From Odontocerum albicorne (lineage: Eukaryota > Arthropoda > Insecta > Trichoptera > Odontoceridae), in contig OX463849.1 in the NCBI GenBank assembly GCA_949825065.1, positions 39,523,852-39,587,851 of the forward strand: 64,000 nt of DNA, written 5' to 3'. Both the position numbers and the translations under genes were made by a program. The notes beneath the pieces were generated by a model. The model searched no databases and was not told the origin of the DNA. It saw only the letters and a list, made by a program, of their open reading frames with translations. Below are positions 1-64,000 of the stretch, in pieces (the first letter of the stretch is position 1; each line of letters begins with the position of its first letter).

Positions 1-667
1 TAGGATTATATCAGGTGAATAATATTATATTTTGAAAAAAGGAAATGTAAAATTCAGAGAAATCACTGCAGTTGTACGAGAAGATGAATTGGTGTGATAG
101 TATGAATTTGCTTTTTTCTATAAGGTAGTTAGCAAATTCAGAATAATTATTGTTATAAAAAAAATGGTTTTTTCTTACGAGTACTCTCAGTTTAAATATT
201 TTAATGTAATTTCTATGTATATTACAATATAGCTTATTATACTAGTTTTGTTGTATATAGTACATCCTGTAAAACTTGTGTCACGGGACAATTTCTTCCA
301 GCCAACCAGAAATATCTTAACTAGAGTGGAACTGCTTTTTTTGATATAACTGGGAATCAGACCAAACCCTCAAGCTGGAAGCCATCACACCAACTATATT
401 CCATGCCATAAATTGTTATCAAATTTGGAAAAAAGTAAGGAGTAAGATATATGATATAGAAGGAACTATATGAGAAGATATGGAAGAGGCAAAGGAAGTA
501 TTTTATGATAAGAAAGTTTGACAATCTGTCCTATCTGCCTATCCCAACAGAGATGTGACAGTGTATATGTAAATGTGTGGGTGGGTAGATATAGAATAAT
601 TTGGCTGCAATCAATTGATGTTTTGAAATATGAAAAATAATTGATAAAAATATTTATATATTTTTAG
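1..667 (+). other. Acid phosphatase intron (partial), with a minus-strand SINE
   Basis: Non-coding and A+T rich. About 250-405 is a reverse-oriented degenerate SINE of the family described at 2178. Its tail reads, on the - strand, TTTCTGGTTGGCTGGAAGAA. TACGAGTA occurs at 176-183. No exon is recognisable. Confidence 0.5.
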
Positions 668-968
668 CTTCTGGGCATGAAGAAGAGTTGCAAAGTAGCT
701 GATGATCATTATGTGAATGCCAGAAAACTTCCAGCAGTCAAGGACAAATATCTGAATCTTTTTAACAATTTGACTTTTTACTGCAATCAGTCGATGCAAG
801 ATGTACTCCCGGTAGAATTATTGTACAGCACACTGATGATTCAAAAAGAACACGGACTAAAGCTTCCGGAATGGACAAAAGAATTCTTTCCTATCAAAAT
901 GAGAGAGCCTACTTGTTCTAGTTTTGAAGTGTTTACTTATGATACTCTTCTGAAGCGTTTACGTGCAG
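668..968 (+). CDS. Histidine acid phosphatase, internal exon (first exon in window)
   Basis: This exon belongs to a secreted or lysosomal acid phosphatase of the two-step histidine phosphatase family (prostatic/lysosomal/venom type), which hydrolyses phosphomonoesters at acid pH. It is preceded by TTTTTAG and ends CGTGCAG/GTAATC. It is open in phase 0 from CTT CTG GGC and leaves one base (G) at its end. The 100 residues form part of the alpha-helical cap, ending in LLKRLRAG, which continues into PLLSEIL in the next exon; RAGPLL-type sequence is typical of the family. The N-terminal RHG catalytic motif is absent, so upstream exons must lie left of position 1. The 5.8-kb intron that follows is full of SINE and mariner relics. 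The family call is firm; which paralogue it is cannot be told. Confidence 0.9.
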
Positions 969-1019
969 GTAATCAAATGTTTTAATGTTACTGAAGAGAG
1001 ATATATTGGCATAAGTCTT

Positions 1020-1265
1020 TCTGCCATAATTGGATTAGATGGTCAGTCTGGTAGTGTTCATTTGGTAGCAATAATCGTACGCCAGATGTGTGCGAATATT
1101 GTTACCTCTTCATGTGTGTTAGCACTGCGAGCTCTGTGGTACTCCAGTGGTTTCTAACCCGAAGACGCAATTAATGGAGCCAAATACAATTATGTTTTCT
1201 AGCCATGCTCTTCAATATGTCTGCATCATCAATTTGGATATGTTGAAGGGTATTTAGCGTGTGTC
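1020..1265. repeat. Dispersed repeat R, copy 1
   Basis: This is a copy of a roughly 200-bp dispersed repeat. Its landmarks are ACTCCAGTGGTTTCTAACCC, then AGCCATGCTCTTCAATATGT, then AATTTGGATATGTTGAAG. Related copies are at about 4512-4712, 5856-5985, 23470-23665, 42765-42855 and 54488-54700. It has no coding capacity, and its class is unknown to me. Short ORFs across it are chance. Confidence 0.55.
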
Positions 1266-1939
1266 CTAGTAGGACGTGCTGATGATGATGTTGCTGACAT
1301 CTCTGTATTCGCTTTAGTCGAATTCTGTGTTCCTTTTCGTTCGGGGTCATCAATTTAGCAGGATGCTTTACTGATACGTCGTGATGATTTTGATTTGTTT
1401 TGTATTTAAAATAAAATACGTCGATTCAGGAATGCGAAAAAGTGAGAGTGAATAATCGATAAATAGTAAACAGCGATGAATGGTCAAGTGAATAATAATA
1501 AGTGCCCTTTATTTGGCGATAAGTAGGTATATATACAATTTCAGAACGGAGCGCGTGAATGCGTCCGCGGTATATCTTGATCTCACTCCTGTGCGTTTCG
1601 AGGTGGTCGCAGACGTTGCCAATGATATAGTGGGTAGAGTATTTATTGCCGAAACGGTGAGACACGCGATGCGCTCTCTTTCTACCGTGGAATGCGATGT
1701 AAATATTATTTGCGTGTAAACAGTATTGACGTTCTGGTATGTGATCTTTGTACTTATTCAAAGGTTGATTCATTGGTCGTTGACCGTGCATGTTGACAAT
1801 ATTTACGACGACGGTATTCCCTACAGGTACCAAACAAATGTGGTTACCAGATTTCCAAAACATATCAGGATTTTATAATAACAAAAATATGATATCAAAA
1901 CATCATATTGGGATTTTATAGTAAGAAAAAGAACAGTAA

Positions 1940-2660
1940 CTTATTAACCATCTTATATTTAGGTTTTTTTTTCTATGTGTACACCTAAAATACGCAGGTT
2001 TTTTTAATTACATTTTTTAAAGTGAATTTAGTAAGAGTAGATTTCACAAAAGCATGTAAATTTAAAAAAAAAAACAGTAATCATACTACTTAGGGGTCAT
2101 CAAAACATGGTTTTGCAGAAAAAAAATCCAAAAAAAAAATATTTCAGAACACTTTGGTATGATAAATTTTAAAGAATGACGACCTCCGTGGCCTGGTGGT
2201 AAGACACTTGTCTGCCGATCCGGAGGTTGCGGGTTTGATCCCCGCTGGAACCCAGATTTTAAAATAATAGGATTCCAGTCTGGTTAACACTAAGGGCCTA
2301 TAAAAACATATTTCTGGTTGGTTGGAAGAGATTGCCATATGGCAATAAACTCGCCAGGTTAATAAAAAAAAACAATGACCTAGTGTACAATCTTGATAAT
2401 AACAAATTTTTTAATCCATATAAAAGATTTCTCACTCAGTAAAATACCTACTCGTATAATCAAACCACACCTAATAAAAACAAATCTAGCGATACAAAAT
2501 AATACTTAAGAAAAATAAAATATGTTCTACAAACAATCAATAAAAGAATATTTATAAATAAAACTAAGTAATTTGGATAATTTTAATAAAAATATGGCAA
2601 ATTGCCAGCGAAATAAAAATACAGAAAAATGCGGGAAAAACTTACGAGACACAAAGGCTA
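1940..2660. repeat. Dispersed ~0.55-kb repeat, copy 1 (interrupted by a SINE)
   Basis: This segment aligns collinearly with 62420-62965. Shared landmarks are ATTTCACAAAA-CATG, GGGGTC-ACATG, GATAAATTTTAAAG, CACTC-GTAAAATA and the end AAAACTTA-GAGACACAAA. The SINE at 2178-2362 interrupts it; removing the SINE restores the alignment. One 6-bp length difference, at 2449-2456, is discussed as a finding. There is no coding potential. Confidence 0.6.
2178..2362 (+). repeat. tRNA-derived SINE, full-length copy
   Basis: The head has a pol III A-box-like block, TGGCCTGGTGG, and a B box, GGTTTGATCCC, which is the split internal promoter of a tRNA-derived SINE. After a spacer comes the conserved tail GGTTGGTTGGAAGAGATTGCC...TGGCAATAAACTCGCCAG and then an A-rich end. 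It sits inside the dispersed repeat at 1940-2660. Short ORFs overlapping it are not genes. Confidence 0.8.
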
Positions 2661-3825
2661 ATGTATCAATCAACAATTCCTGGGACTAACCAACAGATGG
2701 CGCCTCTAATAACAAATCCATACCATTCTTAGTTAGTACCAACCTTAAAAAGTTAAGTGTCAAATTTTCGTGACATTCCGACATTGTGTCATTGGGTTAG
2801 AGTGGTTTTAGTGACGCTACTTTTGCTATATTCAAAACAATGAAAAAAAACAAATTTCGTGTGTTGATAAAACATTGCTTTTTAATGGGAAAAAATACCA
2901 TTCAAGCTCAGCGATGGCTTGAAAAGTGTTATCTGGGCTCTGCTCCGTCGAAAACAACCATTTGTCGGTGATATGCTGATTTCAAACGTGGTCGTACAGA
3001 CACAAATGATGCTGAATACTCTGGTCGTCCAAATGAGGCTGTTACACCAAAAAACATTAAAAAACCCTCAAAATCGTGATGGAAAATCGCAAAGTAATGG
3101 TGCGTGAGATAGCTGACATCTTGAAGATATAATTTGGTAGTGTTTACACTATTTTGCATGAACATTTGGTCATGAAAAAGCTTTTTTCGAAATGGGTGCC
3201 GCGTTTGCTCACAATGGAACAGAAACAACAACGCATCGATGATTCAGAACGCTGTTTGGCACTGTTTACGCGAAATAAACAGGAGTTTTTGCATCGGTAA
3301 CGGCCTCCGTATTTTAGGATTCGCATGGTATAATATTCATAGATCCCCTTGAAAAGGAAAAAACCATCAATAGCGAATATTACATAGCGTAATTGGAGCG
3401 TTTGAAGGCAGAAATTGCAAAAAAAAGGCCCCATATGAACAAGAAAAAAGTTCTCTTTCATCAGGACAATGCACCATGTCACAAGTCGATGGTAACGATG
3501 GCCAAATTGCATGAGTTGAACTTCGAATTGCTTCTGCACCCACCGTATACTCCAGATTTGGCCCCCAGCGACTATTGGCTGTTCACAAACCTCAAAAAGA
3601 TGCTCCAGGGTAAGAGATTTGGCTCCAATGAAGAAGTGATTGCCGAAACTAACGCTTATTTAGAAACCAAAGATAAATCGTTCTACACGGCTGGCATAGA
3701 AAAGTTAGGAAAGCGTTGGAATAAATGTATCACTCTTGAAGGAGACTATGTTGATGAATAAAGAAGAATTTTGGCAAACAAATGTTGTTTTAGTAGTTAG
3801 TCCAGGGAATTATTGATCGATGTGT
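2661..3825 (+). mobile_element. Mariner element, ACACATC-ended family, copy 1 (dead)
   Basis: A 1165-bp element flanked by TA. Its terminal inverted repeats are eroded versions of ACACATCGATCAATAAGTCC. It carries a + strand mariner transposase broken by stops and frameshifts. An N-terminal helix-turn-helix part starts near 2840 (FRVLIKHCFLMGKN). The C-terminal catalytic half at 3393-3761 contains FHQDNAPCH and PPYTPDLAPSDYW, the second and third Asp of the mariner D,D34D triad. The segment that should carry the first Asp (the MDETW motif) is damaged around 3300-3350. It lies in the acid phosphatase intron. Confidence 0.88.
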
Positions 3826-3842
3826 TATGTATTGTATTTCAT

Positions 3843-4010
3843 ATCTCTTATTGTATATAGTGCAATCTGGTAGATTTATTGCCATGTAGCAATCTTTAGA
3901 AATATGTTAAAATCAATATTGGGACCCTTTAATTAATTATCATTGAGAATCGAATCTAAAATCTTTTTCCTAGAAGAAAATCGTTCTAGCAACTAGACCA
4001 CATTTTAACA
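3843..4010 (-). repeat. Degenerate SINE copy, minus strand
   Basis: Reverse-oriented copy of the SINE family. It shows the complement of the tail (GATTTATTGCCATGTAGCAA) and then a decayed tRNA-like head with ATTGAGAATCGAATC, a relic B box. It lies just outside the mariner end at 3825. Confidence 0.55.
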
Positions 4011-4348
4011 AACTGGGTGACCCTCTAGCATGTAGGGGTAGAAACTTCACCACTTTTATTAAACCTGCATTCCAATGCAGATACATTAGTTATATGATAT
4101 TTTATGAGATGTTCAAATTTTAAGGGACTTTAAAATGTATCCCTTCAAATAATACAATTTAGTATATTATATACGTAAAAATATTTCTCCTTTTTTTACT
4201 TTATGGTGTCTTGATCATAAATAAATAAAATACAAATGCACATTTTCAAATAAATTGATTCAATCGATTGCTAAAGTGATTTTGTTACTTAACTACACCA
4301 AAAGAGAACAATATGGCTTTCGAAATAATAGGTTAAAACTGGATCACA

Positions 4349-4619
4349 ATTTATATTCAGTCAACCATTACATGACTGAAGAAATTCTTAATCAGATTTT
4401 TGTGTAATGTAATCCCTGTGAAACTATTGTCTTATATTTCAATCGTATAACTTTACAAATTATTTTTAATGGTTCTTATCATTGTAATCCTTCTTCTTTT
4501 TAATGGATAATTTGGACATATTGAAGAGCATGGCTGGGAGACAAAGTTGTATTAGGCCCTAGTACCTTTGAGCTTAAAACCACTGGAGTAGGCACCACAG
4601 AACTTGTGGTTTGTCATTG
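4349..4619. repeat. Source-like copy of the patch found inside the mariner at 5684-5987
   Basis: This 271-bp stretch runs from AATTTATATTCAGTCAACC to GTTTGTCATTG and is nearly identical to 5684-5987, which lies inside a mariner element about 1.3 kb away in the same orientation. It spans a boundary between unrelated DNA and repeat R, so the second copy is a copy of this locus and not an independent repeat insertion. Confidence 0.8.
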
Positions 4620-4820
4620 CAAGTATTGGCAAACTACCGTACGTGAGAAAGCAACAATACTTGCGTACTTACACATGTCTAAATATTGTTACCAGACGAA
4701 CTCGTTTTACTAGACTGGGCCTTTTTTTTATTTATATTTTTGGTACTATTGGGAATCGAACGTGAAACCCCCTAGTGGAAAACAAGCATCTTCGTAACTA
4801 GGTCATGGAGGTTGTCATTA
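4512..4820. repeat. Dispersed repeat R copy 2, followed by a minus-strand SINE head
   Basis: 4512-4712 is the fullest copy of repeat R (GGACATATTGAAGAGCATGG to AGACGAACTCG). About 4722-4820 is a reverse-oriented SINE head; on the - strand it reads GACCTAGTTACGAAG, then GTTCGATTCCC, a good B box. Neither is coding. From 4820 to about 5270 there is only A+T-rich unique sequence. Confidence 0.55.
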
Positions 4821-5278
4821 TTGCAATAGTTAAAAATAAATATTGTTCAAAATAATAAAGAATAATTATTTGTCTGAGAACACATTTTAACTTTATATTT
4901 ATTGTAACTGTCAAAAATGGTAAAAAAAGTTCTTTTTTCAATAAACGACGCACTTAAAATGTACTTTTCTTAAACATTTTAATTTTTTATTTAAATTCAG
5001 TTTTTGTGTGACTTTTTGAATTTTTTATTTCATGTATGAGTGTTTTAGTGTAATATTAGGAAAAAAAGATCATCATTATCTATGTGTCAATTGTGATATT
5101 TTTATTAGTGTAAGTATAAGCTCAATATTTTTATAACATACACTATTTTATCATGAAACAATGTGTGAGTCCTTTAATACATATATACCTATTAAAAAAA
5201 GGTTAAACCCATAATTTCACATACTTTTAGACATATTCTTTAAGTTATCTGCATTTAGCTTTCTTTTTTAACATCTTA

Positions 5279-6637
5279 ACACATCGATCAATAAGTCTCG
5301 GGACTAACTACTAAAACAACATTTGTTTGTCAAAATTCTTCTTTACTCATCAACATAGTCTCCTTCAAGAGCGATACATTCATTCCAACGCTTTCCTAAC
5401 TTTTCTATGCCAGCCGTGTAGAACGATTTATCTTTGGTTTCAAAATAGGCGTTAGTTTCGGCAATCACTTCTTCATTGGAGCCAAATCTCTTTCCCTGGA
5501 GCATCTTTTTGAGGTCTGTGAACAGCCAATAGTCGCTGGGGGCCAAATCTGGAGAATACGTTGGGTGCGGAAGCAATTCGAAGTTCAACTCATGCAATTT
5601 GGCCATCGTTACCGTCGACTTGTGACACGGTGCATTGTCCTGATGAAAGAGAACTTTTTTCTTCATATGGGGCTGTTTTCTTCAATTTATATTTAGTCAA
5701 CCATTACATGACTGAAGAAATTGTTAATCAGATTTTTGTGTAATGTAATCCCTGTGAAACTATTGTCTTATATTTCAATCGTATAACTTGACAAATTATT
5801 TTTAATGGTTCTTATCATTGTAATCCTTCTTTTTAATGGGTAATTTGGACATATTGAAGAGCATGGCTGGGAGACAAAGTTGTATTAGGCCCTACAAAAA
5901 GTTGTATTAGGCCCTAAAAAGACAAAGTTGTACCTTTGGGCTTAAAACCACTGGAGTAGGCACCACAGAACTTGTGGTTTGTCATTGTTTTCTTCTTTTC
6001 TATAACCTTCCCGGTCGACTGTTGAGTTTTTGGTTGCTTCGGACGACTTTCACCGGCTGCTCTCCATTCAGCTGACTGCCGATTTGATTCCGGAGTAAAG
6101 TGGTGGATCCAAGTTTCATCCATTGTCACATACCGACGCAAAAACTCCTGTTTATTTCGCGTAAACAGTGCCAAACAGCGCTCTGAATCATCAGTGCGTT
6201 TCGAAAAAAGCTTTTTCATGACCAAATCTTCATGCAAAATAGTGTAAACACTACCAAATGATATCTTTAGGATGTCAGCTATCTCACGCAACTTTACTTG
6301 GCGATTTTCCATCATGATTTTGAGGGTTTTTTTTTATGTTTTCTGGTGTAACAGCCTCATTTGGATAACACTTTTCAAGCCATCGCTGAGTTTGAACGAT
6401 ATTTTTTCCCATTAAAAAGCAATGTTTTATCAACACACGATATTCGTTTTTTTTCCATTGTTTTGAAAATAGCAAAAGTAGCATCACTAAAACCACTGTA
6501 ACTCAATGACACAATGTCGGAATGTCATGAAAGTTTGACATGTAACTTCTAAAGGCTAGTACTAACTGAGAATGATATGGATTTGTTATTAGAGGCGCCA
6601 TCTGTTGGTTAGTCCCGGGACTTATTGATCTATGTGT
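5279..6637 (-). mobile_element. Mariner element, ACACATC-ended family, copy 2, with a foreign patch
   Basis: A 1359-bp element flanked by TA, with ends ACACATCGATCAATAAGTC and the complementary GACTTATTGATCTATGTGT. On the - strand the transposase is split. The N-terminal DNA-binding part is at 6496-6284. The part with VTMDETWIHHFTPES (first catalytic Asp) is at about 6315-5988. The C-terminal part with FHQDNAPCH and PDLAPSDYW is at 5666-5343. The piece linking the second and third parts is gone and is replaced by a 304-bp segment (5684-5987) copied from 4349-4619. It is not functional as a transposase source. Confidence 0.88.
5684..5987. other. Templated patch inside a mariner, copied from 4349-4619
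   Basis: Near-identical, same-orientation copy of 4349-4619, lying wholly inside the mariner and replacing part of its transposase. It has an internal duplication not present in the source: AAAGTTGTATTAGGCCCTA is repeated near 5878-5935. See findings. Confidence 0.8.
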
Positions 6638-6774
6638 TATCTAATACTTGCATTTATTATTGAAATATGTGATTTTTACTATCTTAACTTTCTTTTGTAA
6701 TGTGGAGATAGTTTCGTGCAGTATGTTTTGTTGAAATATTTTGGCATTTCTCTAAAATTTCCTTTTATTTTTAG

Positions 6775-6992
6775 GTCCACTTTTATCTGAAATTTTGACA
6801 AATATGAAACAGAAACAAACAGGCATACTGAAACCAGATAGGAAGATGTTTCTATACTCTGGCCATGATGTGACAATTGTTTCCCTTTTAAGAACATTAG
6901 GTTTTGACCAAGAGTGCATTCTTCCTGATTATAGTGCCGCTTTGATCATAGAATTGCATTCTATACCTGAAACATTAGGCTCAGAAGTTAAG
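6775..6992 (+). CDS. Histidine acid phosphatase, catalytic His-Asp exon
   Basis: This exon starts after TTTATTTTTAG and ends GAAGTTAAG/GTTAGT. GT plus the G carried over from the previous exon gives Gly, so RAG-PLLSEIL reads through the junction. The segment LYSGHDVTIVSLLRTLGF contains the HD pair (His-Asp) that acts as proton donor in the second half of the histidine phosphatase active site. The exon ends in phase 0. There is no frameshift or stop, unlike the transposon ORFs around it, and that supports a functional host gene. Confidence 0.93.
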
Positions 6993-8392
6993 GTTAGTCT
7001 TATATCTACCAAGTATAACAGTATAAAATTATATTTGTGTTAATTGAGCTTTTATTTTTTTTAAATATTGTACGATTTCAATAGACTTCCTCTGGCATTC
7101 AAGAGGATTATTGAGTTCTCATTATTTGATAAATGTTTCATTGAAACATTAGTGCCCTTGGAGTGATTAAGTCACTAAATGAAACCAGAAAAGTAAATTA
7201 ATTTAAGTTTGACTTAAACTTGAATCACTGCCCCCTTTTATCTAATGTGTACATCTTTAAAAAATTAAATATAATACTTGCATTTTATTTACTAAAATTG
7301 AATCCTGGATTACGTAAAATGAAATAGGGGCAGTTTTTTTATTTTGATTTATCTACTCCCAAAGCAAAACACGCCTTCTACAGTACTATATTTGGTCAAA
7401 ACTGAAAATTTTGTTTTTCCCTTTAATATGAAGCAAATTGACTTTTATGATTTTTTTACTTTACAACTAAAGGAAATAAATAAAAACTCAGGCAAATAAG
7501 AAAAGCAAGCCCTACCCTAAGGTAAAAAATATGCTAATTATTATTAAAAAAATTATCAGCACAGAGCAATATTTTGTATAGTATGGTTTTAAACAGTGCG
7601 GTTTTTACTGTAATACACGCTCATAAATTTTAAAATATATTATTTTGATTTGCATTATATAGTGACAAATGTCAGTATCACCTGTTATCGTATCTTTAAC
7701 AAGTGAACGTGCGTTAGCACGATGAATGAGTGAATATCGCTCCAGATTCTATTACATAATGGTATTCGATGTCATAAAGAGATGTATATCGAGAAAAGAA
7801 AAAAATAACTTTGCCAACTGCTTTGTTCACGCATTATTGGAAATAAAAAATATTATTTCACTTTTTGTTTTTACCGTTTGAACATTGTTTATTTACTATT
7901 AAAAACCTTTTTTTACTAATTTTACTAACCTAATTTTTAATATATTTTTATCTTTTTCAATTTTTATATGGGCAAGTTTGTGCAAGAGTTTTAAAGTAAT
8001 CAATTTGAGTAAGCAAATGGCTTAATATTTTTGCAAATCGGTACATAATAGTATAATTGGAAGGCATTAAATTAAAACACATTGTAATAATACCCTGAAA
8101 AATATGGTTTAGCGTAGAAAAAGGTTTTTTGACATGCATTTATCATACTATGCAAGGTTATTTCTGTACTTTAAGAAAACAAATCAATACAAAGGAACCA
8201 ATGCTGATAAAAACATGTATGAGATATAGTCCACTCATTTCAGGCTACAGATGAAATAAAATTATTAATATCTCAAAAAGGTAACGTAATAAATTGGGCA
8301 TAATTTGTTTTGATTGACTAAAATTGGTTGAGATAATATTTATGCTCCAAGAAAGCTTAATAAGTATTACAAAAATTAAATATTTTTTGCAG
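6993..8392 (+). other. Acid phosphatase last intron in the window
   Basis: A 1.4-kb A+T-rich intron between clear GT and AG borders. I see no element with recognisable ends. 7690-7740 is slightly richer in G+C (AACGTGCGTTAGCACGATG, a short imperfect dyad) but carries nothing I can name. Confidence 0.5.
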
Positions 8393-8587
8393 TTGATATA
8401 CTACAACAGTTCAGCACATGAACCACACCCTTTGAAAATACCCAACTGTGGGGATCCGTGCACTTTGGAGGAATTTGAGAACATCACTTTGCCTGTAATA
8501 CCACAAGATTGGGAAGAAGAATGCAAGTTTACTGCGTCGCGATCATATGAAGTTTCAGATGATAATATAACACTAGATAATTATTGA
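8393..8587 (+). CDS. Histidine acid phosphatase, terminal exon
   Basis: The acceptor TTTTTTGCAG is followed by an open frame of 64 codons ending in TGA. The sequence keeps the C-terminal family signature: a Cys pair around GDPCTLEEF, then VIPQDWEEEC, where acid phosphatases normally have VxPxDWxxEC. The last 20 or so residues are acidic and polar, with no hydrophobic helix, so the product is predicted to be soluble or secreted and not membrane-anchored. An AATAAA lies about 90 bp after the stop (8677-8682). Confidence 0.92.
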   Translation: MIYYNSSAHEPHPLKIPNCGDPCTLEEFENITLPVIPQDWEEECKFTASRSYEVSDDNITLDNY

Positions 8588-8676
8588 GACTGTTCTCTCA
8601 AATGTTTTTAAAGAAAGACTTCAAAAGTAATATAGGATTTGCCAATCATATTTAAATAATTGAATCAATAAACGTA

Positions 8677-8682
8677 ATGATG
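8677..8682 (+). terminator. Candidate polyadenylation signal of the acid phosphatase
   Basis: A perfect AATAAA lies about 90 bp downstream of the acid phosphatase stop codon. Its position and orientation fit 3'-end formation, but the motif is common by chance in DNA this A+T rich. Confidence 0.5.
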
Positions 8683-9509
8683 ATGGATTAGATAATTTTA
8701 AAAGAATATACCTCACTTTGTGACCAAGTTTCAATTCAAGAATATCCAGACTTATTGCATTTTCACATGCAAGTCTGTTAAAGGTTTCGCCATCAGCATA
8801 TCCCAGAACCTCCTGTTCACATAGCTAAGAGATATATTACATTAACTTCATAATTAAAGTACTCAGGCTTGTTGACTCTTTGCGTGATAGTCTATTAAAC
8901 AGTCCAAGAGCTGTTTTATAAGGTGCAGGACAGACAGTCTTTGCCCAAGTGATAGCCGACGTCGGGGGGACTTGACGCGGCACGAGAAGAAGAAATCCGA
9001 AAGGAATTTACCAAAACTGTATAATATAGATACCGATAATTTTGTCTCTGATGTTTGACCAAATATCTAGATTATTATTACGAGTACATGTTTAATGACT
9101 GTTTTATGAAATCATGTATTATTATGTCTTGAAGAAAAACAAAAATATCAAAAATATGGAAAGTTTTTTTGTAAACATATCTGTATTATTCCTCAAAATA
9201 ATTATTTTTCTGTGATTCCAAAATTTTCATAAATGTTGCCGTTATATTTTTTAACGTCTTGACATTTTTTTTTATATGTACATTAATAAGTATCACAATT
9301 TTATTTTTATGAAAACCTAATGAATTTATGTTGATCAATGATTTGTTTATTGTTTTTTACTTATATGACAAACATTTTATTTAATATATGATTTTTTTAT
9401 AATCTGTATTTTAGAAGTATATTTTTAAGACTGGAAAAAATCTCATTAAACATTTCAATACTTACCAAATAGTCATTTTTTTTTTAAGAAAGGATGTTTC
9501 AAGCATGTT
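8683..9509. other. Intergenic sequence after the acid phosphatase
   Basis: Mostly A+T rich. About 8935-9005 is a small G+C-richer patch (GATAGCCGACGTCGGGGGGACTTGACGCGG). It could be the 3' end of a retroelement, but I found no second copy in the window. TACGAGTA is at 9079-9086. Confidence 0.35.
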
Positions 9510-9935
9510 TTACTTGTGATGGAGTATGCTCCAGTCAACAGTGAAACTGATGAAAGCATGGAAGAACTTTAGAACTGTATAAGACAGATTTTAGAAAAAA
9601 AAATGACATGATTATATTGGCGGATGACTTGAATGCATGCGTTGGCATTACAAGGGATGGGTTTGAATCGGTGTTAGGAAAGATTGGTGATAGATGGACA
9701 AATGATAATGGGAATTGAATGCTAGAAATATGTTTGGACAAATCTGCTTATGTTAAATACGTTTTTCGACCTCAAAAGTAATCATGTTTATGTGGGAAAG
9801 AGAAATGAATGATTGTTAATTAAGTGGATTCTTCACTGCAAAAGAGCATTCTTGATATAAGTCTTTAGAGGAGCATGTATAGGCTCTGATCATTATTTAG
9901 TGGTGAGCAGAGTGAATGTGTAAGTATAGTATAGC
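9510..9935 (+). pseudogene. Non-LTR retrotransposon endonuclease fragment
   Basis: Frame-shifted and stop-containing remains of an APE-type endonuclease. Recognisable pieces are DMIILADDLNACVGITRDGF (the GDFNA-type motif), then GDRWTNDNGN, and GACIGSDHYLVVSRV with the C-terminal SDH motif. A SDHYLVV-type ending and TNDNG block are common in insect non-LTR elements. It is dead. Confidence 0.75.
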
Positions 9936-11140
9936 TTGTGTGAATTATGTAGCTATGTGTAATGCTCAGCCGTCTACATTGCCATGAATCGATATATGCA
10001 TAAGTCATACTTACCACTCTCAGATTTATAATTTTGTTTTTATGATTATAAATTACATCTACAAAAAATATTCTATTTGGCAGCCCGTTCTTACATTTAA
10101 ATTCTCAATGCGGTCCTTCAGCCAAAATATTTGCCCAGGCTTGCTACAGAAGCATGTGTAAGTAGAAGCAAATAGGAATGGATGGAATTCCATAAAAGTG
10201 GATAAAATACTCTTTTTGCAGTAGATTACTGTATAAATAAATGTGATGAAAGTTTTTCAATTATACCTATAAGGATACAATTTACGGAATTTGCTCCGTT
10301 CATTTGGCCCTTTTGAGCTTGACGGGAGACTGAATAAAGAACTTTGATATATATAAGGTTTGTACGTTGGTATTAATTCATTTTATTTCTTTATAGTTTA
10401 AAAGTGCCTAGCACTATTATGCTCTTAATTAATGGTAGTGTAAACATGAGGCTTTTTTATACGAGTATATACACGTGAGCAGAAACAAATTGTTTTTTGC
10501 TTTTCAGCAGAGGTCTGGTCCCGTAAGCGTAATATGAGCAGAGCCCTGTAATATATTTTGATTCTTCTCTTCTTCATTGCGTGCTCAATTCTGAACATTA
10601 TAGTCCTCTGCTATGTCTCAAACTCGGTGCACCACCTGTCTTCACCCCTCCGGTCCTGGACCATGCTGAATTCAGCGCTTAAAGAGGATTTTGTTAATTC
10701 CTTTATTTGATTTGTCCATCTCATAGGACACCTTCTTCTAGCTTGCCTTCTCTCAACTGTTCCCACGATCATCAGCTTCTCCGGACTTTCATAATTTCTT
10801 TTGGCAACATGCCCAAAGTATGTTGGAATTCTTTTTCTGCATGTTGTCGAAAGTCTTTTGGTAATTTTCAATTCTTGGATAAGAGACATTTGTGCGCTTT
10901 GCAGTCCATGAGATATGAAGCCTACTTCTCCAACACCAAATTTTGAAGGCATCTGTCATGTTTATTTCCTTCTTTTTCATCATCCATGCTTCTACGCCAT
11001 GTAGTGCTATGGAGAAAACCAGACGGATTTTGGTATTTCTGAATATAGACCGGTTAATCCATATCTTTGTCAGAATTTTAATAGCTAATTTTGTCATTCC
11101 AATTCATCTTCGGATCTCTTTTTCACATCCTCCATTCCTT

Positions 11141-11220
11141 GGTAGACAAACTCATTGATCTTTTCACAATCCCTTTGTACCTAGGTAGACAAACTCATTG
11201 ATCTTTTCACAATCCCTTTG
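11141..11220. repeat. 42-bp tandem duplication inside the LINE remnant
   Basis: GGTAGACAAACTCATTGATC plus the following bases up to CCCTTTG occurs twice in a row with a 42-bp period. It is a local duplication within the reverse transcriptase remnant. Confidence 0.85.
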
Positions 11221-11241
11221 CGAGACATTTTTATCAGAGTC

Positions 11242-11463
11242 TATAGTTCGGAAATTCTAGGATGAGTCCTGTGACAGCTCACAAATTTGCCCCAATACAA
11301 CCTTATGTAATGTATTTACCTAAAAATAACTTGCTATTTATTAGAATTGAGGCTTATATTAAAGTTGATAAAATAATTAAAATTACTGAACATTGTTACA
11401 AGGTTGTATTGGGGCAGATTTGTGAGCTGTCACAGGACTCAGCCTACATTTTCTGAACTATAG
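11242..11463. mobile_element. Palindromic MITE family P, copy 1
   Basis: A 222-bp hairpin-type element. The left end TATAGTTCGGAAATTCTAGG is mirrored by the right end CCTACATTTTCTGAACTATA. The inner arms continue with CTGTGACAGCTCACAAATTT and its complement, then CCCAATACAACCTTAT and its complement. It interrupts a reverse transcriptase remnant. It has no ORF. Other copies are at 53768-54141 and 60732-60956. A TA target site is likely. Confidence 0.85.
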
Positions 11464-12010
11464 AATCGATTCAGAATAAAGACTTTTGTTAATTTCTAGA
11501 TCTAATTGGTGGCTCTCTATTTTAACTCTATAAAAGAGCTCAGCTATCATCTCATCTTCGTTATTAGCTATAAGCATTGTATCATTTTCAAATATTTTAT
11601 TGAATTTTACAACCTTCATGATAAAACCATCTCCCCATCCGTCTGTTTTACTCATGATATACTCTCCATATATGTTGAATAAATCTGGTGACAGTACACA
11701 GCCTTGACGTACTCCTTTCTGCACCTTAAATGGTTCTGAGAGGAACTCGTATACTCTAACAGATACCGTATTTTGTACATATATGAATTAGACCTATTAG
11801 CTGCCTTGCCTCAGTACTCCCATCTCTTCCAGAACTTTTCATAGGCAATCAAAAGCCTTTTTGTAGTCTATTAAGCAAAGTATTACGGGAGTCTTAAATT
11901 CTAAGCTTTTCTCAATAATTTGTTGAATGTTCAAAGTTTGTTCCCATGTGCCTTTCACAAATCCGATTTGTTCTATTGGTATTTGCCAGTCTAGGTATTT
12001 AGTCTAGTTT

Positions 12011-14463
12011 TTATTATAAGATGTTTTTTAGCGTCTACATTTTGATGGATTAGAAATGAAAAAAATATGAAAGTTTTCGTGAAAATACTTTTATTTCAAG
12101 TTAATATTTTATCCAGTTTATAACCATAGACAACATTTTAAGAACTATCACTTAGAATACAGTTTGACCAAAATAAATTACATTAAAATGTGGCCTTATG
12201 GGTGACAGTGATACATCTTTTTTAAATGCAAAATATTATAAATTTGAATATAAGATGCGGTAATTGATACACATACATGTATAAAATTATCCTTCTCAAC
12301 TCAAGGGATATTATTTCCATTTGGTAAAAAAAAATATTTATCACAAAGGAAAATACGTCTGCAACAAGAATGATTTTCCAAAATGTTTCCTTTGCTTTGT
12401 CATAAGGCTTTTAAAATTGCATTAAGTGTAAATAATGTTTTTTTTACATAATAGAGAGAGTATTTACAAACTGCCTTAATAATTCACCTTTTTTGCGCAG
12501 TAAAAATATTGTCATTTATTCAGCTTTTAACACTATACATGTTGCTACAGCGGAATTATCAAAATTCTCTAAGTAAAAAAGTGGTATTACGCAAAGAGAT
12601 ACACTTTGAAAAAATAAACAAGATTTTGGGTGTCATCTTTGTTTCGAGTCAAATGGTGATTTGGGGGATCATATCCCGCTTGTAAGGCATTTCTTTTTTG
12701 TTTACTTTTTTCAAGACACAGGTTGTTAGGCAAAATATTTTCCCTTTCGTTAAATGTTTTTATCTCAAAGAATGTATTTGGACGTAATATTTTTTACGAT
12801 ATAATCAATATTAGGAACATTACCCTTTTTTAATTTTAAATTTACCTTTGGATTTTTTAAAACAATATTAGAATTATAAAGAATTTAAAATGAGTACAAG
12901 AATAAGTTTATAAATGGTGGGTGAATTTCCTAACCGTAATCAATATTATAAGAAGAATTATTTGTTGAGAAGGTTAATAAAATACAAGAAATTTTAATAT
13001 CACCACTTAAATAGAAAACCTAATCAACAATAACTACTTTGCAAAGAAATCTCAATGGAATTGTCGAACACATCTAGGATTTTTTTAAATCACACAATAA
13101 TCTGTAAAATATTTATTATTTATCAGTCACAGCTCCATTTTTGTTTTAACTGTACAGTTAGTTATCTGAATCTGATGTAAATGAATATTTCCACATAACT
13201 AAAGATACTTATCAACAATTAGATAATATATCTACCATCAGTCCTTTCCATTGAGACACTGTGCGATCACAAAAAACATAAGCACATTACAATTCTATGT
13301 CAATATTGAAAAAGTATAAAAATAGCTCAATTTTACAATATATTTTATTGTTCCATTAACCAAAGCCAAGGATATAATTAGTGGTTAGTTGCGAATACCT
13401 AATGTGATTCTACTCCTACAACCACACTAATAAAGAAATCACCTAAGTCTTTGGTTTTTTACCATTTTCAGTTGGATGAAAAATGATTTATTTTTTACTT
13501 TCAAGCTAATTATGTCATCATATCTAAAGCAACTAAAGATAAAGTAATATTTAATATATATATTTATAACTTACTTTAAAAATAATATTCAAGAAAACCT
13601 CTTAAAGATATGTATTCAAAAAGAAAAATCTTGCCTTAAAAGTTAGAGTCATCTTGGCTCACCAACTATAATGACCTTAACTTGAATATATGTCAACTAT
13701 ACAAAGTTATGAACCATTGAATATTTGTTAGCGAGGAAACAGAAATAAGATTGGTAATACACATGTGAGAATTATTGTTAGCGAGAAAACAGAAATAAGA
13801 TTGGTAATACACATGAGAATTATTGATATAGTTTATGAATATAAGGGGAACGCTATCATTTACAAAGTAAATATAATTAACTAATTGTGATTTTTTTTGT
13901 GTATTTCCTAAATATTCTTTTATTTATTAATACATACACGTGTTATAAGTAAGAAAACAAAAAATCATATAAATGTTCAAATACAGAGCTGAAGATGTAG
14001 CCATTTATATCAAAAAAATACTTTCTCTAATCGCATCTAAAAATCTATCGAGTACTATTGCTTTATCAGACTTGTTTTAGAATAAATATTTTATATTGAT
14101 AAATCACCTTCTTCATATTTTTTTAAATAATGATCATCGGCCATATATGTTTCCAAATAAAGGCTCGTGTACGATCTGACGATCTGTACGATCTGTACGA
14201 ACTGTACGATCAAAGAAATTAAAAATCTCGATAATCTTACAATAAGTTTAATTTATACTATGGACTAGGCCAAATCCCGAAAGTAAAGAAAATCAGAAGC
14301 GCTGTATTTATTTTTAACAAAAGTAAAAACTTGAAAAATAGGTAAAAATCACTCTTCCACAAATAATAAATAATAATTTGTAAACTTAAATATCTTTCAA
14401 AAGTTTCTTCCCCAGTTTGATAAAGCAAATATATAAATACGCTTTGACGACTAATATGAATGT
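12011..14463. other. A+T-rich sequence with a small tandem duplication
   Basis: No coding sequence is recognisable. A roughly 49-bp tandem duplication (TTGTTAGCGAG-AAACAGAAATAAGATTGG...) lies at about 13725-13822. A run of short GTACGATCTGTACGA units is at 14167-14212. The region could include a long 3' untranslated tail of the EHD gene on the - strand, but I cannot show that. Confidence 0.35.
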
Positions 14464-14645
14464 AAGACTGGTGGTAAGACACTTGTCTGCCGATCCGAAT
14501 GTTGCGGGTTCGATCCCCGCAGGAACCCAGATTTTTTAAAATAGGATTCCAGTCTGGTTAACACTTAGAGCCTATAAAAACATCTTTCTGGTTGGTTGGA
14601 AGAGATTGCCATATGGCAATAAACTCGCCAGATAAAAAAAAAAAA
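14464..14645 (+). repeat. tRNA-derived SINE, slightly 5'-truncated
   Basis: Close relative of the copy at 2178. It begins inside the A box (GACTGGTGGTAAGACACTTG), has a perfect B box GGTTCGATCCC, and ends with the tail TTGGTTGGAAGAGATTGCCA and a poly(A) run. Confidence 0.8.
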
Positions 14646-15396
14646 AAATTAATCGGGAAAAATATTTTGACACGCTCCACATTAAAAATATTTTTGTTTA
14701 AGTTTTGGTTTACAATTTAATTGTCACATTAAGTCTATCAAGATTTTATATACATGGAATGACATTAGCCATGGCCCGTAAGCATACAACATGATTGGAG
14801 GCAGGACAAGAATAAACTGTCCATTTGCAGTCTGATTCAATTACAATCGCGCTCACCTACTATTATAATAGTAACACACCATGCATTCTAACTGAATATG
14901 TTTGCTTGCGAATGAATGATAACAAAACATATTAGTCATGAACTGAGATTGTACCGTGCCGTGCCTGTGACATACTTTTAGATATACATGAAATACCCGG
15001 TGCGTGTAAAAAAGTAAGGCACTCATTCAATAACTATCATATTACAGAAAGTGATGGACAATGTCCCTTTTTAGTGTAGTGTATATTTTACTTATCATAT
15101 CACTGTGTATAGTTTTTTGTTTGTATGTCTACCATATAACAATACAAATCGATGATTGCTAATCGATGACATGATGGCTCTTATTACAGATGAGAGGGCA
15201 GTTTATACTAATTTTAATTAAGGGACAATTAATTTCCGCCGATATATTTTAATACTAGCACATTTTCATTTACAGGTCACAGCCATGGATCTGTTTTTTT
15301 TTTATAAACGCATTTATCATCATAAAATGTGTCCCAAAAACAAAAAAAATGTTATTTCTGAAAATAATTGAAAGGGTTACTATTTTTGACATCTAT

Positions 15397-15610
15397 GTAC
15401 ATCAAATCTATGGCATTTTGGTAAAGAGGTACAAGTCATCAATTACTTATTTGTCAGTTTGAAGTATATAAATTATTTATGTATTCAAAGTTTACCTTTA
15501 AAATTTACCTAAGGTCTGTATTTCAAGAATACAATTGTTGCAAAACTTCAAACTGGCAAATAAGTAATTGATCACTTGTACCTCTTTACCAAAACGCCAT
15601 AGAAATGTAC
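15397..15610. repeat. Inverted-repeat MITE-like element
   Basis: The arms pair as CTATGGCATTTTGGTAAAGA...GTACAAGTCATCAATTACTT against the complementary AAGTAATTGATCACTTGTAC...TCTTTACCAAAACGCCATAG, around a loop of about 60 bp. There is no ORF. No second copy was seen in this window. Confidence 0.7.
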
Positions 15611-15726
15611 AAAAAAAAACATGAATTGCAATTATTTAAATGAATGATCGATATAGATTGATTAAAATCAATGATCGATTGATTCGAAATGATTTAAATC
15701 TATGAATTATATTGAGTTCTTTTAAA

Positions 15727-16040
15727 TAAGGGATAATGGAGATGTGTAACTCCGGCAATTACACAATTGAGCTACTATAAGAGCAATGGGAACCAGATGT
15801 TGACCTCCCGGTTCTTAAGCGTCTCAAATATGCATTTCCTAGATATGAGCTATTAGGTGCTCCGTCTCATTCATTACAATCTGGGACAAACTGGAACATC
15901 CTGACTGATGTTGATGTCGTATGTGAGCAGCTGTTAATTCTGAAAGGTAATAACCACTTTGCATGCTAATCATTAGCATCTTCGCACTTTCAAGGATGGC
16001 AAAACACTGAGGGGGGATTTGAACTGAGTTTCTTTAATAC
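15727..16040 (-). repeat. G+C-richer block with tRNA-like boxes on the minus strand
   Basis: This stands out from its A+T-rich surroundings. Read on the - strand it contains AGTTCAAATCCC (B-box-like) and, separately, GTAGCTCAATTGTGTAATTG (A-box-like), but in an order and spacing that do not form one tRNA. It may be a SINE of a different family or a conserved non-coding block. There is no ORF of note. Confidence 0.35.
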
Positions 16041-17839
16041 AGCTTTAAAAAAAAAAAACATATTTTATTTATGAGTATATATAAATATGTGTACATTACT
16101 ATTAAAGGGACAACATATAATATATTTAGGTCAATTAATTATAAAGACAAGTTTTGTACACTTCTAATAAAATAAGGAAATATATTAAAATTATATGATT
16201 TCTATCAACACTTTTGAAAATCTCAGTTGTTTAAAATCTTGCACATTTTATAAAGCATTTTTATGTGTTACCCTTAAGTTATTTAAATAATTTTTATCCA
16301 ACTTCAATGTATAAAGTTAGTAATAAAATCTTTAACTCAAAATGAGTTACGATTGTATAAAGTGTGAGGAATTTTGAGTATTTTCGAGAATGGTTCAATT
16401 AAAGTACTGTAAGTTATATAAGTATCTATTCATTAGATAAACCAATGTCAAGACGTCCACTGATATATTTCAATAAATACTTGACAATAATCAGTAGATT
16501 CTTGGAGAGTTATCAATTCAAGTAAAATAGAATTTATTTTTACCTATTAAACATCTACCCACAGTAATAAAAAATATTCCATTTTATAGTATTAGTAATC
16601 TGATAAGTTATCAAAACCAGATTCTAACAATTCTGTTTTATTTTAGTCTATACAAAACTGAAAAATGTTTTATGAAAATACATTTAAAATACATTAAAAA
16701 AAATTGAGTGAAATAAAGGATTTTTTTAAAGAAAGCACTCTAATTTAATGTCAGTGTTACTGGATTTGGTTGATGGAGAGTGGGTAATTTCATTGATTTT
16801 TTTTTGAATGAATGTAACCTACACATACACACACACATACATATGATAATAAAAGCTAATATGACATAATAATGTCCAGTGACCCTGGTTAGTTGTTAAA
16901 TTCACCTACATCCAGTGATATAGGATGTTAGTAATTTGGAGTTGATTTCAGCTGTGGTCAACTTTACAAAACATGGATTACTCTGTCATTAATAATTTAT
17001 AATTGACATATTCAAATCTCGATTATTATTTACGATTCGAGAAAACAATGAATAAAAGCATTAAGTACCTATATATAACAAAGTAATAAAGAAAAATAAA
17101 TATTTTTTATTAAATGTGTTCAGTGTTTTGTATAATATTGAACAAATTACAAATATTGAAAAGCAAGATCATGAATAATGTATTTTTTTTTATTTTTAAA
17201 GGTTTTTCTAAGAATTTTCAACAGTTTGAAAACAAACCCTTTTCAAATGCTTCTTTTTATAAAGAAAAATAAGTCTTTTGACATTTATTAATTATTCACA
17301 ATCAACAATTATATCCAAAATCTTCTCGCTTAAAAAAATGTCTTTCATACTCGATAACATTTTTATGGTAATCAATAAAAAAATAATATTATATAATGTG
17401 ATAAATTTTAGAGTAGAGATATTTTTTTAATCTTATTAAAATACTTTTGAAATGAAGCTTTTTGAAATATTGCAACTGCATATTATCACTGTGTAAAAAT
17501 TATTGTAAATGCTTTTTAATACAAATTCTTAAAAATAATTTGCTTCCACAAATGCTTATTGATACATAACCATAAGCACCATGATTGTAAAGAATATCCA
17601 TTTTAAAACAAGAGGCATGATTATGCAATATGGCAAAATCTCATCATTGTCCAATATAGTGAGAAACTCTACGATGGAGAACATATTATCAAGAAGAATC
17701 TAGTGCTTTTATATCAGTACCAAGTAAATTAATCATAAAATGCTTTCCTTAAGTATATATTTTGCGTTTAAAGCTAAATATTTTAGTGAACATAAAAGAT
17801 TTTTTCAACAGTAATTAGTACGTTTTTGATACATAAAAA
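16041..17839. other. A+T-rich sequence, no gene seen
   Basis: Long A+T-rich stretch with short poly(T) and poly(A) runs. It lies downstream of the EHD stop codon on the - strand, so part may be 3' untranslated sequence. No coding or repeat structure was recognised. Confidence 0.35.
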
Positions 17840-17845
17840 TTTATT
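17840..17845 (-). terminator. Candidate polyadenylation signal of the EHD gene
   Basis: AATAAA on the - strand, about 360 bp beyond the EHD stop codon at 18208-18210. It is the right orientation and a plausible distance, but the motif is frequent in this sequence, so this is only a candidate. Confidence 0.3.
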
Positions 17846-18207
17846 ACATAGTTGGACTACAGTAAAAAATATTCTCATATTAAAATATGCAAACTTAACA
17901 AAATATATATAAATGCTGGAGTGAAAATGATAACTCGATTGCAAAAATTACCAAACATGAATAGTATGCGTAAAAGTAAAAAATATATTTCAATATTTGA
18001 AAATTTGTGTGAACTTGTTTTTACTCATTAAAACTGCACACTAACTAATAAAACAGGTGAAGATAACGCTATTGTGTTGGTTAAATTGGCGTAATGTTGA
18101 CACGGTTTACTTAAAGAATGCCAAGAATTTGGTACTTTGTGCTAGCGAGTGTACAAATGAAATATAAAGGAATTCTTACTAATTCATTTTTCTCACATTC
18201 TTCTACC

Positions 18208-18410
18208 TTATTCCTTTTTGGATGGCGGAACGAGATGACCCGGCAGTTCTGTAGGAAGGTCGTGACCGTCAATTTTGACCGCAATGAGGTGCATGGCGAG
18301 AGCAAACTCGTCAGCGTCCAGCAAACCGTCTTTGTCTATATCTGACAACTTCCATATTTTACTGAGAACAGACTGCGGGAGTTTCGACTTGACCATTTCT
18401 GATTTGGCAG
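18208..18410 (-). CDS. EHD/Past1 protein, terminal exon (C-terminal half of the EH domain)
   Basis: EHD proteins are dynamin-like ATPases that tubulate endosomal membranes and bind NPF-containing partners through a C-terminal EH domain. This last exon encodes about 68 residues, ends with a stop, and carries the second half of that domain. The Ca-binding EF-hand loop reads DIDKDGLLDADEF, preceded by the NPF-pocket helix VLSKIWKLSD and followed by the standard C-terminal end LVPPSKKE. The acceptor is CACAG at 18411-18415 on the - strand. The first two bases (CT) complete an Ala codon with the G left by 22057-22227, restoring ITG-A-AAKSEM as in other EHDs. No second copy of this exon was seen in the window. 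Confidence 0.95.
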
Positions 18411-18761
18411 CTGTGAAAATAAATAAGTAATTATTAAAATAGTTCGGGAGTAAAAGTATACAGATAAATACGAAAAAAGAAGAAATTTAATATTAGAGAT
18501 GAGATATGTATTAAACTTGGATAGATCATGTATGAAGAACACATAAAATCAAAGTTAAGTTAAAGACATGTATGTATTCAAATACTGAAAGCTACGGTGA
18601 TCCATTTTTTCTTCTTGCACATTATAATCATTTGGTTTGGTATTAATGATAATTACAAAAGATTTTTTCAGGGTATAGGTAAGAAATGTGTATTGTCACT
18701 CGGAGTTTCTCCGATGTCTATTATCATATGCCGATATTTAGAAGCTTTTGATAGGTATATA

Positions 18762-19932
18762 CAGGTTGAAGATATTATTTTACTCTCAAATCTTAAGCAT
18801 TATATCACGCTTCTAGGTGAAAAGGTGTAACCCTCAATGAGTAAATTTAACAGGATGACCAAATAACTTCAATACTGTTAACATTAAAATCAGTTTGAAA
18901 TACACATATCATATATATCTCAATTTATGATTTGAATCAACTTAGACAAAACATTAAAATTTTTAAAGTAAATTGAACTTTATTTTTATTGCCCTGTTAA
19001 ATTAACTCAGTGAGGTTTGGTCCCTTTTGTTGGGAATGTATTATATTACATATACGAACATACATTTTTACTTTTTAAAATGTATGGAATGGAATAATTT
19101 GAAATTAAAAAAAAACATCTACAGGGTGTCCCGTATTGAGTGAATCATTTTTAGGGTGATAATAGATTGGGTCAAGACCTACCAGAATATCACAACTTGA
19201 CCTCAGTAAAAACCTTACCGTTTTTAAGTTCTTCGGACTTTTGTAAAATTAGCGTAAAATACCTTTCACTTGAACTTTAGTCAGAATCAGAATCAAATTT
19301 TGGAAATCATTTTGTATGCGATAGATAAGGCTACTATTCAAAAGAATTTCCTGATAAAAAAAATTTTCGAAAATGGTGATTTGTACACAAGGCAGCAAAA
19401 AATCTGATGCAAGGTAGGGATTTTACGAAATTTTACAAAATTCCGAATAACTTAAAAACGGTAAGGTTTTTACTGAAGTCAAGTTGTTATATTCTGGTAG
19501 GTCTTGACCCAATCTATCATCACCCTAAATATGATTCACTCAATACGGGACACCCTTAAGATGTTTTTTTTAAATTTCAAATTATTCCAATCAGTTGATT
19601 TCACACATTTTTAAAAGTAAAAATGTATGTTCGTATATGTAATATAATACATTCCCAACAAAAGGGACCAAACCTCACTGAGTTAATTTAACAGGGCAAT
19701 AAAAATAAAGTTCAATTTACTTGAAAAATTTTCATGTTTTGTCTAAGTTGATTCAAATCATAAATTGAGATACTCGTATATATGATATGTGTATTTCAAA
19801 CTGATTTTAATGTTAATTGTATTGAAGTTATTTGGTCATCCTGTCAAATTTACTCATTGAGGGTTACACCCTCTTGCCTAGAAGCATGATATATTGCTTA
19901 AGATATGGGAGGAAAATCATATCTTCAACCTA
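18762..19932. repeat. 1.17-kb foldback element (arms ~0.5 kb) in an EHD intron
   Basis: The left arm is about 18762-19264, the right arm about 19419-19932, with a roughly 155-bp loop. Matching landmarks are GGTTGAAGAT at both outer edges, GGGTGTAACCCTCAATGAG, TGTTGGGAATGTATTATATT, GGGTGTCCCGTATTGAGTGA and AACCTTACCGTTTTTAAGTT, each mirrored in the other arm. The arms differ by scattered substitutions and a few small indels. No ORF is conserved. It lies between the two EH-domain exons, so it is transcribed in the EHD pre-mRNA and would fold into long dsRNA. Confidence 0.88.
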
Positions 19933-20690
19933 TGCAATTCTATTATTTAATTTATTTTCATAACATTTTGACACTAAATGATTTTTCATCATATTTATAA
20001 TGGTTTCCACGCTAACATTGACTTCCAAGAAATTACTACTATACACCATACTTTTTTCTGTAAAGAATCTTTGTATGGGTAATCCACAACGCAGTTGTCA
20101 ATGAGACTAGATTTTTCCTCTCTTTCAGTAATTTTTTAGAGGGAGGAATAACTTTGGTAGTGCACTAACAACCCATCTGTTGTGAGACAGCCTGTGGATA
20201 ACTCAAATTTAAATATTCACTAGTCATAAAAGTCAGAAAAAAAAATGTTTGAAACTCTGGTTTCTTTACTGTCATTTGTCCTTCTGAATGTTTTGTTATT
20301 ATCTATTTATTCAAGTCCACATAAGGGTTATTTTAGTTTTTTTTTTAAGTAAACATGTCTGGGAAACGGGAAAATGTAAATAGGTTCATTATTGAATATT
20401 TAATATGCTTTGTTGGCAATTTTATATGAAGTAATGGTTGAGGTTGATTGTTTACTAAAAAGGTATAAAATAGTATTGCAAAAAAGAAATATTTCTATGA
20501 TTGTTTGTGTCTTAATAACTTAATTAGACCAATTTCTCTTTCAGAAATTAAATATTTATTATTTATATACACAAATTTTATTACTTTAGAGAAAAAGGTT
20601 TAAAATATTTTTAAACCTTTTTCGCTTCGCTTTAAGAAGCGACTGAAAAAACTCTTAATTTCTAGTCAGTAAAATAACGTGTTTCATTCC
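19933..20690. other. EHD intron, A+T rich
   Basis: Intronic sequence between the foldback and the SINE-tail element. The only structure I note is a short inverted repeat near 20600-20630 (AAAAGGTTTAAAATATTTTTAAACCTTTT). No exon is recognisable. Confidence 0.4.
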
Positions 20691-20970
20691 TGATTTTTCT
20701 TTTCCTTTCCTCTCCACCATCCTTTCCTTTCCTTTTGATTGATGATATCTCACTTTATATGAAAAATAGTGTTCGGGTGATTGTCCGTCTTTGTGGGGTT
20801 TGTGGGCATGTTCTCACGTATATGTTTATGGATTTCGTGGGGATGGATAGTCATTTGAATGATTTATGCGACCACGTAACTTGCTTCATTTACTTTTGTC
20901 TGGTTGGTTGGAAGAGATTGCCGCCTGGCAATAAGCCCGCCAGATTGTATTACAATAAAAGTGTTAAATA
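20690..20970 (+). repeat. SINE-family tail joined to a non-tRNA head
   Basis: 20896-20970 is the same tail as the SINEs (TGGTTGGTTGGAAGAGATTG, CCTGGCAATAAGCCCGCCAG, then an AAATAAAT run). The preceding 200 bp (GTGTTCGGGTGATTGTCCGT...) is unlike any SINE head here and has no pol III boxes. It may be the 3' end of the partner LINE whose machinery moves the SINE. Confidence 0.45.
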
Positions 20971-21370
20971 AATAAATAAAATAAAAAAGTACTAACCAAA
21001 TTATCAACATAGATTTATAACCACTGAACTGTAGGAAATTCCTGTAGGAAATATTAACAAGATTGATTGATGCAAATCATTATATTTGCGAGAGAGATGG
21101 TTGTAAGATTTAACCTTTTTTTACTGAGAACTGTGCCATAAAAAAATAATCAAGATCATCAATCAATCAAGATTCAAAATCCACAACATGGACTGACATT
21201 TAACTAAAAAAATTTAGCATTATTGAATTTAACAATGAAAACTGATAAAATATATCCTATGTTTATATTTACTAAAAAAAACAGATTACCAACCATTATT
21301 GTCAGCACTTGTTTATAAATGCTGTTAACCACCAATACTTATACATTAATAATATACGAAAATTAATTTT

Positions 21371-21523
21371 TTGTAATTTGTTTTATTAAACACTGTTTAT
21401 TCCACTTTATGTAACGGTATAAACCTACCGGTTTCAAGGATTTCGCCTCATCATCAGGGAGCACAAACAAACAAGCCATTACATAAAGTGGAATGAACAG
21501 TGTTTGATAAAACAAATTACAAT
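21371..21523. repeat. Short hairpin element (~45-bp arms)
   Basis: TTGTAATTTGTTTTATTAAA plus CACTGTTTATTCCACTTTAT is mirrored by ATAAAGTGGAATGAACAGTG plus TTTGATAAAACAAATTACAA. The loop is G+C-richer (CGGTTTCAAGGATTTCGCCT...CAGGGAGCACAAAC). Probably a small MITE in the EHD intron. Confidence 0.65.
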
Positions 21524-22056
21524 GTCTTTAAACCTCCACAATGTTAATGCCCTAACTATAAATAATATATATAATTAATTTTATTTTTGTGAAGAAACAG
21601 TGTTATATGACATTTTATGTATATTTTTATTATAGCACAAAAATACATGGAGAACTAAAATTTTCAAAATAGGTATTTTCTCACAGGCCTGTGTTTTAAA
21701 TGGTATTTAAATTCATTCAAGTCAATAAGGAAAATGGCATATTTACAAAAAGATAAGAATTAAAAAAAATGCTTATATTAAATATTTTTACTCATTCTAA
21801 ATTATTCTTTCTACATACCCTAAAAATCTTTTCACGAATTCTGATTGTAATATGTCGTACATATATACATCATATCATGATTCTCTTGGGATAGACAGAG
21901 AGGAAAAATCACAGTTTTTGTTTTGTTTCACATGCTCTTTTGTGTATTTTTTTGTTAACAAGGATTATAATATATTTAATATTCCAACTAATAACATTCC
22001 TTAATTTTTTTTGCATGAGCACAGATTATTAAATTTTCAATGAGGAATCTACTAAC

Positions 22057-22227
22057 CAGCTCCTGTGATTTTGCCATCGACAGGTCCTAACGAGTAGAAC
22101 ATATCGTCATATTTAGGTTTGTCTTTGTTGACAATCCATTCAGGATCTCCATGTCCTGCGTCCACTCCTTCTCCTCTCTTGTATCCAAATGGTGAGACTT
22201 GATCTTCGACTCCTTCAAATGCACCTC
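22057..22227 (-). CDS. EHD/Past1 protein, middle exon (linker and first half of the EH domain)
   Basis: A 171-bp exon between a TTTTTACAG acceptor and a GTTAGT donor. The first two bases complete Gly with the G left by either G-domain exon, giving IKG-GAFEGVEDQVSPFGYK. The exon then enters the EH domain: PEWIVNKDKPKYDDMFYSLG, PVDGKITGA. The N-terminal part is the linker whose GAF and PFG residues are conserved in EHDs. One leftover G joins CT of the terminal exon. Both borders are in phase, so the three-exon protein reads continuously. Only one copy is present, although two G-domain exons lie upstream. Confidence 0.95.
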
Positions 22228-22369
22228 CTGTAAAAAGTACTTAACATGTAATTGCTATCCATAATAACAGGTTACCAAGAAATTAATTTCATATTTCTCA
22301 GATAGATGTAATTTGGATTGCTAACTTTGTTCATTCCAAACGTGCTGAATGTATATTATTATGAAAATT

Positions 22370-22740
22370 TTGTTCATTCCAAAGTTGTTTGAGCATTATT
22401 TTTGGTGCCATTTTGTAGAGGAACAAAATAAGTTGTATTTTCAATGCTTCATGCTTTTTTACTATCGCAAAGGAAAAAATGCAACACAAACCAATAAAAG
22501 ATATGTACAGTGCATGTCAACGATTCAGTAAGCAATCGTGTTTGTAAAATGTGGTTTAATATTTCTGTAATGGTAACACTCGAAGATGATGTCCGCTCTG
22601 GAAGGCCAATTACCACTGATGAAGATCAAATGAAGGCTTTGATCGAGAATAACCAGCGTTCTACGACACGGGATATTACTGAGATACTGAAAATATCGAA
22701 AACTGAATTTCAGAATAAGGTTACATTTTAATACAAAAAT
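22370..22740 (+). pseudogene. Mariner N-terminal fragment
   Basis: Broken transposase start in two frames: FYYRKGKNATQTNKR (22460 region), then TLEDDVRSGRPITTDEDQMK and ALIENNQRSTTRDITEILKI (22580-22710), typical of the helix-turn-helix N-terminus of mariner transposases. There is no catalytic half. A related fragment, itself interrupted by a MITE, is at 60685-61080. Confidence 0.7.
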
Positions 22741-24500
22741 TTGTATCTGAATTTGACCTAAAAATACGAAATTACTTTCCAAACACGATCCAATAAAAAA
22801 TTAATTATTTTTCTCCCTTTGATATTCTTATGATTGTAGTTCTAAAACACTACATTACATGAAAAACATCAAATAAATACGAATACAGTAATCCCTCAAT
22901 CTACTTGAATTCACTTGAACGCAGTTTATTCTGTTTGAAATTTTAAATGCATAATAGTGACATCTATTAACTAATTATTTGGCTTTTAAATCAATATTTT
23001 TTTAAACAACTGTAAGAGCAACCACAGTAACAATAGAAGAGTGATTTTGAATAGATCAGTTCCTTTTTTTGTATAAATAAATAGTATAGCTTTCATCAAA
23101 ATGTATGTTTTATTAGTCAGTAATCACTTATATAGACTTAATAAAAACTAAATTAAAGTTATTTTAGCAAGTAAAATATGTAGAGAACCATCTTTTTTTT
23201 ACATAACACTCAATGCTTCCATTTACTATGTTTAAAATATCCTCCATAATGTACATTAACTTAGTTGTGACTGCTAACCTTTTAAAATAATATGTGGGTT
23301 TTTCTTAAGCAACACTATTGAATTTTTCATTTTATGTCAGAGGCAACATTATGTCACTGATGTCAATAGTTTAGAGAATAAATAGACTTGTAATTTATTA
23401 TTGGCATCCTAGATGTTAACAATCTTTCAGACATAATTTCATCTAAATTTGTTTAATGACCCTTATGAGCTGCCTTTTATAGCTGCGTTTTTGCCTCTTC
23501 ATATGCTGCACGTATTACCAACACATAAATGACGAACGGCAAGTCTGTGCCTACTTCAATGGTTCTAAACCCGAAGGCTCTCTTACCGAGTCTGAAGAAA
23601 ATATTGTCTTCTGGTCACACTCTTCAAAATATCATCAATTTGGATATGTTGAAGAGAAGAACCGATACAAAAGAAGAAATATGGTAGACTGATTGTCATG
23701 TAACAATTTTTTCCAACTAATAACAATTGTTTTGGGTACGATAAGGAATTAAACTCCAAATCCATGGGTTAATTAATAGATAGACCTCTTACTAACTAGG
23801 ACAGATACCATTCAATTTATTTAAGAAATTCCATCTTAATGTGAATAAATAGATAATATTATACATCGCAGTGGTCAAATTTTAAAATGAATAATAAAAA
23901 AATATTGCAGAGAAGTGAATGCAATGAGCATTCAGTTGCTTGAAAATCTAGAATGCAATCATCTCATTCAGCAGAATTCATGAAATGTGTGTAAATTGCA
24001 GGTAATTGCTTCAATTTCATGGTCAAATAAACATGTAGGTAGAACATTCACTCGCTATGACAAGTGCTTCTATAGAGATTTATCAATTGATTTAATTCTC
24101 TTTTATTTTTAATTTAAAAAATAATTGTTAAAAACCTTATTATAAAATTTTAAAATAATTTTCCATAACTGCAAAGGGAAATTTATTTCAAATGATTTCT
24201 GTGAACACAAAATATTTATATATAAATTATCTATTAATTGAGAAGAATCATACGATAAATTAATTTTATTTATTATTACACATGACAAGAAATATACACA
24301 ATTTGAGAAAAAACAACAGGTAATTTGATTTGGACATATAATTTTAATGGATCTGGGTTTGTTGCCTTTCATTTGTCGTATCCCCAGTAAACTAGGCTTT
24401 TGCCTGTATCTCACTGAGGATATTTAGCATGAAAAAATAAATCGATACTTCTTTCCGATTTTTGATAACACAAAAAACCCCGTTGCACGCTCTCATCAAC
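22741..24500. other. EHD intron with repeat R copy 4, a SINE and a pogo-like relic
   Basis: About 22886-22950 reads CAGTAATCCCTCAATCTACT, resembling a pogo/Tigger terminus. 23470-23665 is a copy of repeat R. About 23680-23815 is a reverse-oriented SINE, with the complement of the tail at 23700 and a relic B box AAGGAATTAAACTCC. The rest is A+T rich without coding potential. An open frame at 23583-23765 is a shadow of these repeats. Confidence 0.45.
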
Positions 24501-24980
24501 CTGACAAACAGTGACACTCAACTACAACTGGAAACATCTTGCGAAACTCAACTCCTCACACATTATCACTCCAGAAAGACCAAAAATATTCATCCCACAA
24601 TATACCGCACACAATCATAAGAATAAAAATCAAAACAAATCCAAAACAAAAAAAAGAAGAAAAACACACAGAAACACAAATACAAAAACAACCAAAATTA
24701 AAACAACAAGAAGAGACCCACACTCACGAGCTCACATAAATCCTTTCCACTCGTCATTCATCCTGAAAGCCCAAGTACTCAAAATCCTGTCGCAATAACA
24801 ACCACGCTCCGATCGACTGTCTAAATGGTTTTCCTACCTTTACTTTTATTGAAGTCGGCACGCCATTGTATGTAATGGGAGCCAAATAAGCATATTGCCT
24901 TTGGGCAAAAGAGGTTTTAACTCTAGGGATAATGATACAATATCTAGGATGGAAACCATATTGTTGAAACCTTTTATCAA
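24500..24980. repeat. A/C-rich low-complexity stretch and dispersed repeat
   Basis: 24590-24720 is strongly A+C biased on the + strand (AAAACAAAAAAAAGAAGAAA and similar), which creates long Lys/Thr/Asn-rich open frames with no family resemblance. 24715-24835 aligns loosely with 48690-48800 (AAGCCCAAGTACTCAAAATC against AAGCTCAAGTACTCGAACTC), so it is part of a dispersed repeat. I do not treat either frame as a gene. Confidence 0.45.
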
Positions 24981-25800
24981 GATTTTACCTACCAATTTAA
25001 ATATTTATTTTATTAATAAGAATTATTCGATACCTTTGTAATATATCGAAATTAAACACTGTAAATCAGTATAAAATATATTTTCAAATGCATGAATAAT
25101 AATGATACAATATTTATAATGGTTACTATCAAACTTGAATAATGTCATCTATAAGTTTTCACGATTCAAAATATTATTGAAAGATTTTGTAAAAGTTCTA
25201 CATAAATTTTGGTCAGAATTGAATATTTATTTTATTAATCAGAATTATCTAATATCTCATTAATAATGTATAAATATTAAATACCAAGAGAGCATAAACA
25301 AATAAGTGACATCTGAGAAATGAGAGTTTATGACAGTTTCAATTTCGTTGCATTTAAGATATTATTTTGAGGTCTGTATCGATTATGGAATAAATAAATA
25401 TTAGATATGTACAAAAATGTACAAATATTATTTGGGAAATTACATAATGACCTTTGGATCATACATAGCAGCCATAATTATAGGGTAAATTTCAGGAATA
25501 ATTATTGACAAGTAGGTATTATCAAAAAGGCAGAGGAACTAGAGAACAGATATTGATTGATATTACTCGTACAACAAATCATTAAGAAATGCAGAGAATT
25601 TAATTTGTTTCTCAATATCTGTTTTGTTAATTTCAAAATGAATAAATAATGAAGATGGTGCTGGAAAACTGAGACAAAAGCATGAGAGAGAAGAGCGAGT
25701 GGAAATTTAATATCAAATCCACTGATGATACTCGTACAACACTGTTTACTACTTTGGAATTTATCAGTCTCACTTTCGGCCTTGCAATAGATCAATAACA
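24981..25800. other. EHD intron, A+T rich, grading into a LINE remnant
   Basis: No gene seen. TACTCGTA occurs at 25564-25571 and 25729-25736. From about 25500 the sequence may already be decayed non-LTR DNA, but its reading frame is not recoverable by eye. Confidence 0.35.
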
Positions 25801-26610
25801 AAAAAAGGTGATGATAATAGACCGTGCAAATGAGAATCAACCAGACATTTTACAGATTGGTAACTGTGAAGTTGGTGAAAAGTTACGTCCACCTGGAATT
25901 TCTCATTTCAAACCTGGGTAATTGTGGGTACAAAATTCAGAGGAACGCAATGATTATACATGAGAAACTTGAGTAAATATTGCGTGTCAAAAATGTCATT
26001 AGGAACACAAAAATGCGACTTATGAAGTCCCTGGTATTCCCTATCTTTTTGTACAATGCCAAGATATGGATTCTGAAATCGAGGGATTACCAGAATGTTG
26101 AAATTCTTGAGATGTGGTACTGGAGACGATTATTCAGAGTACCCGTTGGATAGCATGACAAACTAATGATTCAATACTATCGAAATTGAATATAATAGTC
26201 TATCATCGACTGCTCAGTAGCCTATCATCGACTGCTCAGTAGCCTATCATCGACTGCTCAGTAGCCTATCATCGACTGCTCAGTAGCCTATCATCGACTG
26301 TTCAGTAGCCTATCATTGACTGCTTAGTAGCCTATCATCGACTGCTCAGTTAAGAATTTTGGAATACTTCGGTTATGTTACCAGGGGTGAAGACTCAATG
26401 GAGACTCTTTGTGCAAGGAAGAATAGATCTAGTCAAAATGACACCACTCACTGCAAGAATGCTCTAGAGATGCTGGAACCGCACAAAGCGGAGACAAGTA
26501 ATCAGAACAGAGCCGGAATGAACATAACTCATCATAGCCCCGACCATTCTGGCAAGAGTGAGATGATCAAGAAGATTAATCTCGGCTCTTACATGAGTAT
26601 TAACGCTTGA
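25800..26610 (+). pseudogene. Non-LTR retrotransposon 3' coding remnant
   Basis: A decayed C-terminal part of a non-LTR ORF2. It begins IDRANENQPDILQIGNCEV, continues LMKSLVFPIFLYNAKIWIL and EILEMWYWRRLFRVPV, then LRILEYFGYVTRGEDSMETL after the minisatellite. The order and motifs match the region after the reverse transcriptase in insect non-LTR elements. It has stops, frameshifts and an internal 22-bp repeat expansion at 26196-26349. It lies in the large EHD intron. Confidence 0.78.
26196..26349. repeat. 22-bp minisatellite, seven copies, inside the LINE remnant
   Basis: TAGCCTATCATCGACTGCTCAG is repeated seven times head to tail with three or four substitutions in all. The final copy runs into a retroelement reading frame, SSTAQ-LRILEYFG, so the repeat unit derives from that coding sequence. 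The period is not a multiple of three. Confidence 0.9.
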
Positions 26611-26619
26611 TCATTGGTC

Positions 26620-28200
26620 ACATTTTTTTTTCGTGAGAATTGTCGATAAGACTGCTTTAACTAGATTCACAAATTTATTAATAAACTGCTGTGCAGTTTG
26701 GCAAATGCTAAATTAAATAAAATTATGTATTCAAACATTATTAAACCGTGCATATATTAGTATTTGTGCAAAAAAAGTGTAAATCTCTATTGATTTATTA
26801 ATGAATGATAATCAAGGTAAATTAGTAAAAAATATTTTTCATAATAAATTTAAAAAAATATTATTAATTTAATTAAAAACAAAAATGTTCATGGTTGAAA
26901 TATTACATAACGGAGAAATGCAAGTCACCTTTGTATAATTATTATTTATATTGCTCTCCTATTAAATCTGTTTTAAACTATTAAAAGTTTAAATAAACTT
27001 ACTTCAAATACATTTTAACCCGTAATTAAGAATATTGAATTGAAATTGTACTAATGAGCATTTTAATACTTCAAAGCTGTGACCAAACTAGCTCCTGAAT
27101 CTATGGCTATTGTTATTGATTATTTTAAGGGCATTGGAGGATTAACTGGAGTAAACTAAGAGTTTTATTTGCGAATATCTGCGGACGGATTAAGAACATC
27201 AAAAAAAAAATTGAATTCACACTCTTCTTAGCCTACGACCCTATGGACGAATACAAATGATTTAATGATAGTATGGTAATTTATCCAATCATTTAAATAG
27301 ATACTTGCACAAATTCATTGTTACTTTCCTTATTTCTACGGTATCAAAGCACACAGTTGGATATCTGCTACTAAATTGACAAAACATTCATTCATCTCCT
27401 AGCCTTGAAACCATCCAGTACTCGTACCCGCCCACTTTGGAGTATAACTAAGCCCAATCATATCCAACTCTAGTCCATGCTTGAATATTACAAATTGAGG
27501 AAATCATTCTGGGTGATATTAGATTTTCAATTTATATACATTAAATAACGGACCGATTGATTGATTAGAGTAGTCAAGTATATCTAGATAAGGGTTATCG
27601 GGGATAATAGTATTATCTATAAACGGCAGATATTAAATTATGTAGAACATTCAATGTGCAAGCAAAATTAATACAAATTAACTTTATTCCATGAAACAAT
27701 TAAAGTGTAGATTTCTTCAATACTTTTTAAGAGTGATACAGTCAAATATTATTACTTATCTTTCTGTAAGGATAAAGTTTAATTAAACGAATAATGTAAT
27801 ATTTGAACCAAAGGCAAATGAAGGTGAATTGTATATCATAGATTTTTATAGATTTTTTTTCTGTATGTGGTTAAAAGGATACAGAGACGTTCATAATGCC
27901 AAGGTTATTTATGGGTAGATTGATATTTGAAAGCATTGATTTACAGTCACAGTATATTGGAGTCCATGCTGGTTAACACAATCAACTCACAATGAAGTAC
28001 TAAATGAATGGAAATCGGCTGGACGTTGCATTTGTGTATTGCCTTACACAAAAGCATATTAGCACTGGAATAAGCTACATGATTTGTAGTAGGTTTGTTA
28101 GCAATTTGGGGTCAAAGATTTATGAAGTTGCGAGGAATATACACGTATAGAAAGATATTTTTAGGTTGAAAGTATTCATATTAATTTAATATACTGTGTG
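26620..28200. other. EHD intron, no feature recognised
   Basis: A+T-rich intronic sequence. TACTCGTA occurs at 27419-27426. No reading frame, repeat end or RNA gene could be supported. Confidence 0.35.
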
Positions 28201-28750
28201 AATCAGATATGGAGGAAATAATCTGGAAAAACCTGTTAATCTAACAACCAGTTCCTTGTGGGGTAGGCAGAGAGAAGGATCTCCACACATCTATTATTTG
28301 TGCTTCTTACTTTCCCTTATTTTATACTCCAATCAACTTGATCCAACCGCCTCAATTTTCCTCTACTCCATACATAATGCATTTCAAGATCTATATTTGT
28401 TTAGACATTATTTCTTTCAAAACAATCAAAATTTTTCTTTCTTTATTTTACTAACGACATACCCTTCTGCCAAGCATTAATTTCTGATTTCCTCATTCTT
28501 TCTCCTTTCTTACATAGACAAATTCACATTTTCACAAATGCATCTTGCTTAATGTATATATTTGATTTTGATCAAATAAATATATCAAGGTCGATATATA
28601 TTTCATTGGTTCTATTTTTCATAATATTTTAAACATCTCTAAATGTAAAGTGTTGTAATAAGTACCAAGCAAAGCTTCACCCGAGATAAGGACTACATTT
28701 TTAATTGAACGTAAATTAGTTTTGTAAATAACGAATAGGGATTAAAAAGC
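28200..28750. repeat. Probable retroelement 3' fragment
   Basis: CCTTGTGGGGTAGGCAGAGA at 28255 resembles CCTGTCAGAGTAGGTAGAGG at 46540 and CCTGTTGGGGTAACCAGAGA at 61095, each followed by pyrimidine-rich sequence. The three are probably copies of one repeat end, likely non-LTR. The pyrimidine-rich open frame at 28256-28480 is not a gene. Confidence 0.4.
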
Positions 28751-28806
28751 CTAATATGTAATAGCATCAAATATAAAAAATACAACAATTCTAAGCACAG
28801 ACAAAC

Positions 28807-30031
28807 CTTTAATATGTAGATCTATAGTAGTTTGCTTTTCCTCAATGGGAATTTTGGCCATCAACATAGATATTTCATTAGATAATACAGAATCGACAAC
28901 TTCAATAAGTCTTTCTTTTAAAGGATTAAACTTGGAAAAATTTTGATTCATTAGGTTTTCTTGCATCTTCCTAATGTCTGGGAAGTCTCCGGGTGAGATG
29001 TGATGCTCTTTTTGGATCTTATCGTAAATTTGGCCGAGATTTTTGATGAGCTCTCTTTTTTTGGAGTCTTTGCCAAAAACAGCCGGCATATCTTTTTTCA
29101 ATTCCGATATAATATAAGCGTTAACTTTGGCTAATCTAGCTCTCTTGATAAGATCATTCAACTTTCGAAGTAGAGCGTTTCTCGGTAAACTTTGTAAATC
29201 CTTAAACAAGTCGTGTTCTTCATCTTCAAAAAGTTTTCTGTTCATATCAAAGCGCAGTGGCTGATCCCAAAAAGAACCAACATACACTCGAGCAACCTCT
29301 GGGGTCTGTAGAACTTTACCTAAAGACCACATTAAAGCTCCGTAAACTTTCATAAGTTGTTGATGATCAACCATATCTGACTTATTCAAAACTATTCGAA
29401 TTTTATCTTCGTGTCCATGGAGAGCTTCAATAGACCTTCGGAATTCATCTGATATATCTAATTTATGAGCATCGAATAGGAGAATAATTCTATCAACTCT
29501 CTCGGCAAACCACTCTAAGACACCGGTAAAATCATAACCTCTATCGATTCGTTGCTTCTCTCCTGACAAAATACCAGGTGTGTCGATGATCGAGATTCCT
29601 TCAAGAACTGGTGAATTAAGAGTGGAGCATTGAAATCTATTCAAGAAAGCATTACCAAATTTGCTTAACGGTTTGAATTGCTTATTAGGATCCACAACCA
29701 AAGCGTTTCCAGGTATAATTCCTTCTTTCTGATCGTACATAACAGCGATAAATCTATCGGTTGTCGGTTCAGGTCCAATTCTGATGCCTGGGAAATCTCG
29801 TTCTAGGAGGTATTTGATAAACGTAGTTTTACCAGTCGAATACTGTCCAACGAGTAGGATCATAGGTTTCGCATCAAAATCTGGATCTTCTAGCTTGGGC
29901 GAATGGAAATCGTGAAACTGGTAGTGAGTCTCTAAAGGTAGTATTTTCGTTTTGTAAATTCTTTTAAGTCCTTCCACGACATTTTCAACATATTCTTCTT
30001 TATTGGTAGATTTCGACATCCAACTAAACAT
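28807..30031 (-). CDS. EHD/Past1 protein, alternative G-domain exon A
   Basis: One exon encodes the whole N-terminal helical and dynamin-type G region of an EHD protein, about 408 residues starting at MFSWMSK. Visible nucleotide-binding motifs are the P-loop GQYSTGKTTF, the switch I Thr in GPEPTTDRF, the DTPGILSG motif, and LNKSDMVD as the NKxD specificity motif. The helical part includes RLAKVNAYIISELKKDMP and EHHISPGDFP. The exon ends ATTAAAG/GTTTGT, leaving one G, and so is in phase with 22057-22227. By eye it is about 84% identical in protein to exon B but heavily diverged at third codon positions, so both copies look old and selected. The ATG matches the usual EHD start MFSW. No further EHD exon lies between A and B. 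Confidence 0.93.
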
Positions 30032-32006
30032 TTTGAAAAACTTAAATATAACTTAATGTCGGCGTATTGTATCGAACTATTCACCCACACTCAATCTTAC
30101 TCTTCGGCACCAGACTTCACGTTAAACTACTAGGCTATGCAAAATAAAGACTATGGGTACCTAATCTTATCTAACACCAGATATTTCCAAACATTGAGGC
30201 ATTATTTTTTTCGTTTTGTACAAAACTTAAAATAAAATAATAAAGCCTTCACTATAAATATTTTAACAAATGTTTACTAGAAAGCAAGATAATAATTGTA
30301 TATATTGCGGTAATGAATATAAAAATATGCAATTTAGGTAATATACAAGGGAACAAAAATGTATATACTGATTTCTACTAAAAGTGATTTTAACATATTT
30401 AAATTCTCTACTAGTGTGAATAGCATACCCAAAGAGTTTGTTATATATTTACCTTGCATAGTTTGTAGTCTTGAAAGAGAAATAGAATCTGGTAGAAAAG
30501 AAATATTTTTCTTTATTTTCTTTATTAATTAAAATGAACTAAACTGACGATAAGTAGATTGAAAATAGATTATTGTGTGACTTAAATAAATAGTAGGTGA
30601 ATAATTCATTGGACTTTATAAACATCAAACAGAAAGATGTAAAGATATGTAAAAAAAAATGTTTAATGAAATATATTTGCATTTATTTAAGGATTTTTTG
30701 ACTAACTATTTTTCTTTGTAACGATTACTAATTGTGAGTTTTTTGCCATGCAGAAATTACATACCTATAAATGATAGAAAAAAATTAAAATAAACTATTA
30801 ATTCTTACAATTTACTAAATAATGCACAAAGTATTCTGTGAGTTCTTGTAAGATAAAAAAAAAAATTATCATTTATTTTAGTTATGTTATTACTTTTCTT
30901 AAATTCGTGTATAATTTTACCATGGTAAATATCAATATTCTACCTTTTATCGAAAATCGCAAAACAACACTCACAACTCATTCCACAAATTAACACTAAA
31001 ATAGCGTGCCCATGACTGTCAAACTAAAGAGTGGAAAGTGGTGCAATGTGTTATAAATAAAACTGAGAGAATGCCAAGTGTTGCCAGAGAACAACTTATG
31101 ACAGAAAATAATAAGCTATTATGACATTCTTAAGAAATTATTTTATAAAAACGTTACTTATTGTTGCAGTGTTCAGATTTGATAATCAATATGAACATGT
31201 AGTTCGATTGTTTAAATTTGTAGTTCGTTTGTTAAAGTTGTAGTTCATTTGTTTAAATTTCAGGGCACTTGTTACTTCTGTTATAACATTTTATGAAAAT
31301 TGCTATAAAGTTTGTTTTATTTTATTTAATTAGCTTTCAATTAACCTGTCCATTTTATACCCTCGAACTGATGTGTTTTTCAAGTATCCCTTCTTACATA
31401 GTGTGCATAATTTTCACACTAATTTAAATGAATTCTTCTTATTGTATGACTCATACTCTCTTTCTAAATTAATTTATTCGCAAATTACAAATTCTTTCCT
31501 AAAAAATTCTTAAATAATTTACCAAGATTATTTATACAAGGTCATTAATATAATTTTCTTTTACTTTGTTATTGGTATAAATTATCATTATAACGGATAC
31601 ATTGCCTTATTTACAAAATAATAACTTGTCTATATGTTTAAGTTGTTTGTATGATATATGTGTATGTTGTATTTAGACAAATTTGGAAATAATTACAGGT
31701 GATTTCGAAATAAAAATAACATTTATATAAAGGATATTTTTCTATATAGAATGAATACAGACAAAATCATAGGTATCCTTATACCACTGAAAACTAAATG
31801 AAAGAATGTTTTCATCAGGAGACTTTCTGTACAGATGTCTAGTGCAAGGACGCTGGTCTTCTACTTAGAGGTTTTAAGTTTGATTTTTGATAGTAAGAAA
31901 AATTGTCCAAGTTGGGCTCTTTTATGACCAAGCCTTTAACAAGCTTCTGTAAGTAGATTGCATTGTATATAATAAAATAGGCATTCTGTCAAATGTTTTA
32001 ATCTTA
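30032..32006. other. Sequence between EHD exon A and a mariner
   Basis: A+T rich. The first 150 bp upstream of exon A on the - strand would hold its 5' untranslated region and promoter if A is a first exon; no TATA box is convincing. At 31200-31260 TAGTTCRTTTGTTTAAATT is repeated about three times. About 31840-31930 is a degenerate + strand SINE. Confidence 0.4.
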
Positions 32007-33234
32007 TCAGGTGTACAAATAAGCCACCGCCGTTTGACAAAAGTTGACACCACCAGTAAGTTATGGTTAAAATTGTCAGATGTAAAACGTCATTGTTGTA
32101 AGGTTGGACATCTGTCAACAACATAACCTTGAAATATTAGTGAATTTTTATCAGTATAATATATTCTTTTGTGTGCGAAAATGTCAAGTTTTGAGCCGAA
32201 TAAGCGTCATTTGCGGGAACTTTTGATTTCCTTCTTCAATTTGAAGAAATCTGCAGCAGAGGCGTATCGATTGCTTGTAGAAGCATATGGTGAGGCTGCC
32301 TTAAGTGAGAGAAGTTGTCGTGAGTGGTTTCAAAAGTTTAAGAACGGTGAATTTGACATCGAAGATAAAGAACGTAGCGGAAGGCCGAAAGTGTACGAAG
32401 ACGCGGAATTGGAAGTATTATTAGATTAAGATTTGTGCCAAATGTAAGAAGAACTTGCACTTACATTTGGAGTGACTCAACAAGCATATGAACTGACACC
32501 GAGAAACGTTGAACGTCAATTTTCTACATGTGAAATGCTGCTTGCCAGGCATAAACTAAAGGGTTTTCTGCACCGTATAGTCACTGGTGATGAAAAATGG
32601 ATCCACTATGATAATCCAAAAAGGATGAAATCATGGGGACCCCCTGGCCATGCTTCAACATCTACGGCTAAGCCAAATATTCATGGAAAAACACTCTTGT
32701 TGTGTATTTGGTGGGATCAGCTTGGTGTCGTGTATTATGAGTTGCTCAAACCCGAAACCATTACTGGGGCTGCCTACCGAACACAATTGATGAGATTGAG
32801 TCGAGCACTCAAGGAAAAGCACGCCCACTACTACTCCAGACATGACAAAATTATTCTCCTGCATGATAATGCTCGTCCACATGTTGCGGCGCCGGTCAAA
32901 ACCTGTTTGGAAACACTCAATTGGGAAGTTTTACCCCACCCGCCATATTCACCAGACATTGCTCTTTCTGATTTCCACTTGTTTTGATCGATGACGCATG
33001 GCCTGTCTGAGCAGCACTTTACATTATTTGAAGATACCAAAAATTGGGTCGATTCGTGGATAGCCTCAAAAGATGAAGCATTCTTCCGACGCGGTATCCG
33101 TATGCTGCCAGAAAGATAGGAAAAAGTAGTGGCAAGCGATGGGCAATACTTCGAATAAAACATGAGGTTCCGTTCTTTCACAATAAATGCCCAATTTTTG
33201 ATAAAAAACGGCGGAAACTTATTTGTACACCTAA
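32007..33234 (+). mobile_element. Mariner element with T(C/T)AGGTGTAC termini (dead)
   Basis: A 1228-bp element flanked by TA. The left end TCAGGTGTACAAATAAG and the right end, reading inward TTAGGTGTACAAATAAG, are inverted repeats. The transposase starts at 32181 with MSSFEPNKRHLRELLISFF and has the helix-turn-helix part EAALSERSCREWFQKF. A stop at 32427 and a deletion of the second helix-turn-helix region follow. The catalytic half from 32472 contains VTGDEKWIHYDN (first Asp), LLHDNARPH (second Asp) and PPYSPDIALSDFH (third Asp). Two further stops follow. It resembles the mellifera-type mariners. All three acidic residues are still visible, but the protein is broken. Confidence 0.92.
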
Positions 33235-35636
33235 TATATTATTTTATTTTAATATTTTCAAGTAAATACACGACAGATTTATTGATTTAAAGCCATTTCT
33301 TCTAATCAACCAGCTTCTTATATCTATCCATGAGCATGTCTATCTCATATTTATGTTCGTAACATTTAAGTTGTTAATAGTATAGCGAATGGGTATTAAA
33401 GGGGAAATTAAGCTATATTGAAGTGCTTTTAGCAAAATGAATATAACTTTCAAAGGTCATTCTGCTCAGTCTTGAGAGGAAAGTGTTCTATAAATGCATC
33501 TTGTATTTAATGATATTAAATGGAAGACAATGAATTAATTTAGTAAGGATATAAGTAGACGGAGTTATGCTTTGGGCTATGGAGAAAAACACAAATGGCG
33601 AAACCAGAAAAGATCGTAGAAATAACAGAGGTTGTTGAAATAATAGTTCAAGTGAAATTAGTGAAAATTAGTACTTAGTGTAATTGTAATTGGGCTATCA
33701 TGTTGCAAGAATACAGGATTAATGATGAACAAATACTGTAATTCAATAATATCCCCTTAGCAACAGAAGACTAAAAATGGCTGATATTATTCCTAACGAA
33801 TAAAGCTAACGCTAGAAGCAGACCCTCTTTGTGTAACAGCAGAAATCCATGCAAAGTGGATAAAAAAAAAAAGATGCCACAAATGTCCCTAGATTCCATA
33901 GTGAATATATCGATACATTCTAGGTAAAGACCAAAGCCATCATCATACAAATTGACAAGAGAGACAAAAAACAAAAACATACTTAAAGACTAAATTATTT
34001 GAAACAATAGTGTACTATACATTTTTTCCTATTAAAATTCCACAATAATGGTTACACCTTTATATCTGGTATGCATTAATATAAGTAATAAAATAAATAA
34101 CATATTTATATTATATACTTAACAGAAAGCATAAGTAATTCATTGTTAAAATTAAACGTTTTGAAAAACTAAACATCAGTTTGAGGAACACTGGATCAGC
34201 TGAATTTAAAATAAATGTGTTGGGTGCAATATTTCTCACAAGTTCATCTTACATTTAATAAAATGATTAGGCACCATTAAGTCAATAGAGACACTCAAAC
34301 ATCGTCCAATGTACTTAACGCATCAGCAATCATTTGATAACTTATCAATAAACTATTGCTCACTTCTTCGCAGTTCAGAAAAAATCAAGATATTTTCAAG
34401 GATCTCATCAAGAAATTTTAATAAGGTTACTAGAGCACTTCACTAATTGGTTTGTATTACGTAAGATTTATTCAAGCATGGCTGGAATCATAGATATCAT
34501 GAATGTCTTCTGAAAATGAGTTCACAGGGTGATCAATACTTGATTCAAAGAATTAATGAGGTTGCAATTCAATTCCCAGACCACTTCCGATTTTAAAAAA
34601 GGAATCATTTTACAGCAAAGTAAAAAAATTAATTGGTTATCGGTGGTTTAACGTGTTCCCCGCGGGGAGCACAAACGCCTGTGATCTGACGACAATCCAA
34701 GTTTCAAATCACAAATACTTAAAAAAAATGACACAAAACCGGAATAAAAATTGAACTAAAATTTAAAATAATCTTTATTCTAGCGACATCTCTGAAAACC
34801 TTGTCAAATAATATATTAGTTTATGAGATATTGTTGAATAAACAGAGCGCCTAATTTTTTTGGTTTCTCAATATTTCCAGCATTAACGACCTGTCGCGCG
34901 GATCGAGTCCTGCGATGAGTCTCTCTTACGTAAATAAACATTACTAAGTCTCTCTTACGTAAATAAACATTACTAGTGCTATATGCATTTGATTGGGTGA
35001 GTGTCATGAAGCATTGATTTGATCGTAGCATTCCTTTGTTTATTTTACGTAATTTTAAGTTTATCTCCTTTATTTAATGAGTCTCCTTAAGAGTAATGAC
35101 TATTATTTATTATCAGAAAATTACTTAAGTGTCATGTTTACTTGGTGTTGTAATCAAATATCAGTGGTTCTAAACAAAATATGTGTTTAAACTTAGAAAT
35201 TAAAAAGCGCTGAAATTGTGCCGCGCGCAGGATTCGTGGAATTTGATTTTTAACACGGTGAACAGGTTAAGGAAAGGAATGTTTATCTGCATTATCCAAT
35301 ACATATGTATTAAACTAAACATAACTATGTGGACAAAATAATTTTCAGAATGACCAAGTGAGCGAATAGGTGAGGAATCCTGGGAACAATCTCCCATAAC
35401 AGATCTGCTGAGTGTGAAAATGGCATTCCTGACTGTTAGGTGCTTGGGGAAATATAAAGTGTCAAAAGTATGTACAAAGTACTTTGTCAAAAGAATGCTG
35501 ATCTGCGGTCAATGGTGGGTACTATTAGATATCCCCAAGACATAGGAAATGTTTGACGGAGGTACTCTGACTTTTAATGGGACTCCCTCAGTTGGATATA
35601 GAGGTCCAGTGGTGCACTATGATTATTCTCAGTAAG
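33235..35636. other. Large EHD intron, small repeats only
   Basis: No exon recognised. About 34643-34670 is a near-perfect G+C palindrome (GTTCCCCGCGGGGAGC) in otherwise A+T-rich DNA. 34917-34974 holds two tandem copies of a 29-bp unit (AGTCTCTCTTACGTAAATAA...). About 34880-34915 and 35215-35240 contain CpG-rich islets (CTGTCGCGCGGATCGAG; GTGCCGCGCGCAGG). Confidence 0.4.
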
Positions 35637-35830
35637 GAACACCCTCAATGGTCTAGTTGGTAAGACACCTGTCTTTCAATCTGGGGGTTGCGGACTCAAT
35701 TTCCGTTAGTACCAGATTTTTTAAAAAGGATTTGAGTCTATTTTTCACTTAAGGCTTTTTAACACCTTTTTGGTTTGTTGGAAGTTATTTCCACATGGTA
35801 ATAAATCCACTAGGTTGTACTGTATACAAC
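35637..35830 (+). repeat. tRNA-derived SINE, divergent head
   Basis: The head is CAATGGTCTAGTTGGTAAGA (A-box-like), then TGCGGACTCAATTTCCG (decayed B box). The tail is TGGTTTGTTGGAAGTTATTT, ATGGTAATAAATCCACTAGG. It has the same tail as the other copies but a different tRNA-like head. Confidence 0.65.
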
Positions 35831-36899
35831 GAAAGTGTAATATAATACAAGGGTCTGCCTGCCTGCCTACAAGGATAGTTTGTTTATGGCTATAGGACCT
35901 TTAATGAAAAACTTTTTAGCTTAAATCTCCCTTTGCCCTATTGGAATTTTTGAAACCTGCCATCTGGATTAATCCGTTGATCACATTTTGTGGTACCGCC
36001 AGGCTTTAAGCTACTTTCATAGTGCATTTACTGTACTGTGAGTTATTTTTCTTTTCTCGTGATTTTGGACCTTAAATCCATTATCACTGCAATTCTTTCA
36101 AAGTCTGGTGTGTCGCCACTGGAGAACTATCTTTGGGCAGTTTTTCTTTATTACTATGTGACGTCTTTCTCAAAAAATACAGAATATTTCGATTTTTCAG
36201 TGTAGATTGATTGTTTTTGTCCTTCATAACAGTGTGGGTGGTGGTAGAATCCAACAGAATCTACTGATATATTTTTAAGACTGATAAAATAATATTGATT
36301 ACCAAACTGTGTAAAACCTATGTTTTAAAATAATCTTTTTTAAAGAATCAATAAGTCAAATTGATTTTTTAATAATTTTTAATAAAACATGACCTTCATG
36401 AAATTTAATCCTTATATTAAAGGTTAAAATTTATGAATGTAAATAAGATTATTTTTGTGAAAAAAATATTGTTGGAATTAGTAGATGACTTATAAGTATT
36501 GTAAACACAGATTTAATTTCAAATGTGGAAATCAAAAATAAAATTCAATTTTATTTCCTGAATGTAAATGATAAATGAATACAGCATAAATTATGTTAAC
36601 ATATTATGATTTTGAGAAATATGTTACAACAATAAATTAATCAATAACTAAGTCTGTCTTGCTTATTATAAGTACTCGTATAATTTTCATCTTGGTAACA
36701 GTACTTAAATAATGATTTTCAATATTAATTTCTTAAAACTCTTTATTTTATTTCCAAGTTAGTAAGAGAATGTAAAATGATTATTTTTCTTAAGTTGGCA
36801 CTGATTTATATCAATCAATTGAAATTTCATTGCCATAAAAAAAATTTGAATTAAGAAAAAGAGTATTCTCAAAGAAAATATTCAACAAAAGTAAGTTAC

Positions 36900-38124
36900 C
36901 TTTGATAGTCGGCTCGTTCAACGTATGCATCTCCTCTTGAGGAATCATATCCATTAGGTGGGCAATGTCATCAGCCAACATCTTGTCAACAACTTCGAGC
37001 AGTCTTATTTTCAATGGATTGAATTTCGTGAAGTCATGGTGCAATAAAGACTCTTGCATTTTCTTAATTTCGGGAAAGTCTCCGGGTGATATCTGATGTT
37101 CTCTCTGTATCTTATCATATATTTGTCCAAGATTCTTGATCAATTCTTTCTTTTTACCTTCTTTGCCAAAAACTGAAGGCATATCTTTGCGTAGTTCAGA
37201 TATGATGTATGCGTGGACCTTGGCTAGTCGCGCCCTCTTAATGAGATCATTTAACTTACGGAGGGCAGCATTTCTGGGCAAACTCTGCATATCCTTAAAT
37301 AAGTCATGCTCTTCATCTTCAAATAGTCTTCTATTCACATCATAGCGGAACGGTTGATCCCAGAAAGATCCAATATAAACTCTAGCTACTTCGGGAGTTT
37401 GTAAAACTTTACCTAGAGACCACATTAACGCTCCATACACTCTCATTAGTTGCTGATGATCCACCATATCTGATTTATTTAAAACAATTCTAATTTTATC
37501 ATCATGACCTCTTAAAGCTTCGATGGATCTCCTAAATTCGTCAGATATATCCAATTTATGAGCATCAAATAAAAGTATAATTCTGTCCACTCTTTCAGCG
37601 AACCATTCCAATACACCAGTAAAATCGTAGCCTCTGTCCACTCTTTGTTTCTCTCCTGAGAGAATTCCAGGAGTATCTATGATGGAAATTCCTTGTAAGA
37701 CAGGTGAATTCAAAGTGGAACATTGGAATCTATTAAGAAATGCATTTCCAAATTTGCTCAATGGTCTGAATTGTTTCTTAGGGTCGACAACCAAAGCATT
37801 GCCTGGAATGATACCTTCTTTTTCATCGTACATAACCGCAATGAACCTATCGGTGGTAGGTTCCGGTCCGATTCTGATTCCAGGGAAGTCTCGTTCCAAT
37901 AGGTATTTAATAAACGTAGTCTTACCAGTGGAATACTGGCCGACAAGAAGAATCATCGGTTTGGCATCAAAGTCTGGATCTTCCAATTGCGGTGAATGGA
38001 AGTCGTGGAATTGATAATGGCTTTCCAATGGTAATAATTTCGACCTGTAAATTTTTTTAAGTCCCTCGACGACATTGTCGATACTTTCCGTCTTCGGAAT
38101 TTCCTTTGATAACCAACTAAACAT
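36900..38124 (-). CDS. EHD/Past1 protein, alternative G-domain exon B
   Basis: This exon encodes the same region as exon A, about 408 residues from MFSWLSKE. Motifs are the P-loop GQYSTGKTTF, GPEPTTDRF, DTPGILSGEKQR, LNKSDMVDHQQ and EHQISPGDFP. It ends ACTATCAAAG/GTAACTT, leaving one G, and joins 22057-22227 in frame as TIKG-GAFEG. That matches the usual EHD order better than exon A does, so B may be the ancestral partner. An in-frame ATG 34 codons upstream (38226) would add a charged extension. I prefer 38124 because EHDs begin MFSW and exon A does too. To join the EH-domain exons, its transcript must skip exon A across a 14.7-kb intron. Confidence 0.93.
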
Positions 38125-38400
38125 ATTGGATAAACTTTCGAAATACTGCTCTAATTTGACAAATGTTTGACGTGACTCAACAATGTACGTACGTTCGTTT
38201 ACTGTTGTTAACTTCAGATTAGTCATCCGTCAATATCGCAAACTTCATACCGTACAATTGGGCGTTTACGTGCAGTATCTACTCACGGCGTCGATTAGGA
38301 TTGCCAGAAGATGCCAAATAATCTTGAGGGTAGAAAACATTACATTAAGTCTATTTATGTGTTGTTTTAAAGAATATTAGTCTTATCAAAGTTTTCAGTC
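38125..38400 (-). promoter_or_regulatory. Upstream region of EHD exon B
   Basis: More CpG-rich than its surroundings (GACGCCGTGAGTAGATACTG, ACGAACGTACGTACATTG on the - strand). It would hold the 5' untranslated region and promoter of the B transcript. No TATA box or initiator can be assigned with confidence. Confidence 0.3.
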
Positions 38401-38434
38401 ATATATATATTTTTTTTATTTTAATTATTTTATG

Positions 38435-38490
38435 TACATGGTACATCTGGCGGACTTATTCCTATACAGCAATTCTTTCAAACCAACCAG
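38435..38490 (-). repeat. SINE tail fragment, minus strand
   Basis: On the - strand it reads AGCTGGTTGGTTTGAAAGAA, TATAGGAATAAGTCCGCCAG, matching the conserved SINE tail. No head is attached. Confidence 0.55.
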
Positions 38491-39146
38491 CTTATCTTAG
38501 ATGCATAAAATTACAAAACTCGACAAAATAATGGCAAAAGCAGAGTAAAGGAATTCGTTCAAGGAAAAGGAAGAGAAACGAAGAAAAAATAGTATGAAAG
38601 GATATTCTGAGCAATGTAATAGTTTTTCAATTATCTCTTAAACTTAAATAAAGATGATGCACATCTGATAACTTTTAAAAGTTTATTCCACAGTCACGTT
38701 AAGTTAGTCACAAATGAAAATGTGTAAAATGAAGTGTGTTGCGATGGTATGCAAAGGAGTCTCTCATCACCTGATCTGAGAAAACTTTCGTGTTTTGAGT
38801 GAAAGTGAAATACGCAAAATAAACAAAAATAAATTTGAAGGTTTCTTTGCTGTCTGACTTTAAGTCATTGAAATCTATTTCGAAACTTTGATACGTGGTC
38901 ATACTTCTTTAGATTAAATATAAATCGGAAACAAATGCTTTGGAGTCTCTTCAATTTATCGAATATCTCCATGACATTTAAATATAAATATTTGATGTTT
39001 GATTAGTTCACCGACATGTTTATCCAAATTAAAGTTATCAATACATATGTCAAAAACATCAAGCGTTATTTAAATTTCTTGTTTATAAATAGATAATTAA
39101 TACATTACTTATCTATTTATGAATTATTTATTATAAATAGATAAGT

Positions 39147-39735
39147 ACCTAATTTTTCAATTGTCGAACGTTGATTTTTGTTGTTTTCACTCAAAACATG
39201 TGGAACCCAAGCGCCGAACTTCTGGACTTTTCCTATTGATTTAAGATGGCGGTATACAGTCATGTGGCTACAATTCATCTGCTCAGCCAATTATACGGTG
39301 GTTTGAAGTGGATATTCATGAAAAATATGGTTTGAGCGGTCCTCACCGAAGTCCACTGGTCGTCCGGAACGCTCCATGTCTTTCAGGTCGAAATTACCGT
39401 CTTTGAAACGCAAAAACCATCGACGAGCTGTCCTTTCATTCATAGCATATTCACCGTACACTTCACAAATATCGCGAGCAGCTTTGGCAGCTTTATTCCC
39501 TCGATTGAACACGAACAGAAGAAAGTGTCGAAAATGCTCACTTTCGTCTACTTGACATTCCATTTTGAAGGCTTGTAATCAAATAAAATAATATACGTAA
39601 CGTAAAAGCAAACACAATTTCTTGTAGAGCAGAAAATTTTCTTTCGAATGACGTATAACCTTTGCCATTTTGTTTTACTTTTGGTGCTCATTTTTAAATT
39701 GGAAAAAAACGGACACAACTTATGTTAACACCCAA
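39147..39735 (-). pseudogene. Mariner 5' fragment, minus strand
   Basis: The element starts at 39735 with TTGGGTGTTAACATAAG next to TA. The transposase N-terminus is ESEHFRHFLLFVFNRGNKAA, NERTARRWFLRFKDGNFDLK, with a further block downstream reading NCSHMTVYRHL and KFGAWVPHVLSENNKNQRST. The sequence stops near 39147 before the catalytic domain. This N-terminal layout is common to mariners of the mauritiana type. Confidence 0.78.
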
Positions 39736-40132
39736 TATATTTATTTATACAGCGTAAATACGAGTTGGGAACGTTGTGAAAGGAATAATTCAGATCCAAT
39801 CCCAATAATGAATAATGGAAAGTTACTCATTCGCAGGGGCAAAGTCAAAATGACTAAGTCTCAGCAGTCAGGTTTCATCATTCAGCCCCTAAAAATTGTT
39901 GGCAAGGCTAGTCATTCCTGCAACTTGGTGACAACAAACACCTTTCTCCCTCAATCATATTTGGTATTCATTTCAGATAATATTTTAGGATGTGTGTATA
40001 TTAAATTATTTGATACAATTTTCGGATTTGGAGCATTAACATGTGTGTATGTAATTGTACACAAATACATGCGAATGAGTCCAATTAGTATTAAAAATTA
40101 TACTTTACTTAATTTTGACTCCTGTTTCAAGA
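39736..40132. other. Unassigned stretch with a long open frame
   Basis: A frame of 155 codons crosses this stretch on the + strand, but its first codons are mariner terminus and the rest shows no family resemblance or splice borders. I see no gene here. Confidence 0.3.
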
Positions 40133-40310
40133 CATGACCTCCATATCCTAGTTGATATGACACCTATCTCCATCCTGGGGGTTGCAGCTTCTATTCCCGT
40201 TGGTAGGGTAAGGGCTTAAGTCTGTTTTTTACTTAAGGGTTGTTTAACATATTTTTGGTCGGTTAGGATAGATTTACACATGGCAACATGTTTGCTAGAT
40301 TATATTGTAA
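40133..40310 (+). repeat. tRNA-derived SINE, degenerate
   Basis: Head CCTAGTTGATATGACACCTA, then GGTTGCAGCTTCTATTCCCG, then a tail with TTTTTGGTCGGTTAGGATAG and ATGGCAACATGTTTGCTAG. Same family, more decayed. Confidence 0.55.
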
Positions 40311-41043
40311 ATCATGTGTTTTTTTTTAAATTGAGGCAAAATATGCATAATGTTGCTTAAACTGAGATTAACTAGTATTTGCAATATTTTGCAATTTTTT
40401 TGTTGAAGAATAAGAAAGATATCATATTAAAAAAAACTTGCCACATGGAAAAAAAAACCATCATGTTAAATACAGTATACAACAAAAGTAAAATACAATA
40501 ACTTAAGACACTACACCTTTTGATTATGTGACCTGAAAATTATTATTATAAAATAAAGGTTAAAGAAACTCACAATTGATGAAACACCACACTTAAAAAA
40601 ACGGCATTCAGTTCAGTACACAGTTGCCAACATTGATTCATCACTAGAATCATAATGGACTTATTTTCACAAATAATCAAATTCTTTTCATCTCATATTT
40701 TTAACTAGGAAAATATACTAACCATTTACTATGAAAATGTATGCAGCCTGAAAACGAAAGTACAAATTAAAAAAAAAACAACTGACACTTCTATTCATTA
40801 AATAAATAATTTTTAATATTGTATGAAATCATTAAGTATAAAAATATGATGTAATTCACAGATGACATTGTGATATTATAGTAGTCATCAATTCACTCAC
40901 TCATCGGTAAATAGTATAGTGTTTGTTGTGAGTATATTTAATTTATAATGTTGTCAATGATTTCATTGTAAAATAAAAGCATACATTTATCAGTCAATAA
41001 ATCTATCTATGACATAGATTTTTCAAGCTCAGTTGGATTAATC

Positions 41044-41225
41044 GGATGACTTCCATGGCCTTGTTGGCTTCCAACATGTGGGTTTAACTTTCAATTTCTC
41101 ACAAAACACAAAGAATTATCTTCTTTTTTTTTTCCTATTAGGTATTTTAACTCCTTTGTGGTTGGTTGGAAGAAATTGCTATGTAATAATAAGCTCACCA
41201 GTTTATACTGTGTGCAATGTAAGTG
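41044..41225 (+). repeat. tRNA-derived SINE, degenerate
   Basis: GACTTCCATGGCCTTGTTGG (A box region), a relic GGGTTTAACTTTC B box, and the tail GTGGTTGGTTGGAAGAAATT followed by AATAAGCTCACCAG. Confidence 0.6.
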
Positions 41226-41394
41226 GACATCTAAAATTGTTGTCAACACATAAAATGGATGCTCTTTTTATCTGATTATATAAAAAATGCAATATTATGA
41301 ACAAATACAACTGTCACATTTTGCTGAGAATTGTTACAACTATTCCCAGCAAAAAAATATTATTTTGAAATGTATTTGAAATTTGATTATTCAT

Positions 41395-42266
41395 TGTATC
41401 GGACGTATGCCGTCACCCTTGTGTGTGTATGTGGTGTGATGAGACAGACAATGTTGTGTGTAGATCTGGAGGCAAATTTGCCCTTATATTTGCATATATA
41501 AAACCCTGTATTTCAATATAAACTTCATGTATTTTATTATCTAAAATAGTATGTTTAAAGCCTATGTAAATTCATGTAATCTATATTGTTTTTCTCTATA
41601 ATAATATGTAAATCTGCTAATTATGTATGTAAATGTCTGCTACAATTCTGTATGTGAATCTGTATTAAATTAAACCATGAACTCTGTTAATAATATCTCA
41701 AATGTATGTAAAGATCGCAAATATTCCTTCAGAAAACGAAGGAATATTTTCTATCTGTTTGGATCCGGTTGCGTTCGCGACCGTAATGAAACCATCCATG
41801 TACTGCCCGATATGAGCGGTGACCGCCACAGTAACTCCCTGACCAGACGTCCTAAGCGGGCCGAAAAACCCGCTAGGTGCGGAACGCGAGGGCTTACTGT
41901 GACGGGTAAACCGGTCATATAGGGCACACAACTGTACCGAAATATACTTCTCTTCAATCATCTGACTTCGTTCATTTCTTCGACCCTTCTCCAAGATCTA
42001 CAGAGGAATCTCTGCTCTACAAGTTGACTTCGCTTCATTTCTACATTTTCGCCGGAATCATCGTGTCGAGTCCGTCCCTGACAACTGGTTGGACAGCGCT
42101 CTGCATACACCGGACACAAGTTCAGAGGCGCATTCGACGCAAGAATATTTCACCGAAAATTAATTAATTAATTTTTGGTGATTTACGCTTGACTCCGCGA
42201 ATTAGATTCTTCCCGCTCTGCAGCAACCATCCGCCTTTTCTACAGTCTTTGTACCTGTCTGGTACA
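41395..42266. mobile_element. Solo LTR (872 bp) with 5-bp target duplication
   Basis: It begins TGTATCGGACG and ends CTGGTACA, a TG...CA boundary. The 5 bp TTCAT lies directly on both sides (41390-41394 and 42267-42271). A TATA-like CATATATAAAACCC occurs near 41493. The 3' half is markedly G+C-richer than the region and holds strong hairpins: AAATATTCCTTC/GAAGGAATATTT at 41719-41749, and AGCGGG/CCCGCT near 41855. There is no internal region and no second LTR, so this is a recombination product. Overlapping open frames on both strands are palindrome artefacts. The 5-bp duplication fits BEL/Pao or some Gypsy elements. Confidence 0.82.
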
Positions 42267-43359
42267 TTCATATTCACTTCGCAGTTATTGCTGGTAGAAA
42301 ATAATACTCTGATATTTTTTTTTGTTTTTTAATAGAATGAAACAATTTGTGAAATGACCCCTGCCTAATTAAAAAAAAAAGTTATATGTTTTCAATTACA
42401 TATTTATAAACATAACAAGGGGAACTCGCAACACACCACTCTTTGCTTTAAGCCACTTTCTAAGTATATATATTTTTGTGCTGGGAGTTCCTTTTCCCGT
42501 GACGTCGCTACTATTTTTTTCACTCTCAGATATGTCGCTGCCAGAGTAGGAGTCCCTTTGGACAGTTCCTTCTTAGTCACTAAGTCATCGTCATTGCTGG
42601 GCCTCATAGTTGAGGATCACCTTGCCATTCCAAAGTCGTTGTTGGAAAGTAAAGTCAGTTGGAAAGCAAAGCTGTGTTTCGGGTTCAATTCCCAATAGTA
42701 CCAGAAAAAACAGTGTTCAAATGTGGTAAATTTGTTTGTCAAACTGCTAACCTACTCCAGAGACTCGAAATTCAAATGCCCTATTGATGGGGCCGAAGGC
42801 AATGTAGTCACGCTTTTCAATATCTTTGTATCACTTATTTGGATATGTTAAGGGGCACTATATGAATGGATGAAAATAAGTATTCATTTGACCAAACAAA
42901 GATTTCATATTGATATTTATATTAGATAATACTCCTTGCTTTACTCACAAGTGCCTTGTGGTTAAAAATTCATTGACTGACAAATGACATTTTATTAATG
43001 AAAATATTTGAAATTGTCAAATATTTTCATTTTATGCGAGCAGATAAATTAATTCCAGTTTAAAAACCCCCCCATAAATGAAGCAATCCTATATCACTAT
43101 ATCAGTTATTAATGAATCAGCCTTAATGTTATATATTTTAATATAGCTGTGAATAAAGTAAATTAATATTTTTATATTCTCCATTAGTTCAGTTTGTTTT
43201 AAAAGTAATACAAATTATTAAATTTAATTTTTTCAATTAATTTAACAAACACAATAATAAGAAAATAAATATTTAATATTCCAATAACAATAATATTCTT
43301 ATTTTTATAACAAAAATAAATGAAATTATTAAGAACAATTATAATTTTTTTTAACTATC
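42267..43359. other. Repeat R copy 5 and A+T-rich sequence upstream of the Ig-gene 3' end
   Basis: About 42640-42715 has a B-box-like GGGTTCAATTCCC and may be a SINE head of another type. 42765-42855 is a partial copy of repeat R. From 42856 to 43359 the DNA is A+T rich and would contain the 3' untranslated region of the 43360-43535 exon. Confidence 0.4.
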
Positions 43360-43535
43360 TTAATGTTTTGTCGGGTAATAATCAGGAACATCGATGGTGT
43401 TTCTTGCTCTTCCTGATCCGCTATGTAAATTAGCGTTGTTTCGGATTCTGACAATCAATAACACTGTTACTAAGACAAGTCCGGTAAGAGTTCCTATGAA
43501 GAATACCCATGTCAAAGCAGACCATGGTGTTGAAT
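43360..43535 (-). CDS. Ig-type surface protein, alternative terminal exon 2 (TM helix and tail)
   Basis: The acceptor is TTTTTAG on the - strand. The first two bases AT complete Tyr with the T left by 54228-54416. The frame reads STPWSALTW, a hydrophobic helix VFFIGTLTGLVLVTVLLIV, a basic stop-transfer RIR, and a 26-residue cytoplasmic tail (NNANLHSGSGRARN...DYYPTKH) to TAA. The tail has a DYY motif near the end. It is equivalent in position, length and phase to 48145-48329, so the two appear to be mutually exclusive membrane-anchor exons. I cannot tell which is used in which tissue. Confidence 0.85.
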
Positions 43536-43812
43536 CTAAAAATTATACTTTTTATTAATCAACTACACTCACAGATATAAAAATTATTAATATGAGAGAT
43601 TATTTTACATTAAGATGGAAATAAAAGGTTGAACGGTTTTTTCTTCACTAAGATTTTCAATTTATGTTTTTCATTGGTATTTAAAATGCGAGTAGAGTAT
43701 TTTTATTCTGCAAATATAATTGTAAAAAGTGTACACTTTTAAATAAATAAATAAATTGAAGTTTAAACAAATTATTATTTTCCCATATTTATAGTCTATC
43801 TACACATAGGTA

Positions 43813-44463
43813 CGAGGCATATCCAGAAAATAAGTGTACTGAATTTTTGTAGGTTACAATTTTTTTTTTATTTAAACAAAAAAATTACGTGGTTACCGTA
43901 GTACATATGTAAGCTATTTTTCGACATAGTCGCCATTCCTCCGATATCCGAGGGTTTCTGTGATGGTTTCGTGTAGTAGAGATCTGGAGATTTGCGGAAA
44001 CATCGCAGAAAGTTCATCCACAGTCAATCTGCGATCGTCACGGAGCGCATTTTCGATTTTTTCCACAATTTCGTCAGTCACAATTGAAGGTCTTCCGTTC
44101 CTCTGATCATCATGCACAGACGTACGACCGTTTTTAAACTCGCGATACCACTTGTACACACTCGTACGATTCATAGCTTTATCACCATATGCAGTTTTCA
44201 CCTCATTATAAACCTCAACCGGAGGTTTTCCCTTCCAAACGAGATTACGGATGACGCCGCGTATTTCGCACTTGGCGGGAGATTGGATTGACATTTTTCA
44301 CGAAACGTGTTGTCGCGTCGACACTTCTCAACGTACTGACCTCGAACCGGTCTCGTTGCGGAGGGGAAGGGTCAGGCTACACGGAAGTGTAGCCAACATG
44401 TCGAAAAATAAAATTCATCCGGTCGTGAGAGCCTCAGTACACTTACTTTCTGGATACGCCTCG
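43813..44463 (-). mobile_element. CGAGGC-ended mariner, deletion derivative keeping the DNA-binding half
   Basis: A 651-bp element flanked by TA, with inverted ends CGAGGCATATCCAGAAA and TTTCTGGATACGCCTCG. The - strand frame 44294-43914 encodes a helix-turn-helix N-terminus (GDKAMNRTSVYKWYREFKNG, SIVTDEIVEKIENALRDDRR) and is open throughout. It then jumps straight to the last residues of the transposase, NGDYVEK. The whole catalytic domain is missing. Both ends are intact, so it could be moved by a full-length relative. The sister copy at 55892-56844 lacks the other half. Confidence 0.88.
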
Positions 44464-44594
44464 TATATTAAATTCTAGTGCTCATTATTGTGTAATTTAA
44501 CTATTTAAATATTATTCAAACTTTAATTTATATAATAAGAGAGGAATTTAATGATCACATCTACATGTACCATATATTGTGTTGGTGTAAACTT

Positions 44595-44705
44595 CTATAG
44601 ACAGCAACAAAGTCCTACGCATTGACTAACTCATAGACAGCTACAAAGTTCTATATAGTTGACTAACTTATAGACAGCTACAAAGTTGAAAACAGTTGAC
44701 CAAAT
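44595..44705. repeat. ~37-bp tandem repeat, about three copies
   Basis: TATAGACAGCTACAAAGTTC plus TATATAGTTGACTAACT recurs three times with decay, just beyond the mariner. Confidence 0.65.
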
Positions 44706-44959
44706 TATTTATTCTATAAACTGTATAAAACTTATAACAAACCATTAAAAACAGTTTGTGATGAAAATTAATCAGAATCATTATAATAACTAAGATTATT
44801 TTTTAAGTCTTAAAAGTCATGACAATGAAACAATGTCTGAGAGTCTGATCATTAAAATTGAAAGTGTTAGTTTGTTCATTGAACAGAGTTGTGGAAAGGG
44901 CTTTAATTAATTTATTTATATGTTGACTTGACAAGGATGTCTATGAATATGATTGTATA

Positions 44960-45496
44960 CAGGCGGCCCTCGACATTCGTACCTAATTGGTTCCTGAAAT
45001 GTGTACGAAAGTTGAAATGTACGAAAGTAGAGCATTGTAAAAAAAAACATCAAAAAGGGTTTTTATAAAATATTTATTTTTAATGAGGCGTATTCGTATA
45101 TAAATAAATAACACTTTATTGATTTGTATTTGGTGTTTTTTTTATAAATTTATCAAGAGATAGTTGAGTTGTACTCTTCTTTTTCTTTTCTTGATAAAGC
45201 GTTCTGTAACACGCTGTGTCTTTTTCTATTGCCCTTCGTACATGAGATATACCCTCTCCATTCGGATCACATTCTTCCATGAAGGTCAAAAATTTGTCAA
45301 GATGCATGAAGGCTTTGTTCATATTCTTGATTGTCAAAGTCCTAATGGTCGATGAGGAGAGGAGAATCATTACATGGAAGTACGCGCGTTTTAGCGATAT
45401 ATATCGATACAAATTTTACTTTTGAATACAGTACGAAATATATACGAAGTAGCGAATTGTGCGAAAGTAGAATGTACGAAAGTCGAGGACCGCCTG
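44960..45496 (-). mobile_element. Tigger/pogo-type deletion derivative
   Basis: A 537-bp element flanked by TA, with ends CAGGCGGCCCTCGACATTCG and, reading inward from the right, CAGGCGGTCCTCGACTTTCG. On the - strand (45412-45116) the C-terminus of a Tigger-type transposase survives: LDKFLTFMEECDPNGEGISH, VRRAIEKDTACYRTLYQEKK. The CENPB-like DNA-binding and DDE parts are gone. It is a non-autonomous element. Confidence 0.85.
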
Positions 45497-45582
45497 TATA
45501 AATATATTATTATTTTCAGCTCACTTCCCGAAATCAACAACTATTTCAAATAATTCAAGTATTGATCAAGCAGATTAAATGC

Positions 45583-46197
45583 TTTGTAAATAAAATCATT
45601 TTAATTTAAAATAATTGGATATTTCAATAATTGAATATATTATTCATGTAGACTTATGACAGATGATTGTATTTGTAAATAAAATCATTTTAATTAAAAA
45701 TAATTGGATATTTCAATAATTGAATATATTATTCATGTAGACTTATGACAGATGATTGTATTTGTAAATAAAATCATTTTAATTAAAAATAATTGGATAT
45801 TTCAATAATTGAATATATTATTCATGTAGACTTATGACAGATGATTGTATTTGTAAATAAAATCATTTTAATTAAAAATAATTGGATATTTCAATAATTG
45901 AATATATTATTCATGTAGACTTATGACAGATGATTGTATTTGTAAATAAAATCATTTTAATTTAAAATAATTGGATATTTCAATAATTGAATATATTATT
46001 CATGTAGACTTATGACAGATGATTGTATTTGTAAATAAAATCATTTTAATTAAAAATAATTGGATATTTCAATAATTGAATATATTATTCATGTAGACTT
46101 ATGACAGATGATTGTATTTGTAAATAAAATCATTTTAATTTAAAATAATTGGATATTTCAATAATTGAATATATTATTCAAGTAGACTTATGACAGA
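45583..46197. repeat. 89-bp minisatellite, about seven copies
   Basis: The unit starts TTTGTAAATAAAATCATTTT and includes ATTCATGTAGACTTATGACA. Copies start at 45583, 45672, 45761, 45850, 45939, 46028 and 46117. The units are nearly identical; the main variant is TTAATTAAAAA against TTAATTTAAAA, and the pattern is not simply alternating. It is intronic in the Ig gene between the two alternative terminal exons. Confidence 0.95.
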
Positions 46198-46549
46198 ATG
46201 AAATAAATTCTAATGAACTTAATATTTTTCACATCTTAATGTTGGTTATCACGCTACACATTTCATTAAAAACTCAGGGATTCTATAAAACACCTTCATG
46301 CAGACCAGTTCAAAGTCCAACACTTCACGTCCCATGTTGGGTCGAGACTGCAAATCTCCCTATCATAATACCGGTGTATGGTGCACACATCATAGTGTAG
46401 AGTGAATAATACAGATAATTTAAGAATACTATATAGTGAAATTCACATATGTTACAATATTTCTCATCATGATTTTTTAATATTTCATGATTTTTTAATA
46501 TTTCAGAATTATAAATTTGAAATATATCATCACGCCGTTTCCCTGTCAG

Positions 46550-47330
46550 AGTAGGTAGAGGGAGAGAGTGCCAGATTTTCATATCAATATACACATCTTT
46601 AGCCTCTTTTAGTCATATACCTTCTCATACAACTCCTACAATTTCTCAGATTTTTTACTCTCCTTTCAAAATATCATACAGTTGATCCAACTATACTTTT
46701 CTTGGTCTTCCTCCACTATGTCTTCCACTCAAATTGCAATATATATTTGTTGTGTAGGTCTTTCTTCATTCATTCGTTCCACTTGTCCAAACATCAGAAT
46801 ACTCTTCTTGATCTTAACTTAAATTACAGAATACTCTTCTTGATCTTACTCAATTTACAGAATACTCTTCTTGATCTTAACTTAAATTACAGAATACTCT
46901 TCTTGATCTTACTCAATTTACAGAATACTCTTCTTGATCTTAACTTAAATTACAGAATACTCTTCTTGATCTTACTTAATACTACTGCTTTAACTTACTT
47001 AATACATCAGTTCACATTTATCCCTAATCACTTAATTCCGTATTCTGTCATACATTGTTACCCTATGTATTATTTTCAGTGCACACATTTATTTGGTTCA
47101 TTTCAATCTTTTTCCATAACCATATTTCCCTTCCATACATCAAATTGGTACTAAAATATGATGATCATCTTGGCAAATTTTGATACTGTCTAACTTGAGT
47201 ATATATGTTTTAGTGGAACATTGAATTTGTTTCCTATCGCTACAAGCAGTTTGATATCTTTCGGAACTCTTCCACGATCGGAGAAAATACTATTTAAATA
47301 TCAGAATTTCTTAACTTGTTTTAATCTTTC
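46550..47330 (-). pseudogene. Non-LTR remnant, minus strand, with tandem repeat
   Basis: It matches the + strand remnant at 51280-51905 in reverse: TATATACTCAA-GACAGTATCAAAAT and GATGATCATC-ATATTTTAGTA. It also resembles the 3' coding end seen at 53510 (the complement of RGRPRK-type sequence near 46690). 46795-46985 is an array of about six 31- to 32-bp units (CAGAATACTCTTCTTGATCT...) alternating between two variants, forming a 63-bp higher-order period. Confidence 0.6.
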
Positions 47331-48144
47331 ATTGCTTACCCATATATCACATTTGAAATATAATATATTATAATTAAGAATGCTATAATTCTCAATTCAT
47401 AAACCCCCATTAGGGATGTCTTATTTATGACAAAGACAAAATGTTCTGAATTTCAGACTATATTCTATCTTAATATTGTTTTTGTACTTTTTATTGAAAG
47501 TTCAGGAGGTTGAAAATATATAATTGATTAGGTTATTTTAGAAAAATTAAATTAAACAAAATAAATCTTAAATGGGTTTTATTACAGAATAATCTAAAAA
47601 ATACATAATTACAAATTAATTACAATACAAATATTATAACCCATTATGTAGAAAAAATGTTTTAAAATATATTAAAGTATATAATAATATTAAAAAGCAG
47701 AACTAAAAACGTGTTGAAATTATGTATAAAAATAATTGATATAAGATATAAAATTGAAAATGTGCAAAAAATAGTTTTGGAAATTGTTTCAATTTAAAAT
47801 GTTATGTATTTGGTGATCATTTGAATTTAAATTTAAATTTTTTGAATTTACAAGTAAATGAACATTAAGTTAGTTTATTAGTTATATTAAAACTTCTCAG
47901 ACAGTATATCATTACTAGCATTTGATAAATTTTATTGACGTGCTAAACAAAATTGGTTTCATACAATAAAAGGTTTTAAAAGTTTGATATAAATGTTTTT
48001 TTATGTATAGGCATTGAAAAAAAAATTGACAAAATATGAAATCAAATTTTAGAAGATTATTTTTTTTTCTTTGCTATGAAATTATCTAAATAATAGCTGT
48101 AATCTTTTGTGTGGAAGGGCTGGAATATTTTACATTTTATCAAT
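47331..48144. other. Intronic A+T-rich sequence between alternative terminal exons
   Basis: Very A+T rich with no recognised element. It would contain the 3' untranslated region if terminal exon 1 (48145-48329) is used. Confidence 0.4.
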
Positions 48145-48329
48145 TTATATCTTAATGTCGGTCATTTTAGGTTTAGAGAAACGGAATGCGTTCCTTGTCA
48201 AAGAGGACCTTGTCCTCCGATACACGTTATGGCGGGAGCACAATTTGATTATTACAACAGAAATTATAATGAGAGCTGCAATATTCACTACGAGTAGAAT
48301 CCACGTCAAAGGAGTCCATCCATTAGAAT
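48145..48329 (-). CDS. Ig-type surface protein, alternative terminal exon 1 (TM helix and tail)
   Basis: The acceptor is GATTTCTAG on the - strand. AT completes Tyr with the T left by 54228-54416. The frame reads SNGWTPLTW, a hydrophobic helix ILLVVNIAALIIISVVII, then KLCSRHNVYRRTRSS and a basic tail ending KPKMTDIKI and TAA. It has the same phase and layout as 43360-43535 (S-x-x-W-x-x-LTW before the helix), but the helix and tail sequences are unrelated. The two exons therefore look like paired duplicates that give different cytoplasmic ends. It has no upstream ATG, so it is easily missed. Confidence 0.82.
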
Positions 48330-48639
48330 CTAGAAATCATACACACACTTTCTTTAAATTTAAACTTTTGTTATTTGAAAAAAAATATACAATACTTTTT
48401 TTGTAAATAATAAATTTTCTTTTAAGAGATAAAGATGTTAAGTAGATGTCAAATAAAATATACACATAAATCAGCTTCAAAGTAATTTTTCCAATATTTA
48501 TTTTATTTTTTAATTATAATTTTTTTTACCAATTGATTAATTATTTAATATCTCTGTCATAAGTTCTAATAAAGTTATGAGACTTAATTATAAGCATGTA
48601 CCATGTGAGTCAACTCAGTATTTAGTAGAAATTAATAGC

Positions 48640-49830
48640 CCATCTCACAATCTATCCTTCATACACTCATCAAAAACATACCACATTCAAGAGTTCACAC
48701 AAATATTCAATACAATTTAATCTTCTTGCAAGCTCAAGTACTCGAACTCCTGTTGTGATGACAATCATGCTTTGATCTACTAACTTAATTTTTCACACCT
48801 TTTGCCTCTATTGAATTTGGTGTTTCATTCTCAATTTTGGGGAAATCTGAATTATGTGCGTCTATGTTAAAGCATAACCTTTTATACCGTAGTAAAGTGT
48901 CAATTGATATAAAGCGAAAATACACCTTTAAGAATATATCCACTGAAAATATACCTAAGTTTTCTGAAATTAATATGGACTTCTTAGCGAAGAAACTGAT
49001 CAACAAAAATGCCAAGATATTTTACACTATCAACTCTTTCCAGAGGACAATTACTATCAATCTAAGGCAAACAGGTGGGTAATTTTATGTGTAGTGGCCC
49101 GAGTTTTTATATAGAGGTTAAACATAATGTATTTAGTTTTTTTGGAAATTTAGTGTTAATAAAAATAAATTTGACTCCATCTATTTTTTAACTTGCTACT
49201 GTTCTTCGCTCCCTTTTAAAAACACATAACCCATCTTCTGCCCTCGAACAGAAAAACTGTAATATCCACAAAAGTTATAATATTATCACTGATAGAAAGA
49301 TTGCAGAATGGATAAACATATATCAAGAATGAAATGGGTCCTACAGCACTATCTTGATGCTCTCCGTATTTCACAGAAAGAGGCTAACTAAATTTACCAT
49401 CACCCTATTTAATTCTCTGGAGTTCTGTCAGACAAGTAAGAAGATAAGCGTTTAAGATAGTGTCCACATATGTTATGCCCACCTCTAGCAGTTTCATAAG
49501 TAATAAAGTAATATTTGGTAAAACATAGTGTAAAATGCATTGGCAAGGTCCAAAAAGTTGCTTAACATGCTCTCTTATTGTTTAAACCTGTGGTTATACT
49601 ATTTATTAGATTAAGTACAACAGTTTCTATTCTCTCATTTTTTTTAAAACAAATTGATTGGGAGAAATAATAGTATGTACATTTAAAAACCTCATTAATA
49701 AGTCCTTCATTATATTTTCAATAATCTTTGAGAGAGTGTTCAATGGGTCTATAATTGTTTACATAATCTGTTGATCCTCCCTTGTATAACATATGAATGT
49801 GTAAAAGCAGCTGTGAAAATATTAATTATA
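48640..49830 (-). pseudogene. Non-LTR reverse transcriptase remnant, minus strand
   Basis: Around 49760-49490 on the - strand there is a decayed reverse transcriptase: DPLNTLSKIIENIMKDLLMR, FLNVHTIISPNQFVLKKMRE, FLDLANAFYTMFYQILL. These correspond to the LSKI-E-I, NQFGFRK and FLDLAKAFDT blocks of jockey/CR1-type elements. The catalytic YADD region is not visible. The remaining part to 48640 is probable element sequence but not readable. Confidence 0.6.
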
Positions 49831-49834
49831 ATGT

Positions 49835-50992
49835 CTGAAATCGTGTCGAAATGCTTTCCTTTCATCGGCAATTTAAGTTTCGGGAATAGCCAGAAGTTGC
49901 ATGGAGCCAAATCAGGCAAATAAGGGGGTTGATCGAAACTTTTTTGGTCAAGAAATCATGTACAATCTTGCTCTTGTGCACCGGTGAATTGTCGTGCAAC
50001 TAAGACCGTGCCCTTTGTTCCCGGTATTCAGGTCAAACTCGAAGAATCCTGACTCATAAACTATTCAAAACACCCATGTACACATTGGCGTTCACCAATT
50101 CACCTTCTGGCGTGAATTCCTTAGGGATAATTAATTCCTTTGGAATCAAAGAAAACGGTGAGCAGAGTCTTGATTCGGCTCTTCTGCATGCACACTTTTT
50201 TCGGTTTCAGAGATTGTGGACCCTTCCATTCCGAGCTCTGGCGCTTTGTAAGTGGCTCATACTGAAACTACCACATTTCATCACCTGTTACAATGCTTGA
50301 CATGAAGTTTGGATCCATATCAGCTGCTCTTTTCATGTCGCTGTAGTGCTCCACTTGCAAACTTTTTGATCGTCAGTCAGTGTGTGCGGTACAAAGTGAG
50401 AACAGACCTTTTGTTTGTCCAAATTTTCTGTTAAAATGAGATGGACAGTGGATTTAGTAATTCCAGTGAGCTCCTCAATGAGCTTAGTACACGCATAATG
50501 ATGTGGATACAGGAATTTCAGTGAGCAACTCGATGGGCCAGTAGATGGACAGTGATCATTTTGAAGAATTTCAGCCACTTTTTGAACATTTTCTTCAATT
50601 CGAACTGTCAATGATGGTCCAGGCCGTGGATCATCTTCAATGCTCTCTCTACCATCACAAAATCTTGCATACCACTTAAAATCGTTCTTACGACTCATTG
50701 CTTCATTACCATAAACAGTTTGAATCAATTCAAAAGTCTCTATGGATCTTTTACCCAATTTAAAACCAAATTTAATGGTGGCACTTAGCTCCATTGTACT
50801 TTTTCTGACCGAGACTCAGAAGATACTGTCAATTGTTACGTCATTACGAATGAACCAGCAATGCCAGCGCTTTGAAACTTTTACAGAAGATAGTCGAAAT
50901 GTGTCGCTAGTTAACTCATTTATTCATCCACAGATGGCGCAGGTGGTTACACAAAAATAAAATCAGTCACCTTTCCTATTGGACAGACCGTG
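49835..50992 (-). pseudogene. Mariner fragment, minus strand
   Basis: It starts near 50992 with ACACGGTCTGTCCAATAGG next to TA. The N-terminal frame 50794-50333 reads FGFKLGKRSIETFELIQTVY, KWYARFCDGRESIEDDPRPG, NVQKVAEILQND, then after an irregular stretch KSTVHLILTENL. Downstream, more decayed, a LLHDN-like and a PYLPDLAPCNFWL-like block can be inferred around 49990-49870. It is truncated near 49835. Confidence 0.72.
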
Positions 50993-51279
50993 TATTATAA
51001 CCATCTATATATTTTGATAAAAACTTAATCCAACACTGTAACGATGATCAAATAGAAATTAGCATTTAGGTTTGACAGTAAAACAATAAGAACATCAAAG
51101 TTTTTTTAATCATATGTTCAGGTGAAATATTTTGAATTGCTGATAATGTTAACAAAGTAATTTGTTATATGATAATCACTCATAAAAGATTTAATGAAGG
51201 AAACATCTGTTTGATTATGTTATCAGTATTTTAATAATTTTCCGGCGACATTGATTTCAAGGAAACGGCTAAGTTTGGA

Positions 51280-51905
51280 AATTACAGAAATTTTTGTTAG
51301 ATTATGGATCAAATTTTTATATCTAGGAATCACGAGAGCATATACAAATGAATAAATCTAATTATAAGAAAGAAACTGATGAAGACATACAGCAGAAGAG
51401 ATTTTAGCATCATTCACAAGAAACACCATCCTCAAGAATGGTCAGTTGATAAGAATTACTAGAGTTGCCAATTAAATGGAATTGTTTACAGTTTTGCATG
51501 TGGAAAAATATCCATGAAACCACAAAGCCAGAATGTTTGAACAAGTTCAATCATTTTGTTATGTACCAAGAAAGAAATTAGATGAATTAGTCAGAGTTTT
51601 GATAGTTACGACTCTTTGCTTATGTAGATTACTTTAGTTCTATCTTACTTTTTACCACAGACATGACCTGACTTAACTCAGACATATTTATACCATTCTG
51701 CTGTTTATATAGATTCTGAGATGTGGGAAAGAGTTATAAGGAATATGAAAGGTGTATAGCAATAGAAAACAAAGTTAATTGGGTACTATAACATATATAC
51801 TCAAACCGAACAGTATCAAAATCTGCTAAGATGATAGTCCATGATAGTATTTTAGTATCAACTCAATATGGAAGTAAAACTGGGACTTATAAAAATATTG
51901 GATGG
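51280..51905 (+). pseudogene. Non-LTR remnant
   Basis: Decayed sequence sharing ATATATACTCAAACCGAACA and GTATCAAAATCTGCTAAGAT with the complement of 47141-47220, so the two are copies of one element in opposite orientation. There is no intact reading frame. Confidence 0.5.
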
Positions 51906-51971
51906 ATCCGAATGAATGTAAATTGATTTACCATTAAAAATTTTATAACAAATAAAAAATTATAAGATATA

Positions 51972-53135
51972 ACACATCCATCAATAAGTCCCGGGACTAA
52001 CCAACATACGGCGCCTCTAATAACAAATCCATACCATTCTCAGTTAGTACTAACCTTTAGAAGTTACGTATCAAACTTTCATGACATTCCGATATTGTGT
52101 CATTGAGTTACAGTGGTTTTAGTGACGCTAATTTTGCTATTTTCAAAACAATGGATAAAACCGAATTTCGTGTGTTGATAAAACATTGCTTTTTAATGGG
52201 AAAAAATACCGTTCAAACTCAGCAATGGCTTGAAAAGTGTTATCCGGGCTCTGCTCCGTCGAAAACAACCATTTGTCGGTGGTATGCTGATTTCAAACGC
52301 GGTCATACAGACACAAATGATGCTGAACGCTCTGGTCGTCCAAATGAGGCTGTTACACCAGAAAACATAAAAAAAAACCCTCAAAATCATGATGGAAAAT
52401 CATCAAGTAAAGTTGCGTGAGATAGCTGACATCCTGAAGATATCATTTGGTAGTGTTTACACTATTTTGCATGAACATTTGGTCATGAAAAGCTTTTACC
52501 GAAATGAGTGCCGCGTTTGCTCACAATGGAACAGAAACAACAACGCATCGATGATTCAGAGCGCTGTTTGGGACTGCTTACGCGAAATAAACAGGAGTTT
52601 TTGCGTCGGTATGTGACAATGGATGAAACTTGGATCCCCCACTTTACTCCGGAATCAATTGAAAAGGGAAAAATCATCAATAGCGAATATTACATAGCGT
52701 TATTGGAGCGTTTGAAGGCAGAAATTGCCAAAAACCGGCCGCATATGAAGAAGAAAAACGTTCTCTTTCATCAGGACAATGCACCGTGTCACAAGTCGAT
52801 GGTAACGATGGCCAAATTGCATGAGTTGAACTTCGAATTACTTTCGCACCCACCGTATTCTCCAGATTTGTCTCCCAGCGACTTTTAGCTATTCGCAGAC
52901 CTCAAAAAGATGCTTCAGGGAAAGATATTTGGCTCCAATGAAGAAGTGATTGCCGAAACTAACGCCTATTTTGAAACAAAATATAATTCGTTCTACACGG
53001 CTGGCATAGAAAAGTTAGGAAAGCGTTGGAATGAATGTATCGCTCTTGAAGGAGACTATGTTGATGAATAAATAAGAATTTTGGCAAACAAATGTTGTTT
53101 TTGTAGTTAGTCCCGGGGCTTATTGATCGATGTGT
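51972..53135 (+). mobile_element. Mariner element, ACACATC-ended family, copy 3 (dead)
   Basis: A 1164-bp element flanked by TA, with ends ACACATCCATCAATAAGTCC and GGGCTTATTGATCGATGTGT. The transposase runs in three frames. 52151-52420 has the N-terminus DKTEFRVLIKHCFLMGKN and APSKTTICRWYADFKRG. 52389-52500 has KLREIADILKISFGSVYTIL. 52508-52888 has VTMDETWIPHFTPES (first Asp), FHQDNAPCH (second Asp) and YSPDLSPSDF with a stop in place of Tyr after the third Asp. The segment between the first Asp and the EYYIALLERL block is deleted, as in the other two copies. The best-preserved member here. Confidence 0.92.
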
Positions 53136-53509
53136 TAAGATAGTGGATTTATTTTAAAATATCCATTGATTGTATAAATATTATGAAAATGAAAAAATAA
53201 TGTCAAGGATTTATGAACTGTTTTTTCCTATTAAAAATCATTTTTATTTTGGAAAAGATGACTGAAAGGATCCTAATAAATGCTGTAAAAGTGCGTGCAG
53301 TGAGAAGAGTACATGAGATGATAATATGTGAGTTGTCAAGATGTAAAACCCACTATGGAAGACTTTTTCAGTTTTGAATAAATTATGATTAACAACTTCA
53401 AATGTAAATAAAAAATTAATGTGATGTATTTCCTGCTAACATATATGAAACAATAAATAATATAAGTTTTAACAGAAACACAATGAAAAATTAAATTACA
53501 GGTAGAGTG

Positions 53510-53766
53510 GATTTTGATACTCGCCATCTTCCAGAGCATGATTTGCTTCTTGATGACTCATATGACAGACAATAAAATGAAGGGATTAAGGATGAGTGTG
53601 AACTTGATGTGACTGATGTATCAAGCAGGATGAAGAAGAGCTGTATGAGATGGTTAGGGCATATGGAATAAATTAATAAAGAAAGCATAACAAAACAAAT
53701 ATACAGTGCCAATATGAGTGGAAGGCATGGTAGAGGAAGATCAAGGTAAGTTCAAGATAGTTGGAA
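53510..53766 (+). pseudogene. Non-LTR 3' coding fragment
   Basis: The frame KKSCMRWLGHME, then NKESITKQIYSANMSGRHGR and GRSR is the usual C-terminal end of insect non-LTR ORF2. It is abutted directly by the palindromic MITE at 53768. Confidence 0.68.
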
Positions 53767-53767
53767 C

Positions 53768-54141
53768 TATACTTGAGAAAATGTAGCATGGTTCCTGTGA
53801 CAGTTCACAAATTTGCCCCAATACAACCTTGTAACGACGTTCAGTAATTTTAATTATTTTATCAACTTTAATGTAAGCCTCGATTCTAATAAATAGCAAG
53901 TTCGTAATTAGTATTAATTCATAATGGATCTTGGCCTATTTAAAGATAGATACAAATCATACAATACATTAGAAAGTCAGTATAATGAAAATTAGGAATT
54001 AAAACGTCAGTTTAGAGAAAAACAATTGTTCGATTTATAAAAAAAACTATTCGATTTGTAAAAAAAAACTATTTTACTCCATCCCTTTGAGACATGACAT
54101 TTCAAATGTCACATTTTCTATCCTACATTTTCTCAAGTATA
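53768..54141. mobile_element. Palindromic MITE family P, copy 2
   Basis: Outer ends TATACTTGAGAAAATGTAG and CTACATTTTCTCAAGTATA are inverted. Inside, CTGTGACAGTTCACAAATTT and GCCCCAATACAACCTTGTAA match copies 11242 and 60732, but only on the left; the right inner arm is replaced by unrelated A+T-rich sequence. The termini differ from the other two copies. Confidence 0.75.
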
Positions 54142-54227
54142 GTGAATGATATTTTGAAAGAAATGTAAAAATTCATGGAAATCATAGAATCAAAAAGAGG
54201 ATAAAATGTAATAAATGTTTTACTTAC

Positions 54228-54416
54228 AGTAATAATATTGTACTCCAACTTCCATGGCATTGTAAACTTCATGATCTTTATTCAGTGGCTTGGTAGCGCA
54301 ATACCAAAGACCTCTGTCCCCATAACTAGGTGAATTTAGAGTCAAATAGCACTTTCCTGTGGTAATATCTGTAATATTCTTTGAATACTCAGACACATTT
54401 TTAGAAGGATTGATTC
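54228..54416 (-). CDS. Ig-type surface protein, second Ig domain, distal exon
   Basis: A 189-bp exon between TTTCAG and GTAAGT on the - strand. It encodes INPSKNVSEYSKNITDITTG, then GKCYLTL and GDRGLWYCATKP, the D-x-G-x-W-x-C signature of Ig F strands. Two N-glycosylation sequons (NVS, NIT) indicate an extracellular face. It ends VGVQYYY with a leftover T, so the next exon must start with AT. Both alternative terminal exons (48145-48329 and 43360-43535) do. Confidence 0.88.
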
Positions 54417-54487
54417 CTGAAATTAAAATACAAAGTCAAAATGAAATTTTTCTTTGCTTTTGTATGGCACTCTTTAATATACTCAAA

Positions 54488-54700
54488 TTGGTCAATCGGA
54501 TAGATTGAAGAGTGTGGCCGAGAGATAATATTGTCTTCGGCTCCAGTTAGCAAACTGTCGGGCTTAGAACCACTGGAGTTGGCACGGAACTCAGGGTTTG
54601 TTATTACACATGTTGGTAACACTACTTCACATGCAGAGACAACAAATGCACACTTACTTGGTGCGTTTGAGTATTGCTATCTGACGAGCTTTTTAACCAT
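54488..54700. repeat. Dispersed repeat R, copy 6
   Basis: GATTGAAGAGTGTGGCCGAG, GGCTTAGAACCACTGGAGTT and TATTGCTATCTGACGAGCTT match the other copies. It lies in the Ig-gene intron immediately upstream of the 54228-54416 exon. The frame at 54622-54401 is a shadow. Confidence 0.6.
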
Positions 54701-54920
54701 ATGATTATTTAAATTTTTTTTACTGTTCAATACTTTTCTTTGGTTCCTTTTTTATAACTAAAGCATAATAATTGATGCAGATTTTTTAAATATTAGTACA
54801 TTTTAAGTTTTGACCTGTATAGAAAAAAGGCAAAATTTGATCAAAGTTTCTCCTGTTTTTTGATAAAGTCAAAAGGGTGTAAGTAAACAATCAAATCGAA
54901 AATTTAAAAGAGAATGTATT

Positions 54921-55408
54921 GTGTTTAATTTTAATATAATATTATCGCAAACTTGTTTAACTAGAATTAGTATTGGGTAAGATGTAAAAGTTCATTCCGT
55001 TTTTGACGCTAGATGGCGTTATATTGTAAAACAGAAGTGTTATTAACTTCACACTTGTAAAGTTTTGATGTTGTTTGACAGAAGGAATTTTAGCGAGTAC
55101 TCGAGAAAAAATAGTGTTTTTTGGTTATGTTTTTTTACATTCTGTTAAGCATTAAAAATGGCAGAAAATAAAGAGCATTTTCGACATATTATGCTTTTTT
55201 ATTTCCGGAAAGGCAAGAATGCTTCGCACACGTAAAATAAGATATGTGCTGTGTACGGTGAGGGTGCTGTTGACGATTCCACGTGCCGTAAGTGGTTCAA
55301 AAAGTTTAGTGAAAACAATTTTAATCTTAGCGATACATCACGTTCTAGTTAAACAATAATAATTCTAATTAAACAAATTTGCGATAATATTATATTGAAA
55401 TTAAACAC
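54921..55408. mobile_element. Truncated mariner flanked by short inverted arms
   Basis: 54973-55350 is a mariner 5' part: terminus TTGGGTAAGATGTAAAAG after TA, then ENKEHFRHIMLFYFRKGKNA, a stop, and DSTCRKWFKKFSENNFNLSD. The flanks 54921-54970 and 55360-55408 are inverted copies of each other (GTGTTTAATTTTAATATAAT against ATTATATTGAAATTAAACAC). So the fragment sits within or formed a small foldback. Confidence 0.68.
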
Positions 55409-55891
55409 TAAGAAAGCAAGAAGTATCAAAAAGTCTGTAAACATGGATATTTCATTTAACCTGTTCAAGGATATGGAGTTACTTTATAATGAATAACCAC
55501 TTAATTTACTTAGAATGCACACTGAATGACAATATGTAGGAAATAAAAATCTAAGTTAAAAAGGCAATGAAAAAACGTTCCTATGGATGAAGAAAGTTTA
55601 CATGGTCATTGTCAAACTTGAACATTGACTTCTGATGTTAGACATTCTCCATTGTTATGTACACAGTAACCATGATAAAAAGGTTACAGCAGTTTGAAAT
55701 GTGGAGTACAAAAAAATGTTAAACAAAAGTTGGATGGAGAAGTCAACTGAAGATTTCCAGACAATGGTAACAGGTATGTGTATGTGTTCAGAGTGACTAT
55801 TAACAAGGTTAAAGAAGTCAACATAGTTGCCAATATCTGATAGCAGATAAGGCGCTGAAACGAATAAGAATAGATTGTAGAACAAAATGTA
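55409..55891. other. Ig-gene intron, no feature
   Basis: A+T-rich intronic sequence. The two overlapping minus-strand open frames at 55655-55899 show no conserved motif. Nothing else was recognised. Confidence 0.35.
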
Positions 55892-56844
55892 CGAGGCATA
55901 TCCAGAAACTAAGTGTACTGAATTTTTGTAGGTTACAATTTTTTTTATTTAAACAAAAAAATTACGTGGTTACCGTAGTACATATGTAAGCTATTTTTCG
56001 ACATAGTTGCCATTCCTCTCAATGCAGGTGGTGAAGCGGGGTATCAACTTTTTGATGCCTTCCTCGAAGTAGTTTCCCGCCAACCCCTCCGTCCACTTCT
56101 CCACCTCCTCATTTACCTCCTCGTCGGTTGAAAACCTTTTTCCACCCATGTGCAGCTTCAGGAAGGTAAAAAGATAGTAATCTGAAGGTGCTAGGTCAGG
56201 GGAATGCGCGGGATGGTTCAGGGCATCCCATTTAAACGAGGCGAGCAGTTACTTCGTGGCGTTGGCCGTGTGTGGTCTTGCATTGTCGTGCAGCAGGCAG
56301 ACTCCCTTTGTCAGCATGCCTCTCCTCTTGTTCTGAATCGCCCTCTGCAATTTTTTTAGGGTCTCACAGTATCTTGCAGAGTTGATGGTCTCCCCTTGAG
56401 GCATATATTCAATAAAAATTATGCGCTGACAGTCCCAAAACACGGATGCCATGATTTTCTTGGCTGAAATTGTGGTTTTGAACTTTTTGGCGGAGGGTGA
56501 AGAGGTGTGACGCCACTGTTGAGACTGCCTTTTGGTTTCAGGCGTGTAGTGTGTAACCCAAGTTTCATCTCCAGTAACGATGGAGCGGAGAAATTCATCT
56601 CCATGGAGTTTGCAGCGCCTCAAAAACGCTTGCCTTTTTACAAAATTTCGCACTTGGCGGGAGATTGGTTTGACATTTTTCACGAAACGTGTTGTCGCGT
56701 CGACACTTCTCAACGTACTGACCTCGAACCGGTCTCGTTGCGGAGGGGAAGGGTCAGGCTACACGAAAGTGTAGCCAACATGTCGAAAATAAAATCCATC
56801 CGGTCGTGAGAGCCTCAGTACAGTTACTTTCTGGATACGCCTCG
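55892..56844 (-). mobile_element. CGAGGC-ended mariner, deletion derivative keeping the catalytic half
   Basis: A 953-bp element flanked by TA with the same ends as 43813-44463. The - strand transposase keeps the first 11 or so residues, then skips the DNA-binding domain and resumes at FVKRQAFLRRCKLHGDEFLR. VTGDETWVTHYTPETKRQSQ (first Asp), LLHDNARPHTANATK (second Asp) and, after a stop, HPAHSPDLAPSDYYLFTFLK (third Asp) follow, then the C-terminus NGNYVEK. All three catalytic residues are readable, but the frame is shifted at the deletion and stopped after NATK. Confidence 0.88.
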
Positions 56845-57044
56845 TATATTGTCTTTGGAAATGGTACATTATTCTATTATTTTCTACTTAATTGTAAATT
56901 CCAATAGTAACATTTTGATTAAGTCCACACTACCTTAAACAGTCTATAATTTTTAGTTTTGTCATGTGTCCTTCAAAATCTCAGTGAATTGGAGGCTGTC
57001 TTATAAAATTATACTTAATCAAAAATAATAAATATTTGTTTTAC

Positions 57045-57164
57045 CTAATCCATCTGGTCTGATGAATCGACAGTATTCTACCGGAGAGTTGTCATAAGTT
57101 TGACATCCGATTGTTGTTTGATTGTAAAGCTCAACATATTTTTTTACTGTTCTGAACATAGAAT
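57045..57164 (-). CDS. Ig-type surface protein, second Ig domain, proximal exon
   Basis: A 120-bp exon, TTCTAG acceptor, GTAAAA donor. It encodes SMFRTVKKYVELYNQTTIGC, QTYDNSPVEYCRFIRPDGL and joins the next exon as GL-GINPSK. It has an NQT sequon. The first Cys (TIGC) would pair with WYC in 54228-54416; the second (EYC) matches GKC there. This four-Cys pattern repeats that of the first Ig domain. Phase 1 on both sides, as usual for Ig exons. Confidence 0.87.
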
Positions 57165-57869
57165 CTAGAAGAGAATAATTCATTTTGATTTGATTTCAAA
57201 TTAAGTTAGATGGCGATACATAATAATCGGTCAATCACCTTTTTTTTATATTAATTTGAAAAAGTAACGCTGCTACATATACATTTCAATCATTCAGGCA
57301 GCTATGTTAAAAGTTATAATAAAATTACTTTACAGGTGCTCTTAGAATGAAGTAAAATGTTACTTAACCACGCTAGTATTTTACACCATGAAAGTTTTAT
57401 TTTTGATTCCGTATATTTTAAATTAAAATCTGCATGATTAACCTGTAAGCAAGTATAAACGCACAGGGGGTGTGTGAACCTAACTTATCTCAAGTTAGTA
57501 CGAATGCACCGGTGCGTTTCACATTAACATTCAAGAAAAGTATAACCAAAAAAGTTAATTGTATTTAATATCTATGGATAATTTGTCATAACAAATTCCA
57601 ATTCACAATAAAGTTTTCGCTTTTACCGATTTATAATAATAAAACGAAATATGTTTCACAATTCTTCAGCCTCACATAAAAATATATATATAAAATAATA
57701 TTAAAAACTCACTCCCTGGGTACGTACATATTGTTCCTATATAGCTCACTAGCTTACAGGTTAAATCAGGTCAATGAATAAAACATTATTCCAGCTTTAA
57801 AGGATTTTTTCCGTTTATTCACTATCCTGATTAAATTAAGCTGATTTAAAGTTAAAATATAAATTACAG

Positions 57870-58077
57870 AAAATTCAATAGGAGCACATAAATGATTATT
57901 GCTCAGTATCTTCCAGTTATAAAATTCAATAGGAGTACATAAATGATTATTGCTCAGTATCTTCCAGTTATAAAATTCAATAGGAGCACATAAATGATTA
58001 TTGCTCAGTATCTTCCAGTTATAAAATTCAATAGGAGCACATAAATGATTATTGCTCAATATCTTCCAGTTATAAAA
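57870..58077. repeat. 51-bp minisatellite, about four copies
   Basis: ATAAAATTCAATAGGAGCAC plus ATAAATGATTATTGCTCAGT plus ATCTTCCAGTT is repeated about four times. Because 51 is a multiple of three, the - strand reads as a 17-residue peptide repeat in an open frame of 97 codons. I regard that as an artefact of the period and not as a protein. Confidence 0.93.
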
Positions 58078-59733
58078 TAATAATGTTTCGGAAACTATTG
58101 TTGCATTTTTTGTAGCAAAATTTCTGACACTACAAAATTATTTCTATATAAATGTTATGAGTCATTCCTTATATAATTGTCAATATATCATCACTATAGT
58201 ATTAAAAGGATAGTGTTTCATGTTACCCCTTTCATTTAATTGTGAGGTATACAGGAGTAAACATGTCAGTGAATGAAGTGCATTTGGGATATTGTATTCT
58301 TTATAAATATTAAAGGAACAACACAACAAAAAAATGTTATACTCATATATCTTTTTTATTTTTTTGCTACTGATCTTTCCGATACACTTAATACATCCAG
58401 CGTTTGGTCAATTTTCAGATGAACTTAAAAATTTCCACTTAATAAATAATAGTTCCTTAAAATAATATAATTTTTTTTATGAAATTCACACATACTCGTA
58501 CTTAATAAATTTTATTTAAGTCATCAGTTTTTTTACTGTCTTATAAAAATGATCAAACTAGTTAGGTCTTTCCTTTCCGATATCTACCAGATAATAAGTT
58601 TGAGCATTTCTGTGTGACACGTACAGGCAGATTTTTTAATTTAATTTTTGGCATGGAATCCTTATTTCATACGTTTTTCCCATTATGGAGAGTTTATTTC
58701 TTTCTGTCGAATGGCAGCAAGCCCTCCCAATGGGGAAAACAATCTCTCTGCGACAACTTAAAAAATTCTTGCCCATCGCACCAGATAACTTTTTTATGCT
58801 TTGACAATATTTTAAATTTTTGTCCGTATATATCATAGTATTATATAATATTACTATAATTTTATTTCACATTTACATAAGATATTTATATTTTGATATA
58901 AATTTCCTTCGTGCTGGAAATCTAGTGTGTCTCTATTATTAAACAAAAATGTTTTATTTCATTTCTTTCATGAATTATAAAAAAACAGCTCGCAGTCACA
59001 AAAAACTCTGGAAGACCATATGTGGCACGCGGGTTGGCCATGCCTTGTCTATGATCATTGTAAGTGCCAGGATCTATTCTTGCTTAGCACTCAGGCATCC
59101 TGGGATTATGCTGGTGTTTAATAGCTGCCTAATGTGAATTCTTGGACTTGATTAACAATGCAGGGATGTAACGAAATTGTATTTTATAAGTTCATGGTTT
59201 AATATTATTCTTAATTTATAATAGAAAAATTACTTAACTCTCAATTTTTTAATAAACAAGTATACAATAAGAGTCCTTTAATTAAAATAAATATAATTCA
59301 TCATTTTTTAGATCCTGAAATTGACTTTCATAATCCATTTTACTATTAAATTTGAAAAACTACGTATATTGTAATGTTTTTTCACCAAATAGTATTAACG
59401 AATTTTAATAGTTTTAATAATTTTCCATGTAAATCACAGATCTACATATTAACTGACCCTGGCGGTAGGACGACCTGTGTATTATTTTACTTGCCGGTGA
59501 GCGGTTAAACTCTCAGGATTGTCTCTATATCGAAATATCTCAAAATTATCATCATAAGCATGGGATTTTGAGTGTACTTTTCATATGAATTATTATTAAT
59601 TGAAATTATCTTAATTAAGTGATCGTGTAATTCGTAATTCGATATTTTTGTGAAATTTGGTCCCCTGATTTTGTACTTATGCCAGACTAGAATTTTGCAT
59701 TATTTTTTGGTTAGGCCATCGAACTATACAAAC
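58078..59733. other. Ig-gene intron, no feature
   Basis: A+T-rich intron with no exon, repeat end or element recognised. TACTCGTA occurs at 58493-58500. Confidence 0.4.
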
Positions 59734-59898
59734 CATAAACAATGACATTGATATGACGCTGGACATCCTTTCCACTGGAACCTCCCATATTGCAAGTCCA
59801 CATTCCATGGTCATATCTACTGGTATTAAATATCCTAATACCGCACACACCATATTGAAAACCCTCTCCAAAATATTCATAGTTTGAATTGTTTTTAT
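59734..59898 (-). CDS. Ig-type surface protein, first Ig domain, distal exon
   Basis: A 165-bp exon between TTTTTTTCAG and GTTTGT on the - strand. The frame reads KNNSNYEYFGEGFQYGVCGI, RIFNTSRYDHGMWTCNMGGS, then RHINVIVY. The G-x-CGI...HGMWTC stretch is the E-F strand part of an Ig domain with an extra Cys before the F-strand Cys. The layout FGxG-x(3)-GxCG-x-x-I is reminiscent of Ig domain 1 of Drosophila Fasciclin 3. Two N-glycosylation sequons (NNS, NTS). A longer ATG frame on the same strand is in the wrong frame and ignores the splice sites. Confidence 0.87.
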
Positions 59899-59949
59899 CT
59901 GAAAAAAATGCATATTTTATTATTTCAATAGGAATTAAGAAATTGTTGA

Positions 59950-60040
59950 ACTGTAGGTACAGTAAAATCCTGATTATTCAACTTAAACGGGATTGTGGGA
60001 GGATCGGATAACCGAGAATTATGGGTTATCTGGAACTGTC
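59950..60040. repeat. Pogo/Tigger-like terminus fragment
   Basis: ACAGTAAAATCCTGATTATT ... GGATCGGATAACCGAGAATT ATGGGTTATCTGG resembles the end and subterminal repeats of pogo-type elements. No transposase remains nearby. Confidence 0.4.
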
Positions 60041-60568
60041 AGAAACATGTTATTAAGCTAAAAACATATTTTATTACTTTAAAACATGTGCCTACAAAAA
60101 AATATATATTTCCACACTGTATGTACTTGACATTAAAAAGTATGAGTATGTATGTATAAATAATTATACTAACCTAAAAAAACTTTTTATATACTTCAAA
60201 AATAAATAAAGACCTGTATAATACATAAAAACGAAAAATGTGACAAATATTAATGACTTAAGATATATTTTTCACCCTCTTAAAAATATACTATCATATA
60301 CATTTTAAACTCTCGACTATTTAAAAAAAAATGATAAGCTTTAGATTTTTGACTGCCATTTTGTTTTTCCACTTTCCCTTTCACACTGTCCTTTCCTTAT
60401 GGCCCCATGAGTCCCCTTTTTTACATAAAATTTTCGCAGTGCTTCATGTACCTTTTGCTATTGCCATGCTCATTCATTCTTCTTCAATATTTAATACAAC
60501 GCTTATCATTCTCTTAATTTTGGGAAAATAAAAAATAAAGAGGATGTCCAGAATTTTTTTTGGTATTT

Positions 60569-60655
60569 CTCAATATAAGTAGAAGTCTCAATATAAGTAG
60601 AAGTCTCAATATAAGTAGAAGTCTCAATATAAGTATAAGTCTCAATATAAGTCGT
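60569..60655. repeat. 18-bp tandem repeat, about five copies
   Basis: CTCAATATAAGTAGAAGT repeats at 60569, 60587, 60605, 60623 and 60641, the last two variant. Confidence 0.9.
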
Positions 60656-60684
60656 TAGGATAAATTTTTCATTGCTTACTTAAT

Positions 60685-61080
60685 TTTAAACATGCTTAAT
60701 GTGTATTATTATGAAAAGTAAAAGTGTATGTTATAGTTCGGAAATTCTAGGATGAGTCCTGTGACAGCTCACAAATTTGTCCCAATACAACCTTGTAACG
60801 ATGTTCAGTAATTTTAATTGTTTTATCAACTTTAATATAAGCCTCAATTCTAATAAATATCAAGTTATTTAGGTTAATACGAGTACATTACATAAGGTTT
60901 TATTGGGGAAAATTTGTGAGCTGTCACAGGACTCATCCTAGAATTTCCGAACTATAGCACGTTTTTTCAGCCATTATTTATCCAAATTTCTTGATAATTT
61001 TTTTATGTTATTTTGAAGATCGAACAAAATAAGTTGTTTTTTCAGTTTTTGATGTTTTCCAAATGCACATATATGAATCA
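60685..61080 (+). mobile_element. Mariner fragment interrupted by a MITE
   Basis: The left flank (ATGCTTAATGTGTATTATTATG) and right part (GAACAAAATAAGTTGT, TTCAG) match 22340-22450, the 5' part of the mariner fragment there. A 225-bp palindromic MITE (60732-60956) splits this copy. No transposase motif is intact. Confidence 0.55.
60732..60956. mobile_element. Palindromic MITE family P, copy 3
   Basis: Ends TATAGTTCGGAAATTCTAGG and CCTAGAATTTCCGAACTATA are perfect or near-perfect inverted repeats. Inner arms CTGTGACAGCTCACAAATTT are mirrored. The interior matches the copy at 11242-11463 in inverted orientation, except for six extra bases (CGAGTA) at 60880-60885. Confidence 0.88.
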
Positions 61081-61842
61081 TCACATAGTTTACCTGTTGG
61101 GGTAACCAGAGAAGATATATCACTAGACCATACATCTACTCGTACAACTTCTACAATTTCTCTGACTGACCTATTATTAATAAAATAAATTAATATTTAA
61201 AACAAAGATGGGCATGCCCACATAATATCATCACACTAGATTTTTATGCAGCAGTTTGCTGATTTTAAATCATCTGTTCTGTGCTACTCACCTTGAATGG
61301 TATGAATATTTATTTTGCCCAGCCTTTAGGATAAGGATATCTTTGACTTCGGTCCCTAAGACCAAGTGGTGAATATCTTATTTTGAGTCTTGGTCCAATG
61401 GTAGGACACCATACTCATTCATCGGATAGATTCTGACTGTTATGTAATTTAGGTTGAGATTTGGTTCTTTTTTTAAGGAAACAAGGAAGGATAGTATTAA
61501 TGAGACGATGATGAGAAATAATAAAAATGTTAAATATTTATATAAATGTGATGATATATAAATGATATTACATACAAATGTACATAGATTTATGGATGTG
61601 TGATGTTACACACGGTAATATATAAATGTGTATGAGTGAAAAAAATAAATTATGAAGGTGAGTAAAACATAAAGTGATATATATATATATGGGGATACAT
61701 GTGTGACTTTTTATAAAAATATTAATACATATATTATGTAGAATATGAGAAATACGTGGTTGTCTATGGAGGAAGACTGTCTGCCGGTGGAGGTGTCGGT
61801 GTCGGGTGACTTCGGTCATAACTAAAATAAAATATATCTTAC
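61081..61842. other. Ig-gene intron with minor repeats
   Basis: 61085-61170 resembles the pyrimidine-rich repeat end at 46540-46650. About 61370-61460 may be a degenerate SINE head (GTCTTGGTCCAATGGTAGGA). A minus-strand open frame 61948-61568 overlaps the real exon and runs on into the intron; only its first part is coding. A short (AT)n run lies near 61680. Confidence 0.4.
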
Positions 61843-61998
61843 CTGGTATGGGAGAATAGATGTACCGCATTGGTGATTTGAACCAGCAATAATCTATCTT
61901 ATCGCTGTTGTTACATGTCATCACAAGGTCATTTTCTTTATATGTCACAACGGAGGAGTTGTTTGGAGTATTGTCAATTACGGAGGATGAGTTGTCAC
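61843..61998 (-). CDS. Ig-type surface protein, first Ig domain, proximal exon (first exon in window)
   Basis: A 156-bp exon between TGTTACAG and GTAAGA on the - strand. It encodes DNSSSVIDNTPNNSSVVTYK, ENDLVMTCNNSDKIDYCWFK and PMRYIYSPIP, joining D-KNNSNY in the next exon. The B-strand Cys (VMTC) and an extra DYC Cys match GVC and WTC of the next exon. Many NxS/T sequons mark an extracellular glycoprotein. The exon starts in phase 1, so a signal-peptide exon must lie beyond the right edge. The family is likely Fas3-like Ig adhesion proteins; I do not assign a symbol. Confidence 0.87.
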
Positions 61999-62039
61999 CT
62001 GTAACAGAAAAACCACATTTTCTTCTTATCAGATAATAT

Positions 62040-62300
62040 TATTGCGCTTAAAACCATGGGTGGACAATGTCAACATAATACAGATATACGCTCCTACTAC
62101 TGACAAAGATCATGATGTTACAGAGGAATTCAAGTCAGAGTAAAGAAACTTACGAAGAGTAATGATGTTACCATAGTATAGGTGATTTAAATGTAAAGCG
62201 GAGCAAGGGTCATGGTGAACATCTTGTAAGATTTTTTAATTGGATCAGTGAAATGACCGCAAGGGTTGATATAGTTTTGACAGGAAAATAATATGATTGT
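62040..62300 (+). pseudogene. Non-LTR endonuclease fragment
   Basis: VDNVNIIQIYAPTTDKDHDV and, after frameshifts, a GDLNVK-like block correspond to the INIIQVYAPT and GDFNAK motifs of APE endonucleases. It is fragmentary and dead. Confidence 0.65.
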
Positions 62301-62419
62301 ATCAAATACATTTTTCAAGTTACCTGCTAGACTAATGTATGATATACATGGATTTTTGTGACAGTTTGAGTATATGAGAGCAGCCAAGTTTCAAAGCTTA
62401 TCCCCCTACCTATAGGTTA

Positions 62420-62965
62420 TTTTTTCCATGTGTATAAAAAAAATAAGCAATATTTTTTTAATTACATTGTTTTTCAAAGCATGAATTTCTCAAAATAGAT
62501 TTCACAAAACCATGGAAAAATTAATATTTTTAGTTTTTTTTTTGTGATTATTTGTATCATTTTTGTCAGGGGTCGTTAACACATGATTGTGTAAAAAAAT
62601 TATGTAATTTTCAAAATGTTTTTTTTGTATAATAAATTTTAAAGCATGGCAAACAAAAACCTACTTTACAATCTAGACAATAAAACCTCTACTTTTTCCT
62701 AACTTTTTTGTATCCATCCATATGAAAGATCTTACCCCAAAAATGTCTGATTTAAGCACTCGGTAAAATAACTATCACCAAACAATACCTGATCAAAACA
62801 AATTGTATAATACGAAATAATACTAATGAAAAATAGAATATGCGCTACAAACACTAAATTCACTAATATTTATATAAATATAGCTAAATAATTTAGACGA
62901 TTTTATTAGAAATATGGCAAGTAGCTACTGAATTCAAAATATGTAAAAACGCAAGAAAAAACTTA
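62420..62965. repeat. Dispersed ~0.55-kb repeat, copy 2
   Basis: Collinear with 1940-2660 (without the SINE present there). It ends AAAAAACTTAATGAGACACA. It lacks the 6 bp present at 2449-2456. Non-coding. Confidence 0.6.
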
Positions 62966-63347
62966 ATGAGACACAAACGGGATGCAGTTTAGGTATGAAC
63001 TGATTATAAGAAGATTTTTGGAGGCTGTTTGGATTAAAAACAAGTTGAGTATTTTTATGACCACTATTGTTTGACGTCTCGTACGTACTTGTGTAAGCAA
63101 AGGGTAATTAAACTGCATTTTTGAAGTAAACTGAGTAAATAAGGCCGGTAAAATATCTTGATTGAGTTTCGGAAAGGTTGGTTTAACTTCCTCTGGAGTG
63201 TTAGAAGGGTGAGAGCATTGAGATATGTAAGAAATGATTAAGAAGATGCTTTGTAAGAGATGCTGCAACAAATCAGATACACCCTTGAAGTGACTCGGGT
63301 CATTAATCAGTGTCAGATAAATTGATATTATTTCTGAGATAAGTTTG
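62966..63347. other. Ig-gene upstream intron, no feature
   Basis: No exon, repeat or RNA gene recognised. The minus-strand frame at 62963-63271 has no signal-peptide-like start or Ig motif and no convincing splice context. Confidence 0.35.
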
Positions 63348-63545
63348 TCCCTTCGTAGCTTAGTTGGTTGAACACTTGACTTCTAACCCAGGGATTTTGG
63401 GTTCGATTCCCAATGGAATTCAAAATAAAAGGCTCGCAGTTAGGTTTTCACATTTAACTTTTTAACATATTTCTGGTTTGTTACAAGAATTTGTAAAATG
63501 GCAATAAGTTCGCCAGGCTGAACGCAATTGTAATATAATAATACA
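63348..63545 (+). repeat. tRNA-derived SINE with the best-preserved pol III boxes
   Basis: The head TAGCTTAGTTGG is a perfect A box and GGTTCGATTCC a perfect B box. Between them CTTCTAA sits where an anticodon loop would be, as in tRNA-Arg(TCT), but the arms do not fold as a functional tRNA. The tail has CTGGTTTGTTACAAGAATTT and ATGGCAATAAGTTCGCCAGG. Confidence 0.78.
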
Positions 63546-64000
63546 GCACTATCTATATACTCGTACATAAAATACAAGTCCAATAAAAAACACAATGGAA
63601 AACAGAGTGAGGCATGATTATCATTTCCTTTACCTTTCTGTCCCCTTCGGTGTTATCTTCGACCTTTAAATGTAGTGACACGTATATCATTTGATGTAGT
63701 GACACGTATATCATTTGATAGTTAAGCCGAGTGTGAGTTTGTACTTATCTACAAAGTATTTTGTCTACATTGTAATTTGTCTACAAAGTAAATTTTTATT
63801 GTTTTTGACTTGACTTTTTTGATGAAATATTTATTTTTCCTGTTTTGTTTTTTTACTATCCTAAAAAAGAAATATATACTTTTTACAAAGTAAAACCTGA
63901 TTTACGATGTGTCATTAATTTTAACTTGCAAGTACAAAAAAATAAAATCCTGTGATGAAAGATACATTTTGAAATATTATTTGTGTCTTTATTTAATGAG
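63546..64000. other. A+T-rich end of window
   Basis: TACTCGTA lies at 63558-63565. A 21-bp direct duplication (TGTAGTGACACGTATATCATT) is at 63671-63717. No gene seen. Confidence 0.4.

Follow-up and report, generated by a model that had tools for sequence, protein, structure and literature searches.

The DNA analysed here, referred to below as the window, is a 64,000-nucleotide stretch of Odontocerum albicorne, and it probably (roughly three chances in four) carries a Past1-type EHD gene in which the first coding exon has been duplicated in tandem, so that two 532-residue proteins would be made with one EH half. EHD proteins are conserved membrane-remodelling ATPases, and their diversity in vertebrates arose by whole-gene duplication. 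A previous sequence-only reading of this locus had proposed a modular EHD gene, in which the ATPase/membrane half is switched while the NPF-binding half stays fixed. This proposal is supported here as the best reading; from the matched phase-1 ends of the two first exons (A and B), together with the finding of a single EHD-type EH set, we infer that both exons use the same EH exons through the predicted junctions.

Organization of the EHD locus

Given that the plus strand of both the exon A and the exon B intervals contains many stops, the EHD gene was placed on the minus strand. From 5' to 3', the gene order is B, A, exon 3, and exon 4, and the features are as follows.

Stretch upstream of B, 38125-38724, minus strand: presumed promoter/5' UTR.
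Exon B, 38124-36900, minus strand: first coding exon, the version judged conserved by alignment; EHD_N, Dynamin_N G domain, and DUF5600 helical domain; 1225 nt (408 codons plus 1 base).
Stretch upstream of A, 30032-30631, minus strand: presumed promoter/5' UTR; candidate splice acceptor (tattttgcatag) some 100 nt ahead of the start codon.
Exon A, 30031-28807, minus strand: first coding exon, the version judged fast-evolving by alignment; domains, length (1225 nt), and phase as in exon B.
Exon 3, 22227-22057, minus strand: common exon; encodes the linker and the beginning of the EH domain; acceptor tttttacag, phase 1.
Exon 4, 18410-18208, minus strand: common exon; completes the EH domain, with EF-hand DKDG, and contains the stop.

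Exons A and B are homologous first exons arranged in tandem; they match in length and phase, have separate start codons, and are followed by a single constant downstream exon set, as in variable-first-exon genes. Both start with MFSW and both end with IK plus one leftover G before a GT donor. As had been noticed earlier, this leftover G fits the exon at 22057-22227, and both joins read ...IK-G-G-AFEGVEDQ; the predicted product, whether translated via A or via B, is 532 residues long. Internal mutually exclusive exons of the Dscam type were rejected, because A and B both carry the MFSW start seen in relatives' gene models.

In Pfam analyses, A and B both scored over the cut-off for EHD_N, Dynamin_N, and DUF5600, and each exon thus does encode the complete N-terminal/G/helical EHD region that had been ascribed to it. 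EH was over the cut-off in exon 4, whose phase fits either first exon and which would be joined to each of them; the exon 3 peptide alone matched no Pfam family. The nucleotide-binding words GQYSTGKTT, DTPG, and NKxD are present in both A and B, with the last reading NKSD in each (NKAD in 134 of 135 aligned rows). When the A and B products were compared with known proteins, most of the matches listed covered the whole query for both products alike, and residues 17-531 of the A product aligned with the solved EHD4 structure 5mtv. Among the 120 matches listed of 6129, there was neither an orthologue of A nor any protein closer to A than 83%, and the latter result was counted against the model.

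Copy number in the assembly

Searches were carried out over an assembly of 1,287,057,991 bases in 1241 contigs, with the window lying within a 45.0 Mb contig. When the exon B peptide was compared with the assembly at E up to 10, two places were found among the best candidates scored, namely B (100%) and A (84%), and no third G-domain exon was present among these candidates. The EHD_N and DUF5600 profiles each matched the assembly at the same two places. The joined exon 3+4 peptide gave 14 matches, including exon 4 (99%) and exon 3 (97%); the other 12 were pieces elsewhere, at 27-50% identity. The EH family yielded 6 matches in the assembly, with exon 4 at the top. One EH match (C1; 50% identical, in a 521-residue open frame) has a proline-rich and coiled-coil region after its EH domain and was therefore rejected as an EHD protein; we take it to be REPS-like. 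When the exon 3 and exon 4 peptides were searched against the whole window by low-stringency tblastn, only the known exons and chance matches were recovered, with no second EH set between B and A. The middle and EH exons were thus present in one copy, as previously reported, both in the window and, for EHD-type exons, in the assembly. A separate EHD-type set for A or B, which the sequence-only reading had named as evidence against itself, was found in neither.

Divergence and constraint

The 408-residue peptides of A and B are 84.3% identical, with 64 differences, in agreement with the earlier estimate of about 84%. The clustering of differences and the heavy change at third codon positions, both noted before, were also recovered: the clusters lie at residues 5-30, 359-366, and 381-406, and differences at codon positions 1, 2, and 3 number 59, 31, and 212, respectively (302 of 1224 coding bases). 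NG86 analysis over the 408 stop-free codons gave a pS of 0.84, which is past the correction limit, and a pN of 0.095. At fourfold sites under unchanged residues, 50 of 82 differ, compared with 71% expected if these sites were fully randomised; synonymous sites are close to saturation and not wholly randomised. As a neutral control, 30% of exon B sites were changed at random in 500 draws, and the resulting copies had a mean of 13.8 stops (minimum 5) and about 43% identity. Taken together, the low pN relative to pS, the stop-free frames, and the neutral control support the earlier view, from this pairwise comparison, that the duplication is old and that both frames have been maintained by selection. 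The same comparison indicates that gene conversion has not kept A and B alike.

An assembly or haplotype artefact, which is a general risk, is exceedingly improbable here. The longest identical nucleotide run between A and B is 14 nt, and their 3-kb flanks gave no convincing alignment (best E 0.008); together with the 302 coding differences, these results leave virtually no room for a haplotype duplicate. Moreover, the window contains no N, and its contig is long.

The regional distribution of the A/B differences was compared with that in 5518 similarly divergent pairs of relatives, the pairs not being independent of one another. The G domain accounts for 14 of the 64 differences (0.22), compared with a mean of 0.23 in the pairs, and 43% of the pairs have a share as low. 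Residues 341-399 of the helical domain, an interval picked after the data had been seen, hold 23 of the 64 differences, and 0.3% of the pairs are as high; the rest of the domain distribution is as in EHD pairs of similar divergence. With an ordinary G-domain share and a post hoc enrichment measured against non-independent pairs, regional divergence was rejected as a sign of special selection. Residues 116 and 120, in a stretch that we take to be the KPF loop, also distinguish A from B, and a changed filament contact may be regarded as a lead rather than a result.

Conserved copy and date of the duplication

Two candidate parallels from other species were rejected. In Heliothis virescens P0001 (731 aa), an identical stretch is repeated, which looks like an annotation or assembly fault, and in Cordylochernes scorpioides P0002 and P0136, the piece orders a-b and C-terminal part-b are fitted better by whole-gene tandem copies than by a common EH set. 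Among 211 proteins compared, GQYSTGKT occurred twice in P0002 only (the repeated stretch of P0001 is without this word). P0001 was dropped from the alignment, in which 133 of the 135 rows were relatives and the other two were the P0002 halves.

At the sites where A and B differ, each of the 135 rows agrees with B more often than with A, and even the most A-like row favours B by 7. At sites where one copy holds the majority residue, A is changed at 35 and B at 8, and among the 200 columns invariant in the 133 relatives, A departs at 7 and B at 2, with A218S in the NKxD word common to both. By these alignment measures, B is the conserved copy and A is the fast-evolving copy. In a tree of 65 rows hand-picked from 137, A and B were sisters (96/91) with end branches of 0.34 and 0.063, respectively, and the two fell in a group (87/83, not starred) that also included moth-like and fly rows. 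The tree favours a duplication in this insect's own line. In agreement with this, A and B have in common two residues that are rare among the 135 rows, S218 (present in a single row, one of the pseudoscorpion halves) and H273 (present in two). An older duplication was not rejected by the AU test (p about 0.2): three arrangements that kept A out of the group containing B gave p-AU values of 0.215 (B with the moth-like rows), 0.215 (B with both the moth-like and the fly rows), and 0.205 (B with all other members of the 31-row group). Given these values and the long branch of A, the dating to this insect's own line is tentative.

The approximately five-fold faster evolution of A would also be compatible with a decaying relic, left after the whole gene had been duplicated in tandem and the EH exons of one copy had disappeared. 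A pseudoscorpion seems to have tandem copies of the entire gene, and the donor of A is the weaker-looking of the two. However, A retains 408 stop-free codons despite near-saturated synonymous divergence, its nucleotide-binding words are kept, and no EH relic was found between or near A and B, and such a remnant is thus considered unlikely.

Splicing and upstream signals

The exon B donor reads AAAG/GTAACT, the exon A donor AAAG/GTTTGT, and the exon 3 acceptor tttttacag/GA at 22227. The GTTTGT of exon A departs from the usual donor consensus at +3 and +4 and was counted against a gene with two front ends; the exon 3 donor, GTTAGT, has T at +3 as well. Counted in favour of such a gene was the ...LIK / GGAF boundary, which is the position of small optional exons in the gene models of other insects. 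Past the donors, the frames remain open to 28751 (exon A) and 36811 (exon B), and AATAAA occurs at 148 and 153 nt past exon B and ATTAAA at 102 nt past exon A; these features would allow A (or B) to give, additionally or mainly, a protein without an EH domain, by read-through of the donor and termination within the intron. Yet the introns of this gene are A+T-rich (69-72%), so that such signals are expected by chance, and splicing is suggested by the phase-1 end conserved at IK-G. We therefore regard an EH-less product as quite improbable.

In the favoured explanation, namely an ancient tandem duplication of the first coding exon in a single EHD (Past1-type) gene, B would be spliced to exon 3 in B transcripts and A to the same exon 3 in A transcripts, giving two proteins with the same linker and EH domain behind different N-terminal/G/helical modules. 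Because A and B have their own start codons and no preceding coding exon, two first exons with two promoters and the acceptor at 22227 would be the simplest arrangement. Most likely each first exon has its own putative promoter, and B transcripts would pass over A, whose start would be without an acceptor. A perhaps represents an isoform of restricted expression, with altered membrane/filament contacts and an unchanged ATPase core. We infer from the sequence the junctions of A and of B with exon 3, the two promoters, and the specialisation of A.

A single promoter might serve both exons if a common non-coding 5' exon were spliced to either B or A, with the same two proteins as the outcome. The candidate acceptor before the A ATG leaves room for such a leader, but on inspection by eye no comparable acceptor stood out before B, and this arrangement is possible, though doubtful. 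Words of 8 and 9 nt common to both 600-nt upstream stretches exceeded those in shuffles (6 of 200 and 4 of 200 shuffles, respectively, reached them). Once A+T-rich words were omitted, the observed sharing was reached in 27 of 100 shuffles for 8-nt words and in 67 of 100 for 7-nt words, and no promoter motif common to the 600 nt upstream of A and B stood above chance. The lack of a common upstream motif was counted against the model with two front ends.

If a tandem-duplicated first exon is indeed used in this way, the gene is a natural experiment on each half of an EHD protein, in which isoform differences must come from the motor. It would also place the variable-first-exon layout, familiar from genes for detoxification, adhesion, and chemoreception, in a gene of general trafficking; exons laid out in this manner can be missed or fused by gene prediction. 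More tentatively, selection may have divided one EHD gene into two motor modules with an unchanged cargo-binding module, their filaments differing in membrane preference or failing to co-assemble, in different tissues and with the same NPF partners; the dynamin superfamily would then include a domain swap that arose naturally through exon rather than gene duplication.

Comparison with known systems

In the EHD literature searched, which covered few subscription journals, no report was found of an EHD gene with such a two-front-end layout; the gene structure is of a known type, with precedents elsewhere, in a family for which no record of it was found. According to the available text of PMC1885805, the vertebrate genes UGT1, GCNT2, and UGT2A have tandem, similar, same-length, and same-frame large first exons that code for the N-terminal part and are spliced to a single constant set; their duplication was lineage-specific, with little conversion. 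In GCNT2 there are at most three such exons, each with its own promoter, and two constant exons. These genes belong to other families, and their promoters and transcripts are known by experiment, whereas A and B are two first exons known from sequence. Likewise, insect Gr39a and Tribolium Gr214 combine long alternative 5' exons with common 3' exons for the C terminus, but they encode receptors rather than a trafficking ATPase and have four and 30 alternatives, respectively (available text of PMC6307266). Large alternative 5' exons with a common 3' end are rarer than ordinary, not unique.

The closest comparison by orthology is Drosophila Past1, an EHD gene whose two transcripts have different N-termini and tissue distributions, one of them being male/testis-confined (PMC5218476; PMC13282721). 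Unlike the products of A and B, the Past1 proteins differ by seven N-terminal residues, and the available text of PMC5218476 describes no second G domain. Past1A is testis-confined in that report, and a 2026 review, in contrast, gives the shorter fly transcript as the male-specific one (PMC13282721, in the text available). By analogy with the confinement of Past1A to testes, a male germline role for A may be guessed. The earlier statement that whole-gene duplication is the usual EHD route agrees with the available text of the same review; it has to be qualified in that Drosophila Past1 already has two N-terminal variants (PMC5218476).

Finally, a study of tandem duplicated exon substitutions in human genes, the available main text of which does not include EHD or dynamin, describes old, constrained homologous exons that are used alternatively, as proposed for A and B, and N-terminal swaps make up 40 of its 236 events (PMC9741552).

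Comparison with EHD genes of other species

EHD proteins of other species recovered by the protein search were compared with the Odontocerum albicorne gene. In the pseudoscorpion Cordylochernes scorpioides, models P0002 and P0136 fuse parts of two EHD copies, which share 78% identity across their first 305 residues and are probably whole-gene tandem copies. Six moth and leafhopper EHD models (P0019, P0026, P0050, P0066, P0067, and P0070) carry short optional inserts, and these sit exactly between ...LIK and GGAF, the junction at which the putative alternative first coding exons A and B end in O. albicorne.

At the start of exon B, an in-frame ATG lies 34 codons 5' of the MFSW start, with no stop codon between (38226-38124, minus strand). 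B possibly has an extended N-terminus beginning at 38226, but such an extension differs from the EHD relatives compared.

Other features of the window

Two repeats were observed in the introns. A foldback of about 1.17 kb (18763-19931) lies between exons 3 and 4; its inverted-repeat arms of nearly 500 nt each are 92-95% complementary and separated by a 178-nt spacer, and on the transcribed strand it precedes the EH exon by 350 nt. A 22-bp tandem repeat (26174-26372) lies in the intron that separates A from exon 3.

Pfam searching also identified a histidine phosphatase exon, and a frame at 668-985, which matched no Pfam family, looks related to it by eye. Eight open frames look like mariner-type transposases.

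Histidine phosphatase exon and mariner-like open frames
6756-7043, plus strand, histidine phosphatase (branch 2) exon
32163-32987, mariner-like, between A and B, Pfam HTH_48/Transposase_1
43914-44297, mariner-like, Pfam HTH_48 over 43914-44294
3393-3761, mariner-like, by eye
5343-6333, mariner-like, by eye
39291-39578, mariner-like, by eye
50333-50815, mariner-like, by eye
52085-52888, mariner-like, by eye
56249-56758, mariner-like, by eye
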